Positions 1-64,000 of a DNA stretch of 64,000 nucleotides are shown here, one piece after another. The position numbers and the translations under genes are program-made. Every line of letters begins with the position of its first letter. The first letter of the stretch is position 1. The notes under the pieces were generated by a model. It saw only the letters and a program-made list of their open reading frames with translations. It had not been told where the DNA came from and searched no databases. Source of the stretch: Antedon mediterranea (Eukaryota > Echinodermata > Crinoidea > Comatulida > Antedonidae); NCBI RefSeq assembly GCF_964355755.1, contig NC_092675.1, forward strand, positions 7,536,312 through 7,600,311, in the 5' to 3' direction.

Positions 1-38
1 AACTAAAATAACAACATTGTGTATGTTTTATTGTTTAG

Positions 39-2270
39 AAGCAAAGGCCGCGTAAATTATCATCTGAACAGGCAAAAGCAGTTCTTGATGAGTTAACATA
101 TACCAAGGAACAGCAAATATACAACATAAATGATATTAATGACCAACAACTTGGTAAGGAAATCACGAAAGAAGCACAGAGGCAGGTTAAGAATTTCATC
201 AAAAGTATGTACGATTATTACTTCCGTCAGAATGGCGAGAGGTCATGTGGTCGAGCGCGTGTGTTTGTTTGTTTGTTTCTTTCTATGTTTGTTAGTTGAA
301 TTGAATTGAATTGGATTGAAATTTATATTTATACTGGGTAACCTCTTCAGTCAAAGACTGGTCTCCCAGAGGGCCCAGTTGGTGATCAGTGGCTGTGATG
401 TACTAATACACCGGGGTAAACCCCTACTCGTCTCGAAAGATGTAGGCCTACTGGTTCTTTAAAGTGCACACGAGTTAGATGTGTACACTGGACCTACGGT
501 TTATAGTCCTTATCCGAGAAGACTCGTTCTACCACCAGAACGATGGAGTGAGTGAGCCTCGAACCCCTGCCGTTGTTATGGCTACATCGGTACCGTAGTT
601 GTTATTAGCAGTATACTAAAAAACCCAATTTTCATAAGATTATGAAGGACGGTTTCGTAGCTATATGGGAATACGTAATGTCATGCATTGGCGAGGTTTG
701 CGCTCTCTGGAATGCCCTTTCAGTTTCTCATTGATATTGATTGATTAATTATTATCGATTAACTTATTTTTTTTAAAGTCTATTTCATTTAAACGGTGGG
801 ATGAGTGTTATGGCCACAATAATTATTAGTTGATTTTTTTTTTAGATCCTTGCAGTACCATGAAATGTAACCAAGGACAGATTTGCGCATTAAACGAAAA
901 CTTCGAACCAACGTGCACATGCGCAGAATTCTGTACTGGTTCGGAAATAGAGACTAACATCTGTGACAGCGCCAACGTAACGTACCCAAGCGAATGCGAG
1001 TTCTATCGTAGAAAATGTCTGACTCCAAAGATATTAGCTGACGTTGAGTTGGACTATTATGGTTCTTGTTTAGGTTCGTATTCCGTATTTTCATTGAACT
1101 GCTGCAAGACGTCCGTTTTAGTCAATTGTATTGCGTAAAAAATACTAATATTTCACTCAATACATATTGAATTTCTTTACAGGAGAATTTTAAATGTTAA
1201 GAGTGTTTCTATTAGCCTAAATGGTTTAAACCTAAGTCCATAGGTTAGATGACTTATTTTTTACACTAAAAGACACTGGTAGCTTTGTTTTATGCGCTTT
1301 GATCGCCTTTTTACACCAACCCATATTATTGTTGTTCTGTATGTTTATTAACTGACCCTACAGATGTTGAGCAGATGTGCTCTCCTTCCGATCTACTGGC
1401 GATGCCCTCTCTGCTGCAACAATGGTTCTACATGGGTATGGGAGAGCTCACGCAACGGGACTCTTTAGAGCTGACAACGGTATCTTTACTTGATTCACCC
1501 CAATCACAGAAGAAAACACCTAAGCGAATGATGAAGTTTCTGAGATACCGATTTAATATGTTGGACGATTCGGCCCCAAACAGGTAAATCAATACAGTTA
1601 CTTTATAACGTACGGTTGGTAAGCATATATGCATTTAAAGGATGATATAGAAAGGTATGGTATTAAGAATAAGATTATAGTGATAGTATTTAGTTAGTAG
1701 TTATAGTAGGCCTACAATGATAGTTGTTCAAGGAAACCGCATCAGTTCGTTTTCCGTACAACATAATAATTGGCAAGATCAAATCTTTGGCAAAGCGACA
1801 GAGTGCGTGCTATTTGTTATTTCAGCTAATGTTGAAGGTAAATATAACTCGAGATTTTAATCAGCTGTTGTCGCGTCACCAATATTTAGATTTTCATGAA
1901 AATCAATAGGCATGGTATGTGACTATTTGGAAAAAGAAAATTTAGGAAGAAATTGAAAATTGTGGACATTTTCGTGCAAACAAACAAACAGATAGATATA
2001 CAAAGCAAGTATTATACTGTATACAAATACATTGCAAGATGTTTGCGAAGTGAAAAGGCTTCTCGCGGTACGCAATGTGGTAGTTTAAAAGCTGTAAGTA
2101 AATTGTATTTTTTTAAATTATTTTCCAGAATGTTAAGTGATTCAGAACTAATCCCGGTCCGTGCTCCGTTAGTTGCCGTCCAGCCTTGTGTTGTCCCTTT
2201 CCTCAAGTCTTGCGACACTAATGAAGACGGATACATACATATGGACGAATGGCTGGAATGTTTCAAATGA
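39..2270 (+). CDS. SPARC: SPARC/osteonectin homologue, 3' four coding exons (5' end outside window)
   Basis: SPARC is a secreted Ca2+- and collagen-binding matricellular glycoprotein. Exons read: 39-153, 846-1073, 1364-1583, 2129-2270 (stop 2268-2270); junction phases 1, 1, 2 all agree. Exon 1 gives the end of the N-terminal region. Exon 2 carries a follistatin-like plus Kazal module with ten cysteines, starting DPCSTMKC and ending YYGSC, and one NVT glycosylation site. Exons 3-4 form the EC domain: a first EF-hand-like loop (LDDSAPNRMLSDSEL, with the extra residue typical of SPARC) and a canonical second EF-hand (DTNEDGYIHMDE). The SELIPVRAPL stretch is characteristic of the family. The donor of exon 2 (g|gttcgt) is weak. 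The protein stops right after the second EF-hand, at ECFK. The region between Kazal and EF-hand is shorter than in vertebrate SPARC. A SPARC-like paralogue (SPARCL1/hevin type) cannot be excluded because the N-terminus is missing. Confidence 0.9.
299..608 (-). repeat. tRNA-derived SINE, family 1, copy 1 (SPARC intron)
   Basis: The stretch shares a conserved body with copies near 11.6, 26.1 and 43.1 kb, including TTCTTTAAAGTGCACA, GGTTTATAGTCCTTATCC and GAGAAGACTCGTTCTACC. On the minus strand it runs from a B-box-like GGTTCGAGGC near 560 towards a (TTCAA)n-like tail near 300. The tRNA head is incomplete in this copy. Confidence 0.7.
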
Positions 2271-2278
2271 AATTATAG

Positions 2279-2284
2279 AATAAA
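2279..2284 (+). terminator. Polyadenylation signal of the SPARC gene
   Basis: AATAAA lies 9 bases after the SPARC stop codon. This gives a very short 3' UTR if it is used. Confidence 0.55.
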
Positions 2285-3451
2285 ACAATTCATTCAAGCG
2301 ATATACTTTGGGGCGTTTGATTTATGATATTGAACGAGTATTCAGTTTTTCAGCTTGTGTTAAAACATTTATGCCCACGTTACGTCTTTTTGTGAATGTT
2401 GGATACGAAGGACGAACGTTAAAACCAACCAAATACAGTGCCGATAAACACGTATGCACAACAGAACAGTTACCGTCTCCTTCCGTTTACCGTAGGCCTA
2501 CCGTAATTTCCTCTATCTAGATAATAGTATTAAACGTAAACGGTATTACGCACACGTTCGTCATGTGGAGTCACTTCACTTCCTTGTTTTGTGACGAAGA
2601 AACACTATGGCACGCGCGTTTAATTACCTTGATTTGTGCTCTTACTATGTGTCCCTTCATTTAGGCCTACACAGGAAGGCTGAAAGTTGCCGGAGAAATG
2701 CTTTTCATCATTTAAATACAGTATATTTACCTAGTCTGAAAACTATTTGATTTTAGGTTAAGTTTTCAATCTGAGCAAAAACGATGGTTTCAAATATGGC
2801 TCCGAGGTAATACAATGTCTTATTAGCTCACGAATGTGATACTATATTAAAACAATTATTTGTTTATTTAAACTTAAAATTAACCTAATTGTTTTGGTAA
2901 ACTTATTAATAATGATAATATGTGAGTACAATTCCGCTGTTTATTACAGGGATATGGCAAAACATCTACTAATAAATTATTATTTAGTTGGTATAGAATC
3001 ATAATAAACCGTTGGTGGCGCTAATTTTCCTATATTGACGCGGGGTGATTTTAATATGATTTTTGGAGTATTTAGGAACATTTTTAATGAGTACCGGCAT
3101 AATTTACTTTACCTACCATGGCAAATGTAACGCTGTGAGAGGGAACAGAAATTAAAACAACAGGATTACTAGACTGTACGGGTAAATACTATACGGAAGC
3201 CCGGTGTAAGATTGAAATGTCTCCTATTGGTTGGCCTAATCAGCCTTACGCGAGCTTATTCATTTATAGCGCCCTCTACACTATTAGTTTTACTGGCCTT
3301 CCTTTTCTTTTATATAATCACTGCATAGTAATTCGCACAGTAAATGTTTACACATCACTGAACGTCTAAGTTTAAGTTAGTCAGTCTAGCGTATACAAAA
3401 CCAACCATTGGTCAACGTCCCAGCTGCGCTACACATAAACAAACAATCGGT
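2285..3451. other. Intergenic region between SPARC and TMEM175, including the probable TMEM175 promoter
   Basis: This is 1.17 kb of AT-rich sequence with no exon that I recognise. A TATATAA at 3311-3317 lies about 140 bases upstream of the TMEM175 start codon and is the best core-promoter candidate. A TAGGCCTA palindrome occurs near 2493. Confidence 0.4.
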
Positions 3452-6400
3452 ATGACGTCTACCCAAGAAACTAAAACAGATGATATAGAAGGAGGAGAGG
3501 CAACAACAAAAATAGGAAAAAACAATCCAGCCTTCGAACTGAATGAAAACACCACTGCTATGGATGAAGTTAACATAGAGACTATAGACCCATGTGGAGA
3601 ACCTAAAAATGTTGAGAATTCGTTTCATAGGTTCTTATCACCAGATCGGCTATGTGCATTCAGCGACGCAGTCTTTACTATCATCATTACTATTATGGTA
3701 AGTTTGTAAAACTATTGTGCAAGATAATACTCAGTTTGTTTCAGTACAGGTGCAGTTACTGTTTGCTGAATTTGAATCTAATCAATTAACTTTTAGAGGT
3801 GGACGGTGGATGTATGACTTTTGTAGTTGAAGTATTGTTATCTCTAGTGCGCAGATTTTGTTATTGCTATTCATAATGTTTGAAGGAGAATTAGCTGCTT
3901 ATAGTTAGTTGCTTGCTTTAGGGACTTCTAGGTCACCACATTGTTTCATTTACAAAAGGGTTAATTAATGAATAAGTAATCGATCCTCCTGAATGAAACA
4001 CTTGGCATTGTAGGCTATTCCTTATAGTGATAAGCCTAATTTATGTATATTTTGATTAGATGAAACTTCCGTTGATTAATACATTGCAGCTTTTTTGATT
4101 ATGGAGGAATTAAGATAGTATTGTATGTTATACCATTCAAATTAACGATGGTTGTACGTCCGACGTGTTGTCAAAGCACAATTCTAATGTATAGCATATA
4201 ATCGATACCAGTCGAACAAAACATTCAGATTACAGATCGGCTACCACCTGATCAAATCAACCAAAATAAATAAACCGAACGTTTAGCTTATTGTACCATG
4301 ATCTACGTATAACGAATATTACTAGAGTGGTACCTTAATTTACTAGTTCAAATTGTATGATTTGATGAAAATCAAATTATAATTTTAGTAATTTAAGTAC
4401 ATTCCTGCTATGGCATATGCTATATTTAGATATAAACAAAAAGGCCTAGATCGTTAATTATAAGCCAAGAAAACCCGTTTAGTAACGAAACCCGAAATAT
4501 ATACCCAGCACTGAAGGAAATAATCAAACAGTTATGTGTATAATTTAATTATATCAGTCGGATCTTGTATAGGCCATCATGTATTTGACTGAACCATTTT
4601 AAAAACAGGGTTGACATTTACATAAAGTATTTAAATATATTCCCACCTCTCTTGACTCCCTATCTAACTCACCAAGCTACTGTATTAATATAGACATTAC
4701 AGAATGACAGGCTGCTATCTTTCAATTAACTAACAATTTTATTAAGAAAGAAGGTTTTCGGGCCATTGAAAAGTGAGTTGACCTGGCAAGAGAGTCGATA
4801 TGAATCACCTAATACAACTTGCCAATTTAAAGGCCAATAAATAATTATCATTGGATTTTAAAACGAGATTACGAATGCTGTGCCTCCCCCCTCCCCCAGG
4901 TGACTATACACCCTCCTAAGAGCGTTCTTAAGCGATTGTGAAGTGCACCTCTTTCCGCACAGTCATCACTACACCAACGTGTACCAACCTTCGTGATCTG
5001 TAAACAGCATTTTAGCTACTCCCATATTGATTAGTATTCGGTATAGGCCTACTAATTTGTATAACGATTGATGGGAGAAATGATGTACTGTATATAGGCC
5101 TTGATTTTGTAACCACAACCATACAAGCCTACATGAAACATGTTTTTAGCCACCTTCCAATTTTTATAAGGATTGATATAGATTCTCATGGTAGCCTACT
5201 CTCACGTGAAACGGGAGAAATAATGTACAGTATAGGCCTAAATTTCGTAAACACAACCATAAACAGGCCTATTGAACCATGCTTTATTTACCTCTCATAT
5301 TGATTAGTATTGAGTATACCAATTTTGTATGAGGATTGATAGGTGTTGGTTTCTCATGCTTAAACTACTCTAAGAAACGGGAGAAATGATGTACTGTAGG
5401 CCTAAAATATTCGTACAACCATAAACAGGCCTATATGAAACATGCTTTTAGCTAACACCCATATTGACTAGAATTGAGTATACTAATTTGTATAAGGATT
5501 GTTAGGTGTTGGTTTCTCATGTTTAACCTACTCTAAACGGGAGAAATGATGTACTGTAGGCCTAAATGTCGTACAAAATGTTCGTACAACCATAAACAGG
5601 CCTACATGAACCATGCTGTTAGCTACCACCCATATTGATTAATAATAGTACTTAGTATACTAATTTGTATTTGTTAAATTGTTATACTATATTTAATTTG
5701 GAATATGGTGTTGGGTTAGCGGCCGGGTTTAACATACGGTACTTCTACACATGAGAAATTGTGTACTGCATGAACAAGTCTAGTCAATCAACACATAATG
5801 TTATAACTGATATTATAGGCATATAATATAATATATCAATAATTAGGATTGTGGTGACGCATGCTTGGTTGATCTGTCATTCATATTTAATAGTATAATT
5901 ATTTAACCAAAAGTTCACAGCGACTGAGTTCTAAAGATAATTCATATCGCGTGTAAACAGTCCTTATTAATAATTAAATATATTTAACACAGTTTCAATG
6001 TTTGAGAATGGACAGGTTTTAAAATGAGAGGAACTGATAACGTAAACACAAGTCTTGTTATTTTATCCTAGTATACACGACAGGCCAGTCTACAATGTTT
6101 GTTATTAAACAATATAACGCACGTTTCTGTATATACCTGGCAGATTTGTATACGCCCCGGGGTAAATCTTGATGTTAAGACAGGACAATTCATAATGCAT
6201 AAAGTAATGAAGATGGTTAATTAGATGCTACTAATTATAATAATCTTTAATTATACCTAATTAAATAGGTTAATTTAGTCCTATGCTTTAGGCCTAAGCA
6301 TGAACATATTTATTCGTTTTAAATAATTGCATGTATCAATTATTTACCGTAATGATTTCATAGAGAAACGCTGTGGCGTATGCCTATAGGACCAAAATAA

Positions 6401-9400
6401 CTGGACAGTGAGAAAAAAATCCAAACTGAAATTAAAGTCAGTTTAGTATAAGAAAATGTATAAGAATATCCAGTACAATCCTCCCTCCCCAATCCCCCCT
6501 CCCCCTCCCCCTCCCCAATCCCCCCTCCCCCGGTAAAATATCCCCTGGACTACCTCTTGGACCACTGTTTCTTTGATGAAATTGAAGCATTTTGTGATGC
6601 CTTTGATTTAAGGTTAAACACAAGTTAAACCAAAGGCATGTGGATATAGGTTCGAATAAAAATAAAATGTTCAAACCTTTGAATATCACCTGGACAATAG
6701 ACATTTTATTATTAATTTAAATTTATCGGAATATGTATAGAAAAGAACTGGGTTGAAAAGATTACCCATTTAGAAAACAATTTACATTTCTGGGAAAGAA
6801 AATTTTTATATTTTTAACCTTTAGCAATATCTTAGATTTTTTTGGGGATCATTGTGAGATAAGTTTAACTTCTAATTTTGATCCCTAAAATGGTCTTATA
6901 TAATTGTTGATTATTGGTTATTGTTATAATATTGTTTATAATGAAAGAAAATGACCATTTCAAAATAAATCTTTTTATTGAACAATAAAACAATATTATA
7001 ATCATTTGATCATTAACAAAAGTATTGCTCTAATATAAGAAATGAAATGGGTTTTGGAGCTAAATGGCAATGATATAAACTAGGATAAAGTTTGGAATAA
7101 CCGTGTAAATTGCATGAAATATAACACAAACATTGCCCAGTTTAATTATAAGTTGTTGCATCGAATTCTACCTCGTAATAAATGATTACAAATCTGGAAA
7201 CTAGCAAGGAGTTTTATATGTGACAATTGTGGTATAAGTATTGGGAATGATGAGCAACATTATTATGTTAGTATTATGTACTGTTGTCCAACCAGTATGG
7301 ATACGATTTAACAAATGAATTGCAAAAAAAAATATTTTCCTGAAATACAAGAGATAACCTTTTAAACACTATTTTGTTGGAACGACAAATAAAGTTGTAA
7401 ATGAACTATTTACTTACTATCTATTGTATTTATAAAAATGTGTTTACAAAAGAAAACAGATAAACGTAAAGATGATGTAAAATTTATTTAGTTATTCTCT
7501 CTTAAAGTTAAATATCAAATTAAAAACTATGAATATGCATTTAACAGAATTACAAGATACAAGATAGTCTACTTTATTGTCAACATTTTACAATTTTGAG
7601 ATATGTTTTGTACCATAATATTAGTAGATAATTAAAGGCAGGATAAGTCTCGAGTAAATACTTTACTTTAGTTTGTTTTAATCTATTATGTTATTATTAA
7701 TATAAGTTTTTTTTTCTTTTGTTAATTGTGGTTACCATAGGCCCATGCATCCTGCATCCAGCCTCCCACCTTAGTGTATATATTTCAGATTCCGCATGGG
7801 AGGTAAACAAAAATTCCCCGTTTATGAGAGCGATGGTCTTTTCAACCGTATATATGATTGCACCAAATAGCAATACAGTAGTTTAAATTTAAATAATAGA
7901 TGAAAATGACTCTGGACAAAGGGTAATCGGGTTTTTTTCCCCCAACCAAAGTGCCCTTATGTATGATTGCACGGAGGGCAACAGGTTATGCTATTTTACA
8001 GTTTTTCCTACCAGTACATTCCAAATAAATGTATAATTATACTTCAGACATATCATTTGAAAAATATAAGACAAACATTTCCATCTGTATCCCTTTTTAC
8101 ATACACGATGTTTCAATGGGTCACTAGCGGGCGTGACCCCAAAATATAATATCGATTTGATTTGTTTCTTTAAAAAACGTTTTCCTTTAACGAATACCAA
8201 ATGAATGTTAATACCACCATGGAAATAATTTAACTCTTCTCTGGTACCACTATAATTAGTTATCTATATATTAGTACAACTAATTAACTCAAAATACAAA
8301 TCGAAGTCCATATTAAAATATGTATTATGTCAGACCATGGTGAAATGATTTATTTAAATAATTCCTCCATGGTCAGGCCGATCGCATCGACGCGGTACAA
8401 CGAAGGATTTTACGGGTTTGTCTTATAGATTAGATTCATTATTTCTTTAATCTAGGGCTATATGCACCGAACGATGTCCGTTTTATTACTCCATGGTTTT
8501 ATACCATGTCTTGAATTCTGATTATGATTGTCATTGACCCAATCACATCGCAATAATTTGTCCTTCAGGTCAAAGGTTAACAATTTAACGCATTTATTCG
8601 ACAATTATCTAATTTGAATGAGATAATCATCAGTTAATTTTTATCGAGTAGAATCGGTTAAACCCCGTTTCCACAGGCAGTTTATTGGTTAATTATCGGT
8701 TAATTTGTATCGATTAATTATCGGTTAATTTTTTACTGCGGAAACACGGCCTATAACGTACCGGATCGCACGCGTATGTAGCCTTGTCGAATGTAACAGC
8801 ATGCGAATGTTTTTACATTCTATCGTATACTGTACTTTTAATAATTCAAACTGCAATAACATTGATATGTTCTGTAATGAGCTTGTTTCTTTTAAAATGA
8901 AGTTCATTGTTCACAAATGAACAAACGTTTAAATACTTGGGACTTACATTTGATGAACAACTCTCATGGAAAGTACATATTGATTCTATATGTGCAAAAC
9001 TATCAAAAATTCTACATCTATTTTATAGATTGAAAAGTTTTACATCTCCTAAAATTATTAAAAGATTATACAATGCTCTATTTTTATCACATATTGACTA
9101 TTGTTCAACAGTCTGGGGTACTGGTTCAAACGCCCATATTTTAAAATTGCAAAGGGTACAAAATAGAGCTGCACGATTAATACTAGGTGCTGATATTCAA
9201 ACTCCTGTTAGACAAATGCATTATGATTTAGGTTGGCTAACAATTAAGACAAGAATTGAATATCATACAATTTGTACAATATTTAGATGTTTACAAGAAT
9301 CTGTACCTTCATACTTATGTGATGTTTTGCAATATATTAGTAGTGTACACAATATTCAAACCAGAAACTATGAAAATAATCTGTTGTATTTGCCCAGATG

Positions 9401-12400
9401 TAACCTCGAAATATACAAACGTAGTTTTGTTTATTATGGAAGTTCACTCTGGAATGGCCTACCTTATGAATTAAGAAAACAAAACAATTATAACCGTTTT
9501 AAATCACTTGTTAAGATTCATTTATTGTTGCCGGTGGTCTAGGATGGTTCCAGTGAAATATATTTAAATATGGTATAAAAGTTATAATAATAATGAGAAC
9601 ATGCATTGAAGTTTAGTTTTAGTTTAAGTTTTAGTTTAAGTTTAGTTTAAGTTGTTTGTTTAAATGTGCCGTAGGGCCCCTCGGAAGAGCAGTTTTATTT
9701 TATTACTGAGAGGGCTACCCTACTGAAAGAAAACGAAATAAATAAATAAATAAATAAATAAATGCATAATCAATTTGCCTATGTCATGCTAATGTTTTTT
9801 GGCTGTTTTTTGTATTGTTTTGCATGTTTCTATTATATATAATAGTGTATGTTTTATGGTGGTGGTTGATCAAACCTGTTAGTAGCGGGTTTTTTTTTTT
9901 CGCTGAAGGTTTAGATTAAATAAAATAAAATAATACATTAAAAAAAATCATCAGTCATAAAGTTTAAATTGTTTCGAGTCTTTGTTGCCAATTTGTAATA
10001 AAGGTTCTGTAATATGGTCACAATATCATAATAGTATCATAATAATAATAATGTGACCACTATATCATAGGCCATAGGCCCAAAGCTTGGTTCCCATACT
10101 AGGGACAACGTATAACGCATTACGTAACGCAATGACCAATGACAAGCGACAGTTATTGGTAAACTTGCTTGCGTTGCGCTGTAGTGTGACCTCTATCCGT
10201 GATGTGTGACACTGTATTAAGAAATGTTCCTAATACTGGACAGATGATGTCACATGATACAGATTATCGGGCGCGAATGTTAATAATCATACAAGGACCT
10301 TGACAGTAGGATCGAACAAGCGAATAAAGGAGTCTGGACAAACATTATCGTATGGCCTGTAAAAATATTACTCATTACATTTAACAACATTAATCTAACA
10401 TTACCGTATGACGTGATTAATTTAAAGCTCGGCTACTACATATAGGCATGACTTTTAAATAACGTATTTGGTTAGGCATAAATGTACAAAAATTCAGTAG
10501 TTGTACAGCCTGATATTACCATTTTTTAAATCTCCAGAAAACGATAAATGTTGGGTGTATGGAAGATGATTTTTAATATAGCGCAAAAATAAAAATATAA
10601 AGTTGAATAAAAAATAAATAGTTATTACTTACGGTACTATTCTAACAAAATATTGCCATGACGTTTATTTTCCATTGTTTTAATGCCTCTTTGTTTAAAC
10701 ACATGTGACAGAATAGGGACTTAAGTGGATAATCTCCCCACACTCACTTTTTTGTGTCGTGTGACACATTTTAAAACGGTTTGCCTGCAACCTGGTCTTT
10801 ACCACCTTGTCTTTACCATTGCTCCTACATAATTATTTTACATCAGCCGTCCGATTGTTTGTCGTTAACGCGTGTAGTCCTGCTGTCCTCAATATGACTT
10901 TACCATTGTATTATTGTGGTGTTAATTTTTCTCTCTTTAACTGTACCAGTTTATATTTATATTCATTATATTAATATAAATATTTACTTTAATAATATAT
11001 CCGCACGCTATGTCTATAGAAGATTACATCTAAATCATGCCGCCACGCAGGGAACTGTCGCAACTAAACATCCGACGCGTTGCGTCATCTGATGGGAACC
11101 AAGTTTAAAGCGTACAGGCCTACCCACCCGTAAGGCACTGTGAAAGCTCCGAGATTCGAACCCACTCTATATTGGTATATAAACAAGCATATCAACCACC
11201 ACGCTTCAATGTCACTACTAAAACATAGACCAGCGGTAGCTATTTATACGTAGAGCATTGGTTTAGTTAGATAAAAATAGATACGGGTTATGTTTATTAC
11301 CTTACCTTTATCTGACTAATACCATTTTCCTTGATTATATTTCGCACGTTAATAGTCCAATCCATTATTAACTCGTAATATTTGACATATTTGTCTTTTA
11401 TGATTTCCGAGGAAAATTAACATTGACATTATCATTTGTTGTTGACTCCTTATCCAATAATACATGCAGATTTACATTTACATCTCTCTGCATCCAGAAG
11501 TCGAAATCAAGTTTTTCCAGTAATTTTTCTTCTTGTAGAGGCACGAAGGGTGGCAAATGATGAAGAAGAGTGGACTATAAACCGTAGGTTCAGTGTACAC
11601 AGTTATAACCTGTGTGCACTTTAAAGAACCCAGTTCATTATTTGAGAAGAGTAGCGGGTTACTGGGGTTAACTGGTTCACAAAATAGCCCCTGTATCAGG
11701 GGGATTACCACCTTTCTGATAGGACAGTGATTAATTTACTATTGGTAATCTTTGCCCACATTGCCCAAAGACATAAAATAAAAATAAATCTGTTGTTGAC
11801 TCCTTATCCAATAACACATGCAGATTTACATTTAGATCTCTCTGCATCCAGAAATCGGAATCAAGAAGTCTTTCTAGTAATTCTTCTTCTTGTAGGGGCA
11901 CGAAGGGTAGCAAATTATGTAAAATAAAGTGGTTGGTCACTTAAGTTACAATTCCAGATTTTCGTTACATGGCAGGGTCGCGATATTTTTTTCGTAAATA
12001 GGTTGGGTCACTGTGTTTTACAGGAGTTATAACCACTAGCATTCTCATTTGGATAATAACAATATACATTTTAAACGATTTACAATTTATGCAATACCGG
12101 TATTCAATGTGATGTGAAAGTTCCCCTCCGATGATTCACTATTCACTTCAATAAGATACAATTATATTTATTTCCTGATATTATGATGTAATGCTTCTGG
12201 AGCCTTCAGACCTCGGGAACTCTGAAACACAACCACTCATACACTGCCTCTGTAGCAACGGCCTGCCCTGGTTGTATCCTATTAATATATTGATGGATTG
12301 AGGTATTACATTTGTGTAGCGTCTAAAAACATTAGACCTATTTTAGACATTTGTTTGCATAAACATAAGGAGTACAAATGTTTTATTTTGTAACACATTG

Positions 12401-15400
12401 AATTGCCAATATTATGTACATAATCTATATTATAAGATGCACGTAACACGGTAAAGACAACATCAATAGGTATATGCTGTTTATATGCAGAGGACTTTTA
12501 CCACACTAATGCTCCGACTACACTATCAAACTTTTATGACAACAAATGTGATGTGCCCATATATGGATGATGTCATATCACTACAGTACCATATTTGGGC
12601 ACATCACACTTTTTTTGTCTAACTAGTTTGACAGTGTTGACAAAGCTTAAGGCTGGATGATTTTAAAAATTGTTTTCAAAATACTAATAAAGACAGTATT
12701 ACACATTAATAATATAAAAACTTTATTTCTTGTATGGCAAAAACATACAAAAGGTATAATACATATGAGTATATAGTTATAACCGGTATAAAAAGAAACG
12801 CTACCTCGATTTTAATTGTAATTATGTTATATTTTTTTTCAAATTTCTTACAAATTTTTCATATCGTCGAGTTTTTTTCTTCTCGAATAATGTTTTCTAA
12901 ATCATAAGAATAAAAATGAAAAACCAACGTTAATTAAACCTAATAATTGTATTGATCATGGCCTAAAGCGACTAGATATGATCGTATTGTAATATGTTGT
13001 ACTAGAGAATACGTCACATGGATAAATGTGAATGAATTCTGTACTTGCCTCAAAACTATGTCTCATAACTACAGACAAATACAGTAATAGGGAGGTTTCG
13101 CAACCTTACGAATACGATAACGAAAACGGATACGTCACGCACACGTATTCGTTTTTCGTAAGCCAGTAAAAATCTGTTTCGCATGGCAACGAAATATTGA
13201 GGGCGCCGTCCAAAATATGACTGCGGTAAATTTGAGCGAAGCGCAGGTATACGTGTTGCTGCTTGACTGCCTAGCCTAGGGAGGCCTAGCGTAACATCAA
13301 AGCGAGTGAAGACTTTAAAAACTGCTATTTATCAAAATTCAGTGACCTGGCATAGACAAATACAGTATTATTGTATTATATTCATTTATTTATCATGACA
13401 TCTTTTATTATTATTTAATTAAACACTATCACAATGTTATCAATAGAACACGGTCACTTTCTTGACCTCTATAGATCGGCCGCTTATCTGTGTGCAATAT
13501 TTGATACCTTATCTAAAATGTAATATTAAATATATATTAAATCTAAATGTTAAACCTTACTGATCGATATGCATTACTTGTTCCACAAGTAAATGCTTTC
13601 AACATGGGAAAGTCATTTGGTCAAATAATATGTTTAAACGAAGTAGGTACTGTAAACTCCGATTACGTGGGCCTAACCTCATATTTATTTGGATTTACAC
13701 CTTTAAATCGGTGGCACACTTAAAATACAAAGGTGCATCCTTCAAAAGAACAATACAAATAAAACGAAAAATTGCGAAAAAGCAGGATAAACAAATAAAG
13801 TAAAATAAAATAAATCAAACCATAGCACTATACCACCAATTTTCTTTAAATTTATCTAATAATTTAAATTTATTTATTTATTCGGCCAGAAGTATGTTAA
13901 GCTCTGATCAATTCGGCTAACGTTCTTGCAAGCTCGGATCATGAGAATTAACGTATTTCTCTTTGCTCGGATCAGTTCGGCCAGAAATCTGACAAGCTCG
14001 GAGCAATTCGGCCAACGTCCTTGCAAGGTCGGATCATGGAGAATTAACGTATTTCTCCTTGCTCGGATCAATTCCGCCAGAAATCTGACAAGTTCGGATC
14101 AATTCGGCTATAAATCTGGCAATCTCAGATAATTTCGGCCAGAAATCTGATAAGCTCGGAACAATTCGGCCAGTTAAACCATGAGTTCCAATCATTATCC
14201 AATGTCCAGAGCTTACCTGATTAAATGAGTTTATTTGTGGTTTTTTAAAGTAAATATAATGCATGTAATTGGCTTCGTCTCAAATATTATGAAACTAATT
14301 TACTAAATGACATAACGTTTTAATGCCATATTTCGTTTTACCAAAACAATAATGTTGTCTATTATAATATAACAGGAAATCTGAAGCTTTCCTAATGGAG
14401 GTTATATTGTGTTACATTTTTAATTAAAGTTTATCTCATTTGATTGGTTGATCAAAATGCATTAAAATATTTGATTTTGCTCTGGGGCTATAACAGCTTA
14501 GCAACCATTAGCACCGTCTATTTGTCATTGTCTATTGACACTCAACTATCAAAACAAGTTGGTTTACCTTGTCAGATCATAGTGAGCCGACTGTCTTGGT
14601 GTTTGTTTTCGACTTTAGTGAATTACAATTAAAAACATAAGTATTAATTACATTACAATAATTACACATTAATGTTAATAGGTTAATCCTATAAGTATCA
14701 ACGCCTTCATATCCAAGCCGAAGGTCGCGGGATAATGTGATTAATCTTTGTATTGTAGAATTTAAACTTAATATTATGTCGAATTATTAATGTTTAAAGT
14801 TTCCTCAGTCATATCTTATAAATCACTTTTTCGCGCAAATTAAGTAAGGCCTAATATTATTTCCGTTTTCTCGTGAAGCATGATTCTGCGCCTGACTTTA
14901 AATATACTGTATACCGTACGCAATATGAATAACCATGCGGGCTATCGTTGAATACCCCAAATAAAACTTGGTTTCAAAGACGCTGTGCGTCTTTGACGAA
15001 GTTTCAATATCCGGCAGACCCTGCCTCAGTTTTGTTTTTCAACGTCGTAGGCTACAATATAAAATAAACTTAAATTGACACAAAACGTTGACTTTGTTAA
15101 CTAATAAGGCATAGGTGGTAACATTAAAAAAAATAAGAAGAAAGAGAGGCAACTGCAGGCTAGGTTGACAACGGTGAACGGTGCACGGTGCACAAATGAC
15201 CGAGCGGGAAAGGGCTGGATGGAAATGGCGATGTTGCGATCGGGCCTACATCCGTTTTATCTATATTATAAGTGAGAGAGTTTGTACGTCTGTCTGTTTG
15301 TTTGTTTGTTCGTTATACAAATCTTTGTTACTGCACATAACCTTACATATTGGGCACCACTCATTTTGAAGCTAACGTTGAATTGAATTTGTCCTTAAAA

Positions 15401-18400
15401 AAGAGTGTGAGGTGTTATTGAAGATGGGTGGAGGTTGGTGAGTATAGGGAGATACTAGCGTCGTGTGTTATGCACTGAGAAGGCTTCTGAAAACCAATTA
15501 AAAAAAATTGCTAGTGAATCTATAAATGTTTATTTTCGTTCTAGCTAGCGTACGAATTTAATTGTGTATCTCGTTTTTTTTTTATAGATTGTACCGTTGT
15601 CTGCATCTGTAGATGACTATGACCCAAACGTGGTAAGAAAATATACCGTTCTGTTAGCACAACTAATTTGCTTATTTCTGTTTCTATAATGGTTTCCAAG
15701 GAGACAACAAGGCTTTATGTTTCTTAAATTACTGTATAACGATTTCGATAACACATTTATGAAATTTGTTATAATGCCGTACAGAAGATTCCGAATGTTA
15801 CAATTGTACTTTTTATTTCAGAGTAGTAATAATCTTCATTTCCGTATAGTTAGTTTAGAGATTAGGGCTACATGGCGCCAAATAAAAAAAAGGTTTTATT
15901 CGACGCGTCCACTCATTTCAATGGTAATCTTTAATTTTGTTTTTTCTTAATTTTTAATCAAAAAGATAATACTGCATTGTTATGTTGTCATGATTCCTAC
16001 TCTTTTTAATTACTATATTAGAAAGTATGGCAAAGCTTCAATGATGACGTGTACAACTTCATTATCTATATGATAACGTTCATGATAGTTGTGAAGATAT
16101 GGGAGGAACACGCAATGTAAGTTATTGACCATAAATACCACACCCATTCCTTCTCAAACATCATATCGTTCCCGTCTTCAACACCACACACCCCTCTCCA
16201 AAACCACACCCACCACTTCTCCAACACCACACCCACCCTTATTCAACACCACACCCACCTTTCTTCAACACCACACCCTCCTCTTTTCAAACACCACATC
16301 CTCCCCTTTTCCAACACCACACCCACCCCTTTTCCAACACCACACCCACCCCTTCTCCAACACCACACCCACCCTTCTCCAAAACCACACCCACACCTTC
16401 TCCAACACCACACCCACCTCTCTCCAACACCACACCCACTCCTTCTCCAACACCACACCCACCCCTTCTCCAACACCACACCCACCCCTTCTCCAACACC
16501 ACACCCACCCTTCTCCAACACCACACCCACCCTTCTCCAAAACCACACCCACCCCTTCTCCAACACCACACCCACCCCTCTCCAACACCACACCCACTCC
16601 TTCTCCAACACCACACCCACCCCTTCTCCAACACCACACCCACCCTTCTCCAACACCACACCCCCCTTTCCAATACCACACCCACCCTCTCCAATACCAC
16701 ACCCCACTCCTCCAACACCACACCCACTCCTCCAACACCACACCCACTCCTCCAACACCACACACACCCCTCTCCAACACCACACCCACCCCTCTCCAAC
16801 ACCACACCCACTCCTTCTCCAACACCACACCCACCCCTTCTCCAACACCACACCCACCCTTCTCCAACACCACACCCACCCTTCTCCAACACCACACCCC
16901 CTCTCCAATACCACACCCACCCTCTCCAATACCACACCCCACTCCTCCAACACCACACCCACTCCTCCAACACCACACACACCCCTCTCCAATACCACAC
17001 CCATTCCTTCTCCAACACCACACCCATTCCTTCTCCAACACCACACCCACCCCTTCTCAACCACCACACCCACCTTCTCCAATACCACACCCACCTCTCT
17101 CCCATACCACACCCACTCCTTCTCCAACACCACACCCGCCCATTCTCCAACACCACACCCACCCCTCTCCAAAAACAACAATCACCACTTTTCCAACACC
17201 ACACCCACCCTTCTTCAACACCACATCCTCCCCTTTTCCAACACCCACATCCACCCCTTCTCAAACACCACACCCACCCCTTCTCAAACACCACACCCAC
17301 CCTTTCCAATACCACACCCACCCCTCTCCCATACCACACCCACTCCTTCTCTAACACCACACCCGCCCATTCTCCAACACCACACCCACCCCTCTCCAAA
17401 ACAACCACCACCACTTCTCCAACACCACACCCACCCTTCTTCAACACCACACCCTCCCCTTTTCCAACACCACACCCTTCAATTTTCAAAGACCACACCC
17501 ACCCCTCACCAATACCACACCCACTCCTTCTCAAACATCACATCCACCCATCCTCCAACACCACAACCACCCCTTCTCTAACACTACACCCATCCCTTCT
17601 TTAACACCGCCCTCTTCTTCAATGGCATGCCATACTTTATTGACCATCAAATAAGCGTTCCCATCGCCCGCCGTAAACGTTCAACTGTATATAGGCCTAC
17701 AGTAATATGGAAACTAATTATTGTAAGCTATACACAATATCAGGCTCTAGTCTGTAACAATAGATTAAGAAAAAGGCTTACATTAATACTATCGAGTTAT
17801 AGAGGACATTAATTAAGTAATATAAGTCACGACACATCTAACGAACATAACGCATATACAAAATCAACACATACATTGGTTACAATGTTGAGATAATTAT
17901 TCGATCAAAGATTTGATTAAAATTAGAAATATTATTGTGATAAAACAGACGTCAGTTATTAAGTAAGTGTCTTCCACGACCCAATAATTGTTATTAAACA
18001 TTTATTTACTGAATAAATAAATCATAATTAAACATACTTTGCAATTACAATAATTTCTATCCCCGTTGCTATGACGAAAAGAATAGTTTGATGACAGTCT
18101 GTAGCTACGAAATAATGGTATTCTGCAATTGCTTTAAATGTGTACAGTGGTTCCCAAGAAAGAAAGGAATTGGACGTTTCAGTGTTAATCTATAACCAAC
18201 AGTAAGGGCGTGTGGCGCAGTAGTGTGTTGGACGTTCGACTACTGATCGATGTTCGAATCCAACTCTCGTCGCATTGCTTGTATCCTTAGGCAAGATACT
18301 TTACTTACCTTTGCCTCTCTCCGCCCAGGTGTATAAATGGGAACCCAGTTAGATCAAAACAAAACTTTGCACTGATTACTAGCTGCTTTATTGTGTTTGA

Positions 18401-21400
18401 TCCAAACAAATGACTGGGGTAATAATGTTCAGCGCGTTTCATTAGGCGCTATATGAATAAATAAATCCAGGATGAAGATACCCCTATTAAGAGGATACTT
18501 TATTGGATCCGAAGGTGTCCCCTCAATGTGTTTTAACCTGGTTGATTTAACGTTTGTTATAATATTAATGTTTATTGTTATTTTTTATTTTTTATTTTTT
18601 CAGTATATTTAGTACAATGAGGAATATTGGAGATACTGCGATTGTACTAAATGTTGTAAGTATAATTGTCTCTATGCCTATATAATAATAATAATATTGC
18701 ATAATCCAAATCAAATAATTTCCAATAACTCTTCTATTAAATTATTGTTTAATGTAGGCCTGATCCTTTCAAACAAACATAGTTTCCCATAGTAGCAATC
18801 CTACTTTAGAACATCCTTATGGGACACTATATCGGGCACTATATTCAATGTGTCCCATTATTAACAGGATTTACATGCTTTAACAAATAACAACTATAAT
18901 TCACTATGTAATATACACTGTCGTAGGTTGGTTAGTGAACCGTTTCACAATTACTTATTGTAAACAATATAAAATAAATTGTTAAATTTACGAGTCAGTA
19001 ATTTTGCACGTTCAACAGCTCCTTCATCACACAATTTCCATTTTAACTCTTCTATTAAATTATTGTTTGTTAGTTACCCGAACACAACCATCATACGTGT
19101 TTTGATGTCTATAAATGATTTGCTAATCATAAACGCAAGGCATATGTAGAAAGGGCAACAATAACGTTTATATCAGTGGCGAGGGCTATCTTTTTACTTA
19201 TCCTCATGTGTCTCCCCCACCCACCTCTCCGCAGTAACTACCAGTGCACTCATCAGAAAATGAGTACCTGGTTAAAAAACAGGTGAAGGCGATGTGGAAG
19301 GAACTGGCAAGCCTACCACATAATGTTGAGGCATAGCCTACCTGAGCTCATAGAAGCACCTTCAACGTTGAGGATAAAGTACGATACTCCCTAATTTACT
19401 TGCCTTGAATTTTTGAAGAGAAAAAAAAAAGGATTTTAAAGTAGTCAGTAATACATTAAACGTAAATCATGTTTTATCATAGAATATAGATCTTATTTTG
19501 TATCTATTATTTTCAGATTCTGCTTCTTGTTGTAAGCCTTATACCTTTCTTTGTAAGTATTTTAACCTTGTTTTAATAGTGGATCTGTGGCTTGACTGTT
19601 TATTTCCCAGCCTCAAATGAGACTTGGTTTATAAGCACGAGATATAGTTTATACATTGTATAATTGGTTAGTTGCTTGCTGATGGATGTGTATGACAAAC
19701 CCCGTAGTTAGGCAGTTGTCTGTTTATCAGTGCATCTCATTTGGTGTTAAATTCCATCGAATTAATGGGAATGCTTGGACTAATTAGCACATCACAGAAC
19801 CTGTACGTAACTGGTCTAGAGAGGTTGTTCAATCATGAAATGACTGCAAAAATACCAAAATTGTTGTATCTTATATAATAGTATTTGTAGGCCTACTAAT
19901 ATTCAGTATTTTATAAGATTTTGTCTGTTTATCAAGGGCCCTACACGATAAGTCTCTTCACAGAAACAGGACAGGCCACCTTCATTATAATAGTAATACA
20001 TAGATAATTAATTAATTAATCAAACAGGACAAAAACAGCAACTTCAAGACTATATAGATGTGTTAATGTTTCCACGAAAACTTGACAGTACATCATCAAT
20101 CTATAAGTTCTTCAATTTAAAAGGTGTTTTACGGATGTTGATAAATGATTCTTTTTCAGTCAACACTTCTTGGTGAATTTCCACTTGAACCCTTGGCACT
20201 CATCTTACAAGGATGTTGTTTTCTACTTATTATTATTCTTGAAGTGAGTACAATATTCTTTACATATTTATTAGAAATCGATATAATTCATCATGTGTCA
20301 TTCACCCGAAGATAACACAACAGAATCATGAAACAATCATGTTGTTTATATATCTGAGAATTGTGTATAGACTATTAGGTATTTGTATTAAATGACATGC
20401 CGTATCACTTTAAATTGTTCGAGTTCGGCTTGATGTGGATGGGGAAGGGGAAACCCATTATACGCTCAGTTCTCCGTACATAAAGACACAAGTATGTTGA
20501 TCAATAGCAAGCGCCGATTTGGATGATCGATCGTGTGTGACAATTGACTGGGCCAGTGGGTCACTATGACATAACGCAAGGACGTAAACGCAATGCAAGT
20601 AATTTGACCAATCGGGCGATGGATTATTCAAACTGTCGCTTGTGTCAATTCGTTTGTGTCAATTCGCTTACGTTGCGCTTACGTCTTTGCGTTGCGTCAT
20701 AGTGGGAGGTCAAAATCACCACCCATTGCGTTGCTTTGGGAATCAAACTTCTATCCACTTACGTCCTCTTTTATCCGATTTATGAATATTATGTATGCCT
20801 GCTTGTCTGTCCGGTTGTTTCTCTCAAAACTCTTTGATCATGCTTGTCACTGCAAACATTAATCACGAGCGTAAGACAAACAAAATTAAGAAATTTCAAT
20901 GTTAAGTTTAGTTAACTATATCGGCATTTGTTTGCGTTGTACATCTATATAGCCATTCATTTCCGGTGACGTGTCTATAAAAATGACAAATTGCATATTA
21001 TATACTGTACTTATGTGTAAAAAAGCACAATTTAGTATTGTACATTATTCACATACAATAGAAGAAAACGGAATGTTCTGCTAATTAGGTAAGACCTTGT
21101 TTAATTAACACAATTCTCCGATTAGGGTCATATGTGTAACTTTCTACCAACAAATTAAATATTCCCCTCATTCTTCTAGGCACTGACTGTTATTGTAGCG
21201 TTTAGTCGGCCTAAAATGATTGAGCCTGAATATATAACATCGTCTGAACAAGTAAGTATGCTATTAATCAATCGAATACTGCAACATTACTATAACATTG
21301 AGAAGTTTATTGTAAAGTCGGAATTGTGCTATAATTAGACAGTACAAGTATTCATTTAATGGTCTAGATATCCATTCATTAATTTAAAATAAAAAATTTT

Positions 21401-24400
21401 GGTCTAACTAGTGATGAATACACAATTACTCTTCTAAATTGACGGCAATAACGACAAAGGCGATGGAAATCACATATCGATATCACAAAGATTATGGTAT
21501 ATTTATGACAATTCAGATAATTATACCTAGTGTTAGTGTCGTTGAAGGCATCAATGACGTCCACAGTGAAAATGGTGAGGACAATGATGATGGATCGTGT
21601 TAGTACTCAATACCATGGTAGTAACATGTATTATTCTTTATTCTTTATTAATTTAGCCGAGCATCCGAACTCGTTACTATTTTACCTTTACGTTGCAAGC
21701 ATCATGTGCTATATTAGCCATTAGCTGTGCACAAGCTTTATGCGATAACATCGGTAGTACGTGATAACATCGGTATCCCCAATGCACGATATCCATATTA
21801 CCAATGTGATACGTGATATCCGATGTAGTATTCGATAAAATCGGTATCAAACATCAAACACAATAACAAATCCCAATGTATTCGTGCACGATCGGTACAC
21901 AATAATAATATCAGTAAACCCAATGTTGTAGGCATACACGATAATATCGGCACAGGCCCAATGCGGTAGGCCTACACGATATTTATTTCGGTATACCAAA
22001 TTCAGCCCCAAGTCTGAATTTCATTGTCTTTTTTTCATTTATTTGTTTTTATTTCGATTTTTTTCTAAAAATACAAGCTCAAGTAGTATACGTATGAAAC
22101 GCCATATGTTCCAAAATATTTATCTTTTTACTAATATTAAGACAAAACCACGATGCGATCGGTATACCCTCAATACAGCACACAATATTATCGACGCTTG
22201 ATACATGTGTTTATCTACAACGTGTGAAAGAACTAAGAGCAAAGCACTTGTCCACACGTCTGTACCAAAGATAGTGTAAACGATCACTATCGGGAAAACA
22301 TGGCCATTTTAAAGCAATTTATATCTTGAGATTCAATTTCCGTATATTCACACTTTCTCGTTAGCTTGTTTTCACACATGGTAGGCCTACTGTAATATGA
22401 AATTATACGGTATGGTAATATATTAATTGATTATTTAGAGAAGATGCAATAACTTCTACTATAATAATTGTTGTTCTACATATAGGCATGGGTATTCCTC
22501 GTTCTGATGCTGTTCTGTGGATTCATCGCTGACTTCATTATAGGTTTATGTATCGGTTGTAGAAAATGTAAGTCATCTTATTCTAATTCACTGTGCTGTA
22601 TCTGAAACGTCCGTAATACAGCATCTTACTGTGTATCACATGGTGTATCATGAATGATGGGAGTATAGTGTCGATATGATACAGGTGTCGTATGTGAAAC
22701 AATGTACAGTATCACAAAATTTGCCTTTTGTTTACTGGACAAATTTAGATAAAGTAACGATAATTGGCTAAAAACAATCCCCATGGATTTATTCGCGAAA
22801 ACAGTCGATTTTTATTTCATCTAATTTTATTTCTGTTGACATATTTACTCCGTATATCTGTAATGCATAACATCAGCAGAAATTCATACATAATTCACTG
22901 TAGCCTACTTTAAGTAGATTGTGGATTCATAGCTGTTATTATTTTGTTCAGATATCATTAATTTCATACTACTGTACGTTTCTCGGATGTTGATTTTTTG
23001 TTCGTGTAATTTACAAAGAAGCCTAAAACTGTTTACTTTTGATGTTTTAGTTGAAGGACGAGATGACGAGGAGTCTAGGTTTAAATCATGTTTGTCTTAT
23101 CTGATGGATAAACGCATCCGTGAACATCTCCCAAGTGAACGCGTACACAGTGAGTATAGCAACTTTATTAGGGACATGTATACGTTTTGTGAAAGGGAGG
23201 GGGCGGGGTATCCGTTTAGTAGTAGACCACATAACGAAACCCTAGACTCCTCCCCTTCCAGTCTGTTTTTATTGTTAGTTCACCAGCCAGTTGCCGTTTC
23301 GATTGTTGTTCAAAAATACGAGCTCATGTATTATACGTATGAAAAGCCATTGTTTTACTAATTTCGGTCTAGAACTTAGACTAACCGAAACCCATGAAAA
23401 GAAAGCAAATTGTACATAACGTTACCACATCTCATAGAATAATACCAGGTATACTACTTTGAATGTTATGGATATTCTCATAGTTTCGACTAGTTGTAAT
23501 GTGGCGTTACGTAATATTTAGTTGTAGGTTTACGTTTTCACTTCTCGCATTCAATATATTACGTATGAAATTTAACCAAGTGTGTGCTATACTTTCTTTA
23601 CTCTGATATACGTATTATTTTGAACACTGCCCTCTCTATAGAAAACTTTCCAAACTTATTCATAATCCCTTACCGTGCTGCAGTATTACTGCTTTTATCA
23701 GTCCATGGAGGAAATTCCTCCATGCTCAGCAGTCTAGGCAATTGAAAATTTCCTTAACATAATGTTGTTTACCCCCCTCCCGCCCCCCCACCCAATTTGT
23801 TAATTTTCATTCAACAGCGGAAGCCCGTAAATATAATTTAATGCATTTTAAGTAACAGACAAAAACAACAATTTAAAGCTTTAACCTTTATTAATTTTAG
23901 ATTTAATCATGGCGGCTCATCTTAGATTTACTAATTTTCATTCTTATTTCAGACTTTTCTGACGGTGTTTTTGCCATAGTGGCAACTCTAATTATCCTTG
24001 ATGTCACGTGAGTTATTTTTTAAATTGTACTATTAATTATTGGCAGTAGCAGCATAGGCCTGTTTGTACAGTGTTAGTGTAAAATGTAAAAGGAAATGTT
24101 AGATAGGCCTATAAACGTAAGAAGCACGTGTACGGCAGTATTTCTCATAGGAGCATTGACTAGAACATATCTCTCTGTACAAACGTTTTCCTTTCAAACA
24201 TGCGTACAGTCGTATGGCTTTGTCGGTATCGCCAATGTGTTCTCTTCGTCTACTGCATTTTATTTTCTCCACTGTAGTACTGCCGTTGTGCCAAATTCTG
24301 AAACTTTACAAGTTGACCTGAGGACAACACTGAAGGACGACTCGGAGCTACTACTATCATACGCAGCCACTTACATAACAATAGGTAGGTTAATTAGTCA

Positions 24401-27400
24401 TCAGATAAACATCATTTTGTTTAAATTAAAGATTTTGAAATAAACAAAAAATATTAATGAACTTACTTGCGTGTAGGCTTACCATTTTGCAATATTGTAA
24501 ATGTTTAATCAGGTTCTATAGTTAATTCAGTAGGCCTATTATGTGTGGTGCAATGCATTTATTTTCTGTTCTACCAGATGGCCTACACGGCAAACATAAC
24601 GCATAAAGCTAATTTTCTCTATTCAACTTTCAGGAATGATTTGGTATGTACATTACACCATCTTTAACCATGTAAGTCCTTTTATTTTATTTTATTTTTT
24701 TATTTTTATTTTATTTTATTCAATCGAAACCAACAGCGATAATTACCGCCACTAACAGGTTTGATACAAACAAAGCCAGGAGAGTTTAAAGCACCTTGAT
24801 TGGTCCTGACATTGATCAAGGGCTTCTCTCGTCCAGTGCCCACCTTGACCAGAAGTCTGAGGCAGATACTAGATGCAGGGGCTGCCATAAGAGTCAGCAG
24901 TGCTGATTTCAAATGCCTAACGGGACCCCAGCTCCGTATACAGCACCCGCTATTCCCAGATGGTCTCCCATCTAAGCTCTAACAACCAGGCCCAACGTTG
25001 CTTAACTTCGGTGATCTGACGAGAACCGGTGTTTCAACGTGGTAAAGCCGTAGTTAAGCTTGGTTCCCACTAGCGACGCAACGTTAAGCGTGGTTCCCAC
25101 TAGCGACGCAACGTAACGCAATCTACGCAACGTAAGAAAATGCCCTTCTAATAATTGTGTTTGCCCCCTACGATGTTTGCAGCACTAGTGCATCGTCGGT
25201 TCCCACTTGTGATTACGCAATATAACACTTTGCGTCGATACGTCGCTGCGTTACGTTGCGTTCTAGTGGGAACCACGCTTAATGCAATCTACGCAACGTA
25301 AGAACATGCCCTTCCAATCATTGTGTTTGCCCCCGCCTGCGTGAAATCAAACCTGCGATTTTTGCAGCACTATTGCGTCGTCGGTTTCCACTTGTGATTA
25401 CGCAATGCAGCACCTTGCGTCGATATGTCGGTGCGTTGCGTTCTAGTGAGAATCACGCTTAACTATGTAATTTATAGGTCCTTACACAATAGATATTAAA
25501 ACCCCTATTAATGGGAAACATTCATGACCCAACAACAACGTACTTACTTGTCCCCAAATGAGGTTTTTTTTAAAAACTATTATGCAAAAAAACTACCTCC
25601 TGATTGCGGATTGTATAAGTTGTCAATTAGGCTTCTACGATCTTTGGAATAATGTTTATTTCATCATTCATTTTCAGTTAGTGGTGGCGGTTTCTCGTGC
25701 AATGAATATGTTCAATAAGTTGGTAAGATTTATTATGATTTAATGTTATAGAAATAGAGAATGTTATGTTATACTGATTGTGGGACGCAAACAGAAATAA
25801 GGAAGACCTTTGACGGACATCATGACGATAGTGACGAGGATCGTTCCTTGATGAGATAACAAAGATATACTAAACGCTGCACTAAGACGTAATAATACCA
25901 AATTTCTCGTCACGATGTACAACCACAAAAATCTTCCCTTTTTTCTCCTTTTCTAAAAGTCCATGCTGATTTTTTTCTTGGCTTGGCTATAAATTTAATG
26001 TGAACTTGAATACATTTTTTTATTTTTTTTATTACACCTTATTTATAGAGGGTGACCCTAAACAGTGTATGCTGACAATGAAGGGGCCCTCTTGATGAGT
26101 GAAAGTGGACGTACTAGGTTCTTTAAAGTGCACATGAATCAGATGTGAACACTGGACCCACGGTTTATAGTCCTTATCCGAGAAGACTCGTTCTACCACC
26201 AGAACGATGGAGCGAGTGAGGCTCGAACCCTTGCCGATGTTAATATGGCAAGGTATTACGGTGCCACTGTCTTAACCGCTTGGCCATTCACCGGAGAGTA
26301 AAGTCTCCACGGTTTCACACAGGAACTATACTGATTATCAAACTACCCCCTCAATTTAAATGACGACCATTACATAAAATACATGATGTAATAAAACTAT
26401 GCTTTTCCAGGGCGGAAAAGATTGGCAGCAACAATAACAGACACGCGAGCGGCAAAAATTGGTTCAGTTGGACCTAACGCAAAGACGGAAGCGCAGCAAG
26501 TAATTTGACCAATCACGACTCGTACGCTCCATTGCGTCGTCGTGATTGATCAGATTAATTGCGTTGTGCTTACGTCGTCGTTTACGTCGCGTCCTATAGT
26601 GCAAACCAAGCTTGATTGTTTATGACGCGCCACATGACTACGCAGCTTTCCAGTCGAAAAGTCATTAAACAATCACCGAGGGCATGCGCAGACTGACTCG
26701 TGAAGAGGGCTAATGATTGATATATTTATGGTGATGGTTAGTTTGCTTATAAAGATGGAAGAAAATAGTAGAATGTTTATGAATAATGATAATAATGCAA
26801 ATAAAATAGAATGAGCAAAAAATGCTAATTATCGTAATTTTTAGGTTGAAAAATGAGCTTTTTAACCTCCTGTACCTATATTAAATCGGTTATATAATCG
26901 CTTAAAACTAGTTAATACCAAATATAACAAATGAAGCGGAATGTTCGTGTGGGAGTGCGAAAACCCTAAACTGTGAAATAACTCAAATTAGGGCCGAGTA
27001 TGATTTATGGTCTTTGAGATAATTGATCTGTATGCATTAATTACTATTGATACTGGTATTTCAGGTATTGTACGGTGTAATAATAGGACGTGAGAAAGTT
27101 TCACGCCAATAAAAAAAAAACATACTTGTTATCTATATAAATCCATGGAGGTAATAACTCCATAATTGATCTATATTTAAAATAATATATAACATATCTA
27201 ATTGTTTGGTTATTTTCAGACACTGCTGTGCGTTGGAGTGTACCCGTTTAATTTCAAACTCATCTCTCTTTATAGTAAAAGTGTAAGTCATTTTACAATT
27301 CATTTGTAGCTTTCGATTTGCGATGACCTACGACCTAGGTCAGGTCGGGGGTCAGGTAAATCAATATGTGGTCGGTCGTCGCCTTGGCATAGAAACCATC

Positions 27401-30400
27401 AAATCTGTGTCGAGGTGGGGAACAAGGATTCACGTCACAATGTCCCTGCTGATGCGCACAATGAATTAACATGACGTAGTTTGGTCATCGGTCATTGGTT
27501 AAAAAAAAAAAACCGAAAGAAGCTCCCTATTATTATTTTTATATAAAAATCCCAGCCCTTTCTCTTTCTATTTAGCGAAATCGATCATACTGCATGCCTA
27601 CTTTACAATAACTCTGTAATGTGTATATAACTAGTGTGAAATAGTGCTGATGTGAAATCATTTCATTCAATTTCGTGACGTCATTATTTAATTACGTAAG
27701 CAATTTGCAAACAACTTGCCCCTCTCTGCAGCGTATACAATATACAAGTTTAGATATAGGAATAGTGAATGTTTAGAATGAGTTGATTGCTGGGGATGTT
27801 TAGAATAATGTACGAACTCACTCAATTCAACGAATTAAAAAAAAAATTACTGTTCAATTGAATTAATAGCATGTAGAAGACTAATATGCCATGCAAACAT
27901 TCGGTGGGGCAGAGCAGTTTAAAACAAGGTGACCGTGCAATAGTAGTAGTTGAAATGGGAGAAAATAATGCACGACACGTGTGCGATACCAGCGAATCAA
28001 GTCAACACTTGACATGTGGGTTAAACTAGCAGTATATTACATTTAATGGCCTCTCTATAATATGCATAAAATATTTCTAATACGTTCACTATTCCATGTA
28101 TTGTCTAGAAGGAATTCGGTGAGCATAGGAACAAAAAAGGAATACAAATAATTCCATTCCTTGAGTTTCGATTTAAGTATTGTATTATATTGGTTATGTT
28201 CACGACTCATTGAAGACATTACAGTGTTGTTTATGTCGTAAGGTGTGGAATTTTTAACTTTAACTATCGGATTTATAAAAGTATTTTTTCGTAAGCAATT
28301 TGCAAACAACTTGCCCCTCTCTGCAGCGTATACAATATACAAGTTTAGATATAGGAATAGTGAATGTTTAGAATGAGTTGATTGCTGGGGATGTTTAGAA
28401 TAATGTACGAACTCACTCAATTCAACGAATTAAAAAAAAAATTACTGTTCAATTGAATTAATAGCATGTAGAAGACTAATATGCCATGCAAACATTCGGT
28501 GGGGCAGAGCAGTTTAAAACAAGGTGACCGTGCAATAGTAGTAGTTGAAATGGGAGAAAATAATGCACGACACGTGTGCGATACCAACGAATCAAGTCAA
28601 CACTTGACATGTGGGTTAAACTAGCAGTATATTACATTTAATGGCCTCTCTATAATATGCATAAAATATTTCTAATACGTTCACTATTCCATGTATTGTC
28701 TAGAAGGAATTCGGTGAGCATAGGAACAAAAAAGGAATACAAATAATTCCATTCCTTGAGTTTCGATTTAAGTATTGTATTATATTGGTTATGTTCACGA
28801 CTCATTGAAGACATTACAGTGTTGTTTATGTCGTAAGGTGTGGAATTTTTAACTTTAACTATCGGATTTATAAAAGTATTTTTTCGGGAAATACCCTTTA
28901 ATTTCAATAAAATATTATAGCCTAATATATTTGATAAATTCAAGGAATTTGCTAGAATAAATAAATAGGCTTAAAATAACATAAAAAGCAAAACCATTAA
29001 ATGAGTTGAGTCAACTTGTTTATCTATAGTAAAACCCGGTTATGTACAAATAAGTGTGTGTACAAGTTAACGGTACGTATAGGATAAAGTGTGCCCATAA
29101 AATTATTCAGGGGGACTCGTGCCCACCGCCCTGTTTAGTATTAAATCATAATGATTTTATTCTATAGCGCCACCACAACGTACAAATCGAGTAATGAATA
29201 TCTATCCAGGTAATATACTTACAACGTTGTGTGATATACTGCCATCAACGGTACGATATCATAATTTTCTTTTGGAGTTTCAAAAAATGTGCATGGAAGT
29301 GTAAAATTACTCTTCCCTGTATGCATTAGGCCTATTTTATCTAACTTTCAATTCCAACGATGTGACGTAAATATTGCGCAATCTTGTTTTACTTCATCGT
29401 CATCATGGTGACTTTAATTTTAATAAAGTTTTACTTTACAACAAAAATAGAAATGATAATCTTGTTCAAATTAAACAAAAAGCAAAAATGAATTTTTAGA
29501 ATACCTGCAATGGTTCACATACCCACGTGATTTTTTTTTTGTCACAAAAAGACTAGATATGCGTTTTTTTATTTCATTATACCGTGTGAAACCGGAAATA
29601 TAGAGGCCCATGTTAGTAGAAGGTAAACCGGGAATTCAGAGAATTAAAAATAGTTAGGTATACATAAGGCCTCCGTCGTCCACTATAGAGTGACACAGAC
29701 GTTGGAAATTACGAGATTAGTAATAAGTCCTAGTTCTGAGGAATGTCATAATAGGTCAATACAGCCAGTATACATTATACATTATTTACATTGTGTTAAA
29801 AGCAATGACAATTTTCTTCAACCTAAAGAAAGCAATATTTGCTAACATTCCAGAGCTGGAGTGACAAACAAAACCTACTCATGAATAGACACCCGACCAG
29901 CACACGCTCTATTCTTCGCCTGAACGTGCAATATCCCTTGGGCCTAGGAACACAACAGATTGACAAACATAGGCCTACAGTTAGAAAGGTTGCACTTTCA
30001 AACATAAGTCTCCAAAAAAGAAAGCTATATCAAAAGACGTATAAGCGGTGAATAATTCCACCATTTTAAAACGAAACACAACGCATATTTTCAGTGCCGG
30101 ATCCAGGGATGTCTCAACCGTCACAAAAAAAAAAATCTGTTTTGAAATATAATCGAATTTCGTTTATGATTGAAAATGTTCATCTGGTTTGAAGATACGT
30201 TATTATAAAATTCTATTATAAAATTTCGTTCAATTTGCAAAAATGTATTCAATTTTGAAAGTTTCCTAATGGATGATAATGATCGCATTCATTGCTTACA
30301 CATAAAAGAATACTTAAAAATCGTGTTATGACATGATACAGATCATTGGTTAAGCATTTAAAATGAATGATAGATAGGCCTAAATATTAACCTATTCATA

Positions 30401-33400
30401 AAGTAATATATAGGATTGTTATAAAAGCTTGGTTCCCACTAGAACGTAACGCAAGGACGTAAACGCAACGCAAGCGTTTTAACCAATGACAAGCGAAGTT
30501 ATAGACAGTTAGCAATCACAAGCGAATAAGCCATCGCTTGTGATTAGTCAATTCACTTGCGTTGCGTTACGTCCTTGTGTTGCGTCGCTAGTGGGAACCA
30601 CGCTTAAGATTAGAACCTATTATTTAAATATAGAACTGACCGATCACAAACTATATCTGAGCCACCAGCTTGAAACTTTCGGTTTATTTTTGTTCAGTTT
30701 TCACAAAGGGAGCTTAACATTTATTGGAAACTATATAAAATGTTAGCTACCCATATTTTACTTCGAATTTGATTAAAAATGATAGTTTTGATGATCTGGG
30801 CTTTGTCACTTGTTCATCGTTATTATTTGGTTATTGTATCGAAATGGAGTTGTGGCTTGGTGGTTATTATGCTTGGATTGGAGTTGTGGCTTGTTGGTTA
30901 TGATGCTTGGCTACCAATTCAAGGGTCCTGGGTTCAAGTCCTGTCATATGTCAGGACAAATTACAACTCCACTCCCAAAGACTTGTATCAAGACTTTGTT
31001 TTAAAGAGCATCTTGTGTATGTTTGTCTTGTGAACAAGATTGCCAACTTTAAGGAGGATAGTGAATAAATGAAAAGGAATGTTATCCTTTGCAATTTTTC
31101 TAAATATATAATCAAACAATTAGGTGATATTGTTATGAATGTGACGTAACATCACATGTACATCAAACGTGAATGCAATTTAGGCGTACTGCAAATTGTT
31201 AGCCCCACTATGAACACTACCACATCCCCGCAATTGATAAACCTTATTGGAAGCCATTTTAATTAATGTGTATAATGTACACGGTATTTTTTTATCGGGT
31301 TGCTAATTCATATAATAATGTAGTTCAAATGTTTCCTTACATCGAAATTTTTAGTTGTAATAATTCTGTCTTTAATGTCATCTTTAATAATATATAAATG
31401 TGTTTATTTTCCTTGTCCTTTTTATTTAAAACAAATGTATATTTTATGGCGATCCTGTAGGCCTATTTGTATTTTTCTTGATACACTGTTGGATCTTGAA
31501 TAAATAAATAAAAAGTAATAAATTTGTATAGATATAAATGAATTTAACCGTCATCATGATTTAACATTTTGTTAATGGATTTCTCATAGTTTGTAGTGTG
31601 ATGTGCCTAAATATGGTAGTGATATCCCCAAATATGGTACTGATAATGACATCATTGTGTCCTTATATGGGCACATCACATTTTTATCACATAAAGTTTG
31701 ATAGTATAGACAGAGGTATTCATTCATTTACATCTTTCTTAAAATTCTTCCTTCTTTTTCTTTCTAAATTTCTCTCGTTACTGATCCTATTTCCTTATTG
31801 TTATTATATCATTTATAGTTTATTGCCTGTAAAAATTGTTTAATAATTAGTAAAATAATTGTCGTCAAACATAAAAAAAAAAAATCTAGCTTTTATTTAT
31901 AATATAATCATTAATACAATAAAACAAAATAATTATTGAATCTATGTTTGAAATTTGGTGAATAATGACAGGTCACCATCCAAGTCCACGCCTTAATAAT
32001 TTCTATTTAAGATTCATAAAAAACTTAATCTCTAATTATTTCGGCATTTGAGCAGGAGTTAACGTTTCCGCTAGCCTTTCTTGTCAATGTTTACGCCGAA
32101 TTAACTTCGTATTAACTTAGTAGCTTAATAATTCTCTCGAGAATTTTATAAATTTCTTTGCTATAGAATAATAAATCAATTAGGGTAATAAGGTAGTTAG
32201 GCAATTTGAATATTTTGTAGTTATTTATATGAAAGAAATGGTGTGAGAAAGACGATGATCGGTTAAGTCAACGATTGCTCAACCACAACATAACCTTTTA
32301 ACACCGTTTTTGTTATTATTGCTTTCTTTCAATTGTATATATATTATAGCACTTAATTGAATACTTTAAAACTTTTATCCGAATTATAAGTTATGTTATC
32401 ATTGCTTGAAGATACATGCAACGTTATTTAGTATTGATTACATTTCTTTTGATAATCAGCCTATTGGAAATTATTAACATTATATCATTTTGCTTGGTTG
32501 CAGAATGTATAACAAGATTTGCCATTCCGTATTTTCTCTCATCCGAATATTAATTTAATGAACAACACAATATAAATATTTATTTTATATATATAAATGC
32601 TATGTTTAAGTTTGCCCTCTAGTTACAGTTGTCTATCTAATTTGAGTGAATAATATAAAAACCCTCTTGGCAACGGAAGAAATGGGTTTTAGGAGACTTT
32701 ACTATACTTAATTTCCGAAAATTCTATAGTTATGAGGCCCGAATAAATTGATTTTATTGTGTGTAAAGAATGGTTTAATTTCCGTTAGTAATACACTTTT
32801 AAGCCCAAATGATGAATAAGATGAGATATGTTACGAATGTTAGCCCACGCACACCAGTTTGTTTTTGTATGGAACGCCAAATTGTATTGGATAACGCATA
32901 GAGTGTTCTATGAGAAGTAAGATTCTTTGTCAAGCCACCTCCTAATATAAAGATGAGAAGAGGAAACCAGAGAAAGAGAAAACCAGGGAAATAGAAAACC
33001 AAGGAAATAGGAAACCATGGAAAGAGGAAACCAGGGAAAGAGGAAATCAGGGAAAGAGAAAACCAGGGAAAGAGGCAACCAAATGGTTCTTTTGCATCGG
33101 CTGTGATTGAATCGGGGGCATGGTACAACGGTGGTCTGCACAGATCACAACCAACACCTTTGTTGTCCACCAGCATTCTTTATGTTACCTATGTACACGA
33201 GTTATATCCTCAAGGGAACTCTGGCGGCATATCAAGTGTAGAAATGAATTGTCATTATTTTTACCGCAGCTTAAGTGACATTGTTATACAGGAAATGCCG
33301 ATAGTTCTGATTGTCACTTGTGTTCTATAGGCTTGATCCATGACATTTCAATAGTGTACTGTGGGATTGAACAATGGCGGATTTTAATGGTGCTTTATAT

Positions 33401-36400
33401 ATTGCATTCCAAAGAATTAACATGTCTGGGCTTTTATAAAAGTGCAAAAAATTTAACCTGCTACTGATCAGGCCATACGATAACTAATTGATAATTATGA
33501 TAATTATGATAATTAAGATTGAAAAGATTAATATTCATGAAAAGAGTGATCATGAAAAGAGTGAGATTGAAATATCATTCTTTCCTTTTGTTTATCGACG
33601 ATACACAACGTCAAAAACTGTTGCCACTTTCTCAAATCTCTTTCCACTTTCTTAGCGTTTAAGGAGGCTATGGTCTTGCTATGGTATCATTATTAGTTCA
33701 TTCAACATTTATATTTTAAAAGAAAGTAATAAACAATAATATGAGAATGCAAATTAAGTATATAAACAAAAATAAGGAGACTAACAGACTAACTTTATCA
33801 GTTAAAATGTGACCCTACTCAAAGTTAGTTCTCGCTTGGACGCAAGGCGCAACGTGATTGGTCAATTTACTTGCGGTACGCGTAGATCCATGTGTTGCGT
33901 TCAAGTGAAACTAAGGTTGATACTCACAACCAACATTCGCAGTAGTTTTTATTAAAACTTTATATTATTTCTTTATATATTTAAAGACGTTTGAAAGGAA
34001 TGAAAATGTAGCAGTTCAAATAAGCTGTCTTTTACTATTTATCTCAACGGTGTCATTACTTGGTACGTGGGGAGTTGCACATTTAAATGGGTAAGTGGTT
34101 GGTGCAGCTATTGCGGTTTATATACATCTGCCCTTTTAATTGAAAATATCAATACAAAATAATTAAATCCAGCAAGCGCCCACGGTTTTAAATAGTTCGC
34201 TTTAAAAGTGTTCTCGTTATTTTTAGATGTGCTCGTAAGTTACAAGAAAATCAAAAGTTTTTCTTCACCCGTACACTTATTATTCTCTCCATATATCCAG
34301 TTGTAAGGTAAGTTAAAAGAAAATGGAGAATGTTATCTCCATGTCATAATTTGTATAGTATCCCACATTTAACCGAATATTGTGTAAAATAATGATATGA
34401 AATTCATTGGTCTTTAGTGGCATTGCTTGCACGAAAATACACATCCATTCCAGGCCATAGATTCTGGATCTGGCCCAGTACCAAGAACCATAGCCATTTG
34501 GACACATCACACTTTTTTGTCACATAAAGTTGATAGTGTAGACAAGCCTTTAGGCCCATTAATAATAACTAAAATTTATTTGAAAACGCCTTCCATGCAG
34601 TATGTAAAGTATGTACAAAATATTTAAAAAAGTACAGGTAATACAGTTAAGAAGCTTGTCTTTAGAATTTGTTGTGAATGTGCTTCAAAGTAAAACATTA
34701 AATCTAGGCCTATAATAATAGAAAACAAGTTGATCGCTCAGGGCCGTACGCGGGGGATTGAGATTGTGTGGGTTTGTGATTCGTGGTGCCAAAACCACTG
34801 AAAGTATTGGGCGTTGTATGTACCGAGGCCACTCATTATTTTTAATGTCCCTTTTTCATTGACGCAACAATAAAAACAAAAAATTGAAATTAATGTTTGA
34901 CTGAAAGATGTATTGTCCCCAAACAACATGACAAATGAAGATTAATTAAATAGGTTATTTTGTAGTTTTAATATAAAGTTAATCCCTTCCGTAAAAAAAA
35001 AATAAATAATGTTTTCTCAAAGAAGATGACAAAATAAATGATTAAATTCAACCAAAAACCCATTTGTATGAAAGCCAATTTGACTATTTTTTTGCTTTAA
35101 ATTGCTTTTTTTTTCGATTCAATTTTTGTTCAAAGTGGATAACTTTCATGTGACATTAAAATGGCATATTTAACGACAAAAAAATGTTTTTTTCAAGAAG
35201 ACAATGTATTTTTAATGATAATTTCCGTTATGTTAATTAATTCAAATGTTGGAGAAAACTTCACGCTCTTTGAAAGCTACATTGAAATGGAATTGTTTAT
35301 ATAAATATCTATGTTACAGTTTATTAACATTTCTGTGCGGATTCAAAGCTGGGACCTTCGATGCTGTTACATTTGAAATCGTAAGTGTGACTCATGTTCC
35401 ATCTTTTTGTATAAATCTAGTACACATTTAAATTAATTATATATTGAATCAATTTATATTGTATGCGTCATTTGAAAGGTACAATTGTATTATGCATACA
35501 GCATATATTTTTGATCATATAATCGTTTATTTGTTATGTACGACTTTCTAATGTTCTGGCATAAAATAACATTAAGGATTGAGTTTGACTTAGCACTTAA
35601 AAATAATAATTAAGGACACTTAAATCGTAGTTACAGGTTTTATGTAAATAAAGATACTAAAATCGAGAATACATTAATGTAATAAGGTCACAAATCACAA
35701 ATAATAACTCATAGTAAAATACGTAGTGGGAATCGCATTTGAAATTATATTTGAAGTTAAATGTATGTATATTTAACACACTGGAGGCTACTCAAAATAA
35801 TAATACAGTAATAACATTATGGCACCGTTTTCATTTACGAAATTATGTACAGTAAATTAAGCAGTTCACTAAAATTTCTTAAAACTATAGGTGTAAAACG
35901 TTAATGTTTTTATTTTGTTTATTTTATTATTATTGAGCTTTCGTACGACCTAACCTTGGTGAGTGAGAAAGCACACACTCAAAACCCCACCCCGCTCCAC
36001 CCCACCCCATGTCCGCACAATGAATTTCTGATTACTGTCACTTCGTAACGAATCGAAAGCTCTCTATTTTCATAATATACAATTCGTAAACAGGTAATTC
36101 ATAACACGCAATTAGGTTTATAATTATATATTTATCAGTAATTCAACTTATGTTTCTAAGTATCTGCAATATATTAAATATGAGACAAAATAATCCTTTA
36201 CCGATGTTGCAAATAAAATAAAATTATACAGTGCATGTATAGAATAATAGTTCATGATAAATAACATATGACCTGTTGAATGATAATTTATTCGTTCTGT
36301 AGCAAATTTTCATTTTTTCATATTTTCCTTTTTTCATATATTTATACAGAACTCCTAAAATTAAAAGTATGGAGTGAAATACAATATTTGTATGAATGAT

Positions 36401-38452
36401 TGATTTCAAATTAATGTTTTGTTTTAGATTCAAGTCTGTCTTCCCGTAGTTTTTCTCTTAATGCGATTTTTTCTTGATCGATATCACGTAAGTAACTAGT
36501 CAATTCTAGTAACTGGTCAATTGTAGTATAGCCTAGGTTGAATTCATTCAAATGATATTCCATATTAAGAGTAAATTGGTTGATGCTATAAAATAAAGAG
36601 AGTCTTATACCTTTTGCTAGAGATTGTAAAATACTGGTCCCTGTATGTGTATAGTCACAAATTGAGTACGGCGTCTTATAAAAAATATTCACCAACATTA
36701 TGTTTAGCTTTCATACTTAGGGTCATGGTGTAGTTTACACAGGGAGAGTAAGGGTGGAAATCCCACCCATTCTTCCACATTCCCCTTTGCGCCTAACATA
36801 AATAAACAATGTGTTGTATTAGGCCTAGCTCTCTAATTTACGTTTCTTTAAAAAAAAATCGATTATAAATGGTAGGTTAAAAAAGGTTAAACATTTTATA
36901 ATATAGGGTGAAGCACCCCCATCCTACTATAATCCGCCCTCTATAGACATTTAACTTGCAATCATTTATCATCATCACTTTATATCAGGAGTTCAAAGTA
37001 GGCGAGACAGGTCACAAGTACCTTTTTATTTATACTATGATTATCATCAGGAATGAGGGTACGTTTATTGTAAATACATAATAGAAAAACAACACTTAAG
37101 AAAGAACGACTCAATTATGGAGTCGAAACGTCGTTCTTTTTTAAGCGTTATTTTTCTATTATGTATTATCATCAGGGTTTTATAAAATCAATACTTTTAA
37201 TAGAAACACCGACAGGTACAAAGTTCAGATGAAGCACAACATGTGAAACAAAAAGAAGACTTCCCCGCAGTGCCATCTTCCAGTATAGAATGTGAGTACA
37301 GACACAATGCTACCGGAAACTATAATGTGACAATACAATAGAATTTACCTTTCGATAATAAAGTATAATACATAGACCATGAAAAGAGTGTAGACAGATC
37401 CAAATTACGGTCAACCAACTCTAAACACAAAAGACGAAATAACAAGGCAAGTGTGAACGTGATGAAGTGTTGATATTGATATTAATAGCACTACAATGAT
37501 AGAAATTGACTGTGAAAAATTTGTCAGTCCTATTTCTGGTATAGTTAAGATCCATGCTTGAGGCTATGTTAGGCACCGGTTTATTTCACAGTTACCTTTT
37601 ACAATCTAAAATTAGAGTTTATGAATATACGATTAATTGTAGTGTATACATTTGAATGCCTCCTTGGCGACACCCCTACTCGGCGACACCCCTACTCGGC
37701 GACACCCCTACTCGGCGACACCCCTACTCATGGACATCTCTATTAAGGGGTCACTTTCCCATGAAACAAGTTAGTGACAATGTTTTACCACCGGCAAACC
37801 CCTATCAGACGACACTTCTATTAAGGGGACATTAATCTGTTGGGTCTGTAGTTCAATCTACACATAATATTTCTTTTCCAAGATAGTTTAGACTGATATG
37901 AAACATCTTGACGAATGTGGGAGAGATGACCTCTAATTAGCAGCGAGTGCATTGAACACGAAATTTAGACTTTATATTTTCATTTCACCTGTCCATCAAT
38001 ATCCTTCAATTCAAAGCTGTAATTTTATGATTTTAATTTGACGTCATACCGTACAACATGGAAATACCAAATCGTTATACAAAAAAAAACCTTCCGAATA
38101 ACAATTATTTACTTAGCACCGCAATCAGCGATGTTTAATAATGCAATCAACTTTTATTCCCACGAAATGGTAACAATCGCGACATAAAAGCACTATCCAC
38201 TCTAACGCTCTCTCGCACATGACCGGTCACCTGATTTTACCCATAAAAATAATGGTAAAATTTGTATGATGACATTTTTAAAAACCTCAAGGGCGAACCT
38301 CTTCATTCCATTATTATATGTTTTTATTATGATTATATATTATTCAAGAAATTGATGTGAATTATTCAATTATAAATATAATCTTTTTAATTCATGTGTT
38401 GTCATGAACGTTATTCCTTTTTTCTTCTTCAGCTGAAATGACAAATATGTAG
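3452..38452 (+). CDS. TMEM175: TMEM175-like endolysosomal cation (K+/H+) channel, complete 20-exon gene
   Basis: TMEM175 is a lysosomal/endosomal K+ and H+ channel with two six-helix repeats. Exons: 3452-3697, 15588-15632, 16022-16116, 18604-18655, 19517-19552, 20160-20243, 21180-21251, 22486-22567, 23051-23149, 23953-24007, 24278-24384, 24634-24671, 25678-25722, 27220-27282, 33987-34090, 34227-34307, 35320-35380, 36428-36487, 37216-37291, 38433-38452. They sum to 1521 nt (506 residues plus stop), close to human TMEM175 (504); every junction phase matches. Repeat I has R66-LCA-FSD (F70-D72), then I77 and T80. Repeat II has R268-VHN-FSD (F272-D274), then I279 and T282. These correspond to the family's RxxxFSD motifs and pore Ile/Thr residues. 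The N-terminus is a 60-residue acidic cytosolic stretch; the C-terminal tail (last 31 residues) is polar. The start is the only in-frame Met before the first FSD helix with a plausible leader. Some small-exon borders could shift slightly. Confidence 0.93.
5005..5670. repeat. Diverged tandem repeat, about 4-4.5 copies of roughly 170 bp
   Basis: Recurring blocks appear in the same order: CATATTGATTAGTAT, ACTAATTTGTATAAGGATTG, GGGAGAAATGATGTACTG, TAGGCCTA, ACAACCATAAACAGGCCTA and TGAACCATGCT. Copies start near 5020, 5150, 5300, 5460 and 5630. The array is in TMEM175 intron 1. Confidence 0.75.
6475..6536. repeat. C-rich polypyrimidine tract
   Basis: The run reads CCTCCCTCCCCAATCCCCCC and continues as a near-repeat of CCTCCCC and CCAATCCCCC. 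The complementary strand has many G-runs of 4-6, compatible with G-quadruplex folding. It lies in TMEM175 intron 1 in otherwise AT-rich DNA. Confidence 0.8.
7040..7560 (+). mobile_element. Degenerate L1/Tx1-like retrotransposon fragment (zf-RVT region)
   Basis: A broken reading frame gives WVLELNGNDIN, FNYKLLHRILPRNK and then CDNCGISIGNDEQHYY. This matches the layout after the reverse transcriptase of L1/Tx1-type elements: a K/R-rich 'FQYKIL..RIL' stretch followed by a CxxC zinc-binding motif and a downstream His. A stop follows PRNK and no long ORF survives. The better-preserved fragment at 58.4-59.1 kb shows the same motif order. This is an old, inactive insertion in TMEM175 intron 1. Confidence 0.6.
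8907..9764 (+). mobile_element. 5'-truncated CR1/Jockey-like non-LTR retrotransposon, 3' end of ORF2
   Basis: The ORF 8907-9542 encodes the region just after the reverse-transcriptase core: FKYLGLTFDEQLSWKVHI, then LQRVQNRAARLIL and SSLWNGLPYELR. These motifs are typical of CR1, Rex and Jockey-clade elements. The catalytic RT motifs are missing upstream, so this is a 5'-truncated copy. The 3' UTR holds a GGGCCCCTCGGAAGAGCAG / GAGGGCTACCCTACTGAAA pair and ends in (AAAT)n at 9737-9764, as expected for target-primed insertion. The 211-residue frame is intact, so the copy is fairly young. It sits in TMEM175 intron 1. Confidence 0.85.
10081..11110. mobile_element. Possible longer relative of MITE family 1
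   Basis: The left end, AAGCTTGGTTCCCAT at 10082, and the right end, ATGGGAACCAAGTTTAAAG at 11092-11110, are inverted copies. Each is followed inward by ACGCAACG-like sequence. The first about 110 bp also resemble a whole short family-1 element. The roughly 800-bp interior is AT-rich and shows no transposase. Two independent short elements facing each other would look similar. Confidence 0.45.
11135..11215 (-). repeat. tRNA-derived SINE head
   Basis: On the minus strand there is an A-box-like GCGTGGTGGTTGATATGCTT and then a B-box GGGTTCGAATCTCGGAGC, spaced as in a tRNA. The A-box resembles that of the SINE at 30.85 kb. No full tRNA fold is evident, so I read it as a SINE head or tRNA pseudogene. 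Confidence 0.55.
11436..11930 (+). repeat. SINE family 1 fragment flanked by about 130-bp direct repeats
   Basis: The stretch 11568-11730 is the reverse-oriented body of SINE family 1 (ACTATAAACCGTAGGTTCA, GTGCACTTTAAAGAACC). It is flanked by two close copies of about 130 bp, at 11438-11565 and 11790-11925. Both contain TTGACTCCTTATCCAATAA, TCTCTGCATCCAGAA and GGCACGAAGGGT. The unit therefore looks like a partly duplicated longer element. Confidence 0.7.
12511..12650. mobile_element. MITE family 2, copy 1
   Basis: The long inverted termini contain CTACACTATCAAACTTTT and AACTAGTTTGACAGTGTTGA. The inner palindrome is TGATGTGCCCATATATGG against CCATATTTGGGCACATCA. It is a foldback element in TMEM175 intron 1 with no coding capacity. 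Confidence 0.75.
13880..14185. repeat. Complex tandem repeat with AATTCGGCCAGAAATCTGAC units
   Basis: About ten units of roughly 30 bp combine TTCGGCCAGAAATCTGACAA, GCTCGGATCA and TTCGGC[CT]AACGT. A higher-order unit of about 115 bp containing GAATTAACGTATTTCTC is present twice. It lies in TMEM175 intron 1. Confidence 0.75.
16140..17620. repeat. 1.45-kb C-rich minisatellite, period about 22 bp, almost G-free on the + strand
   Basis: More than sixty variants of CTCCAACACCACACCCACCC with TT or CT variation at the joins. The near-absence of G on + makes several frames open on both strands. Those predicted proteins (Pro/Thr/His-rich on +, Gly/Val/Trp/Cys-rich on -) are artefacts. The array starts about 20 bases after the TMEM175 exon 3 donor, inside intron 3. 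Confidence 0.95.
18205..18470 (+). repeat. tRNA-derived SINE, family 2
   Basis: An A-box GTGGCGCAGTAGTGTGTTGG and B-box GATGTTCGAATCC are correctly spaced. They are followed by a body with GGCAAGATACTTTACTTACC and CCAGGTGTATAAATGGGAAC, and a GCGCTATATGAATAAATAAA tail. This body type is common in SINEs of invertebrate deuterostomes. It lies in TMEM175 intron 3. Confidence 0.85.
20571..20732. mobile_element. MITE family 1, diverged copy
   Basis: Inverted segments: ACGCAAGGACGTAAACGCAA against CGCTTACGTCTTTGCGTTGC, ending in TAGTGGGAGGTC. The TTGACCAATC core is shared with other copies. It lies in TMEM175 intron 6. Confidence 0.7.
24682..25053 (-). repeat. 5S rRNA-derived SINE (SINE3-like)
   Basis: Read on the minus strand, 25053 down to about 24937 is a diverged 5S rRNA: CTACGGCTTTACCACGTTGA, CACCGGTTCTCGTCAGATCA, AAGTTAAGCAACGTTGGGCC and GGGAGACCATCTGGGAATA. 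The internal Pol III control region is recognisable. A non-5S body of about 220 bp follows, ending in an (AAAAT)n tail at 24682-24720. A 5S head, unrelated body and A-rich tail define SINE3-type elements. The ORFs over this region are shadows. It lies in TMEM175 intron 12. Confidence 0.85.
25054..25468. mobile_element. MITE family 1, tandem or nested copies
   Basis: AAGCTTGGTTCCCACTAGCG occurs at 25056, and a second left end GCGTGGTTCCCACTAGCGAC follows about 30 bases later. Right ends, CTAGTGGGAACCACGCTTAA near 25265-25282 and a variant near 25443-25462, face them. The internal CTACGCAACGTAAGAA.ATGC block is repeated. Several insertions or a tandem duplication abut the 5S-derived SINE. Confidence 0.75.
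26030..26303 (-). repeat. tRNA-derived SINE, family 1, copy with complete head
   Basis: The minus strand starts with a type II tRNA-like head: A-box GAATGGCCAAGCGGTTAAGA and B-box AAGGGTTCGAGCC, resembling tRNA-Leu/Ser. It continues into the family-1 body (GGTTTATAGTCCTTATCC on +, TTCTTTAAAGTGCACA). The tail is an A/T-rich stretch near 26010-26040. It lies in TMEM175 intron 13. Confidence 0.8.
26460..26618. mobile_element. MITE family 1 copy
   Basis: Inverted ends: ACCTAACGCAAAGACGGAAG and its counterpart near TTACGTCGCGTCCTATAGTG. The TTGACCAATCACGA / CGTGATTGATCA core forms a central palindrome, ending ACCAAGCTT. Confidence 0.7.
27696..28886. repeat. Near-identical 595-bp tandem duplication
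   Basis: Copies at about 27696-28290 and 28291-28886, both starting GTAAGCAATTTGCAAACAAC. I saw one clear difference (ACCAGCGAATC against ACCAACGAATC). A minus-strand ORF of 70-97 residues (INPIVKVKNSTPYDINNTVM motif) is present in both copies. It is not recognised and has no clear splice context. The duplication lies in TMEM175 intron 14. Confidence 0.9.
30427..30610. mobile_element. MITE family 1, best-preserved copy
   Basis: The left end AAGCTTGGTTCCCACTAGAA and the right end GCTAGTGGGAACCACGCTTA are inverted. Inner arms AACGCAAGGACGTAAACGCA and TTGCGTTACGTCCTTGTGTT pair, around a TGACAAGCGA / TCGCTTGTGA core. Confidence 0.85.
30840..31075 (+). repeat. tRNA-derived SINE with duplicated head
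   Basis: The segment GAGTTGTGGCTTGGTGGTTA occurs twice in tandem as a variant (30847 and 30885) ahead of a B-box GGGTTCAAGTCC near 30927. The body is AT-rich with AAGGAGGATAGTGAATAAAT at its end. The doubled A-box region is unusual. Confidence 0.65.
31594..31714. mobile_element. MITE family 2, copy 2 (left terminus lost)
   Basis: GTGATGTGCCTAAATATGGT and TATATGGGCACATCACATTT are inverted. The right terminus CATAAAGTTTGATAGTATAG is present. Confidence 0.7.
32950..33090. repeat. Purine-rich minisatellite, 16-bp unit GAAACCAGGGAAAGAG
   Basis: About nine variant units with C only in the ACCA positions. It lies in TMEM175 intron 14. ORFs across it are artefacts. Confidence 0.85.
33832..33918. 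mobile_element. MITE family 1 fragment
   Basis: GACGCAAGGCGCAACGTGAT, TTGGTCAATTTACTTGCG and GTGTTGCGTTCAAGTGAAAC match the family's right half. Confidence 0.5.
34497..34553. mobile_element. MITE family 2, right half only
   Basis: GGACACATCACACTTTTTTG and CATAAAGTTGATAGTGTAGA match the right terminus. No left half is visible. It lies in TMEM175 intron 16. Confidence 0.7.
37075..37165. repeat. Long hairpin: 36-bp arms, 19-nt loop
   Basis: The left arm 37075-37110 and right arm 37130-37165 pair at about 33 of 36 positions (TACATAATAGAAAAAC against GTTATTTTTCTATTATGTA at the outer ends). It lies in TMEM175 intron 18. Confidence 0.85.
37662..37729. repeat. Four-copy 16-bp tandem repeat CGGCGACACCCCTACT
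   Basis: Four nearly perfect units, with a related degenerate unit (GACGACACTTCTATTAAGGG) about 90 bp further on. It lies in TMEM175 intron 19. Confidence 0.9.
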
Positions 38453-40096
38453 GCTAGATGGTTGCAGTTGAATCATCACCTAGCAGACTATTTTTGTGCT
38501 TTTGCAACGCAGTAACATTATAACAACATTGGCAGAAACAGAAACCTTCAGACAGCCGATCATCCCTGATTTTTATCTCCCAGTGTGTGATTTTATAGAC
38601 CGTATCAAAACTTCCAAAATGTTTGTACTGTGGCCTACAAGTGTCACAGCAAAACCTTCAAACATCGTGGCAAAATTTCAAGTGCCACGGCAACATTTTA
38701 ACAAATTTCTTCGCAAAAAGCCACGGCAAAGTTTCAAATGTGTTGCCACTTACAGGTCACCGTATGTATGTTCTCAATATAACATTATTATCTGATGCAA
38801 AAGTAGTCACGGCAAAACTTTCAAAATGCCACTGCAAAATGGTTTAAAATTTCGCCGCAAAACTTTTGAAATGCCACGGCAATATGAATTCAAAGTTGTT
38901 ATCGTGTCGGCACTTAAAGGCCACCGTATGTTTGTTCTCAATACAACGTTATGAAGGTTTGCTGCATTGACACAGGCCACCATAGTAATATTTTTTTTAC
39001 TGCAGTACAACATTACTACTGAAGCAAACATAAGCCAACCTTTTGTTGATTTTTGTTTTCATTATTTTTTGCTGTCGTCATGCTGCAAGTTTCTGCTTTT
39101 TAATTCAGTTGCAAGAAAGATTACGATGTGCATGATTTAAATAGATTACGGTAATTTTCGGTGGTGTAAAGTTTCGTTTTGACGCGGATATACAAATAAT
39201 ATTTTCGCTGATTTTTCTTGTACATCATAATGCAAAGAATGTTTACAAATATTTTTATCCAAAATAATAAAATACAAAACGAAACTTTTAAAAGAATAGA
39301 GAGGTATTTATTTATTACAACTATATATTTATTACATACATTTTTTTAGATTTCATGTTGGATTTGTTCTTTAGTTCTAGGCTTAGGAGTATGTAAAGCC
39401 TATTATTTTTTAACAGTACTTTACTGGAATGGAGCATATTGGATTTTCAGGCCCTTGTATATAACTTTTTTAACTATGGTTTGCAGCAATCCCCTCCGGT
39501 CATAATAATAATAATATTAATAATAATACAAGTGCTCAAATACAAGTGTGAGCAATTATAACAAATATAACTGATTTCTAACATCAGTGCAGAAATTGTT
39601 TATTATTTTCTTTCTCCACTTTTGGCCTAGGCTATATTTAATTTTTTTTTAAATAGGGTTTTTTTTCTTCAAATAAATGCTTCAGTCTCGTTGAAAAACA
39701 AATTTTAATTATTTTTATACTTCTAATTTATTCATGCATGAAAATGAATAATATAAATATTTTAAATAAAATGTTTAAAAAAATGTATTCTATTTTCTAT
39801 GTTTTGTCTCGTGTATCGACCTAAATTTAGTTTTTCTTTAATAGAATATAATAATATAGGCCTAATAATGATATAAACAGATACAATGAAGCCTGCATAA
39901 ACACAAAACACGATCGATCGTAAAGATTGAAATATGTCATCATTGGCCTATTCTTCACAAATATCTGTTTACCCTGCACTACTATAATAAATAAGTTAAA
40001 TTGCACTATTCGAAAATAATTATTTAGCTTGGAAATTTCTCATACGTTCGTTGATTCTAAAGCGTTTTCAACGATGCAGAAACAATCGTACCCGTG
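38453..40096. other. Tail-to-tail interval between TMEM175 and the neuregulin-like locus; includes probable 3' UTRs
   Basis: The stop codons of the two convergent genes are 1.64 kb apart. The segment 38600-38960 has irregular repeats of GCCACGGCAAAATTT and two copies of a CACCGTATGT[AT]TGTTCTCAATA block about 180 bp apart. An AATAAA near 39266 could serve TMEM175. No coding exon is recognised. Confidence 0.5.
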
Positions 40097-41596
40097 TCAT
40101 ACTTGCGTTGGCATACTGGGTGAGTGCATACCTGGAGCATATATAGACCTACGGGGAGCATACACAGGCCTACGGGGAGCATAAATAGGTCTACGTGGTG
40201 CATGCTTACTGGTTGTAGGCCTACTCGACGCCCTCTTTTCATCACTGGGAAGCATCTCAAAGACTACGTGACTTCTTTCAACTGTGCCAAGCTCTACTGT
40301 TCTATTTCGGATAGATTTTCTGTAAAATTAAAATAAAGAATAACGTTGTTATTAGTCACAGAGAAACACAGTTTTCGGGGTTTAGTAATAACATAGACCT
40401 ATATCATAGGCTATAATTCTCTGGTTTCCCATGAATATTATTATGCCATTTTTGGTCCCATTTTATAAAAAAAAAATCACATTTTAGGTGCATTCACTTC
40501 AAAGATCAAATTTATACAATATACATAAATATTAAAAATAGGTCTACAACAATATAAATATAATTTGATAATTGGCCCATGCGTTTAATATTAAACAAGA
40601 CTTACCTATATTTTAAATGGGCATAAACACCAAGAACAGTTATCAGGAGAGATGCAACGAAAATAATTCCAATAAAAACCATTGTTTTGTTAACATTCTG
40701 CAACGAATCTGTGGAAAGACAGTGTTGTGAGAGGGATTATACCTATAGCGTCATATTTGACGTGATACTCTGATGTCATTTTACGGCATTTGTCTAATAA
40801 ACTGAACAAATTGTTGAGACCGAATATTTTAGTTGGGTATACAAAATACCAAAAGAAATGTATTAGCTACGAATGGGCAAGCCAATTCAATCAATGGGGT
40901 AGGGGTGGGGACTTTTAAAACAATTATAGTTTTACTCATCAACAGCTATACATTTGTACTCACCTAATGATTTAAAATGATTAAAATTATAGCCTGAAGC
41001 ATCATACAACTCGCACTGTTTACCCGTATAATTGCTTAAACACCTTAAAAAAAAATGTTTAAAGTATTAACAACAACACATCGGTTAATCTGTCGGTCAA
41101 GAAACGTGTATATTAAACCTATTACCAAGAATATTAGAAAGTATTTATAGGAAGCTGCACTCTACACTATCAAAATAGTTTGACAAAAAAGTGTTATGTG
41201 CCCAAATCCTGTAGTGATATGACGTCATCGTCTATATGGTCACATCACATTTTTTTGTCACATAACGTTTGATAATGTAGACATAGCTTAACACTAATCA
41301 ATTAATAACACATTAATATTTATACCGATACTACAATATACCTTATGAAGGTGGATCAGTAAAATATCATACTTACACGCAGTGTGCTAATCCATTAGTT
41401 TCGTAACATGAACCGTGAATGCATGTTATTAGGTTGTCCACACTGCAAAGACGACGGGCTGTCGTCGTCGTCGAGTTTAATACGCTTTCCGTCAGCTCCG
41501 TTACCGTTCCAATTTCTGTAAAGACATCGGTTCCAGTTGTCACCGTGTCCAATAATGTCGTTGTCGCATTCACCAGTGCTGTCGATACGGTTGCGG
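40097..41596 (-). CDS. Neuregulin-like EGF ligand, cassette 2 (stalk + EGF + TM + tail with YAPRRP repeats)
   Basis: Exons in transcription order: complement of 41377-41596, 40964-41043, 40606-40708, 40097-40319; entry phase 1, internal phases 2, 1, 2. It encodes a Thr-rich stalk, an EGF domain with all six cysteines (C190, C198, C203, C212, C214, C223 when numbered from the upstream exon), a short juxtamembrane stretch, one TM helix (about 249-271) and a 73-residue tail. The tail has three APRRPxY heptads and ends PTQV, a class I PDZ-ligand pattern. Joined to the upstream exon (56422-56839) it gives 1044 nt, 347 residues. Joined to its own mini-exon (42087-42099) it gives a shorter form with no signal peptide. 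A membrane-anchored, sheddable ErbB-type ligand is inferred from architecture. An orphan EGF-TM protein of another subfamily is the alternative. Confidence 0.8.
40147..40210 (-). repeat. Coding 21-bp tandem repeat in the cassette 2 tail
   Basis: Three units encode APRRPIY, APRRPVY and APRRSIY. At DNA level they contain CGTAGGCCT, related to the TAGGCCTA motif frequent in the window. Confidence 0.75.
41158..41291. mobile_element. MITE family 2, copy 4
   Basis: CTACACTATCAAAATAGTTT and ATAACGTTTGATAATGTAGA are the inverted ends, around TATGTGCCCA and GTCACATCACAT. It lies in the first intron of cassette 2. Confidence 0.8.
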
Positions 41597-41685
41597 CTGT
41601 AATGAAACGGAAAATCATTTAATCTAAAGTCGGGTTCCCACACAGTCACGTATGACGGATCGACCCGAAATACCAATCAAAAGCT

Positions 41686-41860
41686 GGTTCCAACTAGTAC
41701 ACGTAACTTTCACAACCTCAAGAATGCACAGACTACTGAACAGAAATTTGAAAATGTCGAGTGACAAATCATCCTAACTACGTTTGTGATTGGTCCAAAC
41801 TTGCAACATGCGTTGCGCGTACGTACAGCACTTTTTCTTAATTCTAGTAACTAGTTTGGT
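41686..41860. mobile_element. MITE family 1, diverged copy upstream of cassette 2
   Basis: AGCTGGTTCCAACTAGTACA on the left and TTCTAGTAACTAGTTTGG on the right, with GATTGGTCCAAACTTGCAAC and GCGTTGCGCGTACGTAC inside. Confidence 0.5.
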
Positions 41861-42086
41861 ATGCCCGTCATACCTATGAGTATTATCGCTATGTGCTACA
41901 TTATCAATTAATTAGTGCAGGTCGGCGAGGTCTATAAAATATATTTTAATTAGGCCTATATGATAATCTTTTTAAAACCTAATTATTGATAATTATGTTG
42001 GAATCATAAGTTCATAAATTACATAAAAAAAAGAATAATGAATTATTAAGAAGCCTAATTTTGATAATAATTAATGCATAACTTAC

Positions 42087-42099
42087 TTATATTATTCAT
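42087..42099 (-). CDS. Putative 13-nt alternative first coding exon of cassette 2
   Basis: On the minus strand it reads ATGAATAATATAA followed directly by GTAAGT. The donor leaves one base (phase 1), exactly what the acceptor at 41596 needs, giving M-N-N-I-T and then the stalk. An in-frame TGA precedes it with no other ATG in between. Cassette 1 has the same structure at 48614-48626, with about 130 bp of upstream similarity. Evidence is comparative and by eye. A conserved non-coding element is the alternative. Confidence 0.55.
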
Positions 42100-42232
42100 A
42101 ATTCTTATGTTAAAATAAAACTCTGTAGTTCACTCAAATACAAATGGTTGCTGGTTACACATTAACTGCTTACTTCAAGTAATGCATGTTGACTGAAATC
42201 ACCAATTATATATGTTAGGTTCCACGCATGTG
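42100..42232 (-). promoter_or_regulatory. Conserved upstream block of cassette 2 (putative alternative promoter/5' UTR)
   Basis: It aligns with 48627-48760 upstream of cassette 1. Shared pieces in the same order on the minus strand are CATGCGTGG, ATATAATTGGTGA (ATATTGGAGGTG in cassette 1), GCATTACTTGAAGTAAG and AATTATGAAT. ATATATAA here could act as a TATA box. Confidence 0.5.
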
Positions 42233-42427
42233 CAAACGAACCTGACGTGTTTTCTAATTATAATAAAAAGTGTAGGCCCATATTTATATTTGGCATATTC
42301 GGTGTGGTATCAAGTGCAAATTAACTTGTGAAGTCCGGTTAAAAAACACAAAAGCAAATTTCAGAATCACAATAGGTGTAAAACAATAAATAAACATCTA
42401 TTGTTTCCAATTTCAAAAAGAAAAAGT

Positions 42428-42475
42428 TGCTTGGGTGACACTGAAAGTGGGGAAGCCCACATGATTACGTCAATG
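42428..42475. promoter_or_regulatory. Composite kB-like/CRE-like element, cassette 2 proximal copy
   Basis: TGCTTGGGTGACACTGAAAG, then GGGGAAGCCCACAT and ATTACGTCA. It is one of four copies in the window and lies about 330 bp upstream of the cassette 2 mini-exon ATG. The kB-like core is imperfect in this copy. Confidence 0.5.
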
Positions 42476-42639
42476 TTAATTATGCATGACATCCACAATA
42501 GAGTAATTGTATATGTATGTTGGTAATAATAAGGGACTCTATATAACATGGGAGGGAAGGGAATAGTGTAATATGTTTTATACATTAGTCAGTGAATAAA
42601 ACAATAACCCTCCTAAAATATAACACGATATAAAAATAA

Positions 42640-42680
42640 ACATCTTTTATTTATTTATTTATTTATTTATTTTATATATT
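42640..42680. repeat. (TTTA)n microsatellite
   Basis: Eight or so TTTA units, possibly the tail of a decayed retroelement. Confidence 0.85.
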
Positions 42681-42701
42681 TAGGCAAATTGTTTTCATTG
42701 T

Positions 42702-42748
42702 ATTCGCTCGCGTTGCGCTGAAAGAGGGAAATCCCACGAACGTCAATT
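42702..42748. promoter_or_regulatory. Composite kB-like/CRE-like element, cassette 2 distal copy
   Basis: CGCTGAAAGAGGGAAATCCC followed by ACGAACGTCAA. GGGAAATCCC fits the kB consensus GGGRNWYYCC. It lies about 600 bp upstream of the cassette 2 mini-exon. Confidence 0.5.
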
Positions 42749-42964
42749 TAAAATTTCACTAGAACATTGTACCTATAACAATTGAATATTAATAGTCATA
42801 AGATACTTCCCTGGTAATTAATAGGACGAAATGTATAATAGGAAAATATGTATTATAAATAAATCGGCATTAATAAAAAGACATTCATAAAATAAGTACT
42901 ATTTCTATTAGTATATTTCTAAAATTAAATAAGGGAATTTTACGACAAATTGGCCAATTACAGT

Positions 42965-43275
42965 TTATTTTATTTATTTATTTTAATTTTATTTTATGTC
43001 TTTAGGTAATGTGGCCAAGAATTACCAATAGTAAATTAGTCACTGTCCTATCAGATTAGGTGGTAATCCCCCTGATACATTTTGTGAACCAGTTCACCGG
43101 GGTAACCCCCTCTTCTCGAATAATAAACTGGATTCTTTAAAGTGCACACAGGTTATACTACACTGGACCTACAGTTTATAGTCCTTATCCGAGAAGACTT
43201 GTTCCACCAACAGAACTAGGAGCGAGTCGGCATCGAACCCTTGCCGATGTTGTTGGCCTTAACCGCTCGTTAATT
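42965..43275 (-). repeat. tRNA-derived SINE, family 1, copy 4
   Basis: The body motifs TTCTTTAAAGTGCACACAGG, GGTTTATAGTCCTTATCC-like sequence and CGAACCCTTGCCGATGTTG are conserved. The tRNA head is cut short near 43270. The distal end shares GGTGGTAATCCCCCTGATA and TAGTAAATTAGTCACTGTCC with the 11.6-kb copy. Confidence 0.8.
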
Positions 43276-43419
43276 TTTCATAAAAATTCTTCGACACAGG
43301 CCTACATTAACTGGTTATGAATATGATAAGGACGATAACGCAATATGTACGCATTTTATTAAAATATTGTTATATTAATAATAATAATTTTATTTTAAAA
43401 AGTCGATATTGGCATTAAA

Positions 43420-44260
43420 AAAAGTCCCTGTACTTACAGTAATAGTTTTGACGTTTTTTAATTTTTTTATATAACTGGTTGCTATGAGTATAAAATAATA
43501 ATAATAACAATAAAACGTATATTAATTAATAATATTATCGCATAATTATATTTTGAATATGTTTTGCTCTGTACTATAATAAAGGTAATTTTGTTCAAAA
43601 AATGTCAATTTTATGTTATTATTATTTTTACATAAATTTGTATGATGATGACGCAATAATATGCACATATTGTAATATTACCGCATAACTGAATTTTAAA
43701 ACGTCGATATTTTGGTCATTTTTTTTAGAAACAAAGTTTCTGTACTATAGTACAGGGATTTTGATCACAAATGCACCAAATTGATATTTTTCGACCTAAC
43801 TATGATGATGTCTCTGTATAGTACATGGATTTTTTTCTCCACAAAAACACCAAATTTCGATGTTTTTATTTTTTGACTGGTTAGGTTAGGCCCACAACAA
43901 TATTAGGCCTATGGCATAACAGATAGTTTGGCCTTTTTCAAAACAAAAGCCCTGTAGGTACTTACCAATATAGTAAATGGATTTTTTCTCACAAAATAGG
44001 CAAATTTCGGTCCTTTTATATCTTTTGACATAACTGGTTATCTATAATGACTCAAGCTGATAACACAATATAGCAGTATTATCACATAGGCAATAATTGA
44101 AATTTGGCCCCCTTTTGAAAAAAAAACACATCCCCATTCTATAGTACAGGAACACTTATGTATTGATATAACTGTTTACTATATGACAATATTTTCAAGA
44201 AAAAAATCCCTGCCCTCAGAACAGGAATGTTTTTCTAAAAAAATCGGTCAATTGTCTAAC
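43420..44260. repeat. Highly diverged tandem array of roughly 150-200-bp units
   Basis: Recurring order: CTGTACTATAGTACAGGGAT-like palindrome, TTTTTTCTCACAAAA, CAAATTTCGATGTTTTTAT and GACATAACTGGTTA. At least four degenerate copies are present, between the two EGF cassettes. Confidence 0.5.
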
Positions 44261-44687
44261 TTTTCTTTGACAACCTTAATTCAACTGAAGAAAGAACAAC
44301 ATATTATTTAGTGGAATTTTTTACATCACACTTTTATTCTAATAAAACTCAAAAATATATATAAATATATTAAATTTATCATTTGGTAAGTTATTCAATC
44401 AACGTTATATATGCCTTTACAAAACGATTATCGGTACAATTTAATACAATTTCACAATGGACTATTGTGGCATATTTAATTCTAATATATTTCCTGATTG
44501 AAATAAATGTCAAAATATAATACAAATATAATAAATAATAATAATAATATAAAGAAAATTAAATTAAAATTCATCATAATTGAAATTAATAAAACAATTA
44601 TTCGTCTACAAATTCTTTCACATTTTCAATATGAATATAATTTAGTGAAACAGAAAAGATTAAAATCTTATTCCAGGTCATATAATA

Positions 44688-44805
44688 AGCTCTATCTACA
44701 CTATCAAACTAATTTCACAAAAAAAGTGTGATGTGCCCAAATATCGTGTCCATGGACACAGCACATTTTTTTTGTCACACAAAGTTTGATAGTGTAGACA
44801 GAGCT
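44688..44805. mobile_element. MITE family 2, complete copy
   Basis: AGCTCTATCTACACTATCAA and TTGATAGTGTAGACAGAGCT form nearly perfect ends. AGTGTGATGTGCCCA pairs with GGACACAGCACATT inward. This is the cleanest copy of the family. It lies between cassettes 2 and 1. Confidence 0.85.
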
Positions 44806-45781
44806 TTATAAAGAAATGTATTTTTAATGTTGAAACACACAATACAAAATCAATAAATTCCATGAATTTGTCCACATATCTAAATAGATCAAATAGAAAT
44901 CCAGGAAGTGTATAAGCCTAAAAATACTAATAAAATAAAACGTTTATGAAAGGAACCATTTGTTGTTGAATACTATCTTCTACTTTCGCTTTTCTAAGTT
45001 CAATGAATGCTGATTTTTTTAAATTTTATTGTGCTTTATAATGATGAACAAACACCCTGCTATAATAAAGGGAAATAATGTGATTTATAATATAAAAAAC
45101 TGATATCGCTATCCATTTGTTGTGCTCGAATCTCGAACCTGGTTTACGAACGTCGAGCGTACCTACTCTCGCTACCAGTTTTTACACATTTAGGCCTATA
45201 CCTTTTAAATATTATTTTTCTTATAATCTACCATCAATGGACAACCCACTGAATCTTTGAACTTGATCGTATGAATTTATTAATTCAGTCTAAATTAGTC
45301 AATCAACAACCGGTAATTAACTTAGGAAATGTCAAACACTACTTTTGGAGTATCATCATTGCCTTCTTAGTTATTGTTTTAAACAATTCAACAAACAACA
45401 ATATCATAGTATAATACTTAAACATGTATATTATATACGTACAAATTTATAAATTAAATATACTTAGGAAATAATAAATATTTCAGTTTAATATTTAGAA
45501 AGAAGTATAATAGATCTGAACTCAAATCAAGGTGTTTTTGTTGACGCTATAAAACGCATTGTTCTAACGATTAACACGCAATGCGTCATCAAGCAGCATT
45601 CCTTCTTCTTCAAAGTACACTTCAAGTCTTCCACTACTTTAATAAATATTGCACTGTCTTCACGTCTACATTAAATCCCCCTTTTCTCCGTATACAAATA
45701 GTGGATTGTACTTTCAAAATGCGTTTTTGACGATGGTTGTACGCTCTGCTTCAGTACCAACTATTTGTCGCCATTAGCACG

Positions 45782-48377
45782 TCATACTTGCGTCGCTGAC
45801 CCTGCACCGACCTTCGACGTTTTCGTATGGGAAAGCATATGCACGGCTTCGGTCCGCCTACCGTTTGTTACTGCGTCATCTTCATAAGATGCTTCATAAT
45901 CTTCCTTTATCTGACTTTGTTCAATAGATTTTCTGTACAAAGCAACAAAAATAGAAAAACAATAAAGATTTCGCACAATAATCTTTTTTTTTTACAAAAG
46001 CCATATTTTCGTACACCCATAATTATAATATAATTTATTAATAATTATACTCTACATTTAGTAAAATTAGTCTAATGGTATATATTTAGAAATTACATAA
46101 CCATGGAGAAATAATAATATTTCTCCATGGTTTAACGGAAATGGGGAAATAAACTGCTTAGCGATAGGCTGAAATCAATAATAAAATACATAGGCCTATG
46201 TATTTTAGCTGACACAACGTACCAACTTAATCCGTGTATTCTGGAGATTGAATATAATTACTGATTGTATAATTTAATAAAGGTAGTTGTTTGATGGTAA
46301 TTTAATAAACATATTTGTATACAGATAAAGTAAAACAGTGTTAAAAAAGACAATTGTTGTTAGACTGCCTTATTGCTTAGACCTACTCACAATCTCAGAT
46401 TGCAATACGTTGATAGGTGCATTAGCTTCTTTAAGCAACTATTTTGTCAAAATGTTATTGCAAAACCCACCTTTATTTCTATATTATAATAATAAACTAT
46501 TAACTACTATTTTCTACTTTGTTGTTTCAAAAATAATGTACAAAATGCATAAACCACAAAATAAAATAGCGATGCAATCGGGTACATGATAACCATGCCT
46601 TTAGTGCAATATTAAATAAGTATTAAATAAAACAATATTAAAATCGTATAATGTTACAGTGTACAACATATACATATACATGACAGACGTACCATGTAAC
46701 AGTATATCACTGTTATATAGTTCATATATTGTATGATACCGTATACTGTTATAACACAACAGGTACTGACCTATGTTTCAAGTAGATATACACGCCAAGA
46801 ACAATTAATAGGAGAGTTATAACGAAAATAACTCCGATAGCAATCATTGCTTCGGTAAAATCCAAGAAGGAATCTGTATTGAAAAGGAGAGTATAGAAGT
46901 GATATAGAATATAGTCGGGCTAGTTGCATGGATTAACATACACCGGCACCGTAAAACCTCAAAAGATGGGCTTATTTTCAAACAACTACAACTGAATGGG
47001 GCTAATGTTCATGTAAACATAACCGGACTACAAACAAATCCGCTTTATGATACATAACTTTTTTTTCGAGATCAACAATTAGGCCTATCAACTATATTCA
47101 ATTAAAGAGTCATTTTTGAGGTTTTACAGTTTAATACAAAATAAATAATATATAAAAAAATAACATAAATAGTGTTTATTATGAATGAATGCATTTGGTT
47201 GCAATTTTATATAATAAAAGTATCTTTAGATTTCAGATAGATGAAATTATGAGAGAAGATGTTACAATTAGTTATAATGAAAACAATTCATCACGTGACA
47301 TACTGACGGTAACAGACAACATCTTTTACAAAACGCAGCAATGATATGGTATTAATGGATAATGGTTAGTAAACTAAGATTTGATGGAAGCAGCAGAGAT
47401 CACATTGTGCATGCATGGGTGCAGATTGGATGCTTTCAAGAAGAAAAGATCTACACCCACTAAAACCCCGGCAAAACTGCGTTCGCGATTGGTTTAAGCC
47501 ATGTTTTGTATCAAAGTCCCACGCAGGTGTGTGCACCCTACTTTTCTGCTTGAAATAATCTGCACCCATGGATATACGAGTGTGGACACTTATAGCAAGA
47601 AGAGGACCCAGACGACCTTACTTGGATTAACTTGAAGGGTCACGTGGAGGTTCATCATCTTTGAATTTGGTTTAAAAGAGGGGGTTGTTAACTCGGGTAA
47701 CAAATTGCATTCATGTTTCTTGATGATGATGATCTCTGAAATGGTGAAATACGACAATGCAATGACGACGGGAGGGCAAGCAGTGTGAAGATGTAGTTTG
47801 ACAAAAATTGCGTGCTCTCAACGTATTGCAAACTGGATTTATCGAAATAATGTAAAAATGCGTTAATGGCCAACAAAGGTTTACTCACCATCCGTTGACG
47901 TTGATTCAAAGGTTAACGTTACGTCGAATAGCTCGCACTGTGGACCCTTACGACCTGTTGTACATCTATGAAAAACAAAAGATATTTTATTATAAATAGT
48001 TGGCCTACTAAGTTCAAGTCTGGAGGTTATTTAAATTCTGATAATGCCATTGCTTAACGCAGACAATTATTATTATTAAGCGAGCTCTAGTACCGGTATA
48101 CCATAACAAATCTCTTTAACTTTTTAAGAGAAAAAAGCATAGGTCCCTGATAATACTTACATGCAATGTGGCCTGTCTGCCACTTCGTAGCATGTGCCAC
48201 CATTGTAGCACGTTAGCAAGTTTTTCACACAGGGACGGGACATCGGATTTAGTACAGTTTCAATGGCAGCTATCGTAGTTGTAGGCAAGATATCGGTTGT
48301 TGCACTGGTTGCCGTTTCCAGTAACGTTGTTGCTGTGGTTTGGACGACAGTTTTTGCAGAAGCAGCTAGTGTTGTAG
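45782..48377 (-). CDS. Neuregulin-like EGF ligand, cassette 1 (stalk + EGF + TM + tail)
   Basis: Exons in transcription order: complement of 48161-48377, 47889-47965, 46771-46873, 45782-45932; phases 1 (entry), 2, 1, 2, identical to cassette 2. It encodes a Thr/Ala-rich stalk, an EGF domain (C189, C196, C202, C211, C213, C222), a 20-residue juxtamembrane linker, one TM helix (about 246-269) and a 49-residue tail beginning RKSIEQ and ending SATQV. With the upstream exon the CDS is 966 nt, 321 residues. The D exon donor is gtcagt, a weaker site than the gtaagt of cassette 2. The TM exons of the two cassettes are alike (IIFVASLLITVLGVY against VIFVITLLLIVLGVY), showing common ancestry. The EGF-TM order after a Ser/Thr-rich region fits neuregulin/EGF-family ligands. 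Receptor and ligand activity are inferred. Confidence 0.82.
46101..46130. repeat. 30-bp palindrome CCATGGAGAAAT(6)ATTTCTCCATGG
   Basis: Perfect 12-bp arms around a 6-base centre. Related CCATGGAGG palindromes occur near 23703 and 27143. It lies in the last intron of cassette 1. Confidence 0.9.
47408..47575. mobile_element. Small inverted-repeat element (MITE-like)
   Basis: CATGGGTGCAGATT near 47414 and AATCTGCACCCATG near 47557 are perfect inverted repeats. Weaker pairing continues inward (TTCAAGAAGAAAAG against CTTTTCTGCTTGAA). No coding capacity. It lies in an intron of cassette 1. Confidence 0.75.
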
Positions 48378-48613
48378 CTGTAAAGAAACAATATTTTCTG
48401 TTAAGCTTGAGACAGAAACATTTTTTAAACAATTAGATTCGTCAAATCAAGTATATAAAGCATCAAAATGTATCATTCCATGTCACATTCTTTCCTTTCT
48501 AACAGTATAGGTTTTTCCTATTTCAGAGTCTTAATAGTAGCTTTTGTTTAAAAACGAATAAATACTATAAAATAATGAATAGTAGAAAACATGTTAAATT
48601 TCACACAACTTAC

Positions 48614-48626
48614 TTATAATATTCAT
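48614..48626 (-). CDS. Putative 13-nt alternative first coding exon of cassette 1
   Basis: The minus strand reads ATGAATATTATAA directly followed by GTAAGT. Phase 1 matches the acceptor at 48377, giving M-N-I-I-T and then the stalk. An in-frame TAA lies upstream with no intervening ATG. Together with its counterpart at 42087-42099 it differs at one base in 13. The product would lack a signal peptide, as some neuregulins do. Confidence 0.55.
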
Positions 48627-48760
48627 AATGCTCACGAGATATTTCAAAAGACTAAAATGTTGTAAAAGATAGTTGACACGTTGATCTTACTTCAGGTGAT
48701 AATGCTTCAAACCGCATTACACCTCCAATATAAGCTCAGTTTGCCACCCACGCATGCGTA
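48627..48760 (-). promoter_or_regulatory. Conserved upstream block of cassette 1 (putative alternative promoter/5' UTR)
   Basis: It is collinear with 42100-42232 upstream of cassette 2. It contains CGCATGCGTGG, CTTATATTGGAGGTG, GAAGCATTATCACCTGAAG and GTAAGATC on the minus strand. The conservation is patchy but ordered. Confidence 0.5.
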
Positions 48761-48955
48761 CAACCAATTGATGTATACTCTATTAATACATTTAATTGTT
48801 TATACTATTATATTATTTACATTCATTGCGTTAAAACGGAAACTTACTTCCACATCCGGGAAACACAAAAACGATAATATAATGTTTGAATATCCCTGTA
48901 AAAATCAACATCTGTTGTTTGCTATTATAATTTAGGTTCTTTTCGAGTGACGGGT

Positions 48956-49010
48956 TTTGCTTTGAGTGATGGCGCCGAAAAGGGGAACTCCCACATTAGG
49001 CCTACGTCAT
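48956..49010. promoter_or_regulatory. Composite kB-like/CRE-like element, cassette 1 proximal copy
   Basis: TGCTTTGAGTGATGGCGCCG, AAAAGGGGAACTCCCACATT and then CTACGTCAT. GGGGAACTCC fits the kB consensus. It is about 330 bp upstream of the cassette 1 mini-exon ATG, the same spacing as in cassette 2. Confidence 0.55.
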
Positions 49011-49111
49011 CTCATGTGAAGAAAATGTTTTATCATATTTGTGATAATACCCCATTACCAAATATGTTAAATTATTTTATGAGGTACCACCATCATTAGG
49101 CCTATAAGGGA

Positions 49112-49164
49112 TTGCTTTGATTGATGACGTCGAAAGGGGATCTCCCACATTAGACATGACGTCA
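49112..49164. promoter_or_regulatory. Composite kB-like/CRE-like element, cassette 1 distal copy
   Basis: TGCTTTGATTGATGACGTCG, AAAGGGGATCTCCCACATTA and then a full CRE palindrome TGACGTCA. GGGGATCTCC fits the kB consensus. Confidence 0.55.
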
Positions 49165-49904
49165 TGATAAATTAAATGATTTTATTATGTTTATGTTGTT
49201 GGCACCATATCCCGTCTACCGTATCAGTGACACGACAACACTTTAGGAGGATATTGCAGACTATTATTAGACCCTGGTAATAATGATAGTAAGTAAAGTT
49301 TTGTAGCCGATTATCGTATCTAATGTTTCCAGTTTCCATAGGCAAATTCCATGACACAGCTTCACATGTGTTTCATATGTAACGCCTGTATCGTAGACCG
49401 TAACATAACATTTAATCTAGCCTCTTATGATACAGGTACAACATGCGATGCTTCCTGAATTACGCAACAGATCTATTTTTGTAATTTCCAAACGAACGTT
49501 TCTATCCTTTCAAGCCCGAACTTGCTTTTATCTGACGCGTTATTGCAACACACACTTAGCACCTCAAATGTCACTCCACTCAATATATTCAACAATCTTT
49601 ACAAAATTCAACAAAAGAATGACTTAAATCTGAGTGTCTCGGCTTTAATTTATCTGTAGTAATGTTTACCGATATAATAATGTTAGGATTCTCTTTGTTT
49701 GTGTGGTTTGTTGTATTAGATTGTGTATACTTTACTAGGAAGTACAAGTTTGCATTAGATGATGATGTTGAAACTCCCGGGACAGACTGTCGCCAGAACA
49801 AAAAGAAAACGCCAACGCATCATTGGACGAAACTACTTTGAAATTTGACACTGTATATTAGGTAACATTTCTGGTGCTATAGGCTACGTATCCGTAGCTA
49901 GCCG

Positions 49905-50048
49905 CTAAAGACGTCGTGCAAAACGATGTATACGCAACGCAAACGAGTTGACCAATGACAAGCAACGTTTCGAATAATTTATCGCTTGTGATTGGTCAAA
50001 TCACTAACGTTGCTCTTCGTCTTTGCATTGAGCCCAGGTGGGAAGGCT
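49905..50048. mobile_element. MITE family 1 copy
   Basis: TATACGCAACGCAAACGAGT, TTGACCAATGACAAGCAACG and CGCTTGTGATTGGTCAAATC form the foldback core. The terminal GTTCCCAC motifs are degraded (CCCAGGTGGGAAGG). Confidence 0.7.
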
Positions 50049-53000
50049 CAGTAAGCATTCGTGTAAACCATAAATCGACTGTGACTGTCGTCTGGAACCG
50101 AAAACCATCAATCAATGTGTTTACGATATACAGCAGCGCGCCATTTGTAATGTAGCGCGCCATAGTAGACCAGTAGCAGTGTTACGCAATGTAATTGTTT
50201 GTTTACTTTTAATGTACCGTGGGAAATTATAACACCAACAAATCCCAAATAACTGACATATCAAAATATGACGAAAACAGACCTTGTATTCAGACCTCGC
50301 ATACCAATTTAATAAAGAGAACGAAAGAACATGTAGAACAAAATAAACCCTTACTTATATGAACAATAAAATCGAAATTACTCTATAAATATTATAAATA
50401 CACAAACCTAGTATACAAACATTCTAAAAATAATATATTGTTTAAAGGCCAGGTCCGGGCAAAAAATGTCTATTGATCATACATTCCAATAATTATCGAT
50501 CTATAGTTTCCCCTATGTTTCATAATTTTTTGGGATTTTATTTGTGTTACACGAGCTTATTGAAAATAAGCACTTTCTTATCAGTGGGGGGATAGTTCAA
50601 ATTACACAGTAAAATCTCTATTCTTTTATACACAGATTTTGTAAATAGAGAGGCATTTTAAAAAGCTATGAAAAATAAACGGTGTGGTAAAAAATGTTAT
50701 CAGATGACTAAATATAGGTAATATAACTTGAATTTTACATTTCTGGTATTTTTATTCAACTTCAGATTTTTATTTTCATGCTATAGCAAAAATTATCCAC
50801 CGTATATCCACTATCTTTTTTCACCTTCTAGGGAGTCACCAGACATGTTATTACATTAGGTTAAACTACCTAACTACTAAAAAAAAGTCTTCCTGGTTTT
50901 TATGGCAGAATTATGCCAAATTTTGTATTTGACCATATTAAGGGAAATTCATGTTTTTTCATCTTGATTTCTGTTACAAATATTTTATTTATGTACAATT
51001 AACCAGATATTATATTTAGAATTCATGCCTGTACCTGAGCTTTAAGAACAGGGATTTTAAACAAAATATTTGGAATGTGCAAAATTAGCGCTATTGAATT
51101 GTACCTGTAATTAATTAGGGCGCAGTCAATGGTGTGACTTTTTATTATCGGTGGCAAAGTGGTATTATGTAAGCCTAGAATCAATAAGAGCCGTATATAG
51201 CCTATGTTGTTCTTTTAAATTTCATACCATGATTTGCAAATATCTTTATTTATCTTTTCTGTACAGATCACAGCTACAGTCGTTCGTAAAACGCGGTGGA
51301 CGTATTAGGAAATTGCGACCATTTTCCCCCTTAAAATTATTTCAAAATATATTTGACTTAGGCCTAATGTTTAACTATGTTTTAGGTAGGCCTACACTAC
51401 TTAGCATTGACAAGTCATAGGCCGGTATTTTTGGAAAATTATAGACGTCCTAAAATGTAATGATTGATTGATTTTAACAGCCATTTTATTAATGCAAATT
51501 AAGAGGTTGTGGACATATTTTTGTTGGTTGACATTTTGAATTTATCATAACCTGAAATTTACCTAACAAAAATCATAGACACTTTTACCTAAAAAATGCA
51601 TTGTTTTATTTTTCAGAAGTTTGTAATAGCTTACACGTCCAATTAGCATGACAGCTTCTGCCCGGGGTTTTATTGTTTTATATTATTATTCCTTGGTTCC
51701 ACAATCTTAAGGTTATGATTACAAAAGTAACGGTTTTTGGCGCTTTAGTTGTCAGAATAATCGTCGTTGGTGACAACCTTAAGTGACAAAGAACACATTT
51801 AATCATACTGAGCAATCGATTTCATTATAGACTTAACAAAAATTCCCACATATAACATTATATCAGCTTATCTTACTGAAAAAGGGGGCTTAAGACCCTT
51901 TGAATTCAAACAATTGTATGAATAAAAAAGGACAAAACGGAATCGGAATGTAGACAACGACAGTCTGTCACTTTGTTACAAGTTATCATTGGAAATATTT
52001 TACTTTTATTAAAATAATTTGATAATAATAAACTTTTGATTAAAGAAACAAAAAAAGAGGAAGTAAAGATTGACATTGCTATTAGATATACAGGGTACAA
52101 GTACGTGAATACAAAGAAACCACCGTGTGAAAAATTCCAGCCCATTAAACCATATTTTAACAATTTTAACCATCATAATAATGAAAGTATTATATTCAAT
52201 ACAAATCGATACGGATCAGATACAGAACTAAGTGTGGTGTGATTATTAGAAATAGACCTAGATTTACTGTTTGCATTTGCACCGTGGGATAAGGGAAATC
52301 ATTTGATAATTGAATAATAATAATAATACAATATAGAATTAAGTTTATCAAACGACGGAGATATCATGATCCAACCTTAGTAAGTTGCCTTTTTAATGCA
52401 AATCATTAGGTCCTAAAGTTAAAACTCATCAAAGCTCTGGCTTAGTTAAAGTCAAAACAGCGCCACCTTTAAAGAGCCTTCCACGCTGGAATGTCTACAC
52501 ATTGGTACAATATTAGTAATGAAGAAAACCCCATATGAATAAAACCTATACCAAAAGGCTATGTTTAGTATATTTTGATACGTAAAAATAATCATGTGCA
52601 TTACTAAAAATAAAAACAGAAAAATCCTATAATTCTTTAAGCCTATATTATCTTATATCTAGTATTTAAACATTACATTGTTTGTATTCCACAACAAAAG
52701 AATGATCCTGCAATCTTATGGGAAATTACAAGTATATAATTTTAAATAGTATAATAGTAATAACATCGGTATGCGACAGGAATAATGGTGGGAGACACGT
52801 TTGAAAGAGAAAAATTACTCTCTTTTGTTTGAAAAATGCAACCAGCGATACATGACGTAGGGTTAATTTATTGCTGAAGATGATGTAAATTTATACAGTA
52901 TTACGAAACGACCGACAATAATTATTAAAAAATTACGAAGCTAATAATACTTATTTTTTAATATGTAATAGTTTAATTAGATTAGAAATTAATATTACAA

Positions 53001-53140
53001 AGCTTTGTATTCAATTTTACTGGCTGGTTTGACTAATGTCGTAAAATGTATAACCATATACGTACACACATTAGGCATAGAACATTAAATCTATACTGAA
53101 ATTTAATTAATTAATTTGAAACGATAAGAAAAATTCGCCC
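50049..53140. other. Intronic AT-rich DNA (neuregulin-like locus, long first intron)
   Basis: I see no exon, RNA gene or well-defined repeat. Short ORFs here have no recognisable content or splice context. Confidence 0.5.
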
Positions 53141-53141
53141 C

Positions 53142-53190
53142 AACCGAGATTCGAACCCGGACCTTCTGCTTGATGTGCAGATATATTGCT
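53142..53190 (-). pseudogene. 3' half of a tRNA-like sequence
   Basis: The minus strand reads TCTGCACATCAAGCAGA, a plausible anticodon arm, and then GTCCGGGTTCGAATCTCGG, a T arm with B-box. An acceptor-like TTGGGGCG and a TTTTT Pol III terminator follow. The matching 5' half (D arm and acceptor strand) is absent. It is either a truncated tRNA pseudogene or a SINE head. Confidence 0.55.
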
Positions 53191-56100
53191 AATTGATATT
53201 TACAAATTTAAAAATACAATGTCATTCCATCACTGTCTACTACTACACCTTTACACTACACCGACACCGTACCTCCAAACGTTTAGTATACCATCGCTAT
53301 TCCTAAATTAACTAAGTTATATTGCACAAAAATACATTGCGATTCCAAAATTAGGAAACTGATCGAAAACATACTGGAAAAAACGCAGTAATGCGATTAC
53401 CTACACATGTTATTAGCAAGACCAGCATTATTTCTTTATTTTAATTTCAAAATAATCTTTTTTCTGACGTCATAATTAACTTTAACTGATATTTAATAAT
53501 TATCATAATTGTCAAAATATGAATGAATGTGTTGTATGCAGTTTACAGGTGTCTCTAATTCACAGCGAGCCATGACACCTGCGTAATGTTATGCTAATTA
53601 TTAATAAGGTCAACGAATAGGCCTATAAATACAAAATCAAAACAACAACAAAGAAAAACAATTTTAATATAAGTATGTTCTTTAGTCCCAGTTGACGTCA
53701 TGAGACACTCACGTTGAAATGCAGATGGATACATTTGGCAGGACTTGTATACGTGCACGTCAACTTTGTGTTCATTCATGCTGTCACTGCATGAGAAGCC
53801 GTTTGTGATTGGCTATTTATGTTATAAATTTACGCTCAGTCATGCGCAATACACTACTTGTCTGAAATTGAACCCGGTGGTCTTTGAGCTCATCAGACAC
53901 ACTTTGCCACGCGAGTTCATAAGGGTTTTTTATTGAAAATGTTGTTTACACGTTACAATCTTGTTCCTGTCCATTTTAAAAATCAACACAAACACTTTAA
54001 TACACAAATAACACGTTAACGAGGTTATTATGTTTTTAAAAGATAAATTCCAATCTTAATTCCTTTTCTTCATGTATAAATAAAATACAATAACTTTTGA
54101 TAATTTTGAATTTCGTCCACGGAATAATATCAATAGTTTTTCCTATTGACGCCGGTCAAACAACACATTTTATTCAAAATTCATCAAAACAAATTTTATT
54201 AGTCTGCCTAATGAAAGGACATACATTCCCGAAGATGTATAAAAAGTCTTAAATAATACCATATATTATAAGTTAAAGTAAACCAGGGTGCTTGTTAGTG
54301 TACCTTAGTTAGTTTTATTAGGTACTTGTTAAACAATTTAAAAAATATATATATTTGAATTTAAGCACGTAGACACTATTTTATGTCCTAGTTTAAATTG
54401 TTATTCTTGATTTTTTTAAATACGGCCTTTTTTGGTTTTATTCTATATTTTGCTCTAACTATTTTTTAGATAAATAATTTAGAAAAAAATGCATATTTAA
54501 AAGATTTTAAAAACAATATTTATATTTATTATTAGAAACGCAATTACTACTTTTTAATTGATATGATTTTCTGTTTCGTGATCGTAGTTAATTCTCCATA
54601 ACACACGAACTTATTTATGCATGACCATTTTAAGTATACAGTACCCCCGCGTGCTACCCCCTTTTACACCTAAAATTAAACAATATCAATTAATGAATAT
54701 CTATTTCTGACATTAAAATATCCTAATGCTTCCCCATGTAAACAATCACGTGGCCGTATCCGCCAATCACATATGAGATATTTCACTCAACTATTAAGTA
54801 TTTAACTTTAAGTCAATAAATATAGTATAGCCCTAGTAGTAAAGTAGTACTAGTATTAGTAAATATAAAGTATTTCCCTTATAGATTGAACGTATTTGTG
54901 TTACTTTTAAAGTGTGTTAAGTGTTTCCCTGTATGAAATAGTGATTATGCTGGAAGATGGATTTAAATTCATGAATTATTACATTTTGTAAAGCCCCTAT
55001 CACCAGCCGTTGATTAATTAAAGTGATAATAATATTCCTATATTAAACTTAAGGAAAGTCCCCGGTCTTTACCATCGTCACAGACGTGAAGTCTTCAAAA
55101 GAAAACAATAATGCTAGGTTAAAACCTGAGGGAAGCCCCTACCCGGTCTTTGTTGTCAAACAAAGTTGATAGCCTCGGTTGCACGATTAGCATGAAAAGA
55201 AATACGTAATTCATTAATTTAAACATTATATCAAAAACATCATTATTAGTCATTATTTACAATTATTTTCTTAATCTAAGAATCCAGTGGAAAGTTCAGT
55301 ATTCATCCCCTGTCATAGATTTGGAAAATAGTACCCACGTGGACATTCTGACCCTTCGGGGCATGTGTAAACGTACAGCATGAAATAACAACACATTTAT
55401 TACTATCATTAGATCTGCACCTTGAATTGAATTTGTAGTCAATTACTATCAATGGTGGTTGTACCAAGTGTTTGATTGCCTTGGATATAGGCAGCTTTAA
55501 CATATCATGTTATTGTTATAAATTGTGTTTCTAGATGGTTCAGGAACATATCATACTGTACATACTGTGTAACCATAGTAACCGGTAAGGGATGATGACA
55601 CGTGAGAGTTAAATATAATGAATCCATTATTTTAAAATAAAAATAAATATATTTTATGCCGTAGGTAAATATGCATATTATCATTTAATGACAGTTAATC
55701 GTATAGGTTTGCTCAATTGAAAGCTCGCGAGAAGGTCGTCCCTAATAAGGTTTGATTAAGCTATTGAAAAGGCAATCGTCATGCTATCTGTTTGTATTAG
55801 ACCAATCCTGGCTGGTATTGCATTATAATACAGCTATATTGCAATTTCGGAAGTTGTTCAGGTATGACGAAATAGTGATAGTGCACGTTGCGCACACACC
55901 AGATACTTTACGATTATGTTTTATAGTCTACACGCACAGTAAACGCGTACGGCGTTTATAGTAACGCATTCGAGTCAGCCTTGAGGTATAATACAGATCA
56001 TGCGGCGTTAAAGATATCAAACTATTAAGGTAGGACCAAACTAATCGATACAGCTAATGGTTAAGGAATGTTATGTTGATAATAGGGGATTCTTTTATTT

Positions 56101-56421
56101 ACCTTCACACAAGCATTCTATGTACTTAGATTAAGCAGGTACAATATAGAGTAAAAGGCACTATTTCCTCGCGACAACATAAAACTACTTAAACCGCGTA
56201 AGGCGGTAAACTCTCAAACATTTTTAAAGCTAACAGCAAAACCACATCGATTAAAGCAAAACATTACATATTTACATTCTCCCCTGGTGTGTTTATTTAT
56301 AATACATATTATGACACTTCACCTTCGATCCTCATTTTCACACACATCGGGCCTACCGCTATTGAAACAGCAATGTCAATGTGACTGGGTTATAAAAGTG
56401 ATTAACATCAGTGTATCTTAC
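53191..56421. other. Rest of the long first intron of the neuregulin-like locus
   Basis: AT-rich sequence without recognisable exons. ORFs of 60-70 codons look random. Confidence 0.5.
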
Positions 56422-56839
56422 CTTCTAATTCAGCGGCTATCTTGCGTATTTTGCGCAAAATCTGCTTTGAAGCATGGTACACGGGTCCTTGAAGTTCAAA
56501 TTCTGTGTTCGAATCATTTATCGCTACTATAAAAAATAAATATGCATTGTCTGGCATTATTTTAGATCCACATGCGTCTAAAATTGTTTCTTGCGAAAAT
56601 ACTTCTATGCTAGAAAATTTCAATCCTTTGGTTGTGAATTCCTTTTGGACTTTGACTTTTAAAATGTTATTTTCAACTTTTCGTACGGCTGCTTTTACTA
56701 TTAAACTGTTCCGCGTAATATTGTCCAGTCGTATATCTTCCGAACATTTATTTTTAGTAATAAGCCTAGTCTTAGTAGGCATACTGGTTACACTCAGATA
56801 CAATGTTAAACACATACATAGTTGGATATATCGAAACAT
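56422..56839 (-). CDS. Upstream exon of the neuregulin-like locus: signal peptide + GGF2-like N-terminal domain
   Basis: Start codon at 56839, donor gtaaga after base 56422, phase 1; 139 residues. A hydrophobic leader (about residues 4-18) is followed by a single domain with two cysteines (K-C-SEDIRL near residue 32 and LDACGSKI near residue 90). The order of a LIVKAAVRKV strand, KVKVQKEF, ACG, then AYLFFIVAINDSNT and a basic amphipathic end resembles the N-terminal domain of GGF2/type II neuregulin-1. That region is of the OB-fold NTR/agrin-NtA kind. Two N-glycosylation sequons (NIT, NDS) are present. The phase-1 donor fits both EGF cassettes downstream. There is no Ig domain between this exon and EGF. 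The domain assignment is from memory of the family pattern and needs a profile search. Confidence 0.75.
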
Positions 56840-56939
56840 AGTTAATAAATTAATTTATCTTCAACTTCGTAATATATGATATAGACCTATACTGTCTTTG
56901 TCAAACTTATTAGTGATTGCATTAGTTTTGTCGCTACTA

Positions 56940-56970
56940 TTTTATACCATGAACTTCAACCGGAAATTGG
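56940..56970 (-). promoter_or_regulatory. Putative core promoter of the upstream neuregulin-like exon
   Basis: TATAAAA on the minus strand (56940-56946) lies about 100 bases upstream of the ATG. A CCAAT box (56966-56970, minus) sits 20 bases further upstream. Confidence 0.45.
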
Positions 56971-57116
56971 TTTAGCCAATCAGAAGAGAGCACTAATTTA
57001 TTGTCGTTCATACAGTGCGATGGATCATACAAGAACTGTACTACTAGGTCGACAAATATAATTAATTTGATTATAATTATTATATAATTATTAGGCCTAT
57101 AAAGTTAATAATATTG

Positions 57117-57119
57117 TAT

Positions 57120-57148
<29 letters not shown>
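57117..57148. repeat. (TA)n microsatellite
   Basis: About 14 uninterrupted TA units. Confidence 0.95.
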
Positions 57149-57150
<2 letters not shown>

Positions 57151-58400
57151 TGTTTAATAAATAATAATATAAACATAACATCAACAATGTTGAACGATTA
57201 TAAGCAGAGAATATCTGATTATGAATACTATTTTTTTAATTGGACTGTCCCAGGGCCCTAAATCTAACTATCAAGTTTTGAAGACACAATTTTGAACATT
57301 ATGTTATATAATCATCATAATCATATAATGTATGTTTTATATTACTACCATAATAGCAAAGAAACAGTATTTTGCTTTGCTATTCCTAATAACGTTGTTT
57401 TCAACTAATGTAACAAATTAGGCCTACAGTTTCAAACGTGTAAATTACGTAATATATCTCCATATACACCGGTACTAGAATTGTTCCTTTGAAATTATAC
57501 ACCTATTACGAAATTCAGTGGATAATCGGATATGGTATTGGACGATAATCAATACATTCGGATATCCTTAAATTGGTGGGTGTTTGCAGGCTGCAGTTAT
57601 TCGACCACAAACGTGTTTGTTGCAGTAAATTAATAGGATTGTCCACACGTTACATGACACCGTTATGTACTCTTATTAAAGCAGGCCTACTTTAATTCTA
57701 TAACGTGTTGTCATTGTAATTATTTTACAATGAGCAGAGTACAAATAAAATTATTTCCGATTATTTGTGTAGGAAAACAAACGACAGAAACAGCATCTTA
57801 TTGAATTTTCCGATAATACTGGACGAATCTAGAGAGAATGGAAATTATGGTACAAGTTACCGGATTCACGTCACGAATTTTGTGACAAAGTACTCAAGTG
57901 ACAATTATACAATCTATTGTAAGAATTATAAAAAGGATTATAAAAGATTCCTTCATGCGAACTAAATGCTGTCATTCAATTCTTTATCAATAAATTTAGT
58001 AGTGATGTAAAAGCATATATACATTTTTTCTTCACATATTTATAGACTCAGTCACTAAAAATGTACCCATCGTATGTCACCAGTTTGTTAAACTCCTGTG
58101 TCATGCTAATTGTGATATAAATATAGGCTATTTTTTTTACCAAGAAACGGTTATTTCAAAGAAAGTATTTAAAATGTATATTTTATTTATTTATTTTTGT
58201 TATATTGAATATAACTGTACACAATCAATATAGATAGCTTTTGTATTCCTGTTAATTTCATTGAATTTCTTATTCTTGGTGGATGAAAACTAAATCAAGA
58301 CAACAAATTGTTCTCTTAAAAAGACGTATTACGTTCAGAAAAAAAATCTTTTATGTCATGGGAACATTTCAAAAAACATTATAATATTCAATGTAATTGT
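57149..58400. other. AT-rich DNA without recognised gene
   Basis: A 66-codon + strand ORF near 57765-57965 follows an acceptor-like TTTGTGTAG, but its product (Asn/Tyr/Lys-rich) is unrecognised and no partner exon is evident. It may belong to the retroelement fragment that follows. Confidence 0.35.
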
Positions 58401-58440
58401 TTACAGTACCAAGGTATAATTAATTCAATAAAATATAAAT

Positions 58441-59325
58441 AATTTGACTAAACTGCAAACACCAATAATTCCTTTTCATTTAGATATTTTTATTAAAAAT
58501 CCAACAGGGTGTAAAGCTTTTTACAACAAATTTAAAGAAAATGTTTTTGTCAGACCGAAAAGTATGAGAAAATGGGAAGACAAAATTAATGTCAATAAAA
58601 CAGATGAGGAACTGAAACAAATGTACAAACTTCCTTTTAAATGTGTCAGAAAAACAAACCTACAATGGTTCCAATATAGAATAAATAATAGAATAATTGC
58701 AACAAATGGTTTTTTGACAAGAATTGGTATTCGACAAAATGAAGCATGTACTTTCTGTGACAATGTACCTGAAACACTTCCTCATCTGTTTGTAAGCTGC
58801 AAATATGTAAAACCACTATGGTCAAATATAGAACACAAAATTAGTAGGCCTATTCCCTTTAAAAAAATAACTTTTACAATTGATTCGATTTTGTTTGGAG
58901 ATATTTCACGATGTTTTTCTGTTAATACAATTATTATTCTTACAAAGTATTTAATTTATAAATGTAGAATTGGTAAAACTCTGCCAAGTATTAAGGCTTT
59001 AAATATTTATATACGAAATTATTTAATGATGTTAAGGTATATTGCAAGGCAAAATGGAGAATCAAATGATTTTGAGAAACAATGGGTAGACTTTATTAAT
59101 TTATTGTAATATTAATCTTTTTTACTGCTGTTATAGACACGTCTTTTTGTTTATTTAAAAAAAAATGTTATTGCATGTATAAAATACAACATGATAAAAG
59201 TACAATTGGGCCTTTGTTTATAACACTGGGAGAGTGTCAATCCTCAATGCATTCATTAAAGCACCAATATGTTATTGTATGTATAAAATACAACATGATA
59301 AAAGTACAATTGGGCCTTTGAACTG
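58441..59325 (+). mobile_element. 5'-truncated L1/Tx1-like non-LTR retrotransposon with zf-RVT domain
   Basis: The ORF 58444-59109 (221 residues) encodes the end of an ORF2-type polyprotein: LQWFQYRINNRIIATNGFL, then a zinc-binding CTFCDNVPETLPHLFVSC and KPLW. That is the zf-RVT region lying after the reverse transcriptase in L1/Tx1-like elements. The endonuclease and RT domains are missing. The 3' UTR has two copies (59165-59216 and 59271-59320) of a roughly 50-bp segment, ATGTATAAAATACAACATGA and so on, separated by unique sequence. The frame is intact, so the insertion is fairly recent. It is the same family type as the decayed piece at 7.0-7.5 kb. Confidence 0.8.
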
Positions 59326-59825
59326 AACTAACTGAACAACGTGATGTTGTGCGTCGTCACGAAAAGCCCGGCCGAAGCACGCGATTGGTCAGTCCATTTT
59401 ATAACCATCAACTCTCGACAATCTCTCGATCTCACGCTCAGCAGTGACTTTGACATCGGACACTCTGTATATTCGATCGATTTAAACATATATATATATA
59501 TATAATAGTCAATAGACGTAAAATGACCAAAAACTTTATTGATAATTAATTGCACGATTTTGGAAGTGCTACGGGCCTGCTAATCATTCCTTCCATCAAT
59601 GTTTGTATCACACTAAACAGGCGCTTAAACCGGGTGTTGATTTGAAAGGTGGCTTTCTATTAAATTAATATATAAAGGTTAGGCCTAATGATAGATACAG
59701 TAGTCTAGTCATATCCCTGTTTAGTGCTATCATCTCTAATTAACGAAGTATAATTCACTTGACATTGAGTAGTAGGGGTAGATCGAGTTCACAGAAAGCC
59801 CAACACAAATATGTGGCACTGTTCC

Positions 59826-60025
59826 ACGCGGTTTTGCTCCAGAGTGCGTTTGCAATCATGCCGACGTGTTCTGCTTTAGAATGCGTTTGCAAGCATGCAG
59901 ACGAGTTCTGCTCCAGAATGCGTTTGCAATCATGGAGACGTACGTGACGCGTTCTGCTCCCAGAATGCGATTGCAATCATGCCAACGCGTTCTGCTACAG
60001 AATGCGTTTGCAATCGGGCAAACGC
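59826..60025. repeat. About 40-bp minisatellite, five copies
   Basis: The unit contains GTTCTGCTCCAGAATGCGTT followed by TGCAATCATGCCGACGC. Copies differ at 10-20% of sites. ORFs on both strands across it are artefacts. Confidence 0.85.
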
Positions 60026-63000
60026 AACGCTTCAACTTTCAGATACTTGTCTACGGTAGCGTATTCTAAATACTTATAACATATTCTAGAATGCGAGTCA
60101 TTATAATTACGTATATTTATTTCGCATCGTATACAGTAGTCAAACAAGCAATTGGAAATATTTTAGTACTCTAAATTACAGCCGCAACAGCATTTCGGAT
60201 GTATGTGCATATCAAAGTTTTAACAAATATAAAACTAAAGCGCTAATAAATGATTAAGACAAACCCTTGAACTTTTAACTTTTTTTTAATCCACCCTTAT
60301 TTCCACCTAGTCGAGAACTTTGTTTCTTTTTTAATATTTATGTATATAATAATATTTAACATAGATCACGTATTCTTAATATTATTCTTGTAGAAAACAT
60401 TTATGAAGTTTCTCCGGTCGTTTTACGGGCGCGCGCGTCCCACAACCTTGCTCTTTGAACGCCGCTTTTAGTGTGCGCAATGAAACTAGAGTAGAACGTC
60501 TAACTAAAAATAATCACTTATTGTATTATGATTTATTTGCAATTCTTGTTATGATTACCAAGAAAACCACTCCAAATATAGACCAAATTCAGCATGTTTG
60601 TAAGTTTAGTTAATCAATTATGACAGATAGCGATGCTAATTAAATGAAAACGCTTATTAAATGAATGAACAACATAGATAAGTGGACGACACTTAAATAA
60701 CGATTATAGTTCATTGACCTAACCATGCGTCGACAGGACGAACACCCAGCCAATCTGGTGTTAAAAACTAATTTTCATGAAACCATATATGGCAATTAGG
60801 GGAAATCAAGTTTACAGTGACCTTAAAGAGTTTAAAAACGTGGTATTCGTCAGAAAAAATGATGAGTTATTACTCTTTATATTTTCCGACAGAACGTTTA
60901 TAGCCTGAAGACAAAATGTGTTAAACCTAAGGGCAGATGGTCACAGGAAATACCCACACGAGACAACTAAATATCGGGCTCAGAAACTTTACACACGTTC
61001 ATTATAATTACTCATACCATACGAATAATAATTCAAACGAAAAGACTTCATATAAGTCTAGATATTAATATACGAGTCTGTTGCTTCCTATATACCATAT
61101 TCTTATGCTGTCGTACACATTACAGTGCACTATTAATTGTAAATAGCGGATGCTAATACATCAGTTTAAACACGTACTGGTTACACATTTTTAATTCTAG
61201 TCGTTAGTTATCGTAAGGATATTCGACTATGATTCTATTATTAAATTGTAGATAATTTAGGTAATGTGTTTATTCCGTGTTTATAATTTTAGGTGGAGCT
61301 TCAGTTAATTAAAATTAAACGAGAGAGGATACGTTTTTAAATTACATGGCAAGTCCAGTTAACCGTATTTACAGATGGTTTAAGATGTACGGGTCTGTAG
61401 CTGCTGGGGCGGTGTCCTCTGATATATAAAAGTTCTTCTATAACAAAAGTGGATTTCAGCTTCCATGGAAATCGCAGGCTTGACTCTCACGGACAAAACT
61501 CAAGGAATGTAACGTCTTACACCAATAAAGAATGCAAGTCATATATTATTAATAAATACACTTGAAACAACGACACTTTAAAATAATTCGGTAATAGTTG
61601 AAAGAAGGGATATCCCATCCAAGGATAGAGGGATTAGAAACCTTTTGTTCCTTTCAGATTTATTGTATAATTATAACCTATTGTGATCTTAATTTCGATC
61701 AATTTGAATCAATATGTAATTAGTGGACATAAGCAGCTAATGGGGGATAAATTGCACCCGGTTCTTCATTTATAATAATCGATTAAATATAAATGGCGGC
61801 AATATAGCAAGAATGGCGGAATAGAGAAAAAATGTCGATTCATGATATCTTTGAATTGATGTATTGGAAGATATGTTGATAAGACGGTAAGCTATAATAA
61901 TAACGCAACGTCATGTCGTTTGTTTGCGTTAAATGTAACATATTATAAAGGTTTTATCGTGTAGGTCCTAATTTTGGTGGTAGTGATGCATGGTTCCATC
62001 CCCTTGTTTCTTGCGTCATCTCGTCTAAAACACCAATATGGTCTGGCATGATAGTGTTTAAAACTAACGATTTCCAAAAACACCATACCGTAGCTGTTGT
62101 CTGGCATGACTGACAATTGTAGCCTTATATTAATGGCCTCTTAAAATATGATATTTGTAATGATATAGAGTTCATAAATAATAATCTGGATGAAATTGTT
62201 TTATATTATATAATACTTGTGCGATGGTGTCGTGACGAAGTGGGCGTTTCACAAGGGCGACCATAAAGGGCGTGATATGGAATTTAATCATGATGACGGA
62301 ATAAATATAGGACAACCAATTGTTTTATAAAGGTGCATTTCAGTAGGCCTACAAGTGCCAACTGTCGTGTAGAAAATGATTGTTACGCTAAACTTTAAGT
62401 AGGCTAACTAATTGCAATTAAACATGTCCATATTATGAGGCCTAGTGTAATGCATTGCCTCGAAAATAGATCATAAATATCATGGGGAATGCTAAGAATA
62501 GGAGCGATGTCAGGCGGATGTTTACCTGTTTACTTTGTTTGTTTGCGCATATTTTTTATTTATGCCAATGTTTACACACTGATATCTAATTGCACTCACC
62601 CATAGAATAAACCTGTGCCGATGACGGAATATTCAAATATAGTGCATTCCGACACGCGTATTACCTATTTGGTTTTATATCTTATATTTTTATAACACCT
62701 TCATTTGATAGATAAATACCTGCCAATTATTGTATATCATTTATAGTATTAAATACCTTTAAGGTGTTTTTGTACAGTCCATTGTGGTCTACAGACCAAT
62801 GGATATGAAAAATATAAACGTTTGTAACGAAATAATGACAACTTGTTAAGTTAATTATAACATTTTTCTGTGAAATTAACGAAGAAAATAACATTTATAC
62901 TACACTACGGTCAACCACATTTAGTGGGTTACGAAGGATTAATAAATAAAAGAAGTCAAACGTTTCGTTCAATAAGAAAGAATTAAAGAATCTTTTACTT

Positions 63001-63170
63001 AATGTTAAACATATCATTTGTATTATATAGAGGTATTATAACTGATGTTTCATATTCTCACTTTTTTCATTATTTTGTGTAACCATGTTAAAGGGCTAAC
63101 TGAGAGAAGTTTACTTCTAGGTTGGTCCTCATTGTTATGCTCTGTATTATTTGTATGAGAGATACCACTT
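60026..63170. other. Intergenic AT-rich DNA, no recognised gene
   Basis: I see no exon with protein similarity, no RNA gene and no clear mobile element on either strand. Confidence 0.5.
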
Positions 63171-63174
63171 GACT

Positions 63175-63246
63175 TGCTTAACGCGTCTTCACTCGTTAAA
63201 CGCGTCGTCACTCGTTAAACGCGTCGTCACTCGTTAAACGCGTCTG
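63175..63246. repeat. 19-bp tandem repeat, 3.5 copies, with MluI-type ACGCGT cores
   Basis: Unit GTTAAACGCGTCGTCACTC repeated almost perfectly. It is CpG-rich against an AT-rich background. Confidence 0.9.
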
Positions 63247-64000
63247 ATTGAGACGAGTTTATTTAAATAACAAAGTGTGTGTTGGTTTATGATAGCGACC
63301 ACACCACATAGCGATGACATGAGGAAAAACTCCTCTACGCAAAGAGAGATGGACAGCCAAATCTCTCAAACTAAATCATTCTGTAAAACACGCCGACATT
63401 GATATGAAATAAGGGCGTGGTGGGGTGGGTTAGAAGGCAAATTGCGCTACCTATGGATTTTTTTCAACCATTATATTTCAATGAGTAGTATGATCTTGTA
63501 TTTCCTTTAAATAAAATAATAAAATAAGTAATATCGCGGCTCAGGTATTCAACTACAAACAGCATAAATGTTGTTCAAATATAACCTTTACTATATCGCA
63601 ATGCTTGATCTTCTGCAGAAACCAGAGTGCATAATAAATGTGTTTACATGATTTCAAAAAGCGGAAATGTTATCTAGGACCTATAGACCTATTATGTAAA
63701 TAATAATCATTTCTTTTTACGGTGTAACGTAACAACAGTAGGCCCATCTAGGCCTATAAGAACCCTTCTAAATTGTCAAGGCCCAGATATTCTATATTTT
63801 ATTTTATCTTTATTATACATCAATAGGTGACATAAATAGCATCACAGTAGGCCATGCATGGCCTACTGTGACTTACATGGGCCATAGACCAAACTATAAA
63901 TCTAGGATAAACAGCATTATAATTACTTCTTAAGTTGTTTTGCTAGTTATACATACAGACTCGATATGTACTAAGTCCTATTGGATTAAGTAAAAGCCTA
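63247..64000. other. Window end, no recognised gene
   Basis: AT-rich sequence. Contains a 24-bp perfect palindrome, CACAGTAGGCCA.. / ..TGGCCTACTGTG, around 63844-63870, related to the TAGGCC motif. Confidence 0.5.

Follow-up and report, generated by a model that had tools for sequence, protein, structure and literature searches.

Two EGF-transmembrane-tail cassettes in tandem

The window that we analysed, a 64,000-nt stretch of Antedon mediterranea contig NC_092675.1, carries eight exons in two sets of four (cassettes, or copies, 1 and 2) and a GGF-like exon, all on the minus strand (Table 1). Both sets show the phases 1/2/1/2 at exon starts that had originally been predicted, and AG and GT flank every internal junction in both. 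Read from the start-exon candidates z1 and z2 considered below, the cassettes would encode proteins of 186 aa (copy 1) and 212 aa (copy 2) that align from Met to terminal TQV. PDB and Pfam searches reveal likeness to EGF, the maxima of 19-residue hydropathy are 3.13 and 2.80 in copies 1 and 2, and these results are in line with the proposed EGF-transmembrane-tail composition.

Homology between the cassettes is clear, since their transmembrane exons are identical at 75/103 nt and their proteins at 74/177 aligned residues, which supports the tandem duplication first suggested. With dS between the copies at ~1.3, divergence is too large for an assembly or haplotype artefact, and we rule this out. 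The EGF loops and tails have diverged strongly, again as predicted, with the same amino acid in 19/37 and 11/43 aligned codons; exon d of gene 2 contains a 21-bp tandem repeat (40134-40203). In genome-wide searches, 5/127 listed matches to a cassette 1 query fell at the locus, the remaining 122 having E values of 8.4e-5 or weaker, as did 5/9 listed matches to cassette 2, the remaining four having E values of 0.007 or weaker. Interval 44850-44681 resembles 41339-41146 and looks like a small repeat element; we left it out of the homology evidence.

Table 1. Features of the locus in window coordinates, in order of transcription; a slash marks the exon end
Feature	Position	Strand	Remarks
Promoter-like elements before GGF-like exon	56940..56980	-	ATTGG 56980-56976, CCAAT 56970-56966, TATAAAA 56946-56940
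GGF-like exon	56422..56839	-	139 codons; ends in phase 1, GAAG/gtaaga
Module 1a	49137..49164	-	TGACGT...GTGGGAGATCCC
Module 1b	48983..49009	-	TGACGT...GTGGGAGTTCCC; core starts 369 nt before z1 ATG
Copy 1 upstream block	48546..48926	-	homologous to 42412-42010
Possible alternative start exon, copy 1 only	48848..48911	-	MLIFTGIFKHYIIVFVFPGCG; phase-1 donor GTAAGT; hydrophobic start
z1, proposed gene 1 start exon	48614..48626	-	ATGAATATTATAA/GTAAGT; MNII; phase 1; 13 nt
Gene 1 exon a	48161..48377	-	Thr-rich stalk and first part of EGF
Gene 1 exon b	47889..47965	-	remainder of EGF past C4-C5 intron
Gene 1 exon c	46771..46873	-	transmembrane segment
Gene 1 exon d	45782..45932	-	cytoplasmic tail, C-terminus SATQV
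Module 2a	42726..42745	-	TGACGTTCGTGGGATTTCCC
Module 2b	42444..42472	-	TGACGTAATCATGTGGGCTTCCCC...; diverged, misfits strict pattern; core starts 362 nt before z2 ATG
Copy 2 upstream block	42010..42412	-	homologous to 48926-48546
z2, proposed gene 2 start exon	42087..42099	-	ATGAATAATATAA/GTAAGT; MNNI; phase 1; 13 nt
Gene 2 exon a	41377..41596	-	Thr-rich stalk and first part of EGF
Gene 2 exon b	40964..41043	-	remainder of EGF past C4-C5 intron
Gene 2 exon c	40606..40708	-	transmembrane segment
Gene 2 exon d	40097..40319	-	tail with APRRP(I/V)Y-type repeats, C-terminus MPTQV

Each copy has its own upstream region and start-exon candidate

A homologous block lies upstream of each cassette (blastn E 1.7e-9; alignment score 69 against 33 for the best shuffle, 0/200). 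Above the blocks, alignment is at chance (a score of 17 was reached by 130/200 shuffles), and the same holds for the remainder of intron 1 between the copies (60/200 shuffles reach the score); in two control interval pairs put through the same test, 196/200 and 30/200 shuffles reached the score. Within each block is a 13-nt start-exon candidate whose phase-1 GTAAGT donor is identical in both copies, and the upstream alignment that includes this exon scored 63 against 37 for the best shuffle (0/300), or 43 against 35 under stricter scoring. Neither these candidates nor the homology of the surrounding block featured in the original observation. The open pattern ATG-N10-GTAAGT, derived from z1 and z2 themselves, has just these 2 sites on both strands of the 64 kb; z2 is also the single ATG to phase-1 GTRAG candidate (1/1) in 42400-41597, and 45781-41597 holds none of at least 40 nt. 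Stop codons precede both ATGs in frame, a TGA 11 codons before z2 and a TAA 21 codons before z1. Upstream ATGs lie within the likely leader of z2, as read by eye, and we counted these against an own start.

As internal exons, the z sequences could be extended in frame and phase from 1/7 AG sites in copy 1 (72 nt, after cctgaagtaag) and 1/9 in copy 2 (36 nt, after gaactacag), counting sites up to 130 nt upstream, and the two frame-keeping sites fall at mutually unaligned places. The copy 1 acceptor looks poor by eye. That z is an internal coding exon spliced after the GGF-like one appears disfavoured.

Above the block, each copy carries a pair of modules resembling TGACGT...GTGGGANNTCCC. In its strict form, the module pattern, drawn from sites at the locus, leaves module 2b outside and is matched at 4 places in 354 Mb, of which 3 lie at the locus (reversed control, 0); a looser form has 5 matches genome-wide, 2 of them at the locus (reversed control, 1). 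A dispersed repeat behind the upstream homology is ruled out, as the pattern is nearly confined to the locus.

Judged from sequence, the locus probably consists of two tandem, diverged paralogous genes (we put the probability at about 0.72), each having a control region upstream and a separate 13-nt start exon, so that transcription would start separately in each copy and translation would begin at z. The duplicated unit would reach from the upstream modules, at ~49.16 and ~42.75 kb, to exon d inclusive. Between exon d1 and the copy 2 upstream region, AATAAA occurs 12 times against 6.6 expected from base composition, a weak hint of separate genes. The original prediction placed both cassettes behind one common upstream exon; this shared start is not backed, because homologous upstream regions supply a start-exon candidate for each copy and a phase-1 match alone is weak evidence of a join.

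The GGF-like exon and alternative readings of the locus

The GGF-like exon is indeed single, being listed once in a whole-genome search in which the other match had E 9.3, and it can join either set in frame as predicted, giving 321 and 347 residues. Homology between the copies is first detectable ~7.3-7.5 kb downstream of it, so the duplicated unit most simply never included this exon, and the idea that copy 2 had lost it is not supported. The exon, outside that unit, may provide copy 1 with another first exon or be a separate gene. Its start looks signal-peptide-like by eye, with an N-terminal 19-residue hydropathy of only 1.15; an AlphaFold model was unusable (mean pLDDT 37.8). No 3' Ig motif turned up in a six-frame motif scan, a crude one whose EGF-half motif failed to pick up exon b of copy 1. 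Two loose C...W matches appeared at 22.3 and 24.7 kb.

We give about even odds to a sub-case of the two-gene reading in which gene 1 has two starts, the GGF-like exon for a type II-like form and z1, while gene 2 uses z2 only. The donor of the GGF-like exon is in frame, and before the exon stand what we take to be TATA and CCAAT-like elements, with 107 nt from the TATA to the ATG. NRG1 isoforms are classed as types I-VI by their N-termini (PMC4441363). However, type II NRG1 carries both GGF and Ig (PMC8064692), whereas a simple scan finds no Ig motif here, and the GGF-like frame also closes on its own after ELEGKIH, with a stop a few codons past the donor. This self-closing frame is not mentioned in the original prediction.

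Somewhat less probable, and likewise compatible with two genes, is that the GGF-like exon lies upstream by chance, as a gene that is unrelated or stands alone. The early stop fits this, as does the lack of a Pfam or PDB match; in comparisons with NRG1 and NRG2, likeness is weak to the NRG1 GGF2 segment (score reached by 4/2000 shuffles) and nil to NRG2 (705/2000). Arguing against it are the strong donor with which the frame ends, in a phase that fits the cassettes, and the position adjoining EGF-transmembrane genes. It is improbable that the locus is one neuregulin-like gene whose common GGF-like first exon is spliced to cassette 1 or, skipping cassette 1, to cassette 2: the two in-frame joins have good splice sites, the exon is listed once in the genome and a 36-nt extension of z2 (42122-42087) keeps frame, but extracellular exons often have phase 1 and both cassettes have homologous start-exon candidates and upstream regions of their own.

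We also think it quite unlikely that copy 1 starts at the hydrophobic exon 48911-48848 rather than z1, with a diverged counterpart in copy 2; that exon has a hydrophobic beginning and a phase-1 GTAAGT donor inside the homologous block, and copy 2 is open there by eye, but that donor is missing from copy 2 (the letters there are GTTAAT, in a different phase by eye), unlike the z donor, which the two copies share unchanged. Just as doubtful is a single locus in which a GGF-type first exon is spliced to either EGF-transmembrane-tail module, each module also having its own promoter under nearly locus-specific TGACGT/GGGANNTCCC control; if true, two EGF signals, each with and without a cleavable start, would come from one region.

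Relation to EGFR/ErbB ligands

Membership of the two predicted proteins among EGFR/ErbB ligands appears mixed. Against a Pfam EGF cut-off of 21.5 bits, copy 1 scores 21.4 and copy 2 scores 13.8. EGFR/ErbB ligands generally have an Arg before cysteine 6 (GxRC), and this Arg is absent from the two copies, which read GPQC and GKQC. Notch-type EGF modules have a C3-C4 spacing of 8, as here, and gave the best PDB sequence matches, but unlike them each copy has a single EGF beside a transmembrane segment and an intron between C4 and C5. EGFR-type receptor domains are encoded elsewhere in the genome.

In both copies a phase-2 intron, predicted from splice signals, splits a residue between C4 and C5, and an intron at this place in the EGF motif is near-invariant in EGFR/ErbB ligands according to PMC12485627. 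The cysteine gaps, 6-5-8-1-8 in copy 1 and 7-4-8-1-8 in copy 2, depart from the ligand spacing CX7CX4-5CX10-13CXCX8C given in PMC8943033, with C3-C4 at 8 in both copies versus X10-13; PMC8657471 gives CX10 for seven EGFR ligands. The neuregulin-like label of the original prediction stands only in part: GGF resemblance is weak for NRG1 and nil for NRG2, the simple scan shows no Ig motif, and the C3-C4 spacing falls outside the published ligand pattern. A literature search by title, with most subscription journals outside its scope, returned nothing on this locus or on an invertebrate GGF-like exon.

Discussion

We propose that each gene would produce a small single-pass protein. Its short N-terminus, lacking a signal peptide, would be followed by a Thr-rich stalk, then by a single EGF domain whose coding sequence an intron interrupts between cysteines 4 and 5, and lastly by the transmembrane segment and a short tail. 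A point against this reading is that the z exons code for just four residues, with no signal peptide among them, so that membrane entry would rest on the transmembrane segment. This segment may act as an uncleaved signal-anchor with the N-terminus outside, as may also be the case in neuregulin-4, which likewise lacks a signal peptide. The EGF part, displayed or shed, would serve as a local signal, and the TQV end of both copies may dock a PDZ protein. As for the GGF-like exon, it would either supply gene 1 with another first exon, as in NRG1 type II, or be a small gene of its own.

NRG4 is similar in having an EGF domain and a transmembrane segment without a signal peptide or Ig (PMC8064692); the proteins here differ from it by the Thr-rich stalk before the EGF, by a C3-C4 spacing of 8 and by the TQV that ends both tails. 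As in NRG1 type II, a GGF-like exon lies upstream of an EGF-transmembrane module; here, in contrast, the simple scan finds no Ig motif, GGF likeness is weak and the join is hypothetical. EGF-transmembrane ligand genes have also multiplied in tandem in the Epgn-Ereg-Areg-Btc cluster (PMC2834686), whereas the pair here is a separate, smaller case with different EGF spacing.

What had been claimed as an exon-choice system becomes a simpler, testable case, that of a duplicated pair of membrane EGF signals. Both members would retain the nearly unique module upstream and the C-terminal TQV, with EGF loops and tails that diverged. If these proteins do signal via an EGFR-type receptor, the published cysteine spacing of such ligands would widen.

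Gene structure and candidate start exons

The original prediction had described two EGF-TM-tail exon sets with matched phases behind one upstream exon; on the minus strand we re-derived all of these exons, phases and joins. In each set, here cassettes 1 and 2, exons a-d encode the stalk and first part of the EGF domain, the rest of that domain, the TM segment and the cytoplasmic tail, with AG and GT flanking every internal junction and exon-start phases of 1/2/1/2. The GGF-like exon, a single exon upstream of both, has a phase-1 end to which each cassette can be connected in frame, for a product of 321 or 347 residues. These joins would suit one common GGF-like exon spliced to either module, but a candidate start exon lies within a homologous upstream region ahead of each cassette, and we consider it likely (probability about 0.7) that the locus comprises two tandem paralogous genes, each with its own start.

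The candidate start exons, z1 and z2, end in phase 1, compatible with exon a of the respective cassette. They are the only two sites on either strand of the 64-kb window where GTAAGT follows an open ATG after 10 nt, a pattern derived from z1 and z2 themselves. Among ATG-to-phase-1-GTRAG candidates, z2 is the sole one (1/1) in 42400-41597 and z1 is one of two in 49000-48378; the second, 48911-48848, has a hydrophobic start. Candidates of at least 40 nt number two in 56421-48378 (48911-48848 and another, not hydrophobic), and none was found in 45781-41597. The z-initiated products (186 aa for copy 1, 212 aa for copy 2) can be aligned over their whole length, from first Met to the TQV end, and are identical at 74 of 177 aligned positions.

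If z is read instead as an internal exon after the GGF-like exon, one of seven AG sites in copy 1 and one of nine in copy 2 keep phase and open frame; these sites fall at non-corresponding positions in the two copies. By eye the copy 1 site is a poor acceptor. The copy 2 site is passable and defines a 36-nt exon (42122-42087), so a GGF-z2-cassette 2 transcript is compatible with the sequence, a point in favour of the shared exon, which we nevertheless regard as unlikely.

Feature coordinates in the window
Feature	Position	Strand	Description
GGF-like exon	56839-56422	minus	single exon upstream of both cassettes
Modules 1a, 1b	49164-49137, 49009-48983	minus	TGACGT/GTGGGANNTCCC-like, copy 1
z1	48626-48614	minus	13 nt, ATGAATATTATAA-GTAAGT, ahead of cassette 1
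Cassette 1 exons	48377-48161, 47965-47889, 46873-46771, 45932-45782	minus	a-d
Modules 2a, 2b	42745-42726, 42472-42444	minus	TGACGT/GTGGGANNTCCC-like, copy 2; 2b diverged
z2	42099-42087	minus	13 nt, ATGAATAATATAA-GTAAGT, ahead of cassette 2
Cassette 2 exons	41596-41377, 41043-40964, 40708-40606, 40319-40097	minus	a-d
Repeat-like pair	44850-44681, 41339-41146		69% identical, resembling small repeat element; between genes 1 and 2, and in gene 2 intron
Tandem repeat	40134-40203		21 bp, 3.3 copies, in gene 2 last exon; encodes APRRP(I/V)Y-type repeat of tail
Minisatellite	16137-17608		C-rich, 23-, 45-, 68-bp units; open in several frames (longest 489 aa), unlikely to be a gene
5S rRNA gene	24935-25055	minus	70 bits; adjoins 30-bp tandem repeat 25053-25114
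SPARC-like frames	830-1138, 1923-2270	plus	resemble, by eye, follistatin/Kazal-type and EF-hand parts
LINE-like frames	8901-9542, 58432-59109	plus	213, 225 aa; resemble, by eye, LINE-type retroelement pieces

Upstream homology and duplication history

The surroundings of z1 and z2 align with a local score of 63 (best of 300 shuffles, 37), or 43 versus 35 under stricter scoring; blastn of 48926-48546 against 42412-42010 gave E 1.7e-9, and comparison of the upstream block between copies scored 69 versus 33 in 200 shuffles. Copy against copy, no alignment above chance was found in the remainder of intron 1 (60/200 shuffles reach the score) or above the homologous block (130/200).

Above this block each copy carries two modules consisting of TGACGT, a spacer, GTGGGANNTCCC and a CTTTC-like element, with 1b lying 369 nt from the z1 start codon and 2b 362 nt from that of z2. 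The strict form, TGACGT-N0-14-GTGGGANNTYCC, has four genome matches, three at this locus, a count that is no independent prediction as the pattern was drawn from locus sites; read backwards, it has none in the whole genome. The count does establish that the module is no dispersed repeat. The fourth match lies on contig 2 (C2:4302284). Three of the four modules fit GGGRNNYYCC, which we take to be a kappaB-like consensus; that Rel factors might bind them is a guess, because three of the six minus-strand matches fall elsewhere in the window. Between the copies there are 12 AATAAA against 6.6 expected by base composition, which says little.

The most economical history has one gene duplicated in tandem together with the region upstream of it; the two units span roughly 49.16-45.78 and 42.75-40.10 kb, with the TGACGT modules taken as their upper edge. 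The GGF-like exon is single because it lies outside the duplicated unit, by 7.3 kb; most simply, copy 2 never had it. It may be a first exon of gene 1; alternatively, it may belong to a different gene. ATTGG, CCAAT and TATAAAA precede it (TATAAAA 107 nt before the ATG), suggesting that it has an independent start, and its reading frame self-terminates after ELEGKIH. By eye its beginning resembles a signal peptide (19-residue hydropathy 1.15). In comparisons with one segment each of NRG1 GGF2 and NRG2, its score was reached by 4 of 2000 shuffles for the former and 705 of 2000 for the latter; there was no match in Pfam or PDB, and its structure model was unusable.

In the genome (354,431,138 bases, 18 contigs; only the best candidates were scored by the search), the matches listed for the GGF-like exon were itself and one at E 9.3. 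For cassette 1, 5 of 127 listed matches fall in the locus, the remaining 122 at E 8.4e-5 or weaker; for cassette 2, 5 of 9, the other 4 at E 0.007 or weaker. Matches outside the locus are mostly short and probably generic EGF modules.

Family membership and proposed function

EGF-family ligands typically carry an Arg before EGF cysteine 6, where both copies have Gln. Their cysteine gaps, 6-5-8-1-8 (copy 1) and 7-4-8-1-8 (copy 2), likewise differ from the ligand spacing given in one published account, CX7CX4-5CX10-13CXCX8C (PMC8943033). Both copies do share the predicted intron between EGF cysteines 4 and 5, described as near-invariant in such ligands (PMC12485627). Notch chains lead the PDB sequence matches, at whole-chain E values of 1.1e-6 and 1.8e-6 that sum several repeats; weaker matches are TGF-alpha for copy 1 (best E 0.03) and epigen for copy 2 (E 0.011). 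The Pfam EGF cut-off is 21.5 bits; copy 1 scores 21.4 and copy 2 scores 13.8. On this mixed evidence, we describe both copies as putative EGF-TM genes that share the gene structure of ErbB ligands, and place them neither among those ligands nor among the neuregulins. For a sea urchin, one survey lists an NRG-type ligand and no EGF-type ligand (PMC4914847).

EGFR-type receptor domains (Recep_L_domain plus GF_recep_IV) occur at two places on contig 2 (C2:17702212-17718411 and C2:14114287-14142635), possibly two receptor genes; in one of the searches for them, one control genome, E. coli, also yielded a match below the cut-off.

For the z-initiated proteins, the top near-N-terminal 19-residue hydropathy is 0.90 (copy 1) and 0.89 (copy 2), whereas their TM segments reach 3.13 and 2.80. 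Both are predicted to lack a signal peptide, in which they would resemble neuregulin-4 as described in one source (PMC8064692). The TM segment may then act as an N-out signal-anchor, with the EGF domain displayed or released close to the cell. Between the two tails, only 11 of 43 aligned codons specify the same amino acid, yet both end in TQV, presumably a class I PDZ motif, which would dock a PDZ protein.
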